61,371 nucleotides of DNA from Micrococcales bacterium. Its GTDB lineage: Bacteria > Actinomycetota > Actinomycetes > Actinomycetales > Cellulomonadaceae. The notes beneath the pieces were generated by a model. It was not told the DNA's origin, made no database searches, and worked only from the letters and a program-made list of their open reading frames with translations. Position 1 is the stretch's first letter; each line of letters opens with the position of its first letter. The position numbers and the translations under genes were made by a program. Shown in pieces: positions 1 to 61,371 of the stretch. The stretch spans positions 1 through 61,371 of the forward strand of contig WRET01000010.1 in the NCBI GenBank assembly GCA_009779195.1, given 5' to 3'.

Positions 1-1439
1 GCGTTGGTCTGGGCCATCAGGGGTGTGTGCAGCGAGTGGGTGACACCGCTGATCACGTAGAACCCGACCACGACGGCCAGGACGAACACCGTGAACAGGC
101 TCACGAAGCTCGCGGGCGACAAGGCCACCGCGGCGACCACGAGCCCGGCGCCGATGACCGACGAGACCATGTTGCGCACCATGCGGGCCTTGGCCTCTTT
201 GGCCTCGCGGGCCGCGACGACCTCAGGGTCTTCGACCTCGACCACAGGGGCGGCCGGGGCCGCCGAGACCTGGACGGGCGGCGGTGGCCACAGCACCTCG
301 CCGTCGTGGGTGACGGTCATACCGCGCTGGACCGGGTCTTCCAGGTCGAGCACCATCTGCCCGTCCTTCTTGCCCGGGGTGAGCAGCTTGACGAGGTTGA
401 CGACGTTGGTGCCGAACAGCTGGGACGTGTGCTTGGGCATCCTCGAGCACAGGTCGGTGTAGCCGAGGATGATCACGCCGTTGTCGGAGACCACACGCTT
501 ACCCGGAACGGTCAGCTCGCAGTTGCCGCCACCAGACGCCGCCAGGTCGACGATGACCGACCCGGGCCGCATGTTCGCGACCATCTCCGCGGTGATCGTG
601 CGCACACCTTTGCCGCGCACCAGCGCGGTGGTGATGACCACGTCTGCCCCAGCGGTCTCTTTGGCGTACATCTGCATCGTCATACGCTCTTGCTCGGCGG
701 TGAGCTCTTTGGCGTACCCGTCGGAGCTGACCTCCTGCTGGGCAGCCTCGGCCTGGACGAACGTGGCGCCCATGGACTCGATCTGCTCGCCGACCTCAGG
801 GCGCACGTCGAACGCGCGCACCTGGGCACCCAGCGACACGGCCCCACCCAGCGCGGCGAGCCCGGCGACCCCGGCGCCGATGACGAACACTGTCGCAGGC
901 TGGGTCTTGCCAGCAGCGGTGACCTGCCCGGCGAACATCCCGCCGTACTCCTCGGCGGCCTCGATGACCGCGCGGTACCCGGCGACGTTCGACATGGTCG
1001 ACAGCACGTCGAGGGCCTGGGCGCGCGAGATACGCGGCACAGCGTCCAGCGCCAGCGCGGTCAGACCGCGCTCGTTGAGCTTGGTCACCAGGTCAGGGTT
1101 GGCTTGGGGAGCCATGATGCACGCCAGGGCCGCGCCTTGGCGCATCTTGGCCAGCTCGGCCTCGGAGGGAGTGTTCACTGTGGCGACGATGTCGGCCTTC
1201 CACACCTTCGCAGCAGGTACGACACTCGCCCCAGCGGCTTCGTAGTCGGCGTCGCCGTAGGTCGCGGTGGCGCCGGCGCCTGCCTGGACCAGCACCTGGT
1301 AGCCGAGGGCTGTGAGCTGGCCGACAGTCTTGGGCGTCGCGGCGACCAGACGTTCACCGGAACGGCTCGGAGAGGGCACGCCGATGGTCATTGGCGTGGG
1401 TGGTGCCTCAGGCTCCACCTGGGCAGCAGTTTCAGTCAC
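1..1439 (-). CDS. pntA: NAD(P) transhydrogenase subunit alpha, partial (3' end outside window)
   Basis: Proton-translocating transhydrogenase alpha subunit, which couples hydride transfer between NADH and NADP+ to the proton gradient. About 479 residues are present and the gene runs off the left edge. The N-terminal half is the alanine dehydrogenase/PNT NAD-binding domain; the Rossmann loop GAGVAG is at residues 185-190 with a downstream Asp near 208, followed by the segment VIVDLAASGGGNCELT. The visible C-terminus starts hydrophobic helices after residue 420, so this is the fused form with membrane helices. The GTG start at 1439 is chosen because AGGA lies 8 nt upstream. The beta subunit gene is expected beyond the edge, which cannot be verified here. 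A large open frame on the opposite strand is a shadow. Confidence 0.93.
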   Translation of the reverse strand, partial: MTETAAQVEPEAPPTPMTIGVPSPSRSGERLVAATPKTVGQLTALGYQVLVQAGAGATATYGDADYEAAGASVVPAAKVWKADIVATVNTPSEAELAKMRQGAALACIMAPQANPDLVTKLNERGLTALALDAVPRISRAQALDVLSTMSNVAGYRAVIEAAEEYGGMFAGQVTAAGKTQPATVFVIGAGVAGLAALGGAVSLGAQVRAFDVRPEVGEQIESMGATFVQAEAAQQEVSSDGYAKELTAEQERMTMQMYAKETAGADVVITTALVRGKGVRTITAEMVANMRPGSVIVDLAASGGGNCELTVPGKRVVSDNGVIILGYTDLCSRMPKHTSQLFGTNVVNLVKLLTPGKKDGQMVLDLEDPVQRGMTVTHDGEVLWPPPPVQVSAAPAAPVVEVEDPEVVAAREAKEAKARMVRNMVSSVIGAGLVVAAVALSPASFVSLFTVFVLAVVVGFYVISGVTHSLHTPLMAQTN

Positions 1440-1492
1440 GGAGGTTTCCTATCTCGTCCACGGTGAGACGGCAGACGGGCACGGCTATAGCG

Positions 1493-1507
1493 ACGGGCAG
1501 CGCCCGT
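1493..1507. terminator. Short GC-rich hairpin between MFS gene and pntA
   Basis: Perfect 6-bp arms ACGGGC and GCCCGT around a 3-nt loop. It lies about 115 nt past the MFS stop on the minus strand and inside the likely pntA leader. There is no T-tract, so a terminator or attenuator role is only a guess. Confidence 0.25.
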
Positions 1508-1546
1508 GCCGAGGACAACTTACTGCCTTCGGCCATCCGGGTCTCT

Positions 1547-1593
1547 ACCAGTGCCACTGGTTGGTCCATCCGGGTGGCTCTGCACCACTGGTG
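1547..1593. promoter_or_regulatory. Two CACTGGT palindromes upstream of pntA
   Basis: ACCAGTGCCACTGGT (1547-1561) is a perfect 7-bp inverted repeat around one base. CACCACTGGTG (1583-1593) is a second perfect palindrome sharing CCACTGGT. Both lie 108-154 nt upstream of the pntA start, the position of an operator or activator site. The binding protein is unknown. Confidence 0.35.
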
Positions 1594-1623
1594 AGGCTTC
1601 GCACAAGTGGCTAAAGACCCGTA

Positions 1624-3339
1624 TCACTCGGCCTCGGCAGCCGCCGCTTCGGCACGCTGCTCGATACCTGTCTTGGAGTGCAACGGAACCTCGTGCAGCG
1701 CCAGCACGGCAAGCAGCCCGACCAGGCTCAAAGGGGCACCGATGAGGAATAGCTCAGGCACGGTGTCGCCGAACGCGTTCTGCACGATGTCGCGCACCGG
1801 CGCAGGCAGCGTCGCCAGGTCCGGCATACCGCCGCCCGCGTGGTCCCCGGCACCTGCTGGCAGACGTTCGGTCAGCACAGTGGTCACCCGGTTCGACAAG
1901 ATCGCGCCGAGCACCGACACACCCACAGCACCGCCGAGGGTGCGGAAGAAGGCGATCGTGGCAGTACCCGCACCGATATCACCGATATCGAGGCTGTTCT
2001 GCACGGCGATGACAAAGTTCTGCATCATCATGCCCACACCAGCGCCCAGCAAGATCATGTACACAGCCAGGTGCCAGAAGGTGGTGTGGGCGTCAATCGT
2101 GCCCATAAGAGCCAGCCCGATGACCTGCAACGCGGCGCCGGTGGCCATGACCCACTTGTAGTGGCCGGTCCGCGAGACCAGCTGGCCCGACGCGGTCGAC
2201 GCCACGAACACACCGACAACCATGGGGATGGTCATCACACCCGACATCGTCGGCGACTCACCTTTGGCCAGCTGGAGGTACTGCGACAAGAACACCGACG
2301 TGCCGAACATCGACACCCCGATCGCCGCCGAACCGGTCACCGACAGCACCAGCGTGCGGTTGCGGAACAACCGCAGCGGAATCATGGGTTCTTCGGCCCG
2401 GTACTCGACCCACAGCGCCGCCAACCCGGCCACCAGCGCACCGGTGAGCATGGCCACGGTCTGCCAGGAGACCCAGTCGAAACGGTCGCCTGCGAACGTC
2501 ACCCACAGCAGCAACGCCGACACAGCCGTGGCGATGAGCAACGCGCCGGGGATGTCCAGCTTGACCTTGCGCCGTGATGTGGGCGGCAGGTGCAACGTGC
2601 GCTGCAGCACGATGATCGCCACGACGGCGAACGGCAACGACCCGTAGAAGTTCCAGCGCCAACCGATGGTGTCGGTGACGAAACCGCCGATGAGCGGCCC
2701 ACCGACCATGGACACGGCCATGACGCCGCCAGTCAGGCCCATGTACTTGCCGCGTTCGCGCGGGCTGATGATGTCGGCGATGAGCACCACCGCCAGCGCG
2801 GTGAGCCCACCAGCGCCGATCCCCTGCACGGTGCGCGCCGCGATGAGCTCGGCGGTGTTGCGGGCGAGCCCCGCCGCCGCCGACGACAGCACCGAGATGG
2901 TCAGCGCCACCTGGATGAGCACCTTGCGGTTGGTCAGGTCCGCCAGCTTGCCCCACACCGGGGTGGAGATCGTCGTGGTCAGCAGCGTCGCGGTGACCAC
3001 CCAGGTGAACGCCGACTGCGTGCCTTTGAGGTCAGCGATGATCTTCGGCAGCGACGACGAGATGAGGCTCGTGGCCAGCATGGACACGAACATCCCCAGC
3101 AGGATGCCCGACAGCGCCTCGAGCACCTCACGGTGGGTCATCGGCCCGGTGCTTGTCGACCCGGTGCCGTTAGGCTCGTCGCCATCGTGCGGCTGGTCGG
3201 AGGGTGGGTCCACCGCGTCCTCCACCTCAGCCGCACCGTCCGTCGCAGTGGCGACACGGTCTAAGACACCCGACGGGGAATCAGGCGGCGGCGGAATCTG
3301 CGGGTCAGTGTCTTGTCCGTCGGACGGGCTCACGCTCAT
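1624..3339 (-). CDS. DHA2-family (14-helix) MFS drug efflux transporter
   Basis: Predicted inner-membrane drug:H+ antiporter of the EmrB/QacA type, 571 residues. Residues 1-68 are an acidic, Pro-rich cytoplasmic extension, followed by about 14 hydrophobic helices. MFS motif A (GKLADLTNRK) is at 130-139 and the antiporter motif C (GGPLIGGF) at 213-220. The ATG overlaps the stop of the upstream marR gene by one base (TGATG) with AGAGG just upstream, so the two genes are translationally coupled. Expression is therefore probably controlled by that MarR protein. The substrate cannot be read from the sequence. Confidence 0.93.
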   Translation of the reverse strand: MSVSPSDGQDTDPQIPPPPDSPSGVLDRVATATDGAAEVEDAVDPPSDQPHDGDEPNGTGSTSTGPMTHREVLEALSGILLGMFVSMLATSLISSSLPKIIADLKGTQSAFTWVVTATLLTTTISTPVWGKLADLTNRKVLIQVALTISVLSSAAAGLARNTAELIAARTVQGIGAGGLTALAVVLIADIISPRERGKYMGLTGGVMAVSMVGGPLIGGFVTDTIGWRWNFYGSLPFAVVAIIVLQRTLHLPPTSRRKVKLDIPGALLIATAVSALLLWVTFAGDRFDWVSWQTVAMLTGALVAGLAALWVEYRAEEPMIPLRLFRNRTLVLSVTGSAAIGVSMFGTSVFLSQYLQLAKGESPTMSGVMTIPMVVGVFVASTASGQLVSRTGHYKWVMATGAALQVIGLALMGTIDAHTTFWHLAVYMILLGAGVGMMMQNFVIAVQNSLDIGDIGAGTATIAFFRTLGGAVGVSVLGAILSNRVTTVLTERLPAGAGDHAGGGMPDLATLPAPVRDIVQNAFGDTVPELFLIGAPLSLVGLLAVLALHEVPLHSKTGIEQRAEAAAAEAE

Positions 3340-3875
3340 CAGGCACCTCTCTGTATGTCTTCGTCCAGGGAACCCGGTCGTTCGCTGGTCGTTCGGACGT
3401 CATGCGCACCGGCCTGGGCGTCAGCCCGCCCAGCCGAGACCGACCGTTCGATCGCCTCGGCAAGCCGTCGGGCCCCGGCGGCGACCTCGTCGAGCTCTGC
3501 GGCGCTCCAGCCGGCAAACCCGACCTCGGCACGGGCTGCGATCTCGGCCACAGCGCGTGCGTACACCTCGCGCCCAGCGTCGGTCAGCCGCAGCGGGTGC
3601 ACCCGCCGGTCGGCCGTGTCGATGTCACGTTCCACCAACCCGCGGTCCACCAGCGCTGTGACCTGCCGGGACGCAACCGACTGGTCGACACGCAGCGTCG
3701 TGGCGATCTGGGAGATCGTCACCGACTCACAGCAGGTGAGCAGCCGCAGCAACCCTAGCCCAGGGCTCGGCAACCCGACCGCTTCGCTCACCGCACAGGC
3801 CAGCGCCCGGTGGGCCCGGGTCAGCGACACGATGGCGTTCATCGCGTCGTCGCGCAGCGTGATCGTGTCAGGCAC
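3339..3875 (-). CDS. MarR-family transcriptional regulator
   Basis: Winged-helix regulator of 178 residues, probably a repressor of its own operon and the downstream efflux pump. The central part shows the MarR helix-turn-helix and wing: SVTISQIATTLRVDQSVASR followed by VTALVDRGLVERDIDTADRR. The open frame extends further upstream, but I chose the GTG at 3875 because GAGAGG sits 9 nt before it. The upstream extension also crosses the likely operator. The C-terminal tail after about residue 145 is charged and unlike a conserved domain. Ligand unknown. Confidence 0.85.
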   Translation of the reverse strand: MPDTITLRDDAMNAIVSLTRAHRALACAVSEAVGLPSPGLGLLRLLTCCESVTISQIATTLRVDQSVASRQVTALVDRGLVERDIDTADRRVHPLRLTDAGREVYARAVAEIAARAEVGFAGWSAAELDEVAAGARRLAEAIERSVSAGRADAQAGAHDVRTTSERPGSLDEDIQRGA

Positions 3876-3892
3876 GGCGGACAGCCTCTCAG

Positions 3893-3913
3893 ATTTGGAT
3901 GCACGATGCAAAT
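3893..3913. promoter_or_regulatory. Probable MarR operator (imperfect inverted repeat)
   Basis: The inverted repeat ATTTG-N-AT-N5-AT-N-CAAAT lies directly upstream of the ribosome-binding site of the marR gene. Its size and AT-rich half sites fit a MarR dimer operator. Location and symmetry are seen; binding is inferred. Confidence 0.5.
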
Positions 3914-3964
3914 GTTGCGTCGACCAACCGCTCCCCCGGCCAAGCACCATGCGAGGATGGCGCC

Positions 3965-4345
3965 ATGGACTCACCTGTCGTCGTCGCTGTGAACCTCGCC
4001 GGAACCGATGTCGGGGCAGGGCTCGGACGGGCACACACGCTGGCCGTCGCCCATGTCGTCGGCGGCCAGGTCACCCGCTGGTCCGAGCACGAGGTGGGCT
4101 GGGACGTGCTGCACGACCAGGGCCCGCCCGGCACCCACCACGCCCGGATCGTGCGCTTCGTGCGCGACCACGAGGTCGCCGTCGTCGTCACCGGCCACAT
4201 CGGCCCCCCGATGCACCACACCCTGGACAAGCTGGGCTGCGCAGTCGTCGTCGGTGCGACCGGCGACGCCCGGGCCGCAGCAGCAGCTGCCACCGACGCC
4301 CCGCCCAGCACCCCTCCCGCAGCACACCGCTCCTGTACCGGCTAG
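3965..4345 (+). CDS. NifX/NifB-like dinitrogenase iron-molybdenum cofactor family protein
   Basis: Small protein of 126 residues. It begins with a beta strand (VVVAVNLAG), has a central His-containing segment, and ends with the family-like pattern VVVTGHIGPPMHHTLDKLGC followed by AVVVGATGDA. This fold is the FeMo-cofactor-binding RNase H-like domain that also occurs in organisms without nitrogenase, where its role is not settled. No nif genes are nearby, so nitrogen fixation is not implied. The start at 3965 has GAGGA 7 nt upstream. The gene is divergent from marR and its 5' end is close to the presumed MarR operator. The Ala/Pro-rich C-terminal 25 residues look disordered. Confidence 0.7.
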   Translation: MDSPVVVAVNLAGTDVGAGLGRAHTLAVAHVVGGQVTRWSEHEVGWDVLHDQGPPGTHHARIVRFVRDHEVAVVVTGHIGPPMHHTLDKLGCAVVVGATGDARAAAAAATDAPPSTPPAAHRSCTG

Positions 4346-4379
4346 GCCGCCCAACGACAGACCGATCCTGATGGCCGGA

Positions 4380-4395
4380 CGGACGGGCTCGTCCG
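4380..4395. terminator. Hairpin between convergent genes
   Basis: CGGACG-GGCT-CGTCCG, a perfect 6-bp stem with a tetraloop in the 105-nt gap between the NifX-like gene and the adhesin gene, which converge here. It could stop transcription from either side. There is no T-tract. Confidence 0.35.
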
Positions 4396-4450
4396 ACCAG
4401 CCGTGCGCATCACGACCGCCAGCGCGTCCGGCGGTGACCACGCACTGGTG

Positions 4451-7400
4451 TCACTCAGCGGTGGCCAGGTCAGCGGTGCCTGCCTTGGCCTGGCTGGTCG
4501 ACCACAGGAGCCCGCCGAGCGACCCGGCGAACGTGACGGCCAGCAGGGGTGTCCACATGTCGGTGAAGACCATGCCGCGAGACAGGTCGAGCACGAAGGC
4601 CACGACGACGAGACCGACCAGCGTGGCAGCCGCGGAGACTGCGACACCGACGACCCGACGGCGACGACGACCAGCGCAGTCGGTGTCCCTGCCCCTGTGC
4701 ATCACCAACGCGCCGCAGACAGTGAGCACGAGGCCGGTCGCCGCGAGGACGACGTTGAGCAGGGCCCAACCGTCGCCCGACCCCTGGTTGTGGGCCACCT
4801 GGGCGGGTACGGCGGTCGTGGTCTCGACGTCGTCGCCGACACCTGTGTCGTCGGACAGCTCGTCGTCAGCGGTGTCGCCGCTGCCCTGCTGGCCGTCGGC
4901 AGGACCGACCAGGCCGCCCGGGCCGATCCACGGACCCCGGAACCACGGCGCGGCGCTACCGCCCACGCTGGTACCGCTACGTGAGGAGCGGGCGCTACCT
5001 GTGGAGCCGCCACCAGGGTTGCTGCTGGTGCCGTCCGGGACGATGACCACCCCGAACGACGTCTGCTTCCCGCTGTGGTTGACCGTGATGGTCTGGCTGC
5101 CCTCCTGGGTGGAGATGTAGCCGGAGGCCATCGCGTCGGTCATCGAGACGACCTGCACACCAGACTTGCGCACGACGTAGATCTCGCCGCCTGTGAGGTC
5201 GAGCGGTTCACCAGGACCGTACGTGGTCTTGTTCGGAGGCTTCTTGACGTGGATCTCCACCACAGGGTCGACGACGGTGACAACGAAGCTGGCAGAGAAG
5301 CTGCCCTCACCCCAGTCGTTCGTCGCCACGAGCGTCTGCTTGCCCTCCACGGTGCTGGCGAACCCGGAGACCATGGCCGCGGTGAGCGACACCTTGCCCT
5401 GGACGGCACCACTGGCCATCTTCTGCGCGATCGTCCCACCGACCAGCGACAGCGGGTCGCCCCACTCGTAGCCCGTCTTCGTCGGGGCGACGAGCACCAC
5501 ACCAACCTGGTAGTCGACGACCGTCACGGTGAACGTCGTGCTGTGCCCTGAGTCGGTCACGGTCACGCTCTGGTTCCCCAGGGTGTCCTTGTCGTAGCCC
5601 GTGACCATCGAACCGTCGATCGGCGTGGTGTACGTACCGGACTTCTTGACGATGGACAGCTCGCCACCTGTGAGGTCGAGGTCGTCGCCGAGGCGGTACC
5701 TGGTCTTGTCTGGTGGTGTCGTGACGCGGACCTCGATCACCGGGTCGACGACGGTGACCGTGTAGTTGGCCGAGAAGCTGCCCTCGCCCCAGTCGTTGGT
5801 CACCACGAGCGTCTGGCTGCCCTCTTGGGTGCTGGTGAACCCTGAGACCATGGCCGTGGTGAGCGGCACCTTGCCCTGGACAGCGCCACTGGCCATCTTC
5901 TGCGCGATGGTCCCACCGGCGACCGACAGCGGGTCGCCCCACTCGTACGCGGTCGTCGTCGGGGCACCGAGCACCACGTCGACCTGGTAGTCGACGACGG
6001 TGACCACGAACGTGGCGGTACGGCCCGCGTAGGTCACCGTCACGGTCTGGTTGCCCAGGACGGTCGGGTCGTAGCCGGTGAACGCCGCCGCGGAGAGGTC
6101 CACGAAGTCGACCGACGGCGTACCGGTGCTGTCCGACCAGGTCAGGCCAAGGACGCCACCGGTGACGTCAAGCTGCTCGCCGTACTTGTACACGACCTTC
6201 GTCGGAGTGCTGGAAACGGCGACCGCAGTGACCCAGTCGTTGATCTGGACCGACGCCGTGTCGCCGGCCGTCGCATAGTCACCGTCTCCGGAGTAGACCG
6301 CGCAGAACGTGTGCGTGGTCGCCGCGGGCCTGCTCAGCGCCAGCGTGACCGGTGATCCGCTCCACGTCTGCGTGGACAGGGCTGTGCCTGCACCACACGC
6401 TTCGGTCGTGGTCACCGCGTAGAACGACACTGTGCCGGTGGGGGTGGCGCCGTTGGTCACACCTGCGACACCAGCGGTGAGGGTGATGTCCTCGGTGTGC
6501 AGAGCACCGTTCGTCTCAGCCTCAGCAGTGAGCGTCACTGTCGGTGTCGCCCGGCTCACGGTGACGGTCACCACCGTCGTGGCCGGAGCCATGTTCCAGG
6601 CGCTGGCGCCGAAAGGCTCGGCGAGAGGGTCGTACGCGACTGTGAACGTGTACGTCCCGGAGCGCAGGCCGGCGAGGAACGACCCGGTGAACGTGATACC
6701 TGGGGTCGTACCCGTGTAGTCGACCGTGTAGGCGCCGGACATCGACGGTGTTGGTGCACCACCAGGGACGGAAGTGACGGTGACGGACTCGACAGTGTTG
6801 CCGTTGAACGTCAACGGCACCTTCTTGGCCGTGGTCGAGTACCTCGACGTGGCGAACGTCGCTGTGCGCTGCACAGTGTCGGCGTAGACGACGACACCAG
6901 AGGAGCTGATGTACGCGGCGTTGCCTTGGGAGTCCACGAGCCGCACGTACATGATGCCTTTCCACGTCGAGGCGCGGACGACCGGCCCGGTGTACGTGGT
7001 CCAGACGATGCCGCCCCCGGTGATCTCGGTCGCCGAGAGAGCTTCGCTAGACATGAGGTACGAGACCGTCACAGCCTCGCCGCTGTTGTCGGCCACGTCG
7101 TCGACGGTGAACGTCGCCGCACCCCGCGAGAAGTGGTCGAAGACGAGCAGCGCGGAGTAGAAGTCGGCCCACGCGGACACACCCGCAGGGACGACCGGCG
7201 TGACGGCGTTCGTCACGGTGACCGTGCCGGTCGGGGCTGTCGTGTCGACAACTTCCACGTCGAACGTCGCGGTGGCCTTCTTGTAGTTCCGGCTGGCCGC
7301 CTTGGTCGCCGTCACGGTGAACGTCCCAACCGTGTGCATCGTCACGGTGTCGCCGCTCACCGTCGCAGTCCCCGCGGGGTTCTGCGTCGTGACCGCGTAG

Positions 7401-10400
7401 GAGACAGTGCCGTCTCCAGTGCCGCCGGACGTGTCTAGCGTCTCAGTCGGCTTGTTGTTCACGTCGACCTCGTACTGGGCGTTCGGACCAGTGATGCTCA
7501 AGGCAGCCTGGGTCGCCCTCTTGACCGTGAAGTCTGCGCTCTCGCTCGCCGTGACGTACCGGGGGTCTGTGGTCGTCACGGTGACGGTGTACTTACCGGC
7601 CTCGGTCGGTGCTGTGGGTGTCGGGCCGTAGATCGTCCCGTCGGTGTACTCCCCTTCGTAGGAGACGTCGTAGGCGGTCGTCGGTGCGGACGCGCCGCCG
7701 AGCTTCACCTTGAGCTTGGTGGGCGCGTACTGGTCGCCGTCGTAGACCTTGTCCTGCGCGTCGAGCACCACCACGGCAGCGCTGCTCTGGGTGATCGTGT
7801 AGGCGACCTTGTCGCTGTCGACGCTGCTGTGCGAGCTGTCGCCGCCGTACTTGGCTTCGAAGTCGACGTCACCCACCATCGTCGGGGTGTAGGCCAGCGT
7901 CGCGACACCGGAGCCGTTGATCGTCGCGCTGCCGATGTAGACCTCGTCGACGTAGAAGTGGACCGACCCTGTCGACGGGGTCGTCGAGTCGATCGTCGCG
8001 GTGAGCGTGACCTGCCCACCACCGAAGACGAACGACCCTGGGCTGACCGTCAGGTCGATGTCAGTGGTCTCCTTGGTGATGGTGTAGGGGCCGAAATGGC
8101 CAAAGCCAAGGTTGCCGACGCGGTCGGTCGCCTCCCAGTGGATGTACGAACCGGTCTGGCTGACCGTGACCGGGCGGGCCGCTGATGTTGACCACGCCGT
8201 CCACGCTGGGTCGTCGACGTCCGGCGTGAGCGGGCTGTCGGTGATCGCGACACGCTGCGTGGCGAGCCCGGCGTCTCCGACGTCGGTGAAACGCACGGTG
8301 ACCGTCGTGTTGCCGATGTGCGTGCCACCGTTGGGGGTTGCGGCGGCCGTCGGCGGGTCGTTGTCGTCGACGATCGTGAACGTCAGGACGTACGGTGCCG
8401 AGACGAGGTCAGCACCAAAGAGGTCCTGCTTGCCGTTGGCGACGACCAACGAGACCGCGTACTCGCCGACCGGCCAGTCGTCGTGGTCGGAGACATCGAT
8501 GGTCCCTTCCTCCCAGCCAGCCTCGTCGGGCCCGGACCCGTCGGGCCAGGCGACCACGACACCGTCGCGCACGAGCGTGAACGTGGACGTGATAGGCAGG
8601 CCCTGAGGGTCGTAGCTGCGGTTCACCAGGGTGACGGTCTGCGGGTCGTCGCCCCACGGGAGGATCTTCGTCGGCGTGAGCGTGAAGTCGGCAAAGGGGG
8701 CCACGTAGACAGGAGTGGATCCTTCACCGACGTAGCGCACCTGCTTGGAGATCGACGTCTGCTCGCCGTACCGGTCCCACACCGTGAGGTAGACGATGTA
8801 CGTGTGGTCCTCGGTGAGGGTGGTAGGGACACCGTTGTTCGGCGTGGCGTCCTCGTCGAGGTCGAGGTACTTCCACTGCGAGCACAGGCGGGTCAGGCCC
8901 GGGGTGCACGGCATGGTGAGGCGGTCGGTGGCGAAGTCCGGGTCCGACGACGTGTTCCGGAACTCCACCGCTCCCCCTTCGCCGATCGCGACGTCGAACG
9001 AGGCAAGCGGAGGACGGTGGGCCGTGATCGTCTTGAGGTACTGGTCGCGGTAGTACAGGTCGTAGTACCCAGGCTTGTCGAACTGCACGTCGAGGTCGGA
9101 GCGGGTGATGCCGCTCCACGACTGTATGCCCTCGTCGTTGCTGAACGCGTCGTCACCGGTGCGGGTCGCCGGTGTGGCAGGGTCAGTGCCGCTGGTGCGG
9201 TGCACGACTTTCCACTTGCCGTCGGGGTACTGGTCGTCCGCGGTGCCGGTCTGGTCGGCGCCGGTGACGGACATGACCACGTTGTCGGTGGTCAAGACAA
9301 TGTCACCGACATTATCGATCCAGTACTGCTTGTAGATCTCGTCCGCGATGGCCTGTATCTGCTCTTCATAGGTCGAGGTGGTCGGCGAGTCCATGTTGAC
9401 GACCGTGCCCTTGAGGTCGTTCTTCACCAGGAAGTCCTGGGACTTGGCAGAGTTCGTCGCGGTCGCCCACCCGATGAAGTAGATGTCGTCATTGCGCAGA
9501 CGGTTGAGCAGCCTGGCCGTGATGTTCGTCTCTTCGAAGTCAGGGATCGTCTCTTCGTTGAGGTTGACGAGGAACTTCTTGGTGTTCTCGTTCCACTCGG
9601 GCTCGTCGACGACCTCGACAAGCGTCTTGACCTTGTCCATCGTCATCGAGATGTTCTGCATGGCGATAGCGGTGGGACGCGAGCAGGAGTGGTTCAGATA
9701 AGAGGCCATGGGACCGAACCCATAGCTCGCCATCGAATCGAGGAGGACTCGCGTCCCGTCAGGGCTGACGTTGGCAGATGTCTTGCCTGAAGACACGACG
9801 GGCGACTTACCCTCGGCGATCGGAGTCGTCAGCACGCTGGAATCGCTCGCGCTGCCGTTGTAGAAAATCTGCGCATACGTCGGGTACACGTCTAGCTTGA
9901 TGCGACGGTACTTGTCGGTTCCGCTGTAGGTACCTGACGAAGCTGTCGCGATCTTTTCGAAACCAGGATAGTCCGCCACACCATTGCTGCCGTTGTTGTG
10001 GAACGCCTTGGTGTCGACGTCCGAGAACTTGTAGATGAACATGTCCTGGCCAAGACCCAGGGTCGGGGCCGCGCTACCGTACTTCAGGAACAGCAGGTAG
10101 CCGCTCATCTTCTGGCCGCTGCCGTAGGGGTCGTCAGTAATGTCCGTGTTGAAGAAGAACCCGACACCGTCAAGCGCGTCGTAGGCGGCAAACTCTTCGA
10201 TGGCGAACTCGAACGACTTCTTTGTCTTCTGGTCGTTGGGCAGGTACCGGAAGTCTTTGTACGCATGGGTGCCATACCCGTAGAAGTCCATACGAGAGCC
10301 GTTGTTGGACTCTTCCATGTGGAACAGGTTGCCATCATATGGATGAGTCTGGTTGCTCGTGCCGGCCGTCGAGTAGGCGCCGAAGTTCGGGCTGGTCTTG

Positions 10401-11095
10401 TCCGTCGAATCGACGTAGCCTGTACTCGGGTTGCGCGTACCCGTGCGGAGCGCCCACGCTGGGCTGGTCGCGACATCGCTGTTCTCAATATACTGACGAG
10501 TGCTGTCGTCGATGTTCTTGAAATTTGTGGTCGATGGTTCCAGGTCGGCATACTTCGCCAGCTCGGCGACCGAAGGGGCGTCGGAGGTGTTCCACGTCTT
10601 CGCACCGCCAAGTTTTGCCTGTGCGATGACATAGTTGTAGAACGCCTGGTAGTTGGGGTACGTCGCGCTCTTGAATGCCACGCCGTTGTCGTCCCTGTCG
10701 AGACGTGTCGGCTGCTGGTTCCTTGCTGGGATCGTGTGGTCGTACGTCCACCACTGGAACTCGTTGGTCGTGTTGGCTGAGACCGCCTTCGCGGCGGTGA
10801 TGAAGAGGTCCTCGTCGGCGACAGGGATGGGACGGTTCCTGAGGTTCTCACGGAGGTCGGCCTCGAACGTCGAGTAGTCAACTTCCGTCGGGCCGACAGC
10901 CAGTGCGACATCGAGCTTGTTCGCGATGTTCACACCGACCTGGACGGGCTCGTCAGCGGCGGCTGGGGGAATCATCGACGGGGCCATCGTTATCGACAGG
11001 CCGAGAGCGAGAATGCTCGCTGTCACGGCAGCCAGACGCCGTCGCCTACGCGAGGACGGCGACGTGCGCGGGTGTCGGACTGTGTGTTCTGTCAT
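4451..11095 (-). CDS. Giant cell-surface protein with lectin-like, PKD and Ig-like repeats
   Basis: 2214 residues. The N-terminus is an Arg-rich signal peptide (cleavage near PPAAADEP). Residues about 50-700 form a low-repeat region with a lectin/adhesin look (FHMEESNNGSRMDFYGYGTH, DALDGVGFFFNTD). Two PKD-like domains follow, then Ig-like domains of the Big_3_5 and MBG kinds. About five C-terminal repeats carry the pattern YxxGDxLDLTGG followed by GYDxxTLGNQTVTVT. The C-terminus has three hydrophobic segments with a poly-Arg stretch between the first two and no LPXTG, so it is probably held in the membrane. It lies downstream of the SipW operon on the same strand but with its own 390-nt leader. 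The role is probably adhesion or matrix formation (inferred). The start at 11095 has only a weak ribosome-binding site (GTGAG). Confidence 0.85.
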   Translation of the reverse strand: MTEHTVRHPRTSPSSRRRRRLAAVTASILALGLSITMAPSMIPPAAADEPVQVGVNIANKLDVALAVGPTEVDYSTFEADLRENLRNRPIPVADEDLFITAAKAVSANTTNEFQWWTYDHTIPARNQQPTRLDRDDNGVAFKSATYPNYQAFYNYVIAQAKLGGAKTWNTSDAPSVAELAKYADLEPSTTNFKNIDDSTRQYIENSDVATSPAWALRTGTRNPSTGYVDSTDKTSPNFGAYSTAGTSNQTHPYDGNLFHMEESNNGSRMDFYGYGTHAYKDFRYLPNDQKTKKSFEFAIEEFAAYDALDGVGFFFNTDITDDPYGSGQKMSGYLLFLKYGSAAPTLGLGQDMFIYKFSDVDTKAFHNNGSNGVADYPGFEKIATASSGTYSGTDKYRRIKLDVYPTYAQIFYNGSASDSSVLTTPIAEGKSPVVSSGKTSANVSPDGTRVLLDSMASYGFGPMASYLNHSCSRPTAIAMQNISMTMDKVKTLVEVVDEPEWNENTKKFLVNLNEETIPDFEETNITARLLNRLRNDDIYFIGWATATNSAKSQDFLVKNDLKGTVVNMDSPTTSTYEEQIQAIADEIYKQYWIDNVGDIVLTTDNVVMSVTGADQTGTADDQYPDGKWKVVHRTSGTDPATPATRTGDDAFSNDEGIQSWSGITRSDLDVQFDKPGYYDLYYRDQYLKTITAHRPPLASFDVAIGEGGAVEFRNTSSDPDFATDRLTMPCTPGLTRLCSQWKYLDLDEDATPNNGVPTTLTEDHTYIVYLTVWDRYGEQTSISKQVRYVGEGSTPVYVAPFADFTLTPTKILPWGDDPQTVTLVNRSYDPQGLPITSTFTLVRDGVVVAWPDGSGPDEAGWEEGTIDVSDHDDWPVGEYAVSLVVANGKQDLFGADLVSAPYVLTFTIVDDNDPPTAAATPNGGTHIGNTTVTVRFTDVGDAGLATQRVAITDSPLTPDVDDPAWTAWSTSAARPVTVSQTGSYIHWEATDRVGNLGFGHFGPYTITKETTDIDLTVSPGSFVFGGGQVTLTATIDSTTPSTGSVHFYVDEVYIGSATINGSGVATLAYTPTMVGDVDFEAKYGGDSSHSSVDSDKVAYTITQSSAAVVVLDAQDKVYDGDQYAPTKLKVKLGGASAPTTAYDVSYEGEYTDGTIYGPTPTAPTEAGKYTVTVTTTDPRYVTASESADFTVKRATQAALSITGPNAQYEVDVNNKPTETLDTSGGTGDGTVSYAVTTQNPAGTATVSGDTVTMHTVGTFTVTATKAASRNYKKATATFDVEVVDTTAPTGTVTVTNAVTPVVPAGVSAWADFYSALLVFDHFSRGAATFTVDDVADNSGEAVTVSYLMSSEALSATEITGGGIVWTTYTGPVVRASTWKGIMYVRLVDSQGNAAYISSSGVVVYADTVQRTATFATSRYSTTAKKVPLTFNGNTVESVTVTSVPGGAPTPSMSGAYTVDYTGTTPGITFTGSFLAGLRSGTYTFTVAYDPLAEPFGASAWNMAPATTVVTVTVSRATPTVTLTAEAETNGALHTEDITLTAGVAGVTNGATPTGTVSFYAVTTTEACGAGTALSTQTWSGSPVTLALSRPAATTHTFCAVYSGDGDYATAGDTASVQINDWVTAVAVSSTPTKVVYKYGEQLDVTGGVLGLTWSDSTGTPSVDFVDLSAAAFTGYDPTVLGNQTVTVTYAGRTATFVVTVVDYQVDVVLGAPTTTAYEWGDPLSVAGGTIAQKMASGAVQGKVPLTTAMVSGFTSTQEGSQTLVVTNDWGEGSFSANYTVTVVDPVIEVRVTTPPDKTRYRLGDDLDLTGGELSIVKKSGTYTTPIDGSMVTGYDKDTLGNQSVTVTDSGHSTTFTVTVVDYQVGVVLVAPTKTGYEWGDPLSLVGGTIAQKMASGAVQGKVSLTAAMVSGFASTVEGKQTLVATNDWGEGSFSASFVVTVVDPVVEIHVKKPPNKTTYGPGEPLDLTGGEIYVVRKSGVQVVSMTDAMASGYISTQEGSQTITVNHSGKQTSFGVVIVPDGTSSNPGGGSTGSARSSRSGTSVGGSAAPWFRGPWIGPGGLVGPADGQQGSGDTADDELSDDTGVGDDVETTTAVPAQVAHNQGSGDGWALLNVVLAATGLVLTVCGALVMHRGRDTDCAGRRRRRVVGVAVSAAATLVGLVVVAFVLDLSRGMVFTDMWTPLLAVTFAGSLGGLLWSTSQAKAGTADLATAE
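5235..6000 (-). repeat. Internal near-duplicate Ig-repeat DNA in the adhesin gene
   Basis: Two blocks about 490 bp apart (around 5280-5510 and 5760-5990) are almost identical. Both encode the segment IAQKMASGAVQGK and NDWGEGSFSA with few changes. This is an internal duplication of a two-Ig-domain unit and a possible site of length variation. Confidence 0.75.
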
Positions 11096-11487
11096 AGCTC
11101 ACTAACCTGGTCAATGGCACCCTGAACGCGCCGTCCAGAAAAGTCGACGAGTTGAGTAGAGTCACCATGCGGCGTCTCATGCCGAAGATCCCGCGGCCAT
11201 TTTTGCGGCTGCTGATGGATCTCTGCATACCACATGATCATCGGAACGTCCGTGTTGCGACGTAGCCCTTTCACTCGTTTGGCCTCAGCGACGATAACTT
11301 GTTCGTTCCACGAACCGCGCCAGAAGTTGTTCACCAAGATAGCGTCTCGCGCGTTCACCGATCTTTCAGCAGCAGACAGGGACGTGCCGCAGGACAGTAA
11401 TCTGCGCGGTGCCCACCACGCAGGACCCCGCGTTTCACGCGCGACCGTCGTTATCGCCCACCGTCCTGCTCGCGCCCGCTGTCGTGC
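11096..11487. other. Leader gap between the SipW operon and the adhesin gene
   Basis: About 390 nt of lower GC. An 88-codon open frame on the minus strand (11092-11358) ends with an ATGA overlap onto the adhesin start. Its product has no recognisable domain or signal peptide and its codon use is unlike its neighbours, so I do not call it a gene. No clear terminator or promoter was seen. Confidence 0.4.
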
Positions 11488-14400
11488 CTACAGGTCGATG
11501 AAGGAGACGGTACCGGCGGTGGTGTTGGTGACGTAGGCGCGGTGGCCGTTGGGGGAAAGTGCCACTCCGCGGGGCCCTGCACCGGTCGGGATCGTGCCGA
11601 CGAGCGTGTGACTGCTGGTGTCGATGACCGAGATCGCATTGTCTGCGTAATGAACGGCGTAGGCCCGGGTACTGTCAGGGCTGAACGCGATGTAGTTCGA
11701 CACACCCCCAAGGGTGATGGTGGGTGTCAGAATTCTGTTTGTGGATGTATTGATTGCGTACACGGTGTTACCAGCCCCTCCGTAGACCAGTGCGCCGTCG
11801 GGGCTTGCTGCGACGGCTCCCAGGGCTCCGGCGGGTACGGGAGATATACTGCCGCAACAACTTCCAGAAGTAGCGTTGAGAGTCGACACCTCCCTGGTTG
11901 TTCCGACGCTGGGCATGTACGCGGTCTGACTGGGCGAAGTGTTCGCGATCGCGATCCTGTTCAGCTGGACACCACCCGGGCCGGAGATGCTGGTGACACC
12001 GTTGGTGGCGGTGTTGATGATCGAGATCGTGCCGCCAATGACTGAGCCGACGACATAGATCTTGCCGCCATCTGGAGTGATCGCCATTCCAGATGGGTTG
12101 TTCATGACGGGGATCGGAGCACCGACAACCTCGTTCGTGGCGGTGTCGATCACTGTGACGACGCCGGGAGTCGCATAATGCATGACGTACGCGCGAGAGC
12201 CGTCTGGCGTGAGCACGACGTCGCGCGGCGCGGTGCTGACCGGGATAGTCTTGACCACGGCCTTGGTACTCGTGTTGATCACGGTGACCGTGCCGTCAAC
12301 CAGGTAGTTTGCCACGTAGAGACGGCTACCGTCCGGGGTGAGCGCAATACCATACGGGGCGTCGCCGACGGCAACAGGGGCGGCCGGGCACCCCGTGGTT
12401 CCCCAGACAGGGTGCTTCGTCTTCGTCAGCGCAATCGGCGAATTCGCGGCAAAATTCTCGTAGCTGAGGGGAGTTGTCATCAGCACGACGTTCCAGCAGT
12501 GCAGGTCCTGGTCGAACGAAGAAGCGGTGTTGAACATGTTGGCCATGTTCGTCACCTTGGAGGTGCTCCAGCTGCTGAGGTCCTGGTTGAACGCCTTCGC
12601 GAACCAGAACATCTGTTTCATGTTCGTGACCCCTGAGGTGTCCCACGCGGTGATATTCTGGTCGAACCTCGTCGCGTGGTCGAACATCATCTCCATCGTC
12701 TCTACGGATGATGTGTTCCAGCTGCCGATCGGCTGGTCGAACCACGCCGCGGATCTGAACATGCCACTCATGTCCACGACGCGAGAGGTCTTCCACACAC
12801 TGATGTCCTGGTTGAAGAAGGTCGCATCATAGAACATGTACTGCATGTCCGTGACCCTAGAGGTGTCCCATCCCCCTATCGCATGGTCGAAGTTTCTCGC
12901 ATTCTCGAACATGTGGCTCATGTTGATGACGTGAGAGGTATCCCATTCGGTGACGCCCCACCCATTAATGGCCTGGTTCGGCGCCCAATTTGCCTTGAAC
13001 ATACCCGTCATGTTCACCACTGTCGATGGTGGCTCCACGAGACCTACAAGGTTGTCGGCGTTCGCAAATGCGTAACTTGCGTCTGTGGTCCCTGTGGCTT
13101 CGTCCCAGCGGTCCACCGATCTCAGGAGCGCCGGGTATGTAGTATTACTGGAGTTCGGCGGACCAAAGACGTCAAAAGTGCCTGTGACGTAGACCTTGTA
13201 GTCACCGGCAGCGCCCGCATACGTGTAGCTGTTCCACCCTGACTTCGCCCGCACGTACCCGTTCGCTCCTCCGTCCCCCCAGGAGATGTAGGTGTCAGGA
13301 CCAAGCCCGTCCAGGTACACTCCTGCCGTTTTGGCTTTGCTACTGGTATTTACGGTCAAGATCGTGCACACCGGAGTTTTCCACAATGGGAACCAGCCGT
13401 ATTGGTACATCGGCACCGAGGCGTCGGCGAAATCTTCTTCTGTCGCCACGTCGGTCACCTGGGAGACGTCCCAGCAGCGCAGGTTCTGCTTGAACGAGGT
13501 CGCGTCGTTGAACATCTCGGCCATGTACTCGACCTCTGAGGGGCCCCACAGGCTGATGTCACGGTTGAAGGACGTCGCGCCGTAGAACATCCGTTTCATG
13601 TTCTTGACGCCTGAGGTGTCCCAGCCGGTGATGTCGGCGTTGAACGCCTTCGCTCCCTCGAACACGCTCGACAGGTCTGTCACCTGCGACACGTCCCAGC
13701 CGCCGATGTCGGCGTTGAACGCTTCGGCGCCGTTGAACATCTCGACCATGCCTTGCAGGCTCTGGGTGTTCCAGTCGCCGATGTCGGCGTTGAACGCTTT
13801 CGCGCCTGCGAACATGGCGGACATGTCGCTCACGCCTGAGACATCCCAGTCGCACATCGGGCCGTTGACGCTTGTCGCGGCGTAGAACATCCCGGCTGTC
13901 GTCGTCAGGCCTGTCGGAGGGGTGGCGACTGTGGTGAGGTACGTCGCGTAGGCGAAGGCATAGCTGGCGTCGGTGGTCCCGGTCCCCTGGTCCCACTGGT
14001 CGACTGAGACGAGGATCTGCGCGTATGTCTCGTGGGACGGCAGCGGCAAGGTCGCCGGGCCGAATTTTGCGAAAGTCCCCTCGATGACGATGCGGTACCG
14101 AGTGTTGCTGTTGGGGTACGTGTGCGGGTTCTCTCCCTCGACAGCGAGGTCTTTGCTCCCGTCACCCCAGTAGATGGTGGTGCCCGCGCCGAGCCCGTCC
14201 AGGTACAGCAGGGCATCAGTCCCCAGGGCCGTGTGGACGACCAGGTGCATCTGCGGACCGGGAACGCGCGGCACGGGGCACGAGGTCAGGAAGTGGGCGC
14301 CACAGCGCACCAAGTGCAGCTGTACGACAGGCTCGCCCAACAGCGCGGCGACCGTGGTGGGGCCGCAACCGTGGTAGGTGGCATAGATCACGACCGTCAA

Positions 14401-14892
14401 CCTCTGGGTCGCCGCTGACCAGGTGGTGTACCCCTCGGTGTCCACCGGGGACAGGTACGCCAGGAGCGGGTCAAGCGTGTCCAGGTCAGACTCGACGACC
14501 AACAGCGTGCCATCGGCGTAGACCTCGTAGGTGAACGGTGGCCCGCTCTTGGCCCACCCGCTCAGGGCCAGCCGGACGACGAGGTTGTCACCTTCGAGCG
14601 TGGCCTCCTCAGACGTCGCCACAGCAACCCGGTCACCCGGGCTCACCACGTGGCTACCGGAAACCTGCTCGCCGCGCTGCGAGCCGTCGGTTCCGTCTAC
14701 GAGGTCGCCGCCGCTCATAGCCCAGTAGGTCGTGCTCGGCTCGCCAGCCTTCGCCCCGCCAGCCTTGAGCAGGCCGACGAGCTCGACCGCATCGGACCAG
14801 AAGGCCCAGACGGCCAGGGCGAGCACCCCCACCACCACGACCGAGACCGCCAAGATCCCCCCGTCGCGTGCACGACGTCGCGCGACACTCAC
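11488..14892 (-). CDS. BspA-type (DUF285) surface protein with C-terminal YVTN beta-propeller
   Basis: 1134 residues, last gene of the SipW operon. The N-terminal helix (GGILAVSVVVVGVLALAVWA) followed by an acidic ectodomain resembles the alternate signal of SipW substrates. Two modules follow. Each has a strand pattern YLDGLGxxTxIxWGDG and then a BspA block of MF-x-x-A-x-x-FN-x-DI-x-x-WD-T-S-x-V-x-x-M repeats (about residues 340-474 and 630-804). Residues about 834-1134 are YVTN-type propeller repeats (IALTPDGSRLYVAN and variants). BspA repeats are known from surface proteins that bind host or matrix proteins; propellers are interaction scaffolds. The GTG start overlaps the previous stop (GTGA), with GGAG 8 nt upstream. 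Confidence 0.88.
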   Translation of the reverse strand: MSVARRRARDGGILAVSVVVVGVLALAVWAFWSDAVELVGLLKAGGAKAGEPSTTYWAMSGGDLVDGTDGSQRGEQVSGSHVVSPGDRVAVATSEEATLEGDNLVVRLALSGWAKSGPPFTYEVYADGTLLVVESDLDTLDPLLAYLSPVDTEGYTTWSAATQRLTVVIYATYHGCGPTTVAALLGEPVVQLHLVRCGAHFLTSCPVPRVPGPQMHLVVHTALGTDALLYLDGLGAGTTIYWGDGSKDLAVEGENPHTYPNSNTRYRIVIEGTFAKFGPATLPLPSHETYAQILVSVDQWDQGTGTTDASYAFAYATYLTTVATPPTGLTTTAGMFYAATSVNGPMCDWDVSGVSDMSAMFAGAKAFNADIGDWNTQSLQGMVEMFNGAEAFNADIGGWDVSQVTDLSSVFEGAKAFNADITGWDTSGVKNMKRMFYGATSFNRDISLWGPSEVEYMAEMFNDATSFKQNLRCWDVSQVTDVATEEDFADASVPMYQYGWFPLWKTPVCTILTVNTSSKAKTAGVYLDGLGPDTYISWGDGGANGYVRAKSGWNSYTYAGAAGDYKVYVTGTFDVFGPPNSSNTTYPALLRSVDRWDEATGTTDASYAFANADNLVGLVEPPSTVVNMTGMFKANWAPNQAINGWGVTEWDTSHVINMSHMFENARNFDHAIGGWDTSRVTDMQYMFYDATFFNQDISVWKTSRVVDMSGMFRSAAWFDQPIGSWNTSSVETMEMMFDHATRFDQNITAWDTSGVTNMKQMFWFAKAFNQDLSSWSTSKVTNMANMFNTASSFDQDLHCWNVVLMTTPLSYENFAANSPIALTKTKHPVWGTTGCPAAPVAVGDAPYGIALTPDGSRLYVANYLVDGTVTVINTSTKAVVKTIPVSTAPRDVVLTPDGSRAYVMHYATPGVVTVIDTATNEVVGAPIPVMNNPSGMAITPDGGKIYVVGSVIGGTISIINTATNGVTSISGPGGVQLNRIAIANTSPSQTAYMPSVGTTREVSTLNATSGSCCGSISPVPAGALGAVAASPDGALVYGGAGNTVYAINTSTNRILTPTITLGGVSNYIAFSPDSTRAYAVHYADNAISVIDTSSHTLVGTIPTGAGPRGVALSPNGHRAYVTNTTAGTVSFIDL

Positions 14893-16055
14893 GGAGTTCT
14901 CCTGGCCTGGTCGCGGCGCCGTGCCACAACCACCACGAAGAACCCTGCGACCAGCAGACCAGCACCCACGACCGCGACCGCCGCCACCTCGGCGCCCGTG
15001 CGTCCGAGCCGCCAGCCAGCGCCCTTCTTCCCGCTCCCCGGCTTGGTGCCGTCGGATGCGCCACCGTCACCCCGCTCTCCCGCACCGTCACCCGTGGCCT
15101 CGTGGTCCGGATCGGCAGCACCAGCACCAGCACCACCGTCGCCAGCACCACCGTTGCCGTCACCAGCGTCGCCACCGGTACCGTCGCCAGCACCACCGCC
15201 GTTGCCACCAGCACCACCGTCGCCGCCAGCATCGCCGCCACCGTCGCCAGCACCACCGTCGCCAGCACCACCGTTACCGTCACCAGCATCGCCACCGCCA
15301 GCACCACCGTCGCCGCCACCGCCGTTGTCGCCGTCACCGGCACCACCGTTGCCGTCACCCGCGTCGCCACCACCAGCGTCGCCGTCGCCATCGCCATCGC
15401 CGTCGCCGTCGGGAGGATCGGTGTCTTCTTGCAGCTCGATCGTCACGCCGAACGACAGCAGGGTTGACTCTCCTCCGGCGCGGTAGTGCTGGGTCTCCTC
15501 GATAGGCATGACGAAGCCGACGCGGACGGGGACCGTGGCACCACAAGGCACCTTGACCTGGGCGTCGGTGTTGTCAGCGTCGAAACGCTGGACGGTAGAG
15601 GTCCCGTCGACGGCCCAGAACAAGGTGATGGCTGTGGCAAGGTCGGGGTTAGCCGCACCGACCGACTCCAGGACCGGGGTGAAAGTGACGGTCATCACCG
15701 CAGCAGCCGGGCCGGTGTTGGTGACTTCCACCGTGCACTCGACCTGGTCCCCGGGGGACGCGACTCTGTCGCCGACGACACTCAGCTCGACAGTGTTGTA
15801 CGTCTCGCCGGTCCAGGACATATGCATGGTCGGGGTGTCGCATCCGAGCACACCGATGTCGACATGTCCGTCAGCGGGAGGTTCGCCCGCGCCGAGGAGA
15901 GGAGGTTCCCCGGCCCAGGTCGCACCCAGCGCTGCCATGAGCACGACCACGACGGCCAGCGCCCAGGCGATCATCTGCCCACGGCGCGACAGCCCGTCGT
16001 CACCGAGCTGTACGACGACAACCCGGTCACCGGCTGCTGCGACTGGGTCTGCCAT
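14889..16055 (-). CDS. SipW-operon surface protein with Gly/Asp repeat stalk
   Basis: 388 residues. An N-terminal membrane helix (MIAWALAVVVVLMAALGATW, residues about 28-47) is followed by a beta-rich ectodomain with a TasA/SipW-substrate-like segment (ASPGDQVECTVEVTNTGPAA). Residues about 215-320 are almost only Gly, Asp, Ala and Asn, encoded by repeated GCCACCGTCGCCAGCACC-type DNA. The C-terminus is LGRTGAE, a hydrophobic helix and RRRDQARR, which has the shape of a cell-wall sorting signal; LGRTG is a degenerate version of the LPXTG/LAXTG box. The start may be ATG at 16055 (TGATG overlap with sipW) or GTG at 16058. It is translationally coupled on both sides. Confidence 0.75.
   Translation of the reverse strand: MADPVAAAGDRVVVVQLGDDGLSRRGQMIAWALAVVVVLMAALGATWAGEPPLLGAGEPPADGHVDIGVLGCDTPTMHMSWTGETYNTVELSVVGDRVASPGDQVECTVEVTNTGPAAAVMTVTFTPVLESVGAANPDLATAITLFWAVDGTSTVQRFDADNTDAQVKVPCGATVPVRVGFVMPIEETQHYRAGGESTLLSFGVTIELQEDTDPPDGDGDGDGDGDAGGGDAGDGNGGAGDGDNGGGGDGGAGGGDAGDGNGGAGDGGAGDGGGDAGGDGGAGGNGGGAGDGTGGDAGDGNGGAGDGGAGAGAADPDHEATGDGAGERGDGGASDGTKPGSGKKGAGWRLGRTGAEVAAVAVVGAGLLVAGFFVVVVARRRDQARRTP
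15115..15415 (-). repeat. Low-complexity Gly/Asp-coding DNA repeats
   Basis: Repeated 6- to 15-nt units built on CCACCG and CGCCAGCA code for the Gly/Asp/Ala stalk of the surface protein. Such tracts commonly change length by slippage. Confidence 0.8.
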
Positions 16056-16795
16056 CACGTCTGACCCGCCGGAGGTTGGGCCGGGGGTCCTGCGAGGGCC
16101 GCAGCGAGCTCGGCCTCGCGTACGGCGACCTCACGCTCACGCAGCTGCAGCTCACGTTCGCGCAGACCGGCGGCGGGTGTGGACACGGCGACGACCTGCG
16201 GCCTGCGGCGCGGCACCAACCACCAGACCAGCGCCACGAGACCGCCCAGCACAAGCACACCTGTCGAGCTTTCCAGGAGCCGCTGTTTGGCCCAGCCCAG
16301 CTTGGGCAGGCCGTACCAGAACACACCGCGGACCTGGTTCGGGCTGATCGGCTCGTCGACGGCACTGTTGGCGTCGCCTTGGGTCACCAGGCGGCATGTG
16401 GTCCCGTCGTCGAAACTCCCGACGCTCTTGGCCACGACCCGGTGGGTGATGAGGCTCGGGTCGTCTGGTTCAGGCAGGAAGGTGACGATATCGCCTGGTC
16501 TGATCGTGGAACACACATCAGCGGGTGCCACAGCCCGTACGACGATCACGTCACCAGGCCGCAGCGTCGGCTGCATGGAACCTGTGAGCACAGTCAGCGC
16601 CGTGCCTCCTGTGGCTTTGGGGACGACGGCCAGGGCTACGACCACACCCAGCACGACCAGGACGAACGCCCCGTACACCGTGGCAGCGACGATCCGTGCC
16701 GGAGAGTCGCGTCTGGCACGCACACGCGCCCCGGGCGCAGCCGTGCGAGCAGGCTCGCTCGTACGGCTGTGCCGGGGGCGTTCGTGGGCGAACAT
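16055..16795 (-). CDS. sipW: Signal peptidase I, SipW (ER) type
   Basis: Membrane signal peptidase. One N-terminal helix (about residues 36-58) precedes the catalytic domain. The nucleophile lies in TGSMQPTL and the second catalytic residue in LITHR, a His where ordinary bacterial type I enzymes have Lys. This Ser-His pair marks the SipW/ER class, which processes TasA-like biofilm proteins and other alternate-signal substrates. A GDAN motif is also present. A second helix and an Arg/Glu-rich cytoplasmic tail end the protein. GTG, ATG and ATG stand in a row at 16801, 16798 and 16795; the last has the best spacing (5 nt) to GAGGAG. Two substrates lie upstream and two likely partners downstream in the operon. 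Confidence 0.92.
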   Translation of the reverse strand: MFAHERPRHSRTSEPARTAAPGARVRARRDSPARIVAATVYGAFVLVVLGVVVALAVVPKATGGTALTVLTGSMQPTLRPGDVIVVRAVAPADVCSTIRPGDIVTFLPEPDDPSLITHRVVAKSVGSFDDGTTCRLVTQGDANSAVDEPISPNQVRGVFWYGLPKLGWAKQRLLESSTGVLVLGGLVALVWWLVPRRRPQVVAVSTPAAGLRERELQLREREVAVREAELAAALAGPPAQPPAGQT

Positions 16796-16828
16796 CATCA
16801 CTCCTCAGGTGAAGACCCAGGGGTAGGA

Positions 16829-16861
16829 CTGGGGGGCCGGACGCGTCGCCCGGCCCCCCAG
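16829..16861. terminator. Strong 12-bp stem-loop between substrate gene and sipW
   Basis: CTGGGGGGCCGG and CCGGCCCCCCAG are perfect arms around a 9-nt loop, 7 nt past the stop of the first substrate gene and 34 nt before the sipW start. There is no T-tract. It may be a partial terminator or an mRNA-stabilising structure that gives more substrate than protease message. Confidence 0.6.
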
Positions 16862-16868
16862 CACATGG

Positions 16869-17579
16869 TCACGGAGCAGTAGCGAACAGACCTATGCCCG
16901 GTGTGCGGACCTGCGTCAGCGTGATCTTGATGTTCTCGAGCGCATCCACCGCGAGGACGTCCTGCCGCCCTGGGGTGTCGACGTCGAACGTGGCGAAGAT
17001 CACGACGGTGAACGTCTCCGTCTCGTCGGCCAGGGAGTACACCGGGACGTCTTCGCCCTCCTCGCCCGCGATGACTTCGTCGTCGGACTCTGCGGGGGCT
17101 AGGTACACCAGATCGGTGCCTTCGCTGGCCTCGAGCTGATCGCCGTTCTCCCGGTACAGCTTGTAGGTGTAGTCGATACCCTCGATCTCCAGCTTGTCGT
17201 CGTCGATGTCGAGCGACAGTTCGGCGACCATGTTGTCACCTGTGAGGGTGACTTCCACCTCGTACACGACAGCAACCGTGTCCCCGGGGACCATGAGCCA
17301 CGTGTCGTCAACCTCGTGACCCGTCACCCCATCAACTACCTCGTTCTCCTGCCCGTCGGTCCGGTCGGCGGACACGTCGTAGTACATCGGATCGTCCGAC
17401 AGCTCAAGGTTCAGGTCACCGGCGGTGATGGTGCCGCCGTCGAGGCCCAGGGACGCCGACCACAGGGCGAAAGTGCCACCAGCGAGCAAGGCAGCGGTCA
17501 CCACCGCGGCGACCAGGAGGAGGGGAGAACGCCGCCTGCGCTCTTGCGCGACGACGATGGTCGTTTCAGGGGTACTCAT
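16869..17579 (-). CDS. Alternate-signal (SipW-dependent) exported protein, copy A
   Basis: 236 residues. The N-terminus has RRRR, a helix and the sequence LLAGGTFALWSAS, the pattern of SipW-cognate signal peptides (TasA-like, RER_14450-type families). The ectodomain is beta-rich and acidic, with GTITAGDLNLEL right after the signal and MVPGDTVAVVYEVEVTLTGD further on, as in other family members. It is probably a secreted matrix or fibre protein. The ATG at 17579 is preceded by GGAGA; the frame stays open upstream but that part is a non-coding leader. It is about 60% identical to copy B by eye and arose by tandem duplication. Confidence 0.88.
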   Translation of the reverse strand: MSTPETTIVVAQERRRRSPLLLVAAVVTAALLAGGTFALWSASLGLDGGTITAGDLNLELSDDPMYYDVSADRTDGQENEVVDGVTGHEVDDTWLMVPGDTVAVVYEVEVTLTGDNMVAELSLDIDDDKLEIEGIDYTYKLYRENGDQLEASEGTDLVYLAPAESDDEVIAGEEGEDVPVYSLADETETFTVVIFATFDVDTPGRQDVLAVDALENIKITLTQVRTPGIGLFATAP

Positions 17580-18055
17580 GATCTCTCCAGATGGCTCAGC
17601 GAGAGCCGTGTCAGGGCGCGCATCAGCGATGCATGCGTAAAAGTTGCCCGGACAGCGACAGCCGGGTATCTTCCCTATCGACTGTGCGCCCGGTGGGTCT
17701 GACCTCAATACCCGCATGGGCGTACCGGCCACTGCTGTGCACCGCACCACAAACCGGACTCGAGCGCAGCAATGGCCCTTCGTGCCGCACCACCTGCTGC
17801 CACGCACCCGCGACCACTTCTGGCCCACCACCAGCGCGTCCACGGCGACGACATACCCACCACCACGGCGAAACGGCCACGGCGCGACTCCCACAACGTA
17901 TTCACCACTGTGGATGCACCCTCGCCTGGCCTCCGTCCCCCAGATGGCCGTGTCGGTCAACCAGCGGCCAACGTCAGCCGTTCTGCGAAGCGATGAACGT
18001 GCGGGACCCAACCCGGGCGAACACCATCACCCCTCAGGTGAAGGCCCAGGGGTAG
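17580..18055 (-). promoter_or_regulatory. Duplicated long leader of substrate copy A
   Basis: About 430 nt upstream of copy A that are closely similar to the region upstream of copy B. Conserved parts include the motif CACAGTCGATAG, flanking CCGGG/CCCGG arms, and a CGCAT/ATGCG hairpin near the gene. Indels between the copies shift the reading frame, so the conservation is not protein coding. The part at 18005-18055 also matches the region around the sipW start, which marks the duplication end. Confidence 0.6.
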
Positions 18056-18746
18056 GAGTGCCGAACTTACCCAAACCCGGTGTGCGGACGTGCGTCAGCG
18101 TGATCGAGACGTCGGCGAGCACCTCTTCCTTCGTGGCGCCGTTCCGGTCCTTGGTTTCGGGGTCGAACGTGGCGTAGATCACCACGACGAACGTCTCCTT
18201 GGTGCTGGCCATGCGGAGGGCCTTGGCGTCGTCAAAGTGGAGGGAGCCACCGGGGGTCAGGTACATCAGGCCGGTGTCTTCGTCGGCCTTGAGCGGCTTG
18301 TCGCCGTACACCCAGTACGCCTCGAAGGTGTAGTCGATATCGACCACCGGCTCGTCGTCGTCGATGTCGAGCGACAGTGCGCCGATCATGTTGCCGCCTA
18401 CGAGGGTGACCTCCACCTGGTACACGACAGCAACCGTGTCGCCGGGGACCATGAGCCACCCCTCGCCGACCTCGTGACCTTCCAGTGTCAGGCCGCCAGT
18501 GATTTCGATCGGCTTCGCGTCGCTCCGGTCGGCGGACACGTCGTAGTAGGTTGGCCCGCCCGTCAGCGTGAGGTTCAGGTCACCGGCGGTGATGGTGCCG
18601 TCGTCGAGGTCCGCGGACGCCGACCACACGGCGAAAGTGCCGCCAGCGAGCAGGGCAGCGGTCACCACCGCAGTAAGCAGGAAGGGGAGGGGGGAACGCC
18701 GCCTGCGCTCTTGCCCGACGACGCCAGTCGTCTCAGGGGTGCTCAT
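18027..18746 (-). CDS. Alternate-signal (SipW-dependent) exported protein, copy B
   Basis: 239 residues, paralogue of the neighbouring copy A: same N-terminus (MSTPETT, a Gln-Glu-Arg-rich stretch, then LLAGGTFAVWSAS) and the same GTITAGDLNLTL and MVPGDTVAVVYQVEVTL segments. It differs most in the second half, where copy B lacks the acidic EEGED loop of copy A. The role is as for copy A: a secreted, probably matrix-forming substrate of SipW. The start ATG at 18746 has GGAGAG upstream. It is the first gene of the block and carries its own long leader. Confidence 0.87.
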   Translation of the reverse strand: MSTPETTGVVGQERRRRSPLPFLLTAVVTAALLAGGTFAVWSASADLDDGTITAGDLNLTLTGGPTYYDVSADRSDAKPIEITGGLTLEGHEVGEGWLMVPGDTVAVVYQVEVTLVGGNMIGALSLDIDDDEPVVDIDYTFEAYWVYGDKPLKADEDTGLMYLTPGGSLHFDDAKALRMASTKETFVVVIYATFDPETKDRNGATKEEVLADVSITLTHVRTPGLGKFGTPTPGPSPEG

Positions 18747-19139
18747 GGTCTCTCCAGATGGCTCAGCGAAAGCCGTGTCAGGGCGCGCATCAGTGACGCA
18801 TGCGCAAAAGTTGCCCGGACAACGACCGCCGGGTACTTTTTCTATCGACTGTGCACCCGGCGGGTCTGACCGCAATACCCGCATGGACGTACCGACCACT
18901 GCTGCGCACCGCACCACAAACCAGACTTGAGCGCAGTTATGGCCCACCGTGCTGCGCCACCTGCTACGACGCACCCACGTCCCCTTCGGGCCCACCCCAC
19001 CAGCGCGTCCACGGTGACGAGGCACCCACCACCCCGGCACAACGGCCACGGCGCAGCTCCGATAGGTATTCACCACTGTGGGTGCACCCACGCCGGACCT
19101 CCGTCCCCCAGATGGCTGTGTCGGCCAACCAGTGACCAA
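18747..19139 (-). promoter_or_regulatory. Duplicated long leader of substrate copy B
   Basis: Counterpart of the leader upstream of copy A. On the minus strand it can form GCGGGT/ACCCGC, CCGGGT/ACCCGG and GCGCAT/ATGCGC hairpins in that order before the ribosome-binding site. Similarity to copy A ends near 19130. It is a promoter with a long 5' UTR; a regulatory RNA role is possible. Confidence 0.55.
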
Positions 19140-19201
19140 GCCTGCCCAACACCTTCACCGAACGGCACCAACACCCAGACCCGACGGCCTACTGTGAGGT
19201 C

Positions 19202-20989
19202 ATGCGAAAGAAAAAGGCGGACCCCGAGCCCTCCGAGCCGGACGCGACCGAACCCCAAACACCCGAAACACAGGCCACGGACCCGGCTGAACCCTCGCCG
19301 GACGACCCAGGCCCCGAGCTCGACGAGCCAGAGCCGGAGCTGCAGGAACCGCAGCCCGAACCGGACGACCCAGAGCTCGAACCAGCGGTCAGCGCGCCAA
19401 CGCCAGCCAGCCCGACAGCGACGAAACCGCAGGTGGCACCGGACCCCTGGCGCTCCCCCCACACGCGCAGCCCCCTGCCCGGGTACCCACCAGGGACGCA
19501 GCCACAAGGGCTGCAACCAGGGGTGCCCCCGCCTGGCGACCCCCGGCTGTACCCGCTGCCACCGGGGTACCAGTGGGTGCCGGTGACAGCACCGACGCCC
19601 CCGACCCCGGGGGTGTTCAGCCGGTTCTGGTCGGGGTACCGCGACCCGCTGCCCGGGTTGGCGGTGGCCGGGATGCTGGTCACCGCGGCCCTGGGGGCCA
19701 TCGTCGGGTTCGTGCATCCTGGCCTCGGCCTGGTGCTGCTGTGCCTGGCAGCATGGTTCGCGGCAGTGCCGGTGCTGGTCAAGGCCCACCGGTGGGTCGA
19801 CCTGCTGTTCGCCATCGGTTCGGTGGCGGCGATCTCGGTCCTGGCGTGGCGCACCTCACCGGTCGTGACCATCCCCGCGGTGGTCGTGGCGGCGGTCGCC
19901 GGGTGCGTCGCAGCAGTCGGGGCGCGCACCACGGTGTCGGTGCTGGCAGCGCCGGTGACGACGCTGGCCACTGCTGTGCGGTGCTTCCCGTGGTTCTTCC
20001 GCGGTGCGACCCGCGGCACCGCCGGGCGGGGCCGGACCGTCGGCGGGATCATCTTGGCCTCAGCCATCGCCGTGGTGCTGCTGGCCGTGCTCGTGTCGTT
20101 GTTCGCCACCGCTGACCCGGTGTTCGCCCAGGCGTTCCCGCGGGTGTCGCTGCCGAGCGTCCCGGGGCGGATCCTCGTCGCGCTGTTCTGGTGCGGTGTG
20201 GCAGCGACCGTCGCGCACGCGGTGGCCACCCCACCGCCGGGCGGCAGACGTCGTCTGGGCCAGGCCCGCTCTGCCCGGCTCACCGAGTGGCTCATCCCTG
20301 TGCTCGCTGTTGCGGGGATCATCGTGGTGTTCGTCGTCTTCCAGGTCGTAGCGGTCACTGGTGGCACCGAGGCGCTGCTGGAACGCACCGACCTGACCTA
20401 CGCCGAGAACGCCCGGCAAGGTTTCGGCCAGCTGCTCGGCGCCACCGCCCTGACTGTCGTCGTGGTCGCTATCGCTGCCCGGCGCGCCCCGCGCAGCACC
20501 AGCAAAGAGCGGATGTGGACCGCCTCGTCCGTCGTCGTGCTGTGCCTGGGAAACCTTGGCGTGGTGTTCTTCGCCCTGCAGCGCCTGGCCGCCTACGTCG
20601 ACGAGTACGGCCTGTCCCGTGCCCGCGTCCTGGCTGGTTGGACAGCGCTCATCCTCGCCGCGTTCATGGTCTTGGGCCTGGTCGCCGTCGTGCGGTGGCG
20701 TGCGGGCTGGCTCGCCCGCGGTGTTGTGGGTGTGCTGGTCGTCGCCGTCGTGGCCTTGGCCGGGTGGAACCCCGACGCCCGTATCGTCGAGTCCAACGCC
20801 GCGGTCGACCATCCTGTCGACGTCCGGTACCTGCGGCATATGTCGTCTGACGCGGTCCCCGCCATCGCCGGCCTCCCCGAACCTGAACGCACCAGGCTCC
20901 TGGACGCGCGCAAAGACACGCCATCGCCCGACTGGACCTCGTGGAACTGGTCCCTCGACCGGGCCGCATCAACCCTGCGCAACCGGTGA
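19202..20989 (+). CDS. DUF4153 (DUF4173) membrane protein
   Basis: 595 residues. Residues 1-140 are a Glu/Pro-rich then Pro/Gly-rich cytoplasmic stretch (many EPE and DPEL units). About 11 membrane helices follow. The family signature is clear near the C-terminal third: YAENARQGFGQLLGATAL, then SKERMWTASSVVVLCLG and AYVDEYGLSRARVLAGW. The biochemical role of the family is not known; some members sit beside sensor kinases. The stop overlaps the next gene's GTG (GTGA), so both are probably co-translated. Confidence 0.85.
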   Translation: MRKKKADPEPSEPDATEPQTPETQATDPAEPSPDDPGPELDEPEPELQEPQPEPDDPELEPAVSAPTPASPTATKPQVAPDPWRSPHTRSPLPGYPPGTQPQGLQPGVPPPGDPRLYPLPPGYQWVPVTAPTPPTPGVFSRFWSGYRDPLPGLAVAGMLVTAALGAIVGFVHPGLGLVLLCLAAWFAAVPVLVKAHRWVDLLFAIGSVAAISVLAWRTSPVVTIPAVVVAAVAGCVAAVGARTTVSVLAAPVTTLATAVRCFPWFFRGATRGTAGRGRTVGGIILASAIAVVLLAVLVSLFATADPVFAQAFPRVSLPSVPGRILVALFWCGVAATVAHAVATPPPGGRRRLGQARSARLTEWLIPVLAVAGIIVVFVVFQVVAVTGGTEALLERTDLTYAENARQGFGQLLGATALTVVVVAIAARRAPRSTSKERMWTASSVVVLCLGNLGVVFFALQRLAAYVDEYGLSRARVLAGWTALILAAFMVLGLVAVVRWRAGWLARGVVGVLVVAVVALAGWNPDARIVESNAAVDHPVDVRYLRHMSSDAVPAIAGLPEPERTRLLDARKDTPSPDWTSWNWSLDRAASTLRNR

Positions 20990-21780
20990 TCGACGGCCCG
21001 CTCGCCCCGATGACCTATCTGCCCAGCCCGCGCTGCGTGCTGGCGTTCGCGCACAGGGGGTTCGACCTGGACGGGCGGGAGAACTCGATGGCGGCGTTCG
21101 CCGCTGCGCGGGACCTGGGGATCACGCACGTGGAGACCGACGCGCACGCCACGTGCGACGAGGTGGCGGTGGCTTTGCACGACCCCAGCCTGGACCGCAC
21201 GACCAACAGCACAGGAATGGTCGCCCACCTGCCCTGGGCATGTGTGCGGACCGCACGGATCGGCGGGACCGAACCAGTACCACGGCTTGACGAGCTTCTC
21301 GGGCAGTGGCCTGACCTGCACGTCAATATCGACGTCAAAGCTGACGGAGCAGAACGTGCCGTCGCCAAAGCGGTGGAACGCACCGGTGCCCACGACCGGG
21401 TGCTCATCACCTCGTTCTCCACAGCGCGTCGCCGACGCACCCTCGCTGCCCTGTCCCGGCCGGTGGCCACCTCCGCAGGAAAGACGGAGATCGTCATGTT
21501 CCTCGCTGCCGCGGCGCTGCCGGATCGTGCGGCACTGCCTGTCGCCCGGGCGGCGCTGCGCCACGTGGACTGCTTGCAAGTACCCGAACGCTCCACGCTG
21601 CGCGTGGTCTCACCCCGCACTATCGCCCTGGCGCATATGGTCGGCCGCCCGGTGCACGTGTGGACTGTCGACAACCCCAGCGAAATGAACCGCCTGCTCG
21701 ACCTGGGCGTCGACGGACTGATCACCAACCGCGCCGACCTGCTGCGCGACGTGCTCGTCGCCCGCGGGGCCTGGTGCTAA
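20986..21780 (+). CDS. Glycerophosphodiester phosphodiesterase family protein
   Basis: 264 residues, a TIM-barrel enzyme that hydrolyses glycerophosphodiesters to sn-glycerol 3-phosphate and an alcohol. The GDPD motifs are present: HRG at 23-25, the metal pair E50 and D52 (HVETDAH), and HD at 65-66 (ALHDPSLDRTT). The C-terminal strand pattern VHVWTVDNPSEMNRLLDLGV and DGLITNRAD is typical. No signal peptide is seen, so it is probably cytoplasmic. GTG at 20986 gives a 4-nt overlap with the DUF4153 gene; an ATG at 21010 is an alternative. Confidence 0.9.
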   Translation: MIDGPLAPMTYLPSPRCVLAFAHRGFDLDGRENSMAAFAAARDLGITHVETDAHATCDEVAVALHDPSLDRTTNSTGMVAHLPWACVRTARIGGTEPVPRLDELLGQWPDLHVNIDVKADGAERAVAKAVERTGAHDRVLITSFSTARRRRTLAALSRPVATSAGKTEIVMFLAAAALPDRAALPVARAALRHVDCLQVPERSTLRVVSPRTIALAHMVGRPVHVWTVDNPSEMNRLLDLGVDGLITNRADLLRDVLVARGAWC

Positions 21781-21853
21781 CACCAGCCCCCAGACGGGCC
21801 AGATGAGATACGTTGGGGTCCGGTCGAGATGACCTCTCACACCGGAGCTGCTT

Positions 21854-24607
21854 GTGTCGTCTTTGCTCTATCGTCTGGGCCGCTGGGCGTACGCCCACAA
21901 GTGGCGAGTCGTGACATCGTGGCTGGTGGTGCTGGTTGTCGCGGGTGGGGCCGCGGCGGCGTTGTCCACGGGGACCGACAACACGTTCCGTATACCTGGG
22001 ACGGAATCAACACGGGCGCTGCTCCAGCTGTACAGGACGTTCCCGCAAGTCGCCGGGACGAGCGCCCGGCTTGTCGTAGTGGCGCCACCCGGGTCGAGCG
22101 TCACCGACCCGCAGTTCACCGAACCGATCTCGCAGTTCATCACCACAGCTAAAACTGTCGACCACGGCATCGACAAAAAATATGTCGAGAACGTCGTCGA
22201 CCCGTTCTCCGGCGACGTGGACGACATGGTCTCCGCCGACCGACGCGCCGCGATCGTCACCGTCCAGCTCGAGGGGCAAGGACCGGCAGTCCCCGACGTG
22301 GTCAAAAACCGGTTGGTCGACGCCCGCGACGACCTCGAGGCGGCACTGCCACCTGGTACCGAGGTCGCGCTCGGCGGTGACCTGTTCTCCATCAACGTGC
22401 CCTCGGTCAGCGCCACAGAAGGCGTGGGTGTGGTCATCGCGCTGGTGGTGCTCGTCATCACGTTCGGGTCGTTCGTCGCCGCGGGGATGCCGCTGCTCAA
22501 CGCGGCGGTCGGGGTGGCCGTGACCTCGGCGGGGATCTTCGCCGCAACCCGGTTCACGACGATCGTGTCCACCACCCCGCTGCTGGCGCTCATGCTGGGG
22601 CTGGCGGTGGGGATCGACTACACCTTGTTCATCGCCTTGCGGCACACCGGACAGCTGCGCGCCGGGATGGACCCGCACGAGTCGGCGTCACGGTCGCTGG
22701 CCACCGCCGGTTCTGCTGTGGTGTTCGCCGGGCTCACGGTGATGATCGCCCTGCTGGGGCTGGGCCTGGCACAGATCCCGTTCCTCACCGTCATGGGTGT
22801 GGCAGGGGCGGTCGGTGTGGGGATGGCTGTGCTCGTGGCCGTGACCTTGACCCCTGCGCTGCTGGGGATCGCCGGGGAACACCTGCGACCACGTTCGAGA
22901 CGCCGGGCCGCTCCTGCCGACGACGAGCACGCCGAAGTCCACCCCAACCGGTTCTTCGCGTCCTGGATCACCGCCTCGACGAAGTACCCGGTGCTGACCA
23001 TCGTCATCGTCGTGGCCGCCTTGGGTGCTCTCGCCCTGCCTGCCCAGTCGCTGCGCCTGGCGCTGCCGGACGCGGGCACCCAGCATGCGGGCACCGGTGC
23101 CCGTGTCACCTACGACCTGGTCGCCGAGCATTTTGGCGCAGGGTTCAACGGCCCGTTGATGCTCACCGGGGTGATCGTCGGGTCCAACGACCCCATGACG
23201 CTCATGGCCGACCTCAAAACCGATATCGAAGCCCTGCCCGGGGTCGCAGCCGTGCCGAAATCCACCCCCAACGCTGACGCGACCATGGGTGTGGTGCAGG
23301 TGGTCCCCGAAGGTGCGCCGGACTCGCAGGCGACCGCTGACCTGGTCCACGAGCTGCGGGCACACCACGACGAGTTCGCCGAGAAGTATGGGATCGACCT
23401 GGCGGTCACAGGGATCACCGCGGTGCAGATCGACATCTCCGCCAAGCTCGGACAGGCGCTGTTGCCGTTCGGGCTGTTCGTCGTGGGGCTGTCGGTGCTG
23501 CTGCTCATGATGGTGTTCCGGTCGTTGTGGGTGCCGGTCACTGCTGCTGCGGGGTACGCGTTGAGCGTCGGCGCGGCTTTCGGGACTGTCTCCCTCGTGT
23601 TCGAGCACGGGGTGGGCGCGGGCCTGCTCAACGTGGACGCGGTGCCGCAGGCGGTGCTGTCGTTCATGCCGATCGTCACCATGGGGGTGCTGTTCGGGCT
23701 GGCCATGGACTACGAGGTGTTCCTCGTCGCGCGGATGCGTGAGGAGTACGTCCACGAGGGCGACGCGCGCCGGGCGGTGCGGGTCGGGTTCTTGTCGTCG
23801 TCGAAAGTCGTGGCCGCCGCCGCGGCGATCATGTTCTCGGTGTTCATCGCGTTCGTGCCAGCGGGCGAGACGATGATCAAACCGATCGCGCTGGGCCTGG
23901 CCACAGGCGTCGCCGTGGACGCTTTCTTCGTGCGTATGACCCTCATCCCCGCGGTGCTGCACCTGCTGGGCGAGCGGGCGTGGTCCATGCCTCGCTGGCT
24001 GGACAAACGCCTGCCCCACTTCGACGTAGAAGGTTCGGGCCTGGCTGACGAGCTGCGGCTGGCCGACTGGCCGTCCCCCGGCGCCGACGACGTCATCTCT
24101 GCGCTGGACCTGCGCCTGGACACCCCCGATGGCAACCCCCTGTTCGCCGGCGTGTCTGCGCGGGTCGGCCCAGGTGGGACGTTGCTGGTCGCCGGCCCGC
24201 ACCGCTCGGGCCGCACCGCTGTGCTGCTGGCCCTGGCCGGACGGGCGCACCTGGACTCCGGCACGTTGAAAGTCGCCGGGCTGGTCGCCTCGGTACGCGC
24301 CCGCGACATCCGGCACACAGTGGCGTTCGCCCGGCTGGCCCGCGGCACCGACCCCGTCGCCGAGCTGGACGAGGCGTTCGCCGCTGGTGCCCCGGTCGTC
24401 GTCGTGGACGACCTCGACGCTGTCAGCGACCCTGTGCTGCGCACGGCCGTGCACGAGCGGATCGCCGCGGCCCGGCGCGCCGACCCGGACGTGGTCCTGG
24501 TGGTCTCCGCCCTGGACGCCGCTGTTCTTGACCCACGGTTCGTCGACCACCCCCAGACCGTGACGGTGACCTTGCCTGCCCGACCGACCCTCCAGGAGGC
24601 GTTGTGA
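21854..24607 (+). CDS. MMPL/RND transporter fused to a degenerate ABC ATPase-like domain
   Basis: 917 residues. Residues 1-720 are a complete MMPL transporter: helix 1, a periplasmic-type loop, helices 2-6 with GIDYTLFIALR (proton-relay Asp-Tyr), then a second half with GLAMDYEVFLVARMREEY. Residues about 750-917 read as an ABC nucleotide-binding domain: DLRLDTPDGNPLF, a Walker A-like GPHRSGRTA at 781-789 with Arg in place of the catalytic Lys, and a Walker B-like VVVVDDLDAV near 845-852. No LSGGQ signature is visible. The GTG start has GGAG 6 nt upstream. The next gene, YhgE/Pip, overlaps by one base, so they are likely one export unit for lipids or envelope material. Confidence 0.88.
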   Translation: MSSLLYRLGRWAYAHKWRVVTSWLVVLVVAGGAAAALSTGTDNTFRIPGTESTRALLQLYRTFPQVAGTSARLVVVAPPGSSVTDPQFTEPISQFITTAKTVDHGIDKKYVENVVDPFSGDVDDMVSADRRAAIVTVQLEGQGPAVPDVVKNRLVDARDDLEAALPPGTEVALGGDLFSINVPSVSATEGVGVVIALVVLVITFGSFVAAGMPLLNAAVGVAVTSAGIFAATRFTTIVSTTPLLALMLGLAVGIDYTLFIALRHTGQLRAGMDPHESASRSLATAGSAVVFAGLTVMIALLGLGLAQIPFLTVMGVAGAVGVGMAVLVAVTLTPALLGIAGEHLRPRSRRRAAPADDEHAEVHPNRFFASWITASTKYPVLTIVIVVAALGALALPAQSLRLALPDAGTQHAGTGARVTYDLVAEHFGAGFNGPLMLTGVIVGSNDPMTLMADLKTDIEALPGVAAVPKSTPNADATMGVVQVVPEGAPDSQATADLVHELRAHHDEFAEKYGIDLAVTGITAVQIDISAKLGQALLPFGLFVVGLSVLLLMMVFRSLWVPVTAAAGYALSVGAAFGTVSLVFEHGVGAGLLNVDAVPQAVLSFMPIVTMGVLFGLAMDYEVFLVARMREEYVHEGDARRAVRVGFLSSSKVVAAAAAIMFSVFIAFVPAGETMIKPIALGLATGVAVDAFFVRMTLIPAVLHLLGERAWSMPRWLDKRLPHFDVEGSGLADELRLADWPSPGADDVISALDLRLDTPDGNPLFAGVSARVGPGGTLLVAGPHRSGRTAVLLALAGRAHLDSGTLKVAGLVASVRARDIRHTVAFARLARGTDPVAELDEAFAAGAPVVVVDDLDAVSDPVLRTAVHERIAAARRADPDVVLVVSALDAAVLDPRFVDHPQTVTVTLPARPTLQEAL

Positions 24608-27033
24608 TGAGCACCCTGACAGCCCCGTCGTTCTGGTCTGCCCTCTTGCGCCCCGAACGTCCGCGTGGTGGCGGTCGGGGCAGCTGGTTCACCGTCGTGG
24701 GGTTGGTGCTGGTGCCGCTGACTATTGGGGGCTTGCTCACCTGGGCGCTGTGGAAACCGTCCGAACGGCTCGACCGCATGACCGCTGCCGTGGTCAACAC
24801 CGACACCGGGCTCGCAGCCGACGGCTCGAGCGTGTACCTGGGCCGGATGCTCGCCGGGGGGCTGGTCACCTCCTCTGGCACAGCCGAGGCACCCGACGGT
24901 GCCGCGGCCAGCGTCTCTGGGCACGGGTCGACGACCAACCTCACCTGGGAGATCACCAACGCCCCCGACGCCAAGGCCGGGCTGGCCTCGGGCAGGTACG
25001 TCGCCGTGGTGACGATCGGCAAGGACTTCTCCGCCGACGCCACGTCGTGGGCCGACCCGTCGGCGGCCGACGTGCGCCAAGCCCAGGTGACGTTGCAGAC
25101 CTCGCCGCGCGCCCGTCCGCTCGACGCGGTGATCACCGGCACGGTCACCCACACAGCCAGCCAGGTGCTCGGGGTCACGCTCACCCAGACCTACGTCGAC
25201 GGGGTGCTCACCGGGTTCACGACGATGGGCACCGAGCTGGGGGCTGCCAGCGACGGTGCCGACCAGGTGGCCCTGGGTGCGGGCGCCCTGGCTGACGGCG
25301 CCAGCGAGCTGGCCGCTGGCGCGGACCTGCTCGCCGTCGGCGCAGGCCAGCTGACCATCGGTGCTGGGTCGCTGGTCACCGGGACTGTGGTGCTCGCGGC
25401 AGCCACGAGGTCTCTGGCCGCCGGGGTGCACGACGTGTCGGACGGGAGCGCTGAGCTGGCTGGTGGGTTGGGGCAGCTGGCCTCCCAGACCTCGTCGGCG
25501 GCATCCGCAGCGCAGCAGGGTGTGCCGACCGCGGCCCAGCTCGCCGACGCCCTGGACCAGCTGTCTGCGGCAGTCAACGGCAGCTCCCCTGGTGACCCGT
25601 CGAGCCTGTCGGGGGGCGTGTCAGCGCTGTCGGCGGGGGCTTCGGGGGTGGCCACCGGCGCGCACGCCGCCGCCGGGGGCGCCAACGACCTGGCCGGGGG
25701 GCTGGGGGCAGCCAACCAGGGCCTGGACACGTTCTTGGCCACCGCGGCGGGGCTGACGCAGGCGTGCCAGGCTGACCCGTCCCCGGGCGGGCCGTGCCAG
25801 CAGCTCGCTGGTCTCATCGCCTCCCAGCAGGCCGGGAACCCCGCAGGGCTGGCCGACACCATGGCGTCACTGCGTGGCGGGGCCGCCAGCGTGTCGACGA
25901 ACCTGGGCACCTTGGGCACCGCCGCCGACCAGGTGGCCACAGGTGCGGCGACGCTCGACGCCACGGTGAACACCGGGACCAGGCTGCCGGACGGGACCGT
26001 CGTACCTGCCCTGACCACGACCACCGCCTCGCTCGCGGCTGGTGGGGGCACTCTCGTGGGTGCCCTGGCCCAGACCGCCACAGGGTTGGCTGAGCTCGAC
26101 GGGTACGTCCAGCAGTCCGCGCACGGCGCTGCGACGCTCGCGTCGGGGGCCTCTGCTGTGGCCTCAGGCGCAGACCAGCTGGCTAGCGGGGCCAACGACA
26201 CCGCATCGGGGACCTCCCAGCTGTTCAACGGGACCTCCGAGCTGGCTGGCGGGGCCGGGGGCCTGGCCGACGGCACCCGCGAGCTGGCCGACGGGGTGGC
26301 CGAGCTGGCCCCGGGAACCGCAGACCTGGCCGAAGGGCTGCGCACCGCCACCGGCACGATCCCCTCGTACACCGCCGACCAGGCCGGGCAGGTCGCTTCG
26401 GTCATCGCCCAGCCGGTGGTGACCACAGGCGGCGACCTGGACCTGTTCGGCTCGTCCGTGGTGCCGTACTTCATGGTGCTGGCGCTGTGGCTCGGTGGCC
26501 TGGCCGCGTATCTGGTGCTCAGCCCGAGGACCCCGCGTGCGCTGGCGTCCACCAGCTCGTCGTGGCGGTTGGCGCTGCGGTCGTTCGCACCGGCGGCGGC
26601 CGTCGGTGTGGTGCAAGGGGTGGCGCTGTCAGCCATCTTGGCCCCACCACTGGGCCTGTCGTGGGCGTCCTGGCTCAAGGTGGCGGTGGTCGCCGCGGGG
26701 GTCGCGGTGGCGTTCGCCGCGGTGAACCAAGGGCTTGCGGCAGCATTCGGCCAGGTCGGGCGGTATACCAGCGCTGTGGTGGCGACAGTCGCCCTGGCTG
26801 CCGCTGTCGTCTCGACGATCCCCCAGCCGGTGGTCGACCTGTACGCGGCGTCCCCGCTGGGCCCGGCCCTGGCCTGTCTGCAGGACGCGGCGGGCAGCGG
26901 TGGGATGGCCGGTGCGGTCCTGCTCTTGCTCGCCTGGACGCTGGCCGGGCTGAGCCTGACCACTGCTGCTCTGGCCCGCCACCGTGTCGTCCCGGCGCGG
27001 ACCCTGGCGCGCTGGGTGCGGGCTGGGACGTAA
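24607..27033 (+). CDS. YhgE/Pip-type membrane protein
   Basis: 808 residues. One N-terminal helix (about 26-46), a very large extracytoplasmic domain and about five C-terminal helices from residue 615. The ectodomain holds the typical heptad-like repeats of the family: LADGASELAAGADLLAVGAG, ELAGGAGGLADGTRELADG and many similar, with hydrophobic residues every 7. Relatives include phage-infection protein Pip and EsaA-like proteins of type VII secretion, also ABC-2-like. The ATG at 24607 (7 nt after AGGAGG) overlaps the MMPL stop. Partner of the MMPL-ABC fusion in one operon; the substrate is unknown. Confidence 0.88.
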   Translation: MSTLTAPSFWSALLRPERPRGGGRGSWFTVVGLVLVPLTIGGLLTWALWKPSERLDRMTAAVVNTDTGLAADGSSVYLGRMLAGGLVTSSGTAEAPDGAAASVSGHGSTTNLTWEITNAPDAKAGLASGRYVAVVTIGKDFSADATSWADPSAADVRQAQVTLQTSPRARPLDAVITGTVTHTASQVLGVTLTQTYVDGVLTGFTTMGTELGAASDGADQVALGAGALADGASELAAGADLLAVGAGQLTIGAGSLVTGTVVLAAATRSLAAGVHDVSDGSAELAGGLGQLASQTSSAASAAQQGVPTAAQLADALDQLSAAVNGSSPGDPSSLSGGVSALSAGASGVATGAHAAAGGANDLAGGLGAANQGLDTFLATAAGLTQACQADPSPGGPCQQLAGLIASQQAGNPAGLADTMASLRGGAASVSTNLGTLGTAADQVATGAATLDATVNTGTRLPDGTVVPALTTTTASLAAGGGTLVGALAQTATGLAELDGYVQQSAHGAATLASGASAVASGADQLASGANDTASGTSQLFNGTSELAGGAGGLADGTRELADGVAELAPGTADLAEGLRTATGTIPSYTADQAGQVASVIAQPVVTTGGDLDLFGSSVVPYFMVLALWLGGLAAYLVLSPRTPRALASTSSSWRLALRSFAPAAAVGVVQGVALSAILAPPLGLSWASWLKVAVVAAGVAVAFAAVNQGLAAAFGQVGRYTSAVVATVALAAAVVSTIPQPVVDLYAASPLGPALACLQDAAGSGGMAGAVLLLLAWTLAGLSLTTAALARHRVVPARTLARWVRAGT

Positions 27034-27098
27034 AACACCCGAGAACGCTCCGGCTAAAGTCCCCCCAGGGCGCCGCGAGCAGTGGCAGAATCCCAGGC

Positions 27099-27653
27099 AT
27101 GGCCCTGTCACACTCCCTGTTGCTCGACGGCGAGCACATCATCATCTCGGTCCGTACCCACATCAAGGTCCTCTTCGCCCGGTTCGGGATCGCGCTGCTC
27201 GTCGCGATCGCCGGCGGTGCGACCGCGCTGCTCATCGGCGGCAGGAACGAGACCGTCGGTTGGTGGACCGCCGGCATCACGTTCGTCGCGGTGCTCGTCA
27301 TCGTGGTGCCGCCGCTGGTGCGGTGGTTCTCGTGGACCTACACGCTCACCAACGTGCGGCTCATCGAGCAGAGCGGGGTGGTCAGGCGCACGGGACGGGT
27401 GATCCCGCTGAGCCGGGTCAACGACGTGTCGTTCGAAAAAGACCTCAACGACCGGATCCTGGGGTGCGGCACGCTCATCGTGCACGACGCCAGCGAGCAG
27501 GCCGGCCTGCGGCTCATCGACATCCCCAAGATCGAGACGTTCCACAAGACCATCTCGAGCCTGGTGCTCAAGGCCCATGGCCAGGGTGTCGGCCCCGGAA
27601 TCTCCGCCAAGGACGCCGAGACCAAACCCATGGCGCCTGACGGCGACGTCTAG
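27099..27653 (+). CDS. PH domain-containing (bPH2) membrane protein
   Basis: 184 residues. Two helices (about 27-48 and 55-72) precede a bacterial PH-like domain, with the family pattern YTLTNVRLIEQSGVVRRTGR and IPLSRVNDVSFEKDLNDRIL. Such proteins sit in the membrane with the PH domain in the cytoplasm; their ligands are mostly unknown. The ATG at 27099 follows CCAGGC only, a weak ribosome-binding site. It lies 65 nt after the YhgE gene and may be in the same transcript. Confidence 0.85.
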   Translation: MALSHSLLLDGEHIIISVRTHIKVLFARFGIALLVAIAGGATALLIGGRNETVGWWTAGITFVAVLVIVVPPLVRWFSWTYTLTNVRLIEQSGVVRRTGRVIPLSRVNDVSFEKDLNDRILGCGTLIVHDASEQAGLRLIDIPKIETFHKTISSLVLKAHGQGVGPGISAKDAETKPMAPDGDV

Positions 27654-27864
27654 GACAGCACCGCCCGTACCCGGTTGGTTACCGCCCCCGAGGCGGGTAA
27701 TGTCGCGCCCCAGCACCAGAAAAGTTCAATTCTGGGCAAACTGCCAGCGATGGTACCGATGCGACAGATACCCTGGTGCTGGACCGGCCACGGCCGGGCC
27801 ACGAAGTCGTCTCACCCCGTCTGCGTCTTCCCCGCCCCCGCCCGCCACGACCCCCCAGGCAACC

Positions 27865-29370
27865 GTGACATATCCACCGCCAAACCCCGCACCTGACCCG
27901 TCGAACCCACCCGGCCCGCCCAACGCGGGGTCCCCGACGCCGCCCCGCGGGACGTACGCGTCGCCGACGCCACCTGGGTCACCTCCTGCGTCCAACAGGG
28001 CCTACCCGGCATCTTCCCCGCCGCCGCCCACCGGGTCGTACCCGCCCCCACCTACTGGGTCGTACCCGGCGCCACCCACCGGGTCATACCCGTCCCCACC
28101 CACCGAGTCGTACCCGGCGCCACCTGCCGGGTCGTACCCGCCGCCACCTCCTGGGTCGTACCCGCCTCCTCCTACCGGGTCGTACCCACAGCCGCCTACC
28201 GGGTCGTACCCGGCGCCGCCTACCGGGTCGTACCCGGGGCCCCAGTCCACCGCGACGTTCCCGGCACAAGGCATGCCACCGCAGTCCTATGCGCCTGGCT
28301 CTCCTGGTCTGCCTGGTCCCATGCCCTACGGCGCCGCACCACCCAAGAAGAGCAAGATGGGGATGTGGGTCGCGATAGCTATTGTCGCCGTGCTGGTGCT
28401 GGCTTCCGGCGGTGCCTTCGGCTTCGTGAAGGTCTCAGAGCAGAACCAGCGCAAGAAGGACAAAGCCGCTGTCACGACCGCGGTGGAGCAGTACTACAAC
28501 GCCATCGCCGCCGGGAACGCCGCCAAGGCGCTGCAGGCGCTGAAGAACCAACCGTCGTCGACCCAGCTCCTCACCGACAAGGTGCTCGGCGCGTCCGAAC
28601 CGCTGACCAACATCTCCGTGACCGTCGTGTCGCAGTCCGGCTCCAGTGCCGAGGTGGAGGTCTCCTACTCGGTCAACGGCAAGACGGCCAAACCGACCCA
28701 CAAGCTCGAACGCACCGACTCCAAGGACGGCCCACGTGTCTGGCTGATCACCGACCGCCTGCCGGAGGTCGACCTGTCAGCAGGGGCCGGGAGCCTGCCC
28801 CTGCTCCTCAACGGCCAGGCCGTGCCGGACCCGAGCAAGGCCGAGCTGTTCCCCGGCACGTACACGATCAGCGCCGACACGCCCTACGTCACCTTGACCA
28901 ACAACATCATCACCATCACCGACCGGTCCATGACCAGGATCGACCCTGTCAGCGCGACGCTGACCGACGAGGGCGTCAGCGAGTTCCGCACAGCGGTGCG
29001 CGACTCGTTCGAAGAGTGCGTCAACGCGTGGACCATCGCCTGCGACTGCGGCGAGTCGGTGGACCGGGTGCTGGGCAGCGGGACCGAAGTGGTCGAGGGG
29101 TCGGTCATGCGGGTGCCCACCGTCGAGACCGAGAACTGGCTCAACACGCTCGAGCCGAGGCTGAACCCCTCCGACCCGGGGCAGATCACCGTGCCGAGCC
29201 CCAGCGACAACATCGGGTTCATCGTCGTGGCGACCGGCACCACCCCTGAGGGCAAGGAGGTCGTCGGCACGATCGGTCCCGCCAACTCCGAAGACCCCAG
29301 GGTCTTCCACCTGGGGTCGCCCAAAGCCGTCCTGGACAGCTCTGGCACCCTCACGATCACCTGGCCGTAG
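27865..29370 (+). CDS. Membrane-anchored protein with Pro-rich GSYPxPPT repeats
   Basis: About 501 residues. The N-terminal 170 residues are Pro-rich, with nine copies of GSYPxPPT. One helix (MGMWVAIAIVAVLVLASGGA) follows, then an extracytoplasmic region of about 320 residues. The first part of that region looks NTF2/DUF4878-like (AAVTTAVEQYYNAIAAGNAA) and the second is unknown, with a Cys pair in the stretch ECVNAWTIACDC. The start is uncertain: the GTG at 27865 begins the Pro-rich part with a weak AGG, while ATG at 27700 has GAGG but would add a stretch of unlike composition. The function is unknown; the design matches two other proteins in this window. Confidence 0.75.
   Translation: MTYPPPNPAPDPSNPPGPPNAGSPTPPRGTYASPTPPGSPPASNRAYPASSPPPPTGSYPPPPTGSYPAPPTGSYPSPPTESYPAPPAGSYPPPPPGSYPPPPTGSYPQPPTGSYPAPPTGSYPGPQSTATFPAQGMPPQSYAPGSPGLPGPMPYGAAPPKKSKMGMWVAIAIVAVLVLASGGAFGFVKVSEQNQRKKDKAAVTTAVEQYYNAIAAGNAAKALQALKNQPSSTQLLTDKVLGASEPLTNISVTVVSQSGSSAEVEVSYSVNGKTAKPTHKLERTDSKDGPRVWLITDRLPEVDLSAGAGSLPLLLNGQAVPDPSKAELFPGTYTISADTPYVTLTNNIITITDRSMTRIDPVSATLTDEGVSEFRTAVRDSFEECVNAWTIACDCGESVDRVLGSGTEVVEGSVMRVPTVETENWLNTLEPRLNPSDPGQITVPSPSDNIGFIVVATGTTPEGKEVVGTIGPANSEDPRVFHLGSPKAVLDSSGTLTITWP
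28033..28248 (+). repeat. Nine tandem 24-nt units coding GSYPxPPT
   Basis: Units of 24 nt built on GGGTCGTACCCG with variable third bases code for nine copies of GSYPxPPT or close variants. It is an in-frame minisatellite, so copy number could vary without frameshift. Confidence 0.9.
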
Positions 29371-29382
29371 CCAGCCCGGAGG

Positions 29383-29826
29383 TTACGACTCGTAGGCGGC
29401 GACCTGGTCGACACGGCGCTGGTGGCGTGCGTCACCTGAGAACGCCGTGGCGACGAAACAGTCGACCAGGTCCAGCGCCTGCGCGACCGTGTGCTGCCGG
29501 GCGCCGACAGCCATGACGTTCGCGTCGTTGTGCTCACGGGCCAACGACGCGGTCGCCTCGCTCCACACCAGGGCGGCACGCACCCCACGGACCTTGTTCG
29601 CGGCGATCTGCTCGCCGTTGCCAGACCCGCCGATCACCACCCCCAGGGACCCGGCGTCGGCCACGACCGCCTCACCAGCGGCGGTGCAGAAGGCGGGGTA
29701 GTCGTCGGCGGCGTCGTAGGTGTGGGCGCCGTGGTCGACGACGTCGTGGCCGCCAGCACGCAGGTGCTCGGCGAGGGCAGTCTTGAGGTCGAACCCCGCG
29801 TGGTCGGCGGCAAGGTGGATACGCAT
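29383..29826 (-). CDS. rpiB: Ribose-5-phosphate isomerase B
   Basis: 147 residues. Interconverts ribose 5-phosphate and ribulose 5-phosphate in the pentose phosphate pathway. HLAADHAGFDLK at the N-terminus binds phosphate and substrate. The catalytic loop reads GGSGNGEQIAANK, with Glu72 in place of the Cys of E. coli RpiB, as in Mycobacterium RpiB. The C-terminal helix is present and the length is normal. The ATG at 29826 has only AGG close upstream. A longer open frame on the same strand is not coding. Confidence 0.94.
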   Translation of the reverse strand: MRIHLAADHAGFDLKTALAEHLRAGGHDVVDHGAHTYDAADDYPAFCTAAGEAVVADAGSLGVVIGGSGNGEQIAANKVRGVRAALVWSEATASLAREHNDANVMAVGARQHTVAQALDLVDCFVATAFSGDARHQRRVDQVAAYES

Positions 29827-29922
29827 GGGCCTATGGTGCCCGATCGGTCGCACCAGCGCCGCAAGACGTACGGTATCGGGCCGAATGCACAAAAAGTCGC
29901 TGACAGTCCTTAAGGTAGGAGC

Positions 29923-31908
29923 ATGGCACTCAGCGGACTGGACACCACCCACCTCGACCCGAACGTTCGTCCCCAGGACGACCTGTACTTCCACGTGAAC
30001 GGCCAGTGGATCGCCGACCACGTCATCGCGCCTGACCGTGCCTTCGACGGGACGATGCGCGCCCTGCACGACGAGGCCGAGGAGCAGGTCCTGGCCCTCA
30101 TCGACGAAGCCCGTGCCCAGACCGTCGCAGGGGTGGCCGACCCGGACACCACGAAGGTCGGCGCCATGTACGCCAGCTTCATGGGCACCGACGCCATCGA
30201 GGCCGCCGGCCTGGAGCCGCTGGCGCAGGACCTGGCCGTCATCGACGCAGCGACTGGCTCCGACAGCCTCGTCACCGCCCTGGGCGTCCTGCAGCGCACC
30301 GGCGGGGTCGCAGCGGTCGAGTTCTTCGTGGACAACGACGCCCACGCCCCCGACCAGTACGTGGTGTACCTGACGCAGGCGGGCCTGGGCCTGCCCGACG
30401 AGGCGTACTACCGCGACGCACGGTACGCCCACTTCCTGGACGCCTACGCCCCGCACGTGGCCCGCATGCTGCTTCTGGCTGGGCTGGCCGACGACCAGAC
30501 CGCTGCTCAAGACAAGGCGGCGCGGGTGGTCGCCCTCGAACGCCAGCTGGCCGCCCACCACTGGGACGTCGTCAAAGACCGCGACGCGGAGCTGACTGAC
30601 AACCCGCTGACCCTGGCACAGCTGTGCGGACGCGCCCCCCAGTTCGACTGGGCAACGTGGGTGCGCGCCCTCGGAGCGCCACAAGGGTCGATGGACCGCC
30701 TCGTGGTGCGCGAACCGAGCTACGCCGAAGGTTTCGCGGCGCTGTGGGCGACCGTCCCGCTGGCTGACTGGCAGGACTGGATGCGTTTCCACGTGGTCTC
30801 CTCGCGCGCCAGCTGTCTGCACGAGGAGATGGTCGAAGCCAGCTTCGACTTCTACGGCCGGACCCTCACCGGTGCCGAAGAGGTCCGCGAACGCTGGAAG
30901 CGCGGGGTCTCAGCGGTCGAAGGCGTCCTGGGCGAGGCTGTGGGCCGCATGTACGTGGCACGGCACTTCCCCCCCGGGCACAAAGCCGCGATGGAGGTGC
31001 TCGTCGCCAACCTCGTCGAGGCCTACCGCCAGTCCATCACCTCGCTGGACTGGCTCGGTGAGGAGACCAAGGCCAAAGCCCTGGCCAAGCTCGACACGTT
31101 CACCCCGAAGATCGGCTACCCCGCCCGTTGGCGCGACTACAGCGCCCTCGAGCTCGACCCCGACGACCTCATGGGCAACGTGCGCCGCGCCAACGCCTGG
31201 GCCCAGGACTTCCACCTGGGCAAGATCGGGCGCCCTGTGGACCGCGACGAGTGGTTCATGACCCCGCAGACCGTCAACGCGTACTACAACCCGGGGATGA
31301 ACGAGATCGTCTTCCCCGCGGCGATCTTGCAGCCCCCGTTCTTCGACGCCGACCGTGACGACGCGGCGAACTACGGCGGGATCGGGGCGGTCATCGGCCA
31401 CGAGATCGGCCACGGTTTCGACGACCAGGGCAGCAAGTACGACGGTACCGGCGCCCTGGTCAACTGGTGGACCGCCGACGACCGCGCCAAGTTCGAAGAG
31501 CGCACCTGCGCGCTCGTCGCCCAGTACGCCCAGTTCTCCCCCCGCCAGCTCGGCGGGTCGCACCACGTCAACGGCGAGCACACGATCGGCGAGAACATCG
31601 GAGACCTGGGAGGGCTGACCATCGCCTTGCGCGCTTACGAGATCGCCCTGGGCGCTCCCGTGGCCGAAGGCCCCGTGGTCGACGGTATGACGGCCGCCCA
31701 GAGGGTGTTCTGCTCATGGGCGCAGGCGTGGCGCGCCAAGGGCCGCGACGAAGAGGTCATCCGTCGCCTGGCCACCGACCCGCACTCGCCTGAGGAGTTC
31801 CGCTGCAACGGTGTGGTGAGCAACATCGACGAGTTCGCCGAGGCGTTCGACGTGCAGCCCGGCGACGGGTTGTGGCTCGACCCTGACGACCGGGTCCGCA
31901 TCTGGTGA
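29923..31908 (+). CDS. M13-family (neprilysin-like) metallopeptidase
   Basis: 661 residues, zinc endopeptidase. The HExxH motif is HEIGH at 493-497 and the third ligand lies in ENIGDLGG (E557, D561), as required in M13. The substrate-binding NAYYNP and the C-terminal FRCNGVVSNIDEFAEAFDV are also typical. No signal peptide or helix is seen at the N-terminus, so this is a cytoplasmic PepO-like enzyme acting on small peptides. The ATG follows TAGGAGC. Divergent from rpiB across a 96-nt gap. Confidence 0.94.
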   Translation: MALSGLDTTHLDPNVRPQDDLYFHVNGQWIADHVIAPDRAFDGTMRALHDEAEEQVLALIDEARAQTVAGVADPDTTKVGAMYASFMGTDAIEAAGLEPLAQDLAVIDAATGSDSLVTALGVLQRTGGVAAVEFFVDNDAHAPDQYVVYLTQAGLGLPDEAYYRDARYAHFLDAYAPHVARMLLLAGLADDQTAAQDKAARVVALERQLAAHHWDVVKDRDAELTDNPLTLAQLCGRAPQFDWATWVRALGAPQGSMDRLVVREPSYAEGFAALWATVPLADWQDWMRFHVVSSRASCLHEEMVEASFDFYGRTLTGAEEVRERWKRGVSAVEGVLGEAVGRMYVARHFPPGHKAAMEVLVANLVEAYRQSITSLDWLGEETKAKALAKLDTFTPKIGYPARWRDYSALELDPDDLMGNVRRANAWAQDFHLGKIGRPVDRDEWFMTPQTVNAYYNPGMNEIVFPAAILQPPFFDADRDDAANYGGIGAVIGHEIGHGFDDQGSKYDGTGALVNWWTADDRAKFEERTCALVAQYAQFSPRQLGGSHHVNGEHTIGENIGDLGGLTIALRAYEIALGAPVAEGPVVDGMTAAQRVFCSWAQAWRAKGRDEEVIRRLATDPHSPEEFRCNGVVSNIDEFAEAFDVQPGDGLWLDPDDRVRIW

Positions 31909-31950
31909 CAGTGCCGGTCATGACAGTGCCAGTCACGACAGGGCTGGCGA
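31906..31950. repeat. Three tandem 15-nt repeats at the 3' end of the M13 gene
   Basis: TGACAGTGCCGGTCA and TGACAGTGCCAGTCA, then a third copy with changes (CGACAGGGCTGGCGA). The first copy holds the stop codon of the M13 gene. Part of an 80-nt gap between convergent genes. Confidence 0.55.
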
Positions 31951-31989
31951 CCACGAGGCCACCGAAGGGGCCAGTGACGAAGGGGTTGG

Positions 31990-32547
31990 CTACGCCGGCG
32001 GAGCTTCGCCGGGCCCGCCGTGCGTGAACCCGTCGGCCTGGCGCAGGTTGAACCACTGGCCTGTGGCGTTGGTGCACAGGACACCTGCTTGGCGCGACTC
32101 GCACGTGAAGTCGCCGACGGTCTGCTTCTGGCCGTAGTCCAGCTGGTGACCGTCGACCGAGAAAACCGCCCCGCCGACGCTCTTGCCGTCGCCGTCGGGC
32201 ACCGGGATGTCCACATCAGCGGCGCAGACCACCTGCGCGTCCTGGCTGTCGATCCGCACGACGTGGTTGATCGGGCAGGTGGCGATCCTCGGCCAGGGCT
32301 TGTCCCTCTCGGCCGCCGCGTCCCGGTTGATCCCGCAGACCACACCGTTGACGTCCATGTAGCAGTACACGTTCTTCGACGGCATGTGGAAGTGCACCGG
32401 GTCGGTCGAGATGTTGGCTGGAGGTGTCGACGGTGGGTCGTCAGGAGCCGAGTCGTGGAAGTGGCCGGTTGCGAGCACGGCGAAGACAGCCAGGAGCCCC
32501 ACGTCCACCACAGCTAGCGTGATGGCCCACACTCGGCCACGGGCCAC
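31990..32547 (-). CDS. Small secreted or membrane-anchored Cys-rich protein (DUF6636-like)
   Basis: 185 residues. One N-terminal helix (WAITLAVVDVGLLAVFAVLA) leads to an extracytoplasmic domain of about 150 residues with six Cys. The pattern FHMPSKNVYCYMDVNGVVCG, then CESRQAGVLCTNATGQWFNL, resembles the DUF6636 family, a small disulfide-bonded domain of unknown function; this match is from memory and tentative. The GTG start at 32547 is fixed by a perfect AGGAGG 7 nt upstream; the frame stays open for 36 more codons that are not used. Confidence 0.7.
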   Translation of the reverse strand: MARGRVWAITLAVVDVGLLAVFAVLATGHFHDSAPDDPPSTPPANISTDPVHFHMPSKNVYCYMDVNGVVCGINRDAAAERDKPWPRIATCPINHVVRIDSQDAQVVCAADVDIPVPDGDGKSVGGAVFSVDGHQLDYGQKQTVGDFTCESRQAGVLCTNATGQWFNLRQADGFTHGGPGEAPPA

Positions 32548-32840
32548 CTGGTTACCTCCTCGTCGTGCACCTCGGCGTGCGAAGTCTTTCACTGCCTGGC
32601 CCGGCGATCCAGCAGCGCCAGGGTCCAACCGTATCCTGGCGAGGGCCTGCACCATGGCGATTCACCATCCGAACCAGATGGAGCAGGGCCTTGGTCCCGG
32701 GCTTCACCCCTCATACCTGCGCTGTCTCAGTCTTCTGGGTGAGCCCGTGGAGTCTGGTTGATCTGGACACGCCTGGCCGTGTGATGATCAGGGACGACGT
32801 CCTGTCACCAAGGACACAGACCTCAAAGGAATGGCTGCTT

Positions 32841-35396
<2,556 letters not shown>

Positions 35397-35413
35397 GGCG
35401 TGTCACCCTAGAC

Positions 35414-37531
35414 CTATCCGCCGTTCATGACGTGGGTGAGAGAGATGAGCCGGGGGTTGGACAAGAGGTCTTCGATGGGGACGAGGGCACCTGAAGAGTC
35501 GGCCAGGGGGACTTTCCAGTTGGGGTACTCGCCGTCGGTGCCCGGTTGGTTCTGGGCGCGGCGTTCACCGACGGCGTCGGCCAGGGAGACGCCGATGAGG
35601 ACCGACGGGGTGTCGAGGATGTAGCGGTGCATGGCTTCGACGATGGCCCGTTCGGACGCGCCCTCGGAGATCAGGCCACGCTGCTGCAGCGTGCGCAGGA
35701 CCGCGTCGCGTTCGGCAGCGGCACGGGCACGCACCACGGAAGCAGACTCGGTGAGAAGGCCCAGGCGTTCGCGCAGGGCGACGTGCTCGCCAGCGAGGTA
35801 CCCAGCGGTGGGAGGCAGGTCGTGGGTGGTGACCGACGCCAGCTGCAGGCGGCGCCACTGCTCGGGCGGACGGGGCCGGCCCTGGTCGTTCTCGAACCAC
35901 AGCACCCCGGTGCCCAAGATGCCGCGGTCGGCCAGGTACTCGACCACCCACCCCTCGACGGTGCCGAGGTCCTCGCCGATGAGCACGACCCCGGCACGCT
36001 GCGCCTCGAGCATGAGGATGCCGACCATGGCGTCGTGGTCGTAACGCACGTACGCGCCGTCGGCGGGTTTGTGGCCTGAGGGGATCCACCACAGCCGGAA
36101 CAACCCCAGGACGTGGTCGAGGCGCACAGCACCCGCGTGGCGCAGGACCGTGCGCAGCATGTCGCGGTAGGGCCGGTAGGACGCCCGGGCCAGCTCGTCA
36201 GGGTGCCACGGGGGTTGCGACCAGTCCTGGCCCTGCTGGTTATACATGTCTGGGGGTGCGCCGACTGTCGCGCCAGAAGCCAGCACCGAACCCAACGACC
36301 ACACGTCGGCCCCGTCGATATGCACCCCGACGGCCAGGTCGTGCATGATGCCCAGCACCATTCCCGCGTCCACGGCGGTCTTCTGGGCGGCGGCGAGCTG
36401 TTCGTCGGCGATCCACTGCAACCAGGTGTAGAACTCGACCCGCTCGGCCAGCTGTCCGCGCAGCTCGGCCACCGCCGGGCTGGACGGGTCACGGGCCTGC
36501 TCAGGCCAGTCCGACCCGTCGAAGTGCTCGGCCAGGGCGCACCACAAGGCGAACGTGCTCAGGCCCTGGCCCTCGTCGGCGACGTACCGGTCGAACTCCG
36601 CCTGGCGCGCCGCCGACCGCTTGACGCCGAACACGACATCCAAGGCCGCACGTTTGGCCGTCCACACCGCGTCGCGGTCCAGAGGCCCCGAGTCGGTGTT
36701 CAGCGCTTTGGCAGGTTCCCCGGCCCACTCCACCAAGGCCAGGTCTGCTGAGGTCAGGTACGCGGTCTCGCGGATGTCCTCCACGCGGATGTACATGGGG
36801 TTGACGAAACGGCGGGTCACCGGCAGGTACGGACTTGGGGTGACCGGCACCACCGGTTCGGCAGCGTGCACCGGGTTGATCAGGACGAAATCGGCGCCCA
36901 TCCGGCCGGCCTTCTCCGTCAGGTCGGCCAGGTCGGAGAAGTCCCCCAAACCCCACGAGCGTCCCGAGCGCACCGAGTACAGCTGCGTCATCAGCCCCCA
37001 GGCACGGGTGTCGGCCACAGTCTCAGGCAGGTCCAGGTGGTGCGGGACGACCACGAGCGTGGCCCGCGCCTGGGCGCTGGGACCGGTGGCGCGTATCTCG
37101 TGCCAGCCCAGCGGCAGGTCGGTCGGAAGGTCGAACGACGCGCGCGCGACCAGCCGCCCGTCGACCTTGCGCGGTTTGGTGGCCACGTCGGCCTGGATCA
37201 GGTCGACACGCCCGCCGCCGGTCTCGTCCTCCAGGTCGACCCAGCAGATCACCGGGTCGCCGTGGGTCACGTGCACCGGCAGCCTGGCCGTCTTGCCCGC
37301 GGTGAGCACGACCACCGGCGGCAGTGTGTGGCGCCAACGCTCGTCGGTGCGCAAGGCCAGGGCCCGGTCCACCTTTTCTGGTGTGGAGGCGTCGACCCCG
37401 AGGGCTGCCAGCACCCCCACGAGGGTCTCGCTCGACACGTGCACACGCTGGCCGGCGTGGTTCACATGCTCGTGGGAGATGGAGTACTCGTGCGCCAGGC
37501 GTACGAGAGTTTCAGACGGCTGCGCGGTCAC
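35414..37531 (-). CDS. malQ: 4-alpha-glucanotransferase (amylomaltase, GH77)
   Basis: 705 residues. Transfers alpha-1,4-glucan segments between maltodextrins, for use of maltose or glycogen. The N-terminal 170 residues are the extra domain found in actinobacterial MalQ. The GH77 barrel shows the nucleophile in VRLDHVLGLFRLWW, the acid/base Glu in VLIGEDLGTV and the third Asp in VTTHDLPPTAGYL. SRSGRSWGLGDFSDL-type and GIMHDLAVGVHIDGADVW segments are also typical. GTG at 37531 has AGGA 8 nt upstream; a longer frame to 37624 is less likely. Confidence 0.94.
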   Translation of the reverse strand: MTAQPSETLVRLAHEYSISHEHVNHAGQRVHVSSETLVGVLAALGVDASTPEKVDRALALRTDERWRHTLPPVVVLTAGKTARLPVHVTHGDPVICWVDLEDETGGGRVDLIQADVATKPRKVDGRLVARASFDLPTDLPLGWHEIRATGPSAQARATLVVVPHHLDLPETVADTRAWGLMTQLYSVRSGRSWGLGDFSDLADLTEKAGRMGADFVLINPVHAAEPVVPVTPSPYLPVTRRFVNPMYIRVEDIRETAYLTSADLALVEWAGEPAKALNTDSGPLDRDAVWTAKRAALDVVFGVKRSAARQAEFDRYVADEGQGLSTFALWCALAEHFDGSDWPEQARDPSSPAVAELRGQLAERVEFYTWLQWIADEQLAAAQKTAVDAGMVLGIMHDLAVGVHIDGADVWSLGSVLASGATVGAPPDMYNQQGQDWSQPPWHPDELARASYRPYRDMLRTVLRHAGAVRLDHVLGLFRLWWIPSGHKPADGAYVRYDHDAMVGILMLEAQRAGVVLIGEDLGTVEGWVVEYLADRGILGTGVLWFENDQGRPRPPEQWRRLQLASVTTHDLPPTAGYLAGEHVALRERLGLLTESASVVRARAAAERDAVLRTLQQRGLISEGASERAIVEAMHRYILDTPSVLIGVSLADAVGERRAQNQPGTDGEYPNWKVPLADSSGALVPIEDLLSNPRLISLTHVMNGG

Positions 37532-37591
37532 GGGAAGATCCTGCCACGACACGCTGAGCGCCGTCGCGATTTCGGCCCAATGAACCAACGC

Positions 37592-37618
37592 GGGAACATG
37601 CACCGCCTGTGGCGTGTC
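37592..37618 (+). promoter_or_regulatory. Candidate ECF promoter 1 (GGGAACAT)
   Basis: GGGAAC, 17 nt, then TGTC. It is one of four GGGAACAT motifs on the plus strand within gaps of this cluster. A start point near 37625 would be about 32 nt before the small open frame at 37657. Confidence 0.5.
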
Positions 37619-37656
37619 GAACACTCATGACGAGCACTTGCCGCCAGGAGAACACG

Positions 37657-37797
37657 ATGCCATCAGGACCTGTCGTGCGGACACGACTCAGCCGTACGCT
37701 CATAGCGGGCGAATGTCCCGCTATCGTCAGCACCGAGCGAGCCAGCGGAGCCCGCTCATCCGATCTGTGCACCTCGTGGGAAGGCGCTGAACAGTGA
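37657..37797 (+). CDS. Possible 46-residue leader ORF
   Basis: ATG preceded by AGGAG with 6-nt spacing. The stop overlaps the GTG of the next gene (GTGA). The product (MPSGPVVRTRLSRTLIAG and so on) has no known domain and only moderate coding bias. Its place, 32 nt behind a candidate promoter, and its coupling to the next gene suggest a translated leader. It may be chance. Confidence 0.35.
   Translation: MPSGPVVRTRLSRTLIAGECPAIVSTERASGARSSDLCTSWEGAEQ
37702..37724. promoter_or_regulatory. ATAGCGGG inverted repeat
   Basis: ATAGCGGG-N7-CCCGCTAT, perfect 8-bp arms, 70 nt upstream of the Pro-rich protein gene and inside the possible leader ORF. An mRNA hairpin or a dimer operator. Confidence 0.45.
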
Positions 37798-38543
37798 GTG
37801 ACGACCGGTCCCCCGCCCAACCACCGGACGACGACAACCGACCGACCGAGGCGATGATCCCCCCGACACCCCTCGGCACGCCACCAGCCCCACCCCCACC
37901 GACCACGCCACCACCGGTCCCACCGCCACCTGTGCAGGGACCGGGCGGGCCGCCAGCCGCTGGGCCCCCTCCCGCTGGGCCCCCTCCCGTTGGGCCCCCT
38001 CCCGCTGGGCCGCCGGACCAGGCGCCTGCCGTGCCAGGACCCGCCACCGAGGCTCTGCCGCCGGTCGCCGCCACCAGTGTGTTCACACCTGCCGACGCCG
38101 CGGCTTACGCACCAAGCTATTCCCCCGGCGGCGCCCAGGCGGGACCACCGCAGTCCTACGCGCCGCCTGGTATGGCGCTGGGAGCAGACCCAGCCCCCAA
38201 GGGCCCGCGGCGCGGGCTGGTGGCGATCGTTGTGTCTGTCGCCGCTGTCCTCGTCGTCGCTATGCTCGTCGTCCTGGCGGTGGTCTTGTTGAAGAGCGAC
38301 GACGAGGTGGTCTCACCTCCCGAGACGACCACGACCACGACCACGCAGGACCAGACCGAGCGCCGCCCCGAGACCGACCAGCCGACGATCGACCCGAGCG
38401 ACATGTTCGACCGGACCGACGGACCGTGGGACCGGACCAGACAACCGACCAGGGACCCAATATTCACCCCACGCACCCCCACCGTCCCGACGACCCCTGT
38501 GGTGCCCCGGCCCACGACACCACGCTGGACGCCAGGCCACTAA
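37794..38543 (+). CDS. Pro-rich single-pass membrane protein
   Basis: 249 residues. Residues 1-135 are almost entirely Pro, Gly and Ala, with repeated GPPPAGPPP units and a PPQSYAPP segment. One helix (LVAIVVSVAAVLVVAMLVVL) follows. The outside part (about 80 residues) is Thr/Pro/Asp-rich with TTTTTTTQ and looks unstructured. No catalytic domain is seen. The first gene of the stress cluster by position; the layout (Pro-rich inside, helix, outside tail) copies that of the Hsp70-like protein downstream. GTG start with GAAGG upstream. The function is unknown. Confidence 0.7.
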   Translation: MSDDRSPAQPPDDDNRPTEAMIPPTPLGTPPAPPPPTTPPPVPPPPVQGPGGPPAAGPPPAGPPPVGPPPAGPPDQAPAVPGPATEALPPVAATSVFTPADAAAYAPSYSPGGAQAGPPQSYAPPGMALGADPAPKGPRRGLVAIVVSVAAVLVVAMLVVLAVVLLKSDDEVVSPPETTTTTTTQDQTERRPETDQPTIDPSDMFDRTDGPWDRTRQPTRDPIFTPRTPTVPTTPVVPRPTTPRWTPGH

Positions 38544-38579
38544 AGTCACCCGGCCGCTGGCCACCAGGGCCCCACAGAC

Positions 38580-38606
38580 GGGAACATCTCACCCTTCAGA
38601 ACTATC
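38580..38606 (+). promoter_or_regulatory. Candidate ECF promoter 2, antisense to the sigma gene
   Basis: GGGAACATC, then TATC 17 nt after GGGAAC. It points into the 3' end of the ECF sigma gene, in antisense. A good AAGGAG and a GTG follow at 38629-38647. It may drive an antisense transcript that reads on into the GTPase operon. Confidence 0.45.
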
Positions 38607-38647
38607 TCAAGAGGCAGACCAGCCTAGAGAAGGAGCGCAGAACCGTG

Positions 38648-39223
38648 TCAGGACTCAGCCAACGCGGCGCGCAGCGCAGCACGAGCGCGGTTGAGCCTGC
38701 TCTTGACCGTCTGCACCCCGACCTGCTGGTGCGCCGCGATCTGCTCGTAGGTGAAGTCGCCGTACTCACGCAAGACCAGTGCTTCGCGGAAGTCCGGCGG
38801 CACGTGGCGCAGCGCCTGTGTCACCCGGTCACGCTCAGCGAGGGTGTGCTGGGGGTCGGCCCACTCGTCGGCGGTCTCGGGGATCGCATCGACCGCTTCT
38901 TCGCGACGACGGCGCACCTGCGCCAGCGCTGCGTTCGACGCGATCCGGTACAACCAGGTGGACACCGCAGAGTCACCGCGGAACCGGTCCAGGTTGCGCC
39001 AGGCTGCCAGCAGCGCGTCTTGCAGCGCGTCCTCCGCCAGGTAGTGGTCACCGGTGATCCTCAGGCACACACCCCACAGGGTGCGGCGGTGGGGTGTGAC
39101 CAGCTCTTCGAAGGCGTGCTGGTCGCCCGCACGGGCCCGCGAGAGCAGGTCACTATCAGATGGCATGGCCACGAAGGTCGATCTTCCGTGAGACGCAACG
39201 CGCCGAGTGGCGGCTGTAGACAT
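38648..39223 (-). CDS. ECF-type RNA polymerase sigma factor
   Basis: 191 residues. Region 2 is clear (GDQHAFEELVTPHRRTLWGV, then AEDALQDALLAAWRNLDRF and STWLYRIASNAAL), as is region 4 (LRHVPPDFREALVLREYGDF, TYEQIAAHQQVGVQTVKSRL). Region 3 is absent, as in the ECF group. No anti-sigma gene is adjacent: the neighbour on one side converges and the other diverges. It sits inside the chaperone/GTPase cluster and is the obvious candidate to read the GGGAACAT promoters (inferred). The start is uncertain: ATG at 39223 or ATG at 39166; neither has a strong ribosome-binding site. Confidence 0.9.
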   Translation of the reverse strand: MSTAATRRVASHGRSTFVAMPSDSDLLSRARAGDQHAFEELVTPHRRTLWGVCLRITGDHYLAEDALQDALLAAWRNLDRFRGDSAVSTWLYRIASNAALAQVRRRREEAVDAIPETADEWADPQHTLAERDRVTQALRHVPPDFREALVLREYGDFTYEQIAAHQQVGVQTVKSRLNRARAALRAALAES

Positions 39224-39278
39224 AGTGTCGCAGCCGGACCCGGTCGCACAGGGACTTCAAGAAAGAAAGATAGCTGAG

Positions 39279-39602
39279 ATGAACCACATGTCTGAAGACG
39301 GACGCCTCCTCGGCGATCCCCCAGCACCTCCTGACGAGGTCTGGAGCGCCGCGTTGGCCCACGCGTTCGACCCGTGGGCCGAGCCTGACGCGGCCATCTT
39401 GCCCGGTGACACCTACGACGGCGGTGTCTACGACGACGGCCTCGCCGCAGTCTTCGTCACCACCGACGACCCGGACACCGACGACGTGCACGGCGACACG
39501 CCCGACACGCCGTACGATGGCGACACCCCGGCGTTTGACGACGACCACGGGTACTCCGGCTACGACAACCCAGGCTTCGCCGACACTGATGACTATCTCT
39601 GA
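39279..39602 (+). CDS. Small Asp-rich protein of the GTPase operon
   Basis: 107 residues with more than 25 Asp, several Gly and Tyr, and almost no basic residues (DTDDVHGDTPDTPYDGDTPA). There is no signal peptide or helix. The stop overlaps the GTPase start by 14 nt, so the two are expressed together. I recognise no family. By position it resembles small partners encoded ahead of IniA-type GTPases, but no sequence similarity is claimed. The ATG at 39279 lacks a good ribosome-binding site. Codon use fits the region, so I think it is real. Confidence 0.65.
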   Translation: MNHMSEDGRLLGDPPAPPDEVWSAALAHAFDPWAEPDAAILPGDTYDGGVYDDGLAAVFVTTDDPDTDDVHGDTPDTPYDGDTPAFDDDHGYSGYDNPGFADTDDYL

Positions 39603-41496
39603 CCCTGCCAAGGCGGCACGCCGCCCGCTCGGCGCGCCCGTCCCTGGCGTCGCCCAGTCTGCCTTCCGCGACGTGCGCTCGTTCCTCAAGGCCAAGGCGT
39701 CCACCTCTGGCCTCGACCAGGTCATGGAGCAGATGAACCGCAGCCTGCGGGCGCTGCCGTCGGTGGTCATCGTCGGGGAGGTCGGGCGCGGTAAGTCCAG
39801 CCTGGTCAACGTGCTCGTCGGCTCGCCGAACCTGTCGCCGGTGGGTAACGGGGAGACCACCGGCACGTACCTGACGTTCGTCCCGCCGACCGACGACCTG
39901 CCGATCGGACGGGCCCGGATCCAGCTGGCCACCGGCGCCCACCTGATCAACACCTCCGAGCTGGCCGACTGGGTGCATATCAACGGCTCTCACCTGTCGG
40001 GCCCTGAGGCTGTCCCGGTGCTCGGCGCGACGGTCGCGGTGGAGTCGGCCCTGATGCCCGGAGTCATGGTGGTCGACACCCCCGGGTCGGGCGGGCTGAA
40101 CGAGGCTCACGCCCGTATGGCCATCTCCCAGGCAGAGACCGCGTCCGTGCTGGTCATGGTCACCGACGTGACCGCGCCACTGACCACCCCGGCGCTGGAC
40201 TTCCTGGGTTCGTGCTCCACACGGGTCGAGGCCGTCGTCGTCGCGGTGAACAAGACCGACCTGTCACGTAGCTGGGCTGACCGTGTCGAGGAGACCCGCA
40301 GGTCGTTGGCCACCCGCGGCGGGCAGTTCGCCGGGGTCCACGTCGTGGGTATCAGCGCCAACGACGCCGCCGCGGCAGCCACCTTGCCTGAGCACGTCGC
40401 CGCCCGCGCCCGGGCCCGCAGCGGTATCGACGAGCTGGTCGCCACAGTCACCGGCCTCATGGGCAACGCCTCGAGCGGCCCGGTGATCCAGGCCCTCAAC
40501 CAGTCGATCGCGCTCATGGAACCTGTGGTCACCAAGCTGCAGGGCGACCGCCAGGCCGCCACCGGCGACGAGGTGGACCTGGCTGAGCTGACGGCCAAAG
40601 AGGCCCAGCTCACCGCGCTGCAGTCGGTCGGCTCGGATATGCGCTACGACTGGGACCGCGACTGCTCGACCCTGCGCCGCAACCTCGAGGTCGAGATCGA
40701 CCTGCGCCTGGAGGATTTCGCCAACCGCTGGCAGGACCAGATCAACGACCACCGCTGGGGCACGTCGAAGAAGAAGCAGGCCACCTTGGCCGTCGACCTG
40801 CTCGCCGAGCTGACGATGATCGAAGCCGACGTCATGGAGGGGATGAACCGGCGCTTCGCCGAGCTCATCTACCGGCTGTACTCCAACATCGGGCTGGCCC
40901 CCAGCCCCCAGCTGATGATGGACCTGGCAGCCGAGCGCGACGCTGTGGCAGCGCTCAACGCGAGCGTCCAGGACCAAGGCGCCGATATGGACCTGTCGAT
41001 GTTCATGTCCGGGATGATGGGTTTCAGCCTGTCCGCCCAGCTGGGCCAGCTCGGGATCGCCGGGTCGACCTTGGCGGTGGGGGCGGTGGCGCTGCCGGTC
41101 GTCACTCTCGTGGGCGTCGCCTGCGCTGGCGTCCTGATCCCGGCCGGGATCATGGTCCGCGGCAACCAGAAACGCCGCCAGAACCTCGTGACGTTCCTGC
41201 GCGAACGGCGCGGAACGCTCCAGCGCCGTCTGACCCGGGCGTACACCTCGAGCTTCGACCTGCTGCGCTCGACGGTCCGCAAAGACTTCGACAACCAGCT
41301 CCAGGAGATGGTGACCCAGATCCGCGACCAGATGCAGATCGCCAAGAAGGCCGCCAACGAGACCCGCCAGCAGCGTGCCGACCGTCTGCGCGAGCTCGAC
41401 CACGACATCGAAGAAGCAGCGAAGGTGAAAAGGACCGCCAAGGACGCCATCATCAAGCTCCGGGCCGCAGCGCTCGAGGGCCCAGAACCGGCCTAA
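39589..41496 (+). CDS. Dynamin-like GTPase (IniA type)
   Basis: 635 residues. GTPase domain with G1 P-loop GEVGRGKS at 63-70, G3 DTPGSGG at 163-169 and G4 NKTD at 221-224. A helical stalk region follows, then a hydrophobic hairpin of about residues 485-520 (STLAVGAVALPVVTLVGVAC, then VLIPAGIMV), which is the likely membrane-insertion paddle. The C-terminus returns to charged helices (long coiled-coil). Bacterial dynamin-like proteins bind and remodel membranes; mycobacterial IniA/IniC are induced by cell-wall drugs and form a related pair. A second such GTPase lies three genes downstream, consistent with a hetero-pair. ATG at 39589 overlaps the previous gene. Confidence 0.88.
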   Translation: MTISDPAKAARRPLGAPVPGVAQSAFRDVRSFLKAKASTSGLDQVMEQMNRSLRALPSVVIVGEVGRGKSSLVNVLVGSPNLSPVGNGETTGTYLTFVPPTDDLPIGRARIQLATGAHLINTSELADWVHINGSHLSGPEAVPVLGATVAVESALMPGVMVVDTPGSGGLNEAHARMAISQAETASVLVMVTDVTAPLTTPALDFLGSCSTRVEAVVVAVNKTDLSRSWADRVEETRRSLATRGGQFAGVHVVGISANDAAAAATLPEHVAARARARSGIDELVATVTGLMGNASSGPVIQALNQSIALMEPVVTKLQGDRQAATGDEVDLAELTAKEAQLTALQSVGSDMRYDWDRDCSTLRRNLEVEIDLRLEDFANRWQDQINDHRWGTSKKKQATLAVDLLAELTMIEADVMEGMNRRFAELIYRLYSNIGLAPSPQLMMDLAAERDAVAALNASVQDQGADMDLSMFMSGMMGFSLSAQLGQLGIAGSTLAVGAVALPVVTLVGVACAGVLIPAGIMVRGNQKRRQNLVTFLRERRGTLQRRLTRAYTSSFDLLRSTVRKDFDNQLQEMVTQIRDQMQIAKKAANETRQQRADRLRELDHDIEEAAKVKRTAKDAIIKLRAAALEGPEPA

Positions 41497-41515
41497 CAAC
41501 CCGGTGGCCTGGGCG

Positions 41516-41521
41516 TATCCT
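41516..41521 (+). promoter_or_regulatory. Possible -10 box of a leaderless kinase mRNA
   Basis: TATCCT lies 6 nt before the ATG of the kinase gene, which has no ribosome-binding site. That spacing puts the transcript start at the ATG itself, as for leaderless actinobacterial genes. No clear -35. Confidence 0.35.
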
Positions 41522-41527
41522 ACAACT

Positions 41528-42430
41528 ATGACGGTCCCCCAGCAGGAACCGCCGCGCGTCCGCGGTGCGCTTCCTGCTGTGCTGGGCAGGCGCTACGAGC
41601 TGGGGCCTTCGATCGGCCTGGGAGCCTCCGCCCAGGTCCGCATCGCCCAGGACCTGCACCTGGACCGCACAGTGGCGGTCAAGGTCCTGCACACCACAGC
41701 GCGCGAGTCGACCCTGGCGCGGTTCCGCCGTGAGGCACAGATCGCCGCCACGTTCAACCACCCGGCGATCGTCGCGGTGCTCGACAGCGGCGACGAGATC
41801 CTCGATGACGGGACCCACCTGTGGTACACCGTCATGGAACACGTCGAGGGCAGGACCGTCCGTGATGTGCTCGCTGGCGGCCCGCCGCCGCTGGCCGTGA
41901 CGCTGGGGATCCTCGAATGGGTGCTGGCAGCGCTGGAGGTGGCGCACGCCGCGCAGGTGGTGCACCGCGACATCAAACCTGCGAATGTCATGATCACCGT
42001 CTCTGGTGTGGTCAAAGTCATGGACTTCGGTATCGCCCGGGTGGTGGGCTCGACCTCGCCACGGGTGACCCAGACCGCTGCGGTCGTCGGCACAGCACGG
42101 TACCTGTCACCTGAGCAGGCGGCCGGCGGTCCGGTCGACACCCGTGCCGACCTGTACGCCGTGGGCTGCTTGGCCTTCGAGCTGCTCACCGGTCGGCCAC
42201 CCTTCGTGGCGCCGACCACAGTCACCCTCATCTACCAGCACCTGCACGCGCCTGCGCCGGTCCCTTCGTCGTTGGACCCAACCATCCCCGAGGCGCTGGA
42301 CCAGATCGTGGCCACAGCCCTGGCCAAAGACCCAGCCGACCGCTACCGCAACGCCACACTGATGCGAACCGCCGTACGCACCGCGATGGCCGGTGCCAAT
42401 GATGCTGCGGTCCTGGCGTCAGCGCGATAG
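41528..42430 (+). CDS. Soluble Ser/Thr protein kinase (PknB-like catalytic domain only)
   Basis: 300 residues. Active Hanks-type kinase motifs: Gly-rich loop GLGASAQV at 30-37, Lys52 in VAVKVLH, Glu69, HRDIKPAN at 146-153, DFG at 166-168, and the activation segment ending in GTARYLSPEQ. The domain fills nearly the whole protein; there is no membrane helix, PASTA or other sensor domain. It must therefore be guided by partners. It lies between the two GTPases and the chaperone genes, whose Thr-rich tails are possible substrates (inferred). Start 41528 gives a leaderless message; an upstream ATG at 41504 is less likely. Confidence 0.92.
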   Translation: MTVPQQEPPRVRGALPAVLGRRYELGPSIGLGASAQVRIAQDLHLDRTVAVKVLHTTARESTLARFRREAQIAATFNHPAIVAVLDSGDEILDDGTHLWYTVMEHVEGRTVRDVLAGGPPPLAVTLGILEWVLAALEVAHAAQVVHRDIKPANVMITVSGVVKVMDFGIARVVGSTSPRVTQTAAVVGTARYLSPEQAAGGPVDTRADLYAVGCLAFELLTGRPPFVAPTTVTLIYQHLHAPAPVPSSLDPTIPEALDQIVATALAKDPADRYRNATLMRTAVRTAMAGANDAAVLASAR

Positions 42431-42466
42431 GCGGCCTAACCTACGGTGTGCGATCTTCGGCGCGCA

Positions 42467-42494
42467 GGGAACATCTGCAGCGCACCGATGACTC
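42467..42494 (+). promoter_or_regulatory. Candidate ECF promoter 3 (GGGAACAT)
   Basis: GGGAACATC followed after 18 nt by ACTC. It lies 70-97 nt upstream of the GrpE-like gene, so this promoter could drive GrpE-like, second GTPase and Hsp70 genes. Confidence 0.5.
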
Positions 42495-42563
42495 TCACTG
42501 CGAAAGCTGGGTTGCGCCCCCCGACGCCCGGCTTCCATCGACCTGACGGAGGGAAGCTCCACG

Positions 42564-43229
42564 GTGGAACCACCAACCCCTAACCCCAAGAACCCCACTT
42601 TTCCTGCCCCCGACACCCTGGTCGACCCCACACCGACCAAGAGCCCCGGTTCGAACGACTTCATCGACCAGATCGAAGAACAGATCGACGAACAGATCGA
42701 CGAGGAGCTCGCCAACACCCCCACCCCGGCCGTCACCGTGACCGTGACCGCCCCCGCCCCCGTACCCGTGCCCGCGAGCAGCGACGGCTCGACCAGCCTG
42801 CTCACAGGGGTGCTCCCGTGGACGCTCGTCGTGGTGCTCCTCGTCGCTGCTGGTGGTATGGCCGCGATGGCGTTCGGACGGCGCAACCGCCCGGCCCCTG
42901 CCCCCATGGTGGTGCCGGTGGCACCGGACCCGTCCACCTCGTCGGTGGTCCCCGAGCTCATCACCCTTGCCGACCTCATCACGACCCCCGCCGCCCAGAC
43001 CCAGGTGCTCCGGGCCTTGCGCACCGTCGGTGTCGAACCGGTCGACGCCGTGGTCGGCGACCCGTTCGACCCTGAGGTGCACGAGGCCGTGGCGACGCGT
43101 CCGGCCGAAGACCCCAACCAGAACGGGACGATCGCCGTCGTGCACCGCGCCGGGTGGCGCAGCGCCCACGGTGTCGTGCGGCCCGCCGGTGTCGAGGTCT
43201 GGATGGTCGACGCCACCGACGGAGTGTAG
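42564..43229 (+). CDS. Membrane-anchored GrpE-like nucleotide exchange factor
   Basis: 221 residues. The N-terminal part has an acidic helix (IDQIEEQIDEQIDEELAN, 34-51) and a Pro/Thr-rich stretch. One helix (about 79-104) is followed by RRNR. The C-terminal 75 residues match the GrpE beta-domain: VGVEPVDAVVGDPFDPEVHE, then VHRAGWR and VVRPAGVEVWMV. GrpE releases ADP from DnaK. The positive residues after the helix put the GrpE-like part inside the cell, where the ATPase domain of the nearby Hsp70 must also lie. The long dimerising helix of GrpE is missing. GTG start with GGAGGGAAG upstream. The assignment is by pattern, not by search. Confidence 0.75.
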   Translation: MEPPTPNPKNPTFPAPDTLVDPTPTKSPGSNDFIDQIEEQIDEQIDEELANTPTPAVTVTVTAPAPVPVPASSDGSTSLLTGVLPWTLVVVLLVAAGGMAAMAFGRRNRPAPAPMVVPVAPDPSTSSVVPELITLADLITTPAAQTQVLRALRTVGVEPVDAVVGDPFDPEVHEAVATRPAEDPNQNGTIAVVHRAGWRSAHGVVRPAGVEVWMVDATDGV

Positions 43230-43277
43230 AGACGTGTCTGACATGGTCACGCACGCGCGTCTTGGAGGCAGGCCCTG

Positions 43278-44693
43278 ATGTCCGACGACCCCATGACCAA
43301 CGCCATGCTGCGGTTGTGCAACACGATCGAGATGATCGGCGGCACACCCGCGCGCCCTGGCGTCGACCAGGCCCGGGCCCGGCTGCACGACGCGCACCTG
43401 CGCCTGGCCGTGGTCGGACGGGTGAAAGCTGGTAAGTCGACCCTCGTCAACGCCATCATCGGCCGACGTATCGCAGCCACCGACGAGGCCGAGTGCACGT
43501 CGATGGTCACCCACTACGCCTGGGGCGCCCCCGAACGCGGCGAGGTCCACCTGCGCGACGGACGGATCGAGCAGTTCGCCCTGGTGGACCGTCGGGTGCC
43601 CGACTCTGTGGGCTACCCGCCCTCGGAGGTCTCGCACCTGGTGGTGTTCCTCCAAGAGTCGGCGCTGCGCGACTTCGCGCTCATCGACACCCCTGGGCTG
43701 GCGACGACGACGACCGCCAACGACGAAGCCACCCGCCGCGCCATGCTGGAGGCACGCCAGGCCGACGCCTTGGTCTACGTGTTCCGCGACGTGTCCCGTG
43801 CCGACGACGTGGAGGTCCTGCGGGACTTCACGGAGGTCTCCGGCCGGGCCACGACCGGTGCTGGCGAACCCTCGTCGGCGATCGGCGTGCTGTCGCACGC
43901 GGACACGTTCGGCGCGGGCACCTGGGGCGAGACCGACCCGTTCGACGACGCCGGCGCGTACGCCGCGACGATCGCCGCCCAGCGCGCCGCCGAGCTGTCC
44001 ACGGTCATCCCCGTGTCGGGGCTCATGGCCCAGTCCGTGGCGACCGGGCAGGTCACCGAGAACGTCACCCGGGCCCTGGGCTCGTTGGTCAGCCTCGACG
44101 AAGCCGAGCTGCGCTACCCCGACGACGACCAGGCCCGTGCCATCGACACAGCCGCGACCGTCCTGGGTGACTACGGGGTGCGGTACGGGCGTTCTGTGGC
44201 CGCAGCAGGTTCTGGGTCCCTGTCGGAGTGGCTGTCCACCCGGTCCAACGAGCACGCACTGCGCCGTGCGCTGCGCGACCGGTACGTGGGCCGTCACCGC
44301 CAGCTCAAAGGCCGTCAGGCTCTGAACCTGCTCACCCAGGTCGCCAACGCCGCCGGGCCGTTGCACTGGCAGATGTCCCAGGCCATCTCTGAGGCGTTGC
44401 TCTCTCCCGAGCTGCACCCCTTGGCCGAGCTCAACGCTTGGGAAGAGCTGCGCTACTCGGCACCGAGCCACCCGGTGGTCGCCACGCTGGAACGGCTGAC
44501 CTCGGCACCCGACGACGCCCGCCGGGTGGGCCTGGGCCCGTCTGCCGACTCCACGGCGATCCGCAAAGAGGCGATCAAGGCTGTGAACCAGGCCCGCGCC
44601 GACGCGTCGCTGGCGATCACCCCTGGGCTGGCATCGGCGTGCACCATCTTGGAGCGCTCATTCACCCTCATCGCACACCGGCAGTCCATGTGA
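43278..44693 (+). CDS. Second dynamin-like GTPase (IniC type)
   Basis: 471 residues. P-loop GRVKAGKST at 47-55 and G3 DTPGLA at 137-142 are intact. The usual G4 NKxD is replaced by SHAD at 206-209, so guanine specificity may be weaker. The rest is helical, and there is no obvious membrane hairpin, unlike the first GTPase. This split, one paddle-bearing and one paddle-free, is also the pattern of IniA and IniC. ATG with GGAGG 9 nt upstream. Located between the GrpE-like and Hsp70 genes. Confidence 0.87.
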   Translation: MSDDPMTNAMLRLCNTIEMIGGTPARPGVDQARARLHDAHLRLAVVGRVKAGKSTLVNAIIGRRIAATDEAECTSMVTHYAWGAPERGEVHLRDGRIEQFALVDRRVPDSVGYPPSEVSHLVVFLQESALRDFALIDTPGLATTTTANDEATRRAMLEARQADALVYVFRDVSRADDVEVLRDFTEVSGRATTGAGEPSSAIGVLSHADTFGAGTWGETDPFDDAGAYAATIAAQRAAELSTVIPVSGLMAQSVATGQVTENVTRALGSLVSLDEAELRYPDDDQARAIDTAATVLGDYGVRYGRSVAAAGSGSLSEWLSTRSNEHALRRALRDRYVGRHRQLKGRQALNLLTQVANAAGPLHWQMSQAISEALLSPELHPLAELNAWEELRYSAPSHPVVATLERLTSAPDDARRVGLGPSADSTAIRKEAIKAVNQARADASLAITPGLASACTILERSFTLIAHRQSM

Positions 44694-44783
44694 TGCCGAC
44701 GACACGAAGCCGCGCTCTTGCAGAACCAGTGGCACCCACCAGTGCCCACCTGCAAGTTTCCGCGGCACCACGACACCACCACA

Positions 44784-44806
44784 CTGGCAGGTTTAGCGCC
44801 TGCCAG
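44784..44806. promoter_or_regulatory. Stem-loop in the leader of the Hsp70-like gene
   Basis: CTGGCAGG-TTTAGCG-CCTGCCAG, a perfect 8-bp stem 57 nt upstream of the start. It resembles neither CIRCE nor the HspR HAIR element. It could be a 5' UTR hairpin or an operator. Confidence 0.4.
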
Positions 44807-44862
44807 GTGCCATGGGCAAGACTGAGGCTGCTGCGAACCGGCGGCCATGACCAAGAGGAGAC

Positions 44863-47049
44863 ATGACAGTGGCGGGATGGATCTTGGCCGTCGACTTCGG
44901 GACGGTGAACACAGGGGCTGCCATCCGTTTCCCCGACGGCAGGGTGGACAAGGTCAAGCTTGACCCGAACTCTGACACCATGCCGTCGGCCGTCGTGGTG
45001 ACCGACGGCAAGTGGCGGGTCGGGCAGGCTGCGCTCAACGCCCGGCGTACCCACCCGGACACGTTCATCGGTTCGCCCAAAGCCCGGCTGGGCCAAGAAC
45101 CCCTGGTGCTCGGCGACGACCTGGTCAGCCCCGCCCAGATCGCCTCGCACGTGCTGACCGCCGTGCACGAGCGGGCGGTCCGCGCGGCCGGAGGCACCGA
45201 ACCGGACCGGCTCGTGCTGACCCACCCGGTGCGCTGGGGCCGGGCCCGGCTGACTGCCCTGCAAGAAGCCGCCCAGATCGCAGGGTTCTCCTCCGACAAC
45301 ATCCGGCTGCTGCCTGAGCCGATCGCCGCCCTGCACGCCCACGTCCCGCCTGGGTCGCTGCCGCCCGGGTCGCGTGTGGCAGTCGTCGACACCGGTGGCG
45401 GCACCTGCGACGTGGCAGTCCTGCAGACCACAGACGACCCGTCACCAGGCAAAGACCTGCTGGTCGTCTCGCAGGAAGGTGACGACCGCCTCGGCGGCAA
45501 CGACCTGGACGACCTGCTGTACCAGTGGGTCCTGGGCCAGCTGCGCACCTCAGGACGCACAGACATGGTCACGGCCCTGGCCGCCGCGGAGCACCTGGGG
45601 GCGGCCCTGACGTTGCTGGACGTGGTCCGTGCAGCCAAACAAGACCTCTCCGAGCACACCAACGCCCCCATCGCCGTGGCTGTCGGTGGCCAGGAGATCA
45701 CGCTGACAGTGACGCGTGAAGAGTACGAAGAGCTGATCGCCGAACCTATGTCACGTGCCGGGGCCCTGACCTCCCGGGCCCTGCAGGCGTCAGGCACCAC
45801 CAACCTCGCGGGTCTGTACCTGACCGGAGGCACCGCCTACACCCCTGCCCTGGCCCAGGCGCTGCACAAGGTCACCGGTATCCTCACCGCCCCTCTGGGC
45901 GACCCCAAGCTCGCAGTCGCCGTCGGCGCGCTCAAGACCCCCGTCGCCGTCATGACGCCGGCTGAGCTCAGCGCCCTGGCCCAACAGCTGGCCCAGCAGC
46001 GCGAACGGGGCTCCCAGCAGGCTCCTCCGCCTGTCCCGGTACCCCCACCGTCGCTGTCGATGGCGCAGTCACCGCCCCCAGCCGCCACACCACCCCCCTC
46101 GGCCGTCACACCAGCACAGTCACCGCCTTCAGCCGTCACACAGACAACCGGGCCGCGGCAGGCAGCCAGCGGTCCGCCGCGGGTGGGGCCGAGCGGCCCT
46201 CCCAGTGGGCCACCGACGGGCGGTGGGTACGCCTCGAACGCGCCGGGCTACCCGACGGCAGGGGGCCCGCCTCCCGGCCCGCCCAAACAAGACGTCCCGC
46301 CGGTCACCTACGCACCGAGCCCGCCGCCTTCGGCACCCAGCTACGCCCAGAACTACCCGGCTCCTGGTCGACCACTGGCTCCGATGGGTCCGCCCCAGGG
46401 CCCACCAGCAGGGTCGGGGGGTTCGGGCACAGGTGCCAAGGTCGCACTCGGTGCCGGGATCGGCGTGGTCGTCCTGCTCGTGCTGGGTTTCGCCGGTTGG
46501 TGGTTCTTGCTGCGCGACCCTGGCACGACGACGGCCACCTGCTGGGACGGCACCTCGTCAGAAGAACAGTGCCCCGACCTCTCGGGGAAGGCCGCCGCCC
46601 TCCACGCGTTCAAGCCCAAGGACCACGTCAACGAGTCCGACTGCGACCGTACGTCCGACTACGTCCCGACCGGCTACACCGACGCGTTCGTGTGCCGGCC
46701 CAGCGGCGACGGCACCGTGTTCCCCACCCGTTGGCCGAGCGTGCAGGCCGCCACCGACGCCTACGCCGGTTTCAACGACGCTGGCGGGTCCTTCACCGAC
46801 GCGGGCACGTGGAGCAACGCCGACGGTGACGAGATGGGCCGCAAGTGGGTGCTCGACCTGTCCACGACCTCTAATATCGACCTGACGGAACTGCCAGGCC
46901 AATACCTGTTCGTGTACTGCTACTCCGACGTCCCGTTCTGCATCGAGGGCTCGGGGCCCCAAAGCGGAGGGAACGCTGTGACCAATAACTTCCGCACCAT
47001 GACCAAACCCGAGGTCCGGGCACTCAAGGAGTACCTGGACAAGCAGTGA
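44863..47049 (+). CDS. Membrane-anchored Hsp70-like ATPase with extracytoplasmic domain
   Basis: 728 residues. Residues 1-370 are an Hsp70/DnaK ATPase domain: AVDFGTVNTG (phosphate 1), VAVVDTGGGTCDVAVL (phosphate 2) and LYLTGGTAYTPAL (adenosine). The normal peptide-binding and lid domains are missing. Instead there is a Gln-rich helix, a Pro-rich linker of about 140 residues, one helix (about 529-550) and an outer domain of about 175 residues with five or six Cys (ATCWDGTSSEEQCPDL). It could carry ATP-driven signals across the membrane or organise envelope work; that is inference. ATG with AGGAGAC. It sits with its likely GrpE-type partner. Confidence 0.88.
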   Translation: MTVAGWILAVDFGTVNTGAAIRFPDGRVDKVKLDPNSDTMPSAVVVTDGKWRVGQAALNARRTHPDTFIGSPKARLGQEPLVLGDDLVSPAQIASHVLTAVHERAVRAAGGTEPDRLVLTHPVRWGRARLTALQEAAQIAGFSSDNIRLLPEPIAALHAHVPPGSLPPGSRVAVVDTGGGTCDVAVLQTTDDPSPGKDLLVVSQEGDDRLGGNDLDDLLYQWVLGQLRTSGRTDMVTALAAAEHLGAALTLLDVVRAAKQDLSEHTNAPIAVAVGGQEITLTVTREEYEELIAEPMSRAGALTSRALQASGTTNLAGLYLTGGTAYTPALAQALHKVTGILTAPLGDPKLAVAVGALKTPVAVMTPAELSALAQQLAQQRERGSQQAPPPVPVPPPSLSMAQSPPPAATPPPSAVTPAQSPPSAVTQTTGPRQAASGPPRVGPSGPPSGPPTGGGYASNAPGYPTAGGPPPGPPKQDVPPVTYAPSPPPSAPSYAQNYPAPGRPLAPMGPPQGPPAGSGGSGTGAKVALGAGIGVVVLLVLGFAGWWFLLRDPGTTTATCWDGTSSEEQCPDLSGKAAALHAFKPKDHVNESDCDRTSDYVPTGYTDAFVCRPSGDGTVFPTRWPSVQAATDAYAGFNDAGGSFTDAGTWSNADGDEMGRKWVLDLSTTSNIDLTELPGQYLFVYCYSDVPFCIEGSGPQSGGNAVTNNFRTMTKPEVRALKEYLDKQ

Positions 47050-47071
47050 CCACCCCGGCAGTCCAAGGGTC

Positions 47072-47099
47072 GGGAACATCCCGCCTGTCTGGTGCCATC
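47072..47099 (+). promoter_or_regulatory. Candidate ECF promoter 4 (GGGAACAT)
   Basis: GGGAACATC followed after 18 nt by CATC. A start near 47106 would be about 26 nt ahead of the C39-like peptidase gene, which has AAAGG 7 nt before its ATG. Confidence 0.55.
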
Positions 47100-47131
47100 A
47101 GATGGGCACGTCCTCGAAGAAAGGCAGAACC

Positions 47132-48328
47132 ATGGATTTCGACATCACCCCGACCAACGACGACGCACTCGGTGATTCCGCAGGTTGCGACGCTGGCGTC
47201 CCCGAACCGTACACCGTTCCTGACGTGCCCGAGTTCGGGGTCAACCAGGTCCAGGCTTACGACTGGGACGGCGACGGCATCAACGACTCGCTCGTCGGCT
47301 ACCTCGACGGTGTGGGCGCGTTCGACGCCACCGACCTGGACCAGGACGGCGACTTCGACTACCTGGCGATCGACACTGACGGCGACGGCGCCTACGACGT
47401 GCTGATCCTGGCCGATGGCGACACCGGCAACTACCTCATCCAGTGGGACTCTGACAACGACGGCACGCTGGACCAAGGGCAGATGGTCACCGGCGCGGAC
47501 ATCGCCGAAGCGTCCCCCCAGCTGTGGAACCTCATCAACGAGCACTACACCCCGCTGGACCTGCCAGTGGCACCTGAGATCTGGTATCCCGAGGTCCAAG
47601 AGGGCTGCATCGTCGGCGACCCGTTCCAGTACTCCGACGAATGGTTCGAGCAGTCGTTCAACGGCTCGTGCGTGCCAGCGTCGGTCGCGCAGATCTACAA
47701 CCTGTACACCGGTGGGAACGTCTCGGACCTCGACTTTGTCGAGCTGGCCAACCAGCTCGGCGGGGCTGGTGGTTCCACGGGTTGGATCGTGGGCCCCGAC
47801 GGCGCACCTGGCCTTCCTGCTGACGCTGCTGCGCTGATGCTCGAAGCCGCAGGTATCCCTGCCACCACCACCTACGGCTCGATGGACACCCTGGCCGAGG
47901 CTCTGGCCGAGGGCAACGCCGTCATGGTCGCGTTCGACTCCGGCGAGGTCTGGTACGGCGAAGAGGTCGAAGACAACACCGCCGACCACATGGCCGTCGT
48001 CGCAGCGATCGACTACGACGCTGGCCTGGTGTACCTGTCCGACACCGGCAACCCTGACGGCAACATGGAAGCCGTGCCGATCGAGGTCTTCATCGACGCG
48101 TGGGAAGACTCGAACTTCCTCATGGTCGAGTGCACCCAGTCGGTCACCGAGTTCCAAGAGGCCAACGGCATCGCCGTCGGCTCCGCCGCCGAAGCCCCCG
48201 CCGACGGGCACGGCGCCGGTCTGGTCGCCGAGGACACCATCGTCCACGCCACCAGCCACCAGTGGGCCCTGCTGCCGATCTCCGGCACCACCCTGGCCGA
48301 GGCCGCGGCAGCCCACCGCCAGGCCTGA
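47132..48328 (+). CDS. C39-like cysteine peptidase with Ca-binding-type repeats
   Basis: 398 residues, strongly acidic. Residues 40-115 hold four DxDxDG-type motifs (DWDGDGIND, DLDQDGDFD, DTDGDGAYD, DSDNDGTLD), as in dockerin or thrombospondin type 3 repeats that bind calcium. A papain-like C39_2 domain follows: Cys180 in NGSCVPAS, His286 in ADHMAVV and Asp304 in LSDTGNP, with Gln174 as a possible oxyanion residue. There is no signal peptide although Ca-binding repeats normally work outside the cell. It follows the Hsp70 gene and has its own candidate ECF promoter, and may be a substrate or effector of the system. Confidence 0.82.
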   Translation: MDFDITPTNDDALGDSAGCDAGVPEPYTVPDVPEFGVNQVQAYDWDGDGINDSLVGYLDGVGAFDATDLDQDGDFDYLAIDTDGDGAYDVLILADGDTGNYLIQWDSDNDGTLDQGQMVTGADIAEASPQLWNLINEHYTPLDLPVAPEIWYPEVQEGCIVGDPFQYSDEWFEQSFNGSCVPASVAQIYNLYTGGNVSDLDFVELANQLGGAGGSTGWIVGPDGAPGLPADAAALMLEAAGIPATTTYGSMDTLAEALAEGNAVMVAFDSGEVWYGEEVEDNTADHMAVVAAIDYDAGLVYLSDTGNPDGNMEAVPIEVFIDAWEDSNFLMVECTQSVTEFQEANGIAVGSAAEAPADGHGAGLVAEDTIVHATSHQWALLPISGTTLAEAAAAHRQA

Positions 48329-48338
48329 GACACCAGCA

Positions 48339-48374
48339 CCGAAGGCCGGTGGGGACACCCCCACCGGCCTTCGG
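48339..48374. terminator. Strong bidirectional terminator-like stem-loop
   Basis: Arms CCGAAGGCCGGTGGGG and CCCCACCGGCCTTCGG (16 bp, perfect) around a 4-nt loop, 10 nt after the C39 stop and 10 nt from the stop of the facing TPR gene. There is no T-tract, as is common in actinobacteria. It separates the two convergent operons. Confidence 0.8.
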
Positions 48375-48383
48375 TGTGTGTGC

Positions 48384-49214
48384 CTACCAGTCCTGGGGCA
48401 CCGGCCCGGCTGGGTCGTCACCACCAGGGCGACGGCCCCCGCCGGGGTTGGTCAGGTCGGGGGTGCCTCCGCCCTGGCGGAACTGCTCGGCGTCGGCGTC
48501 CGAACCGCGCTGGCGCTCTTCGAGCTCGCGCTGGCGCTGGCGCTCCAGGTCGTCGTCGCCGGACCCACCCTGGCCGTCCGGGTCAGGGTTCTGCGACGGT
48601 CCCGGCGGGGGGTCGTCGTCCGGGTCGGTGCACCGCGGGTCTTTGCGCAGCTGGCGTGCGTCGGTCACGGCCCGCAAGGCCTCGTCCGGGTCGGTGGTGT
48701 GCTCCGCCTGGGCTTCGTAGGCCAGGACGAGGTTCTCCAGCACCATGCAGTACTGGGCGTAACCGTCCTCCTCGACCTCAGGGACGGCGTCCAGGGCACG
48801 ACGCAGCGGCACGACGCCGTTCCAGCCTTCCCCGGCGAGCAACCTCACGGTCCCGACGTTGTAGTCAGCCCTCCACAGCTCGACCAGGTCGTTGTCAGCC
48901 ACCGCGTCGAGCCAGAAGTACCCAGGCCGTCCGCCAGCGTCCGCCGTGTGCGACGCCGAACGCACAGCAGGTCCGACCGCGACCATCGGCCAGGCGATCC
49001 ACACCAGCGCCGCGACGAATGGCGCCACCCCGGAGAACCAGTACAACCTGGCCACCAGAGCCCTGTCGCGCCGCTCTTGGCTCATCGACGCACGCAGCGC
49101 ACGACGTTCGGCCCTGCGCGCAGCCCAGCGCTGGGTTCTGGTGAGGACCGCCCCAGAACCGTCGTCCACAGCACCGTCGCCCACAGCACCGTCGCTCGCA
49201 GCACCGTCGCTCAT
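48384..49214 (-). CDS. TPR-like membrane protein of the MoxR/VWA operon
   Basis: 276 residues, last gene of the operon. An N-terminal Asp/Gly-rich and then Arg-rich region leads to a helix (FSGVAPFVAALVWIAWPMVA). After it comes a helical, TPR-like part (YNVGTVRLLAGEGWNGVVPL, LRRALDAVPEVEEDGYAQY). The C-terminal 90 residues are Pro/Asp-rich with a Gln/Arg/Glu coil. BatB/BatC-like genes in other MoxR operons have a similar place. The ATG at 49214 overlaps the VWA stop by one base; AGGAGG is 6-7 nt upstream. Confidence 0.75.
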   Translation of the reverse strand: MSDGAASDGAVGDGAVDDGSGAVLTRTQRWAARRAERRALRASMSQERRDRALVARLYWFSGVAPFVAALVWIAWPMVAVGPAVRSASHTADAGGRPGYFWLDAVADNDLVELWRADYNVGTVRLLAGEGWNGVVPLRRALDAVPEVEEDGYAQYCMVLENLVLAYEAQAEHTTDPDEALRAVTDARQLRKDPRCTDPDDDPPPGPSQNPDPDGQGGSGDDDLERQRQRELEERQRGSDADAEQFRQGGGTPDLTNPGGGRRPGGDDPAGPVPQDW

Positions 49215-50254
49215 CAAGACCCTCCTGCCGGTCCGGTCTTGGCTTTCCACCAGCGCCAACGCCCACGCCCAGGTTTGGTGCGCCGGGGGACGGCGAGCGC
49301 GACCTCCGTCACCACAGCCAGAGCCAGCAGGGCCGCCGCTGGCCAGGTCTGGGCCATGAACACCTCGACCGTGCGCCCTGGTTCGGTCTTGGTCACCTTG
49401 TCCACACCTTTGGCCCAGGCGAGCAGGGCGCTGGTGTCCTTGCCGGTGCGGTGCACGTACCGCACGTCCAGGTCCGAGGCGACCCGGGTGAGCACCTGCT
49501 CGTCGATACGCGACACCGCAGGGTTGCCCTCCGCGTCGGTGATCCACGCAGCGTTGGGGTCCGGGTCTGCCGAACCGTCGTAGGAGCGCATCTGGCCGCC
49601 CTGGTTGGTGCCGTACCCCAGCACCAACCCACCAGCCACGTGGTCGCGCAACCCCCTGTAGGCGACCATGGGGCCACCTGTGGTCGACTCCCCGTCGGAC
49701 ATGACCACCAGGTACTGCAAGGCTTGGGGGCGGCGTTGGGCCTCGTTGGCCAGGACCTGCGTGATCTTGTCCAGCGGACGGTCGATCTGCGACCCGCCCG
49801 AGTAGTACGTGATCTCCTGGCGCAGCGAGACTGCCCACGAGGTCACGGCCTTCGAGTCCGTGGTGAACGGCAAAGTCCGCACCACCTGCGAATCCCAGGC
49901 GATCACCGACCAGCGCACCCCAGGCAGCGCAGCCACCAGGGCCTGCACGTCGTGGCGCACACCGTCCAGGCGGGGTTTGTCACCGTCCCAGTCCAGGGCC
50001 GCCATCGAACCGGTGCGGTCCACGACGAGCAAGACGTCCACGTTCGAACCGGCCACGCCGATGGGTACAGACGTGGCGGTCGACGGCTGGGCTCCGACGA
50101 CGACCAACGCCCACACCATCACCAGCCGGGCCGACCAAGCCACGAGGTTCGTACGGGTTCTCGTGGCCCGCCAGAACCCCAGCACGCACACACCTGTGGC
50201 GACCAGACCCACGAGCACGAGCAGGCCCAGTGGCAGCAACGGTCGTAAGGTCAT
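49214..50254 (-). CDS. VWA-domain membrane protein (BatB-like)
   Basis: 346 residues. Two N-terminal helices, a von Willebrand A domain with the MIDAS start DVLLVVDRTGSMAA (a variant of DxSxS with Thr) and a C-terminal helix near residue 315. The second half of MIDAS reads LVVMSDGESTTGG. VWA proteins of this sort work with MoxR ATPases in assembling or activating target complexes. The ATG at 50254 overlaps the previous gene by 4 nt (ATGA). Confidence 0.87.
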   Translation of the reverse strand: MTLRPLLPLGLLVLVGLVATGVCVLGFWRATRTRTNLVAWSARLVMVWALVVVGAQPSTATSVPIGVAGSNVDVLLVVDRTGSMAALDWDGDKPRLDGVRHDVQALVAALPGVRWSVIAWDSQVVRTLPFTTDSKAVTSWAVSLRQEITYYSGGSQIDRPLDKITQVLANEAQRRPQALQYLVVMSDGESTTGGPMVAYRGLRDHVAGGLVLGYGTNQGGQMRSYDGSADPDPNAAWITDAEGNPAVSRIDEQVLTRVASDLDVRYVHRTGKDTSALLAWAKGVDKVTKTEPGRTVEVFMAQTWPAAALLALAVVTEVALAVPRRTKPGRGRWRWWKAKTGPAGGS

Positions 50255-51264
50255 CGCCGCCCCCACACCCGTGCGCCGAGCAGAGCCACCACAGCCAGCC
50301 CAGCCAGGGCGGTCCACGGCCTCTGGCGGTCGGTGAGGGTCGGCGGGGACGTCGACGCGACGACGACACGCTGGTTGTCGACGACCTCCGCCACGAGGGC
50401 GCCCACCGCGCCGGGGTCCTCGGCGTACCAGACCTTGCCGCCCACCTTCCCCAGGTCGGCCGAGAACGCGCTGTCTTGGCCCGTGCCCTTGTTCTCCTGG
50501 GGGAACAGCCCGTACAGGGATGCGCCGCGCCGGTCAGCGAGTGCCGCAGCCTCGCTCAGCCGGTAGATCGGATCGCCCATGACGTCGTTGTCCGTAGCCA
50601 AGATGATCGACCGCGACCGGTCGGTGACAGCCGGGTCGAACAGCAGCGAACAGCTGGCCAGGCCATCACCGACCAACGACGAGCCGTAGTACGACAAGGT
50701 GCCTGCCCACACTTCCCACAACCCCGCCAGCTCTTCAGGGGTCAAGACCCTCTCCAGGTCCTCGACGTAGATCGTGTCTTTCAGGTCCACGTCGAGGTTG
50801 TCCTTGACCCGGGCCAGCTCGTCGAGAACCATCTCGTAGTCGTCGGTCAGGGGGAAGACCGTCTGCGACGTGGCGTTGAACACCGACAGGGCGATCCGTT
50901 CCCCGTCGAAGGAGCCCACCATCGTCTCGAACGACCCCAGGATCTGGGTGTCGAACGGCAGCATCGACCCTGACACGTCCAGGCACAGCACGATATCGCG
51001 CCTGCCCATGAGCTCAGGTGTCGATTCGGTGCCGACCGGCCGTCCCACGAGCACCGCGGTGGCCACGACGAGGACCACCGTCGCGGTCCACCCCAGGGCC
51101 TGCGTCACCCGCTGCCGGCGCACGGCAGCACGCACGACAGGCAGCACCCGCACCCAGGCGCTGTGCGCGACAGCACCTTCGGCACGCGGCCAGCGCACCA
51201 GCGCCGCCACAGCACCGGCGGCGACGACGACCGCCACCACCACCGCGACAGCCCACGGCCACAT
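50251..51264 (-). CDS. VWA-domain membrane protein (BatA-like)
   Basis: About 337 residues. A first helix (WAVAVVVAVVVAAGAVAALV), a second one, a VWA domain and a C-terminal helix. MIDAS is complete: DIVLCLDVSGSM at the start and a Thr/Asp-containing later loop (SIILATDNDVMGD). The start is uncertain: ATG at 51264, or GTG at 51276 with AGGTGA 7 nt before it, or GTG at 51294. It overlaps or abuts the upstream gene in every case. Confidence 0.85.
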   Translation of the reverse strand: MWPWAVAVVVAVVVAAGAVAALVRWPRAEGAVAHSAWVRVLPVVRAAVRRQRVTQALGWTATVVLVVATAVLVGRPVGTESTPELMGRRDIVLCLDVSGSMLPFDTQILGSFETMVGSFDGERIALSVFNATSQTVFPLTDDYEMVLDELARVKDNLDVDLKDTIYVEDLERVLTPEELAGLWEVWAGTLSYYGSSLVGDGLASCSLLFDPAVTDRSRSIILATDNDVMGDPIYRLSEAAALADRRGASLYGLFPQENKGTGQDSAFSADLGKVGGKVWYAEDPGAVGALVAEVVDNQRVVVASTSPPTLTDRQRPWTALAGLAVVALLGARVWGRR

Positions 51265-51269
51265 CACCT

Positions 51270-51800
51270 CTACCACCGCGCGATCACCTGCCACGCCGTG
51301 TCGATGGACTTACGGGTCGTCGACGGTTTGGCCTGCGGGCCGTCGAAGGAGGGCCCCAGGTACGCGTACAACGCCGCAGCGGGCGCGGAGTTACCGGTCT
51401 GCGCGCGGAACTCGGAGGCGGTGCAGGTGCGCACGTCGCGGCCCAGGCGCGCGCTGGCGTACCCGCGGACCGCTGACGCCAGCTCCAGGTGCACCCGCCG
51501 CGCGTCGACCAGCCCTGCCTCGTAGCGGCGCGACACGTCGGCGACATGCGCCAGGTACCGGGCCTGGGCGGCCGGGAGCGGTTCGTCCCACCCGGACCAC
51601 CCCAGCGCCCCCGACGGCGCGGCAACGACCGGACGGTCAGCAAAACGCGGCTGGGTGGCACGCGTCCACCACCACACGAACACCAGGAGCGCCACGGCGA
51701 GGGCGACCAACCCCCAGCCCAAGAACGTCACCCACAGCGGGTAGGTCGTCAGCGGGTGCATCTCGACAACGGCTGGCCGGTGAGCACCGACGGCCAGCAC
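51270..51800 (-). CDS. Single-pass membrane protein of the MoxR operon (DUF4381-like position)
   Basis: About 176 residues. One helix (FLGWGLVALAVALLVFVWWW) and a C-terminal helical cytoplasmic part (RYLAHVADVSRRYEAGLVDA, then TCTASEFRAQTGNSAP). Its place between DUF58 and VWA genes is that of DUF4381 proteins in many bacteria, but I see no clear sequence signature. Start chosen at GTG 51800, with AGGG upstream; GTG 51815 and ATG 51761 are alternatives. It overlaps nothing essential. Confidence 0.65.
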   Translation of the reverse strand: MLAVGAHRPAVVEMHPLTTYPLWVTFLGWGLVALAVALLVFVWWWTRATQPRFADRPVVAAPSGALGWSGWDEPLPAAQARYLAHVADVSRRYEAGLVDARRVHLELASAVRGYASARLGRDVRTCTASEFRAQTGNSAPAAALYAYLGPSFDGPQAKPSTTRKSIDTAWQVIARW

Positions 51801-51816
51801 AGCCGACCCTGACACA

Positions 51817-52764
51817 TCAGCGGCCAGCACGGTTGGCCTCCAGAGCCCTCGCAAGCTGGCCGATGACGTCACTGGTGCTCGTCATGACCAACCCGGTGAC
51901 CCCCAGGTGGTGCAGGACTTTTTGCCGACGGGCCGCACGCACCGCCTGCGCTTGGGCGATAGCGGCACTGGCGTGCTTGGCACCGAGCAGCCGCGTCGGA
52001 GCGGTCCAGCCGTCGTCGACATCAGGACCGCTGCGTGGGTCGGCGTCGGCCACCGAGGCGACGATGACGTCGTGGCGGGTGCGCAGACGGCGCAGGGCTT
52101 GCGAGTCCGGGCCTTCGCCCTGGGACGGGTCGACATCGGCGTCGGGGTGGGCTTCGTCGGTGACCAGCACCACCAAGGCGCGACGGGTGTGACGGCGTTC
52201 GACCTGGCTGGTCAGACGGCCCAGGTCAGCACCCGGCAGCCTGGCCGCACTGCCGTGCATCTGGTCACCCAGCCGACGCAGCAGAGCCTCGGCGTGCAGG
52301 CGTCCGTGCCGGGCGGGGAAGGTGAGCAGACGTCCGGCGTCGGCGGCGACCAGGGCCAGACGGTCCCCTCCTTCCTGGGCGAGCAAGGCGACCAGCCGGA
52401 CCAGCTCGAGCGCCACGTCGGACTTGCGCTCTCCGTCACGGGACGCAGCGGCCATGGTGCGGCCGGTGTCCACCGCCAAGACCACCGTGATCGTCGTCTC
52501 GTGCACGTACCGCTTGATCAGCGGCACCCCCGCGCGGGCGCTGGAGCGCCAGTCGATGTCAGACAGGTCGTCGCCGGGGACGTAACGCGACAGGTCGTCG
52601 AAGTCCTGGCCTCGTCCGTGCAGCACCGACCGGTGCCGTCCCTCCATGAGCCCCATCACCCGGCGCCGCATCGGCAGGCTCAGGCGCGCGCGCAGAGCCA
52701 GCAGCTGGTCGGCGCGCCGACGCACCGGCGGGGCGACGCCGGGGGCGACCTGGCCCGTGCTCAC
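51817..52764 (-). CDS. DUF58 domain-containing protein
   Basis: 315 residues. The DUF58 core is clear: GRHRSVLHGRGQDFDDLSRY, VPGDDLSDIDWRSSARAG and VHETTITVVLAVDTGRTM, the last being a VWA-like strand. No membrane helix. DUF58 proteins are encoded next to MoxR ATPases almost everywhere and are thought to belong to the same complex. GTG start 10 nt after the moxR stop. Confidence 0.9.
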   Translation of the reverse strand: MSTGQVAPGVAPPVRRRADQLLALRARLSLPMRRRVMGLMEGRHRSVLHGRGQDFDDLSRYVPGDDLSDIDWRSSARAGVPLIKRYVHETTITVVLAVDTGRTMAAASRDGERKSDVALELVRLVALLAQEGGDRLALVAADAGRLLTFPARHGRLHAEALLRRLGDQMHGSAARLPGADLGRLTSQVERRHTRRALVVLVTDEAHPDADVDPSQGEGPDSQALRRLRTRHDVIVASVADADPRSGPDVDDGWTAPTRLLGAKHASAAIAQAQAVRAARRQKVLHHLGVTGLVMTSTSDVIGQLARALEANRAGR

Positions 52765-52774
52765 CGCAGCCGTC

Positions 52775-53758
52775 TCATGGTGCCTGGACCGCCCCGAAGG
52801 CCAGGTCGACGATGTGCTCGGGCGGCACCCCGTCAGCCAGGGCGTCGAAGGTGCGCACGATGCGGTGGCGCAAGACTTCGTGACGCAGCTCTTTGACGTC
52901 CTCAGGGACGACGAACCCTCGTCCGGAGGTCAACGCCACAGCCTGGGCAATCTTGACCAGCCCGATCGACCCGCGGGGGCTGGCCCCCACCCGCACCAGG
53001 TCACGCACCTGCTCCACAGGCCGCGGCCCGCCGCCACGGGTGGTGTTGACGATATCGACCACGTACTGGCTGATCGCCGGGTCGACCCGCACCTGGGAGG
53101 TCAGGTCGATGAGCCACTCCAGCTCGTCCAGGGTCAACGGCTCGGTCTCCAACGGCGCCTCCTGCCGCCCGTCGATCACCCTGGCCAGGACTTCGGTCTC
53201 GTCCGACGGTGCGGGGTACCCCACGACCACCTTCACCAAGAACCGGTCCATCTGGGCCTCGGGCAGCACGTACGTGCCTTCCTCCTCGATGGGGTTCTGG
53301 GTGGCGATGACCAGGAACGGCGACGGCAGCCGGTACTCGCGCCCGCCGATGGTCGTCTGGCGTTCCTGCATCGCCTCCAGCATCGCGGCCTGGGTTTTCG
53401 CCGACGAACGGTTGATCTCGTCCAGCAGCACCACGTTGGCGTGGACCGGGCCGAGCTGGGTGGTGAACTCCCCCGTCCCGTAGTTGTAGATCTGGGTGCC
53501 CACGATGTCGTTGGGCATGAGGTCGGGGGTGCACTGGATCCGGTGGAACGTGCCGGACACCGACGCCGCCAACGCGTGCGCCGCCGTCGTCTTGGCCAGC
53601 CCCGGCACCGACTCCAGCAACGCGTGCCCACCTGCGAGCAACGTCACCAACAGCGTCCTCCGCAACCTCGCCTGCCCCACGACACGCTGGGACAGTATCT
53701 CGTCGGTACGGTGCAGCAGCTCGAGGGCGCGGTCGTGGTCTTCTGGCTGAATCGTCAT
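52775..53758 (-). CDS. moxR: MoxR-family AAA+ ATPase
   Basis: 327 residues. AAA+ chaperone-type ATPase, first gene of its operon. Walker A variant SVPGLAKTT, Walker B VVLLDEINRSS, the MoxR motif LEAMQERQTTIGG, sensor 1 ATQNPIEEEGTY and the arginine-finger region PEAQMDRF. MoxR proteins activate or assemble VWA-protein-containing complexes. ATG at 53758 with AGGGGA upstream. The frame stays open upstream through repeat DNA to 54424, but that part is not coding. Confidence 0.93.
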   Translation of the reverse strand: MTIQPEDHDRALELLHRTDEILSQRVVGQARLRRTLLVTLLAGGHALLESVPGLAKTTAAHALAASVSGTFHRIQCTPDLMPNDIVGTQIYNYGTGEFTTQLGPVHANVVLLDEINRSSAKTQAAMLEAMQERQTTIGGREYRLPSPFLVIATQNPIEEEGTYVLPEAQMDRFLVKVVVGYPAPSDETEVLARVIDGRQEAPLETEPLTLDELEWLIDLTSQVRVDPAISQYVVDIVNTTRGGGPRPVEQVRDLVRVGASPRGSIGLVKIAQAVALTSGRGFVVPEDVKELRHEVLRHRIVRTFDALADGVPPEHIVDLAFGAVQAP

Positions 53759-53830
53759 CAGTCCCCTTCTGTTACCTGTAAGAGCATACGAAACTCCACC
53801 ACCAGTTGTGGCCGTCTTGCCCCAGTGGGG

Positions 53831-54053
53831 GACAGCGGAGACGGTGGGGACGGTTCCTGCTGTCTTGCGGAGCTGCGCCACCGGCGCAGGTCCCAGCGAG
53901 ACAGAGGAACCGTCCCCACCGTCTCCGCTGTCTGGCGAGACAGAGGAACCGTCCCCACCGTCTCCGCTGTCTGGCGAGACAGAGGAACCGTCCCCACCGT
54001 CTCCGCTGTCTGGCGAGACAGAGGAACCGTCCCCACCGTCTCCACTGTCTGGC
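53831..54053. repeat. REP-like palindromic element with 39-bp tandem right arms
   Basis: A 28-bp arm (53831-53858) is perfectly inverted at 53905-53932, with a partly paired GC-rich centre between. The right arm then continues as four copies of a 39-bp unit (53898-54053) with starts of AGGAACCGTCC at 53905, 53944, 53983 and 54022. The core is AGGAACCGTCCCCACCGTCT. It fills the gap between the MFS and moxR genes. It looks like a REP/BIME element of the kind mobilised by TnpA-REP transposases; no transposase is seen here. Confidence 0.85.
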
Positions 54054-54087
54054 GGGACAACCGTCCCCCACCATTCCCGTCTTTCCG

Positions 54088-55521
54088 TCACTCGGTTTTC
54101 TGCGGTGCGAGCAGCAGCGGCGCCCCACGGGCCAGCACCGCTGTGGCCACCAGCGCCGCCACACCACTGACCACCAGCACCACCCGCGGTCCGACCACCG
54201 TCACCACCGGGGCGATCGCCAGCAGCACCACTGGCATGACCAGCAGACCCACCAGCTGGAGCAACCCCATCACCCGTCCGACCAGGTGCGGCGGGGTCTC
54301 CTCCTGCATCACCGTCGTCGACACCGTGATCAGCCCCGGCCCGACCAACCCCCACGGCACCCACAACACGACATAGAGCAGCGCCCACGGCGCCACCCCC
54401 TGCGCCACGGTGAACGCCGCCCACGCCGCAGTCACGACAAGCATCAACGTCATCCGGTTCTTCATCCCACCCCAGGCCGCGAGGACAAGCCCCCCGACGA
54501 TGAACGCCCCCATATACGCGATCTCCACCGCCGCCAGCAGCACCGTCGAATCCCCGAACAGCTGCACGACGACAATCGGTGCCAAGCTAGCCGTCGGCAT
54601 GATCAACCCATACATGACCAGCACCAACCACCCCGTCCGCCGCAGCCCCGGGTGCCCCAAGACAAACCGCCAAGCCACCCCCATCCCCCCACCCTTGTCC
54701 GCAGACACGACGGAGACGGTGGGGACGGTTCCTGCTGTCTCGCGGAGCTGCGCCGCGGGGGCGGAGACGGTGGGGACGGTTCCTGCTGTCTCGCGGAGCT
54801 GCGCCAGAGGCGCAGGTCCCAGCAAGACAGAGGAACCGTCCCCACTGTCTCCGCCCCCTGGCGAGACAGAGGAACCGTCCCCACCGTCTCCGCCCCCTGG
54901 CGAGGCAGAAGAACCATCTTCACCCGATTCCGGTGCCTTCGGCGTCGCAGGGATCTTGATCGCCGCGAGGATCGCCACGGCTATGGCCGCGGTCACCACG
55001 TCGACCAGCAGGATCCACCCCATCTGCCACACCACGAGCACCAACGCCGCCACTGCCGGGACGACGAGCAGCACTGCCGCGTTCACCGACCCGAACACCG
55101 AGTTCACCCGCAGCAGGTGCTCTCGCGGGGTGATCGACGGCAAGATCGCTGCGACCGCTGGCACCTGGACGCCCCCGCTCATCCCCCGCAGCACCAAAGC
55201 CGCTGTGATCAACCAGATCGACTCGTACCCGCTCAGGAGCGCCACAGCCAACCCGACCGTGACCAGCGCCACCACAACATCCGCCCCGATGACCAACGCC
55301 TTGCGGCTGTACCGGTCCGCCCACACCCCTCCGACCAGCGACATCAACCCCTGCGGCACTGTCGCTGCGAACGCCACCACCGCAAAGCTGACCGCGTCGT
55401 GCGTGGCGAGCGCAACATGCCACACGATCGCGTATGCCACGATCGACGACCCCAGCAGCGACACCGCCTGCCCCGACAAGAACCACCCCACCCGGGGCAG
55501 CCACGCAGTGTCAGCGCTCAC
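54088..55521 (-). CDS. MFS transporter (MFS_3 type) with repeat insertion in the central loop
   Basis: 477 residues, about 12 helices. MFS motif A-like GGVWADRYSRKALV after helix 2 and a C-terminal half with GRVMGLLQLVGLLVMP. Similar to enterobactin-exporter-type or macrolide-type MFS proteins; the substrate is unknown. Between helices 6 and 7 there are about 75 residues (GDGGDGSSVS and AAQLRETAGTVPTVS units) encoded by REP-like DNA. They keep the frame, so the gene is not broken. GTG at 55521 was chosen because a G-rich stretch precedes it; a longer frame starts at 55548. Confidence 0.83.
   Translation of the reverse strand: MSADTAWLPRVGWFLSGQAVSLLGSSIVAYAIVWHVALATHDAVSFAVVAFAATVPQGLMSLVGGVWADRYSRKALVIGADVVVALVTVGLAVALLSGYESIWLITAALVLRGMSGGVQVPAVAAILPSITPREHLLRVNSVFGSVNAAVLLVVPAVAALVLVVWQMGWILLVDVVTAAIAVAILAAIKIPATPKAPESGEDGSSASPGGGDGGDGSSVSPGGGDSGDGSSVLLGPAPLAQLRETAGTVPTVSAPAAQLRETAGTVPTVSVVSADKGGGMGVAWRFVLGHPGLRRTGWLVLVMYGLIMPTASLAPIVVVQLFGDSTVLLAAVEIAYMGAFIVGGLVLAAWGGMKNRMTLMLVVTAAWAAFTVAQGVAPWALLYVVLWVPWGLVGPGLITVSTTVMQEETPPHLVGRVMGLLQLVGLLVMPVVLLAIAPVVTVVGPRVVLVVSGVAALVATAVLARGAPLLLAPQKTE
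54711..54925. repeat. Second REP-like cluster, inside the MFS gene
   Basis: Two left-arm copies (GGAGACGG at 54712 and 54762, period 50) followed by two right-arm copies and one decayed copy in inverted order. They are the same sequence family as the element at 53831-54053. The whole cluster is in frame with the MFS gene. Confidence 0.85.
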
Positions 55522-55582
55522 GCCCCCCGACCCTACGGACCACCCCACCGCGCCACCACATGTTTGTCAGGGCGCGGGAATG

Positions 55583-56056
55583 TCACATGTCGCCTGGTCC
55601 GCCGGTCACCCTCAAGAACGGGTTGTCCCCCATGTGCATCTCGTTGCCAGCACAGGTGTAGGTACCTGAGTAGGCCACCGGGACGTCCACCGGGTTGTCG
55701 ACGGCCACGACCTCCATGTGGTCACCGGCGGTCTGCCATGTGAAGGTGACCTGCGCCTCCCAGTTGACCAGCGGCATGAGGTCACCGGTCCCGTCCGCGT
55801 AGAACTCGGAGAACCCCTGCGGCCACGACCACACCCCGACGACGCAAGTATCTAGGCTCGCTTCCGCAGTGGGTGTCTCCTCCGGCACCGGTGGACTCGT
55901 GACATTCTCTTCAGGCGCAGCAGCGTTGGTCGGCGGCTCCTGGGCGTCGGTACCCGACGAACACGCCGACACACTGGCCGCCAGCAGCGCGGCGACGCTC
56001 AGCGTCATGACCCGGCGCACTGCCCGCCGGTGCCTTGTGACAGATTTATTGTCCAC
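55583..56056 (-). CDS. Putative lipoprotein of unknown function
   Basis: 157 residues. Signal peptide with Arg-rich start, hydrophobic helix and a lipobox ending ASVSAC (Cys32). A Thr/Pro/Glu linker follows. The mature part has two Cys (LDTCVVGVWSW and GTYTCAGNEMH), Trp and Tyr-rich strands, and may be a small lipocalin-like or DUF barrel. No close family recognised. GTG start with a weak ribosome-binding site; an internal ATG (MTLSVAALL) is also possible. Confidence 0.75.
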   Translation of the reverse strand: MDNKSVTRHRRAVRRVMTLSVAALLAASVSACSSGTDAQEPPTNAAAPEENVTSPPVPEETPTAEASLDTCVVGVWSWPQGFSEFYADGTGDLMPLVNWEAQVTFTWQTAGDHMEVVAVDNPVDVPVAYSGTYTCAGNEMHMGDNPFLRVTGGPGDM

Positions 56057-56156
56057 ACCAACACTCTAGTCGACGTCTGTCCGGTTTTATGCGTTTCATC
56101 CTGGTGACCTGCTGGACCTGAGTATGAACGACGAGGCGCTTCGCCCCGGAAGATAC

Positions 56157-58388
56157 TCAGCGTCGAGCCAGGACGTCTTCGACGGCGACGACGACCTCGG
56201 GGGCCAGCGTGCGGACGAACGTTGCTGTCAGGTGGTTGTTGTCGACGTAGACGATCACGCCGCCGACGACTGGCAAGCAGGTCTGGGGGTCGCACACCAT
56301 GTCGGACAGGTCCAGCACCGACACCAGGCCGGTGCGGTCTGAGGCTGCTGCGGCGACGAGCGGATCGGCTGGCAGCGCTGACGTGCGGTCCGATCCACAG
56401 GCTGCCAGGTCGTAGCTGTGCTGGGCGACGCACTCGGGGACGTTGACGCCCATCGTCGGGGTGTCGCGCACCACGAGCACCGCGATACCTGCCTTGGTGA
56501 ACTGGGCGATGGTCTGGCGGTAGGCGGCCTGCGCCTCTTGGGCCTGGTCCGCCTCGGCGACGCCGACCAGCGGTGCGAACGTCTGGTTGGACATGATCAC
56601 CAGGTCGGTGCCTGATGACAGGATCTGGTCGACCGCCCACTGGTTGATCTCTTGGCAACCCTCCGAGGCGCCTTCGCCGTCGAACTGGATCGGTCGGTCG
56701 ACGGTGTAGCACACCGACTGCAGGTAGGTCGTCAGCTGCCAGCCGGAACCGTCCAACGCGTCTTCCAACGCCGGGACCCAGTGGCCAGCGTGAGAATTGC
56801 CGAAGACAGCGATCCGCGCCGTCGCTTCTGTTGCGTCTTGGACCCCGTACGTGCACACGTTGCGGGTGGCGAAGGGGGTGTGGTTCCAGCACCTGTCGGC
56901 GTACAGGACCGACCTGTCGGTTGCGGCGAAATCCGGTGGGGTCAACAACCCCGGGTCGGAGCAGGTTTTGTGGCGCACAGCGTCGGCCCCGACGCACGGT
57001 TGGACGACCGCCGCCTTGACACGCGCGGCAGCCCGGTTCCGCTCGGCTGCGGCCGCTGCCGCGAGCCCACCACCGAACACCCCCACGCAGGTCACGCAGA
57101 CCGCTGCCAGGACATAGCTAACCACCAGGCGCCGGGTCAGCAGCCGGTTCCAGCGCAACCCGTCCTCGACGAACCGTTTGGTCAGCGCGGCAAGCACGAG
57201 CGTCAGGCCCAGCACCGCCACGGTGTCGCCGAACCCCAGATCGCGTTTGACCGCAAACGGGACGATGACGATCAGCGGCCAGTTCCACAGGTAGAGCGAG
57301 TACGAGATGTCGCCGACCCACTGGACAGGCCGCAGCGCCAGGACCCGCCCAGGACCGCCCCGGACATTGTCAGCGGCTGCGGCGACAACCAGGAGCGTGC
57401 CCACAACCGGGACCAGCGCCGCCGTACCCGGAAAAGGTGTGGTCGCGTCGTACCGGTACGCGGCGGCGACGATCAGCACAAGCCCTGTCCACGCCGCCAC
57501 CGCCCGCAGCAACCGGGTGTGGCGCCACGGACGGGCCGCCCGTTTGTGGGCGGCTGCGACAGCCACGACCCCCGCCAGCAGACCACCGGCCACCAGCTCC
57601 CACATACGTGTGGTCGACACGAAGTAGGCCCTGACCGGGTCGGTGCGGGTCAGGTGGACCGACCAGACCAACGAACCCACCACTGCCACCGCGGCTGCCA
57701 CGGCGACCGCGACCGTCACGACCGTGCGCCGGTCCCAGCCTGTGCGCCGCACCACCAGCGTCGCCAGCGCGGCGACCAGAACGAGCAGGAGCGGCCACAC
57801 GACGTAGAACTTCCCCGCAACAGACAGCGCCCAGTAGTGCTGCACCGCCGACGACACCGGGGCAGCGGACAGGTAGTCCCCCTCCGATGTCGCCAACCTC
57901 CAGTTCTGCACGCACAGCGCCGCAGCCACAGCGTCCTTGCCCAACGCACCCCGGAGCGCGCTGGGCAACCAGATGGCACCAGCGGCCATCGTCGCCACCA
58001 ACACGAAAGTCGCCGCCGGGACGAGCCGACGGATCCGCCGCGCCCAGAACTCGGCCACATCACGCAGACCACGAACCGGCGACCGCAACAGCTGCCCGGT
58101 GATGAGGAACCCCGAGACGACGAAGAACACATCGACGCCGACATACCCACCAGCCAGAACCGTCGGCCACAGGTGGAACACCACAACAACCGTGACAGCG
58201 ACCGCACGCAGCCCCTGGATGTCGGTACGTGTCTGGGACCGCTGACGCACGGCGCTGCCCGTGCCAGCGGACGCCTCCGGACGTGGACCTGGCGTACCCG
58301 CGAAGCGCATCCTGCTGAAAGCCCGTGTCATCACCGCGGGGATCAGAAGATCTGCCGCACCACGGTTATCGCGCAGACGACGAATCAC
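56157..58388 (-). CDS. OatA-like acyltransferase: acyltransferase-3 membrane domain plus SGNH domain
   Basis: 743 residues. The first 400 residues are an acyltransferase-3 domain with about 10 helices: catalytic His72 in VVVFHLWP, GYVGVDVFFVVSGFLIT, and RRIRRLVPA. The C-terminal extracytoplasmic SGNH domain has Ser532 in FGNSHAGHW and the DxxH pair Asp716/His719. Such proteins O-acetylate peptidoglycan or surface glycans. A common WSLSVEEQFY motif is here WALSVAGKFY, so the two Glu are lost. GTG start lies 3 nt after the OmpA-lipoprotein gene stop, so one operon. Confidence 0.9.
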   Translation of the reverse strand: MIRRLRDNRGAADLLIPAVMTRAFSRMRFAGTPGPRPEASAGTGSAVRQRSQTRTDIQGLRAVAVTVVVVFHLWPTVLAGGYVGVDVFFVVSGFLITGQLLRSPVRGLRDVAEFWARRIRRLVPAATFVLVATMAAGAIWLPSALRGALGKDAVAAALCVQNWRLATSEGDYLSAAPVSSAVQHYWALSVAGKFYVVWPLLLVLVAALATLVVRRTGWDRRTVVTVAVAVAAAVAVVGSLVWSVHLTRTDPVRAYFVSTTRMWELVAGGLLAGVVAVAAAHKRAARPWRHTRLLRAVAAWTGLVLIVAAAYRYDATTPFPGTAALVPVVGTLLVVAAAADNVRGGPGRVLALRPVQWVGDISYSLYLWNWPLIVIVPFAVKRDLGFGDTVAVLGLTLVLAALTKRFVEDGLRWNRLLTRRLVVSYVLAAVCVTCVGVFGGGLAAAAAAERNRAAARVKAAVVQPCVGADAVRHKTCSDPGLLTPPDFAATDRSVLYADRCWNHTPFATRNVCTYGVQDATEATARIAVFGNSHAGHWVPALEDALDGSGWQLTTYLQSVCYTVDRPIQFDGEGASEGCQEINQWAVDQILSSGTDLVIMSNQTFAPLVGVAEADQAQEAQAAYRQTIAQFTKAGIAVLVVRDTPTMGVNVPECVAQHSYDLAACGSDRTSALPADPLVAAAASDRTGLVSVLDLSDMVCDPQTCLPVVGGVIVYVDNNHLTATFVRTLAPEVVVAVEDVLARR

Positions 58389-58391
58389 CTA

Positions 58392-59915
58392 TCACCCGTC
58401 CTCCACTGGGATGTCAACGATGCGGAAATGCTCCGCCGCCTCGACGCTGATCGTGTCCGCTCCCAGGTCCGGCCACACCACATCGAAGGTGTACACACGC
58501 CCCACCGGCATGTTCGGCTCTGTGGTGCTCTGCGATTCTGCAAGGAACCACACAGCTTCCGACTTTCCCGCTCCTACGCTGTACTGGGCCGCGTACACCT
58601 TCCCTGCGTCAGTCAGAAGGTACACCGGCCACGATCCGTGGAACTTTTCCAAATCACTCAGGTTTCGAGGCTTTGACACATCTCCAAACCACTCCATCAT
58701 TCCCCAAAAGTCAACACTACCAGCGTCGTTGTCCTTGACCAGAGAGACGTTGATCGTCCCCACGAGGTACCCGTCACGACGTACCACGCGCACGACTGAG
58801 GCCTGGACCGTGATATCACCCTCACCCCAGTAGTGACGCTTCAGGTACTCGACGGACTCGTGCCCAGACGACACCGGCACCTCGGCCGCAGGAACCACCG
58901 AACTGTCGAACCCGACACGCCGCTCCGCTGTGAACCTGATCTCTACACGCCGGTTCGCCGCTCGCGCCTCTGCGCTCGTGCCGGGCACCGCTGGCTGTGT
59001 CTTGCCCTTCCCCTCAGAAACGATCGCGAAGCTTCCCCCCAGGTCCGCAGCCAGTGCTGTTGCCACAGTCTGGGCACGTTTGACCGATAGTTCCATGTTG
59101 TATTCTGCCGACGACACGTCGTCAGTGTGACCCACGACCCGCACCTCGCCCCCGCTCGCCGCACCTTTGATCGCCGTCCCAGCCTCGGCGACGACCTGCG
59201 CGGCACCCGCGGTCAGATCAAACTTGTCAGTGTCGAACAGAACGTCCGACGCCAACGTCACCGTTTGGTCGGCTCCCTGGCCCGACACCGACACACCATC
59301 GACGTACGACTGGGTGTATGTCCTCAGCGGCCACGGATCTGGGAACGTCACTTTGCCCGACAAACCCAACGACTGCACCGACGGAACGTCAGAACCTCCC
59401 TCGACAACAGGAACATCTGGCACCAGCCCCACCCCTGGGACGAATACGTACACATTTGCGCTCCCCGGCACCGCAAACATTGTCACAGTCGTCAACGGCT
59501 CGCCCGGTTTCAGGTTCCGTAGCTTGGTCGCGGCCGAGACGCCCGCGGAGTCGTACCCAGCGGTCCACACCCGATCACCTACAAGATCCACCAGGCGGAC
59601 CCCACCCGCCCCTCTCTCTTCAATCGATCCTTTCAAAGCCTGCCCAAGGGAAAAACTCTCGCCGCCAGGCTCAAGAACAAAGTCGAGAGTGACAACCGCA
59701 TGATCTTCGACAACCTCGACGGGATGAACAGTAACCGTGACGTCACCCCCGGCATACGTAGTCTTCAGAACCAACGGACTAGACGCACCCGAACCTGGCG
59801 TGGCACCACCAGACACGCCCGGAGAAGAAGCACCTGGCCCCGACGACCCCCCGACACACCCGGACAACAACAGTCCCGCGACAACACAACCGACCACTAG
59901 AGACAGGGGCTTCAT
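58392..59915 (-). CDS. OmpA-domain lipoprotein
   Basis: 507 residues. Signal peptide with lipobox LLLSGC (Cys20), then a Ser/Gly/Pro linker and a beta-rich region. The OmpA C-terminal domain is at about 225-345: SDVLFDTDKFDLTAGAAQVV, VRVVGHTDDVSS with NMELSVKRAQTV, and ANRRVEIRF. It binds peptidoglycan. A last domain of about 150 residues (YWGEGDITVQASVVRVV) is unknown. ATG at 59915 has AAGGA 7 nt upstream. In a Gram-positive cell it would hold the lipid-anchored protein to the wall. Operon with the acyltransferase. Confidence 0.88.
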   Translation of the reverse strand: MKPLSLVVGCVVAGLLLSGCVGGSSGPGASSPGVSGGATPGSGASSPLVLKTTYAGGDVTVTVHPVEVVEDHAVVTLDFVLEPGGESFSLGQALKGSIEERGAGGVRLVDLVGDRVWTAGYDSAGVSAATKLRNLKPGEPLTTVTMFAVPGSANVYVFVPGVGLVPDVPVVEGGSDVPSVQSLGLSGKVTFPDPWPLRTYTQSYVDGVSVSGQGADQTVTLASDVLFDTDKFDLTAGAAQVVAEAGTAIKGAASGGEVRVVGHTDDVSSAEYNMELSVKRAQTVATALAADLGGSFAIVSEGKGKTQPAVPGTSAEARAANRRVEIRFTAERRVGFDSSVVPAAEVPVSSGHESVEYLKRHYWGEGDITVQASVVRVVRRDGYLVGTINVSLVKDNDAGSVDFWGMMEWFGDVSKPRNLSDLEKFHGSWPVYLLTDAGKVYAAQYSVGAGKSEAVWFLAESQSTTEPNMPVGRVYTFDVVWPDLGADTISVEAAEHFRIVDIPVEDG

Positions 59916-60362
59916 CGAGACATCCTTCGGCCGCCACAGACATGAACTTCGAAGAGTGAGGCGACCATCCCAGAGGGAACAGCGTCTGGGACGGTCTTCA
60001 GAATCCGTGCCAGGCATGCACTCCGACACCCTGTTGGGGAGCCGGCGCACCACCGGTCGACATCCTGCGACAGCAGTCTAGATGACACATGGGCGTTTTG
60101 CACGTCTCGTCCGATATACGACTAGCCAGCACCTGGACTGCAGGTCAACGACCTACACCCCTTGGCGCCGAACTCGTTGCGTGACGCGAGGTCGCCAAAG
60201 TCGACCAACAACAGGTTCAATAGCACTTGATCGCCACCGACGTCCGGACCAGTTGCAATGCGCATCGCCATGGAATTCCAAGTCGATTTCAGTCGCACCC
60301 TGTGCTTCAAAGTTATTCCGCCTGCACCTTTCACTGAATAGCTACACAAGAAACCGCTTCAA
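59916..60362. other. Gap of lower GC between the pilin and OmpA genes
   Basis: About 450 nt with codon bias unlike the neighbours. An open frame of 75 codons on the minus strand (60122-60349) has no clear ribosome-binding site and no family I recognise. A promoter for the OmpA operon should lie near 59920-60080; none stands out. Confidence 0.35.
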
Positions 60363-60668
60363 TTACCCCCCTGTTTGACAACCCCACCCACCGGGGCAAG
60401 GGTTGTCACCGCCACCGCCACCGCCACCGCCACCGCCTCCAGTCACCTTGGCGAACGCGTCGCTGAGCGCATTTTTGACGGTCTCGCCTAACTCTCCTCC
60501 GAAGAGCCCCACCAGAAGAGCAGTTAGCGTAATGACAGCAAGAACAATCCCAACATACTCGAGAGTTCCCTGGCCACGATCTTTGTTCCCCGCGCGACCA
60601 AACAGGACTCGGAGAAAATTGCACGATGCGATGTTTGACGCTCCAATTTTGCATGCGATAGAGTTCAT
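60363..60668 (-). CDS. Flp-type (type IVb) pilin with poly-Gly tail
   Basis: 101 residues. A leader with Cys and Arg precedes DRGQGTLEYVGIVLAVITLT, the prepilin pattern of Flp pilins (GQGTLEY and a hydrophobic helix). After the helix comes GELGETVKNALSDAFAKV, then 11 Gly and a Cys pair (NPCPGGWGC). No tad genes follow in the window. The start may be ATG 60668 or TTG 60680. The long leader before Gly-Gln-Gly (about 30 residues) is unusual. Confidence 0.72.
   Translation of the reverse strand: MNSIACKIGASNIASCNFLRVLFGRAGNKDRGQGTLEYVGIVLAVITLTALLVGLFGGELGETVKNALSDAFAKVTGGGGGGGGGGGDNPCPGGWGCQTGG
60411..60445. repeat. CCACCG hexanucleotide microsatellite in the pilin gene
   Basis: About five perfect CCACCG-type units (Gly-Gly on the coding strand). 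Slippage by a unit would change the poly-Gly length by two residues without frameshift. Confidence 0.7.
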
Positions 60669-61371
60669 CTCATTGTCCAAACTTTCTCATCGAGGCCAGG
60701 ATACTCCTGACGGTCTCAGTTTCTGATGACACCTATCGTAGAATCACCCATCCGGCATCGCCTAGTGCCTACGGGCCCAACCGTCTCCCGACTGGCCTTG
60801 GGCCCACGGGCCCGTCTGTGCCGTCAACTCCTTGACGTGAAGATGCGCGTGGAGGACAACGTCTTCGTTCTGTGGAGTGCTGCAGGCCCAGACCCAGAGC
60901 GGGCGCCGTTGGACCGTCGCCCCCAGCCACGACGGTACAACGGCGATCCGGCCTCACCGCGACCAGCTCAATGGACAGTTGGAAGTGACCACGCCAACGA
61001 GGCAGCCGATGACCCGGCCTCCGCTGTCAAGTCAGCGACGTCCGTCGATGGGCGGCCAGCATGTGCCGCCACGCGCACTGACTTACTTCGTGGAAATGGA
61101 TGAGTGGCCACAGGGTATGGCCGACCATCCCCACGGTGAGAGACGTGAGTCCACGACCGTAGTCTTGGCATCCACGAAGGTTTAATCGCAGTCGAAGGAT
61201 ATGTGTTTCGGGTCATTCTCCAACGGTAGAGGTCCAGATGGCTGAGGCACAGGGTCTCCGGGCTCGATCGAGACCCAGGACGTGGGACTCTCGACACCGG
61301 CCCTTTTGCCCAGATCGCCAAACAACACTGGGCCACTGGATGTGATCGATGTGTGTGCGGGCGAAGTCGGA
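60669..61371. other. 700-nt end region without a supported gene
   Basis: Open frames of 125 codons (60726-61103, plus) and 122 codons (60968-61336, minus) overlap one another, lack ribosome-binding sites and show no domain. I see no RNA gene, terminator or mobile element. It may hold an upstream regulatory region of the pilin gene or decayed sequence. Confidence 0.4.

Follow-up and report, generated by a model that had tools for sequence, protein, structure and literature searches.

Little is settled, to our knowledge, about what switches bacterial dynamins on and how they are recycled. In the chloroplast, the HSP70B-CDJ2-CGE1 system uses a full Hsp70, HSP70B, and is not known to form a gene cluster. 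The accessible text of PMC10602608 describes HSP70B, CDJ2 and CGE1 as assembling and disassembling the membrane protein VIPP1, which is ESCRT-III-like according to the accessible text of PMC8281802. Hsp70- and GrpE-type factors drive the assembly and disassembly of a membrane-acting polymer in that system, as we propose for the locus described here, but with a J-protein partner, VIPP1 as the client and no dynamin. Heterotypic dynamin pairs encoded side by side in an operon are exemplified by Cj-DLP1/2, for which no Hsp70 or GrpE partner is mentioned in the accessible text of PMC6104087. The mycobacterial iniBAC genes also encode an adjacent dynamin-like pair, of which IniA shows membrane fission in vitro (PMC6715688, accessible text); the accessible portions of PMC5760070 and PMC6715688 do not link Hsp70 to iniBAC.

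Among open PMC papers, the nearest published account, as far as its accessible text goes, is that of Kaur et al. 2020 (PMC7159879), which describes DO-GTPase/GAP1-N2 conflict systems of actinobacteria; HSP70 and GrpE occur in them, as does an HSP70 devoid of the peptide-binding domain. As in our locus, the GTPases are often paired and occur with HSP70 and GrpE near the membrane; unlike in our locus, they belong to a different GTPase family, and it is the Hsp70 itself that bears a transmembrane (TM) helix in the case described here. The word 'dynamin' is absent from that paper. We found no report of Hsp70 or GrpE acting with bacterial dynamins among the listed titles and abstract openings of open PMC papers, and the accessible text of PMC8195603 and PMC7016017 held nothing bearing on the cluster.

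Here, we describe a gene cluster in a 61,371-nt stretch of actinobacterial DNA (contig WRET01000010.1; hereafter, the window). Across various actinobacteria, two dynamins are encoded next to half an Hsp70, bound to the membrane, or next to a cut-down exchange factor; this points to a little-studied machine that would remodel membranes under the control of an ATP switch.

Results

Gene content of the cluster

A Pfam scan confirmed that the cluster reported in a preliminary description of the window is real (Table 1). All of the genes named there are present, including the two GTPases, the soluble kinase, the C39-like peptidase and the ECF sigma factor, but two assignments had to be narrowed: the Hsp70 consists of the ATPase half alone, and the GrpE of the head and beta wing alone. 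The start assigned to the cluster, position 37592, is not a gene but a GGGAACAT site, which the longest malQ frame covers with its 5′ end. At the other end, an inverted repeat is likely to be the terminator of the cluster, judging from its sequence. The two dynamin genes are on the same strand, with the kinase and GrpE-like genes between them.

Table 1 Features of the cluster and its candidate promoter sites
Feature	Position	Strand	Details
malQ, longest frame	35414-37624	-	Pfam
GGGAACAT, ECF-like -35 site, then GTGTC	37592..37618	+	202 nt before Pro-rich TM gene
Pro-rich single-TM protein	37794..38543	+	249 aa; TM about 142-160
GGGAACAT site between genes	38580..38606	+	next 400 nt without a plus-strand gene
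ECF sigma factor	38648..39223	-	191 aa; Pfam Sigma70_r2 1.2e-18, r4_2 8.8e-14; divergent from operon
Asp-rich small protein	39279..39602	+	107 aa; 14-nt overlap with dynamin 1 gene
Dynamin-like GTPase 1 (IniA-like)	39589..41496	+	635 aa; Pfam Dynamin_N 1.3e-11
Soluble Ser/Thr kinase	41528..42430	+	Pfam Pkinase 9.1e-43
GGGAACAT site	42467..42494	+	97 nt before GrpE-like gene; -10 off motif
GrpE-like protein	42564..43229	+	Pfam GrpE 6.2e-13
Dynamin-like GTPase 2	43278..44693	+	471 aa; Pfam Dynamin_N 5.7e-13
Hsp70 ATPase-domain protein	44863..47049	+	Pfam HSP70 2.4e-25
GGGAACAT...CCATC, ECF-like candidate promoter site	47072..47099	+	60 nt before C39-like gene
Asp-rich repeats, then C39-like peptidase domain	47132..48328	+	Pfam Peptidase_C39_2 3.3e-05
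Inverted repeat	48328..48385		27 nt, 85% complementary, 4-nt loop

A half-Hsp70 and a reduced GrpE, each on a membrane helix

The Hsp70-like protein has an ATPase domain (residues about 1-357) that retains the phosphate and adenosine motifs in an alignment to the genome's own DnaK, followed by a Pro-rich linker, the expected TM helix (527-545) and a Cys-containing C-terminal domain, modelled with a pLDDT of 81.2. The Pfam HSP70 match covers profile positions 107-368 of 599, and neither Pfam nor the DnaK alignment revealed a substrate-binding domain. The proposal that the cluster encodes a chaperone machine is therefore unsupported; a protein of this layout fits a nucleotide switch better than a chaperone. 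The GrpE-like protein likewise carries a membrane helix (79-97), followed by head helices and a beta wing; its Pfam match is restricted to profile positions 98-163 of 165. We did not find the long N-terminal coiled coil of GrpE, the TM helix being N-terminal instead. The protein matches GrpE in the PDB (4ani, 8.4e-5), and all 11 PDB matches of the predicted model (pLDDT 90.4) at E ≤ 0.001 are GrpE. The model is consistent with the head and beta wing having kept the fold that binds Hsp70 ATPase domains.

The host genome encodes about 11 related Hsp70-ATPase proteins, three of which are fused to kinases. In the stretches examined, the window copy is the only one beside dynamins.

The dynamin pair

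Both GTPases have the dynamin-like layout that had been ascribed to them, with Dynamin_N domains and recognisable G1 and G3 motifs. At G4, dynamin 1 reads NKTD, and dynamin 2 has SHAD, which is non-standard. Dynamin 1 has a hydrophobic stretch near residues 499-517. IniA (6j72, E 1.7e-8) is the sole solved structure matching dynamin 1 at E ≤ 0.01, such that the suggested relationship to IniA holds at the family level; a dynamin 2 profile (A2) matches the bacterial dynamin 2j68 (2.6e-16). The locus further resembles iniBAC in having acidic repeat-rich proteins near the dynamins. It differs in having an ECF sigma factor in place of IniR, and in carrying Hsp70, GrpE-like and kinase genes. The Asp-rich protein, confirmed as a 107-aa ORF, has no family match, IniB included, where IniB was queried with two sequences, and a search with the L036 protein (E 1e-10) found no IniR-type AAA/LuxR regulator in the window. 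In a tree built without mycobacterial IniC, and for which L039, L042 and L043 were too short, dynamin 2 falls outside the eight-row clade that holds L036.

Both dynamins also match the PADLOC profiles LeoA (1.7e-13 for dynamin 1; 2.0e-12 for dynamin 2) and LeoBC (5.5e-12 and 1.2e-8), at low scores (32-49 bits); none of the ten window proteins scanned was recognised as completing a set of Leo genes. Together with the diversified Hsp70 paralogues of the host and the HSP70, GrpE and truncated HSP70 of the DO-GTPase/GAP1-N2 systems (PMC7159879, accessible text), the profile matches would fit an anti-phage or conflict system, in which LeoA/LeoBC- or DO-GTPase-like dynamins act with Hsp70-like sensors that have varied C-terminal domains, and with kinase and C39-like effectors or relays. 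We consider this unlikely. By Pfam, the best DO-GTPase score is that of dynamin 2 alone, at 19.4 bits for DO-GTPase2, under the cut-off of 27, versus 49.7 bits for Dynamin_N; none of the ten window proteins matches GAP1 (E 0.1). The PADLOC matches of the kinase are to broad kinase profiles, and housekeeping genes flank both of the Microbacteriaceae loci that were scanned (L063 and L064). Lastly, control by an ECF factor is unlike what is known of typical defence islands.

Neighbours of the dynamin pair in other genomes

A search with dynamin 2 yielded 530 confirmed loci, and we took counts on the best 80 of these. Dynamin 1 is present in 78 of the 80; in L128, one of the two loci without a separate dynamin 1, both dynamins are in one frame. 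Within the same best 80 of 530, a GrpE-like gene occurs in 39 loci and Hsp70 in 30, with both in 11, at least one in 58 and neither in 22. Hsp70 is found under 21 of 37 genus labels and the GrpE-like gene under 17. Thus, neither Hsp70 nor the GrpE-like protein is obligatory beside the dynamin pair. In 19 of the 80 named loci the stretch is shorter than 20 kb, and genes missing from these may simply lie beyond a contig end. The profiles and the promoter motif were built from the very loci they count, so the profile and motif counts lean towards our preferred reading; the loci lacking an ECF gene, the Pfam checks and a class-wide draw of genomes are less circular tests.

The class-wide draw comprised 148 genomes, with match lists reaching about E 2.5e-9 and 1e-29. 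Among the matches listed, 25 genomes, our own included, have dynamin 2, and in 16 of them a non-DnaK Hsp70 (profile E ≤ 5e-41) lies within 15 kb of it (15 of 24 without our own genome); crude random placement predicts about 2.5%. In five of the 25 the nearby Hsp70 is of the canonical dnaK type only, and in four there is no Hsp70 nearby, again among the matches listed. Six of the seven strong GrpE-like matches listed have dynamin 2 no more than 4.1 kb away.

In a dynamin-2 tree from which loci with a stretch of fewer than 380 matched residues were excluded, the window belongs to a clade of 21 rows (100/99). Hsp70 occurs in 18 of these 21 loci, an ECF gene in 17 and a match to the C39/Asp-rich profile in 19; the GrpE-like gene was found in six. 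The expectation that the genes would stay together in related genomes is thus borne out beyond the genus, where paired dynamins recur with Hsp70, a GrpE-like gene or both. The arrangement was not seen in 35 other genomes of the same genus. Dynamin pairs were found in six same-genus genomes; L037, L038, L040 and L041 sit in the other, eight-row clade, and the remaining same-genus loci had too few matched residues to enter the tree. With the GrpE-like protein as query, 17 of 58 genomes (our own and the 35 included) gave matches; the 16 from other genomes (E 2.5e-6 to 8.1e-4, one of them outside the GrpE region) are probably canonical GrpE.

Some relatives have dynamin pairs whose neighbours we take to be IniB-like (L036, L039, L042 and L043) and, at L036, IniR-like, labels that rest partly on domain content. 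These neighbours would suit an iniBAC-like dynamin operon that answers envelope stress, where Hsp70, GrpE and the kinase would be co-regulated with the dynamins but not physically coupled to them, and co-regulation by one ECF factor would hold genes together without contact. Among the best 80 of 530 loci, however, no Hsp70 is found in the retrieved flanks of 28 of the 39 with a GrpE-like gene, nor an ECF gene in those of 17 of the 30 with Hsp70; hence, ECF co-regulation alone cannot explain the linkage. In addition, three fusions join Hsp70-like or kinase-like domains to dynamins. Pfam confirms an Hsp70-dynamin 1 fusion and a kinase-dynamin 2 fusion at L126, and a degenerate Hsp70 fused to dynamin 2 at L068; by eye, the partner domains are degenerate in two of the three. 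We therefore regard uncoupled co-regulation as improbable.

It could also be that the Hsp70-ATPase proteins with a TM helix work by themselves as receptors, signalling via kinases, with the dynamin link being secondary. The host paralogues, with three kinase fusions and one copy seen beside dynamins, are in keeping with this, as is the finding that all 16 of the other genomes that have a dynamin and a GrpE-like gene but no Hsp70 in the retrieved flanks contain 2-14 Hsp70 matches, DnaK included. The linkage at the locus, the dynamin fusions and the high frequency of Hsp70 by the dynamins in the window's own clade argue against it, and we think it very unlikely.

The kinase and the C39-like protein

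The kinase has the catalytic motifs VAVK, HRD and DFG. Phosphorylation control, which had been suggested for the cluster, has a counterpart in the kinase fusions, but a kinase lies near dynamin 2 in just one of the 80 named loci (L126), where it is fused and has altered motifs. It does not count among the conserved genes of the cluster. The C39-like domain has the Cys and His motifs of the peptidase that had been proposed, although its Pfam score (24.9 bits) is just above the cut-off of 24. The C39 profile made from these loci also catches Asp-rich repeat proteins: Pfam confirms a C39 domain in one of five profile-matched proteins elsewhere (L066), and found none in those of L064, L065, L071 and L075, the last being DUF6802.

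The ECF sigma factor and a candidate promoter motif

The ECF sigma factor is encoded on the minus strand, as described, and has both sigma regions 2 and 4 (Pfam); no anti-sigma factor was recognised among the scanned proteins, and it is conceivable that the kinase controls the sigma factor instead. The whole motif, GGGAAC...[GC]CATC, fits one of the four GGGAACAT sites in the window, that upstream of the C39-like gene, and the first of the four may be a promoter. In the 19 loci with an ECF gene, which are also those from which the motif was derived, we counted 32 motif sites, versus 3 expected from the reversed pattern and 3.2 from a Markov model; six of the 19 lack a full motif. In the 62 loci without an ECF gene, there are 4 sites versus 5.9 expected. 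A search of the whole genome gave 19 sites, two of them inside the window. The motif appears to go with the ECF gene; it is a candidate from which transcription would start, and could be used for regulon mapping.

Discussion

The most likely reading, to which we give about even chances, is that the cluster represents a system by which actinobacteria remodel membranes, with an Hsp70 ATPase domain, anchored in the membrane, controlling a dynamin pair as a nucleotide switch rather than as a folding chaperone. The following sequence of events would be consistent with the data. The divergent ECF factor would act at GGGAAC...[GC]CATC promoters to drive parts of the cluster, as the motif counts suggest. 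With its C-terminal ectodomain, the Hsp70-like protein would read the state of the envelope and, across its one TM helix, determine whether the cytosolic ATPase domain is in its ATP or its ADP state. Where present, the GrpE-like protein, given its fold, could eject ADP and reset the switch. The switch may contact the dynamins, as the fusions hint, and set their assembly or disassembly; the dynamins would then reshape or repair the membrane, comparable to membrane cutting by IniA in vitro. Conceivably, the kinase and the Asp-rich and C39-like proteins tune the system or are released by it. The stress response and all activities of the cluster are inferred. More tentatively, and with rather more doubt than belief, we propose the specific form in which a transmembrane Hsp70 ATPase without substrate binding is an ATP-fuelled, GrpE-reset controller of the dynamin pair, which performs GTP-driven fission or fusion and is induced by its own ECF factor. 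In that form, the cluster would belong, as one branch, to a broader group of Hsp70-type receptors in actinobacteria, among them receptor kinases.

The arrangement names candidate dynamin partners that could be tested in vitro, namely the ATPase domain of an Hsp70 that lacks substrate binding, and the reduced GrpE-like protein. If the nucleotide-switch reading is correct, the role of Hsp70 would extend from protein folding to transmembrane signalling, Hsp70-kinase fusions included.

Genes adjoining the cluster and a paralogue

MoxR/vWA/DUF58-type genes were considered as part of the system and rejected from a comparison with two Microbacteriaceae loci, L063 and L064. Genes for vWA and DUF58 proteins adjoin the cluster in the window (Pfam); in the two loci compared, the corresponding side is occupied by genes for methionyl-tRNA synthetase and TatD, joined at L064 by rRNA adenine dimethylase and GHMP kinase genes. 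The Pro-rich TM protein (Table 1) was absent from the gene list of the preliminary description, and its membership of the cluster is uncertain. Near another Hsp70 copy of the host genome (C62) there is a general MMR_HSR1 GTPase, encoded after YbeY, which we take to be Era, probably.

Layout of the cluster

Nine genes lie between positions 37794 and 48328, which confirms the gene cluster of the preliminary description; the only one on the minus strand encodes the ECF sigma factor. The gene for the Asp-rich 107-aa protein shares 14 nt with that for dynamin 1, and downstream of the final gene is an inverted repeat of 27 nt with 85% complementarity. We take malQ, before the cluster, and the vWA and DUF58 genes that lie past it on the other strand to be separate. 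Two vWA genes and one DUF58 gene adjoin the cluster; a scan of two Microbacteriaceae loci found none of these at the equivalent side.

Features of the cluster and its border: plus-strand genes in order, then other features
Feature	Position	Strand
Pro-rich TM protein		+
Asp-rich 107-aa protein		+
Dynamin 1 (IniA-like)	39589-41496	+
Soluble Ser/Thr kinase	41528-42430	+
GrpE-like TM protein	42564-43229	+
Dynamin 2	43278-44693	+
Hsp70-like TM protein	44863-47049	+
Asp-repeat/C39-like protein	47132-48328	+
ECF sigma factor	38648-39223	-
vWA (two) and DUF58 (one) genes	49214-52764	-
Full-motif promoter candidate	47072	

Truncated Hsp70-like and GrpE-like folds

The ATPase motifs of the Hsp70-like protein (DFGTVN, DTGGGTCD, GGTAYTP) align with those of the genome's own DnaK. 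Its profile match ends at position 368 of 599, a limit absent from the preliminary description. Beyond it come a Pro-rich linker, the TM helix at 527-545 and a C-terminal domain that contains Cys residues, whose model (pLDDT 81) only weakly resembles the PknH and TiME ectodomains. In the GrpE-like TM protein, the profile match is confined to positions 98-163 of 165, a restriction that had been overlooked. An AlphaFold2 model of the domain (22-row alignment; pLDDT 90.4) has two helices and a beta wing; its PDB matches at E ≤ 0.001 number 11, every one a GrpE chain. Given the cut-short matches, the aligned motifs and the GrpE-fold model, we infer that the Hsp70-like protein has retained the nucleotide switch, and the GrpE-like protein the head and beta wing of the exchange factor.

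Conservation of the neighbourhood

A dynamin-2 profile confirmed at least 530 stretches in named genomes, and gene content was determined with profiles run on six-frame ORFs of the best 80. Among these 80 loci, dynamin 2 was found in 80, dynamin 1 in 78, the GrpE-like gene in 39, Hsp70 in 30, the Asp-repeat/C39-like gene in 30 and the ECF gene in 18, counts that are biased upwards because several profiles were seeded from first matches at the same loci. Hsp70 and GrpE-like genes occurred together in 11 of the best 80, at least one of them in 58 and neither in 22; by genus label (n = 37), Hsp70 was present in 21 and GrpE-like in 17. The usual place of the GrpE-like gene is between the two dynamins, and all six such proteins tested scored above the Pfam GrpE cut-off (L066, L068, L073, L083, L131, L136), L073 by only 0.1 bit. 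One locus, L080, lies outside Actinomycetota (Dormiibacterota by its label). The expectation that the genes stay together was thus borne out for the dynamins with Hsp70 and/or GrpE-like genes but not for the kinase, which a search of the best 80 with a threshold of E 1e-15 found near dynamins only at L126 and which is not a conserved member. Conservation is lowest for the kinase and the C39 peptidase.

In an evenly sampled draw of 148 genomes of the class, dynamin 2 (E ≤ 1e-12) was present in 25. Among the matches listed, 16 of the 25 (own genome included) had a non-DnaK Hsp70 within 15 kb, defined by score rather than domain scan as far above DnaK with the window's Hsp70 profile (E ≤ 5e-41); crude random placement predicts about 2.5%. 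Five others had a dnaK-type gene at 2.7-17.3 kb, and four had none among the matches listed. Strong GrpE-like matches (E < 1e-17) occurred in seven genomes. Six lie no more than 4.1 kb from dynamin 2, and the remaining one (G155:C11:133793-136925) is <2 kb from an Hsp70-like gene, its genome having no dynamin-2 match. Among the open PMC papers listed, none gave an account of a dynamin version with Hsp70/GrpE. The cluster is a recurrent and apparently undescribed form of paired-dynamin operon.

The five dnaK-type genomes (G059, G103, G136, G160, G171) belong to family f22; a GrpE match lies about 2 kb past the dnaK-length gene in four of them. Mycobacteria have iniBAC and dnaK in a similar neighbourhood.

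Fusions, paralogues and a proposed mechanism

At L126 (an Actinomycetes MAG), dynamin 1 shares its ORF with an Hsp70 ATPase domain, and the ORF that follows combines a kinase domain with dynamin 2. At L068 (Candidatus Leucobacter sulfamidivorax), an Hsp70 ATPase domain in degenerate form stands ahead of dynamin 2. By eye, the HRD and DFG motifs of the L126 kinase are altered and the L068 Hsp70 copy has lost its phosphate motif, suggesting that these fused parts may be scaffolds. At L128 (Amycolatopsis sp. 2-2; 7592-11479), both dynamins share a single open frame near an Hsp70-TM gene.

By analogy and from the fusions, we propose that the Hsp70 ATPase domain would switch the dynamins, presumably by contacting them, and that the GrpE-like protein would reset the switch. 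PMC6715688 describes IniA cutting membranes in vitro with GTP, and PMC10602608 chloroplast Hsp70, a J-protein and GrpE assembling and disassembling VIPP1. The Hsp70-like C-terminal domain may be a sensor and stress the inducer, with the parts in their predicted membrane topology. The earlier interpretation, an envelope-stress chaperone machine, is partly supported; a defence function of the cluster is a live alternative.

The window's genome has 11 members of this Hsp70 family, with 42-78% identity across the ATPase domain, besides DnaK and a further Hsp70 piece on contig C40. Three paralogues combine the Hsp70 ATPase domain with a Ser/Thr kinase domain (L046, L047, L048; contigs C2, C35, C41), L046 ending in an F5/8-type NADase translocation domain and L048 in DUF6273. 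Of the 35 other genomes of the genus, one has no Hsp70 match at E ≤ 1e-20 and the rest have one or two each. All 16 genomes picked for dynamin and GrpE-like genes with Hsp70 absent from the fetched flanks have Hsp70 matches, DnaK included (2-14 each), the best in every genome reaching about E 1e-51 or below. Numerous Hsp70 matches are also present in some genomes that lack dynamins.

Relation to known systems

The cluster does not correspond to iniBAC as defined: a search of the window with the L036 protein (E 1e-10) found no IniR-type gene, and an IniB is at most putative. Nor does it correspond to the DO-GTPase/GAP1 system, as the ten window proteins scanned gave no GAP1 match and the GTPase scored below cut-off; PMC7159879 nevertheless describes GTPases of that class combined with HSP70, GrpE and an HSP70 that lacks the substrate domain.

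A maximum-likelihood tree of 85 dynamin-2 rows, with a long-branch warning that includes the window, placed the window within a 21-row set (support 100/99). Its nearest relatives are Microbacteriaceae (best identity 45%); further rows are Spirilliplanes, Aeromicrobium, Rhodococcus, Gordonia, Williamsia, Millisia and Corynebacterium. Neighbours in this set include Hsp70 (18/21), Asp-repeat/C39-like (19/21), ECF (17/21) and GrpE-like genes (6/21). The dynamin 2 of L036 falls outside the set and also has a divergent Hsp70-TM gene nearby, indicating that the Hsp70 link extends beyond the window's clade; from domain content, we take two other neighbours to be IniB-like and IniR-like.

At L037, L038, L040 and L041 (with L059-L061; G021, G023, G017 and G018, same genus), the distance between a dynamin pair from another clade and an Hsp70-like gene is about 11-14 kb, and the three Hsp70 proteins examined (L059-L061) have a TM helix at the extreme C-terminus. 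Nearby at L037 are an eCIS-core-domain protein and a Pvc16-like protein, which suggest a possible contractile injection system link.

Candidate ECF promoters

The window contains four copies of the sequence GGGAACAT, each within the cluster region and on the plus strand (shuffled mean 0.82; four reached in 1 of 100 shuffles). The fuller motif, GGGAAC-N14-17-[GC]CATC, has 32 sites in the 19 dynamin loci with an ECF gene, 13 of which have a site (reversed pattern 3; Markov expectation 3.2). Since it was derived from these loci, the fair control is the 62 loci without an ECF gene, which have four sites (reversed 1; expected 5.9). There was one site in 10 relative loci and none in 12 own paralogue loci. 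For the 25 sites in ECF loci that were assigned a downstream gene, that gene was Asp-repeat/C39-like in 11, dynamin 1 in five and of unassigned type in nine. The window has a single full-motif site. Across the whole genome, a looser pattern gave 19 sites versus four for the control, two of the 19 in the window.
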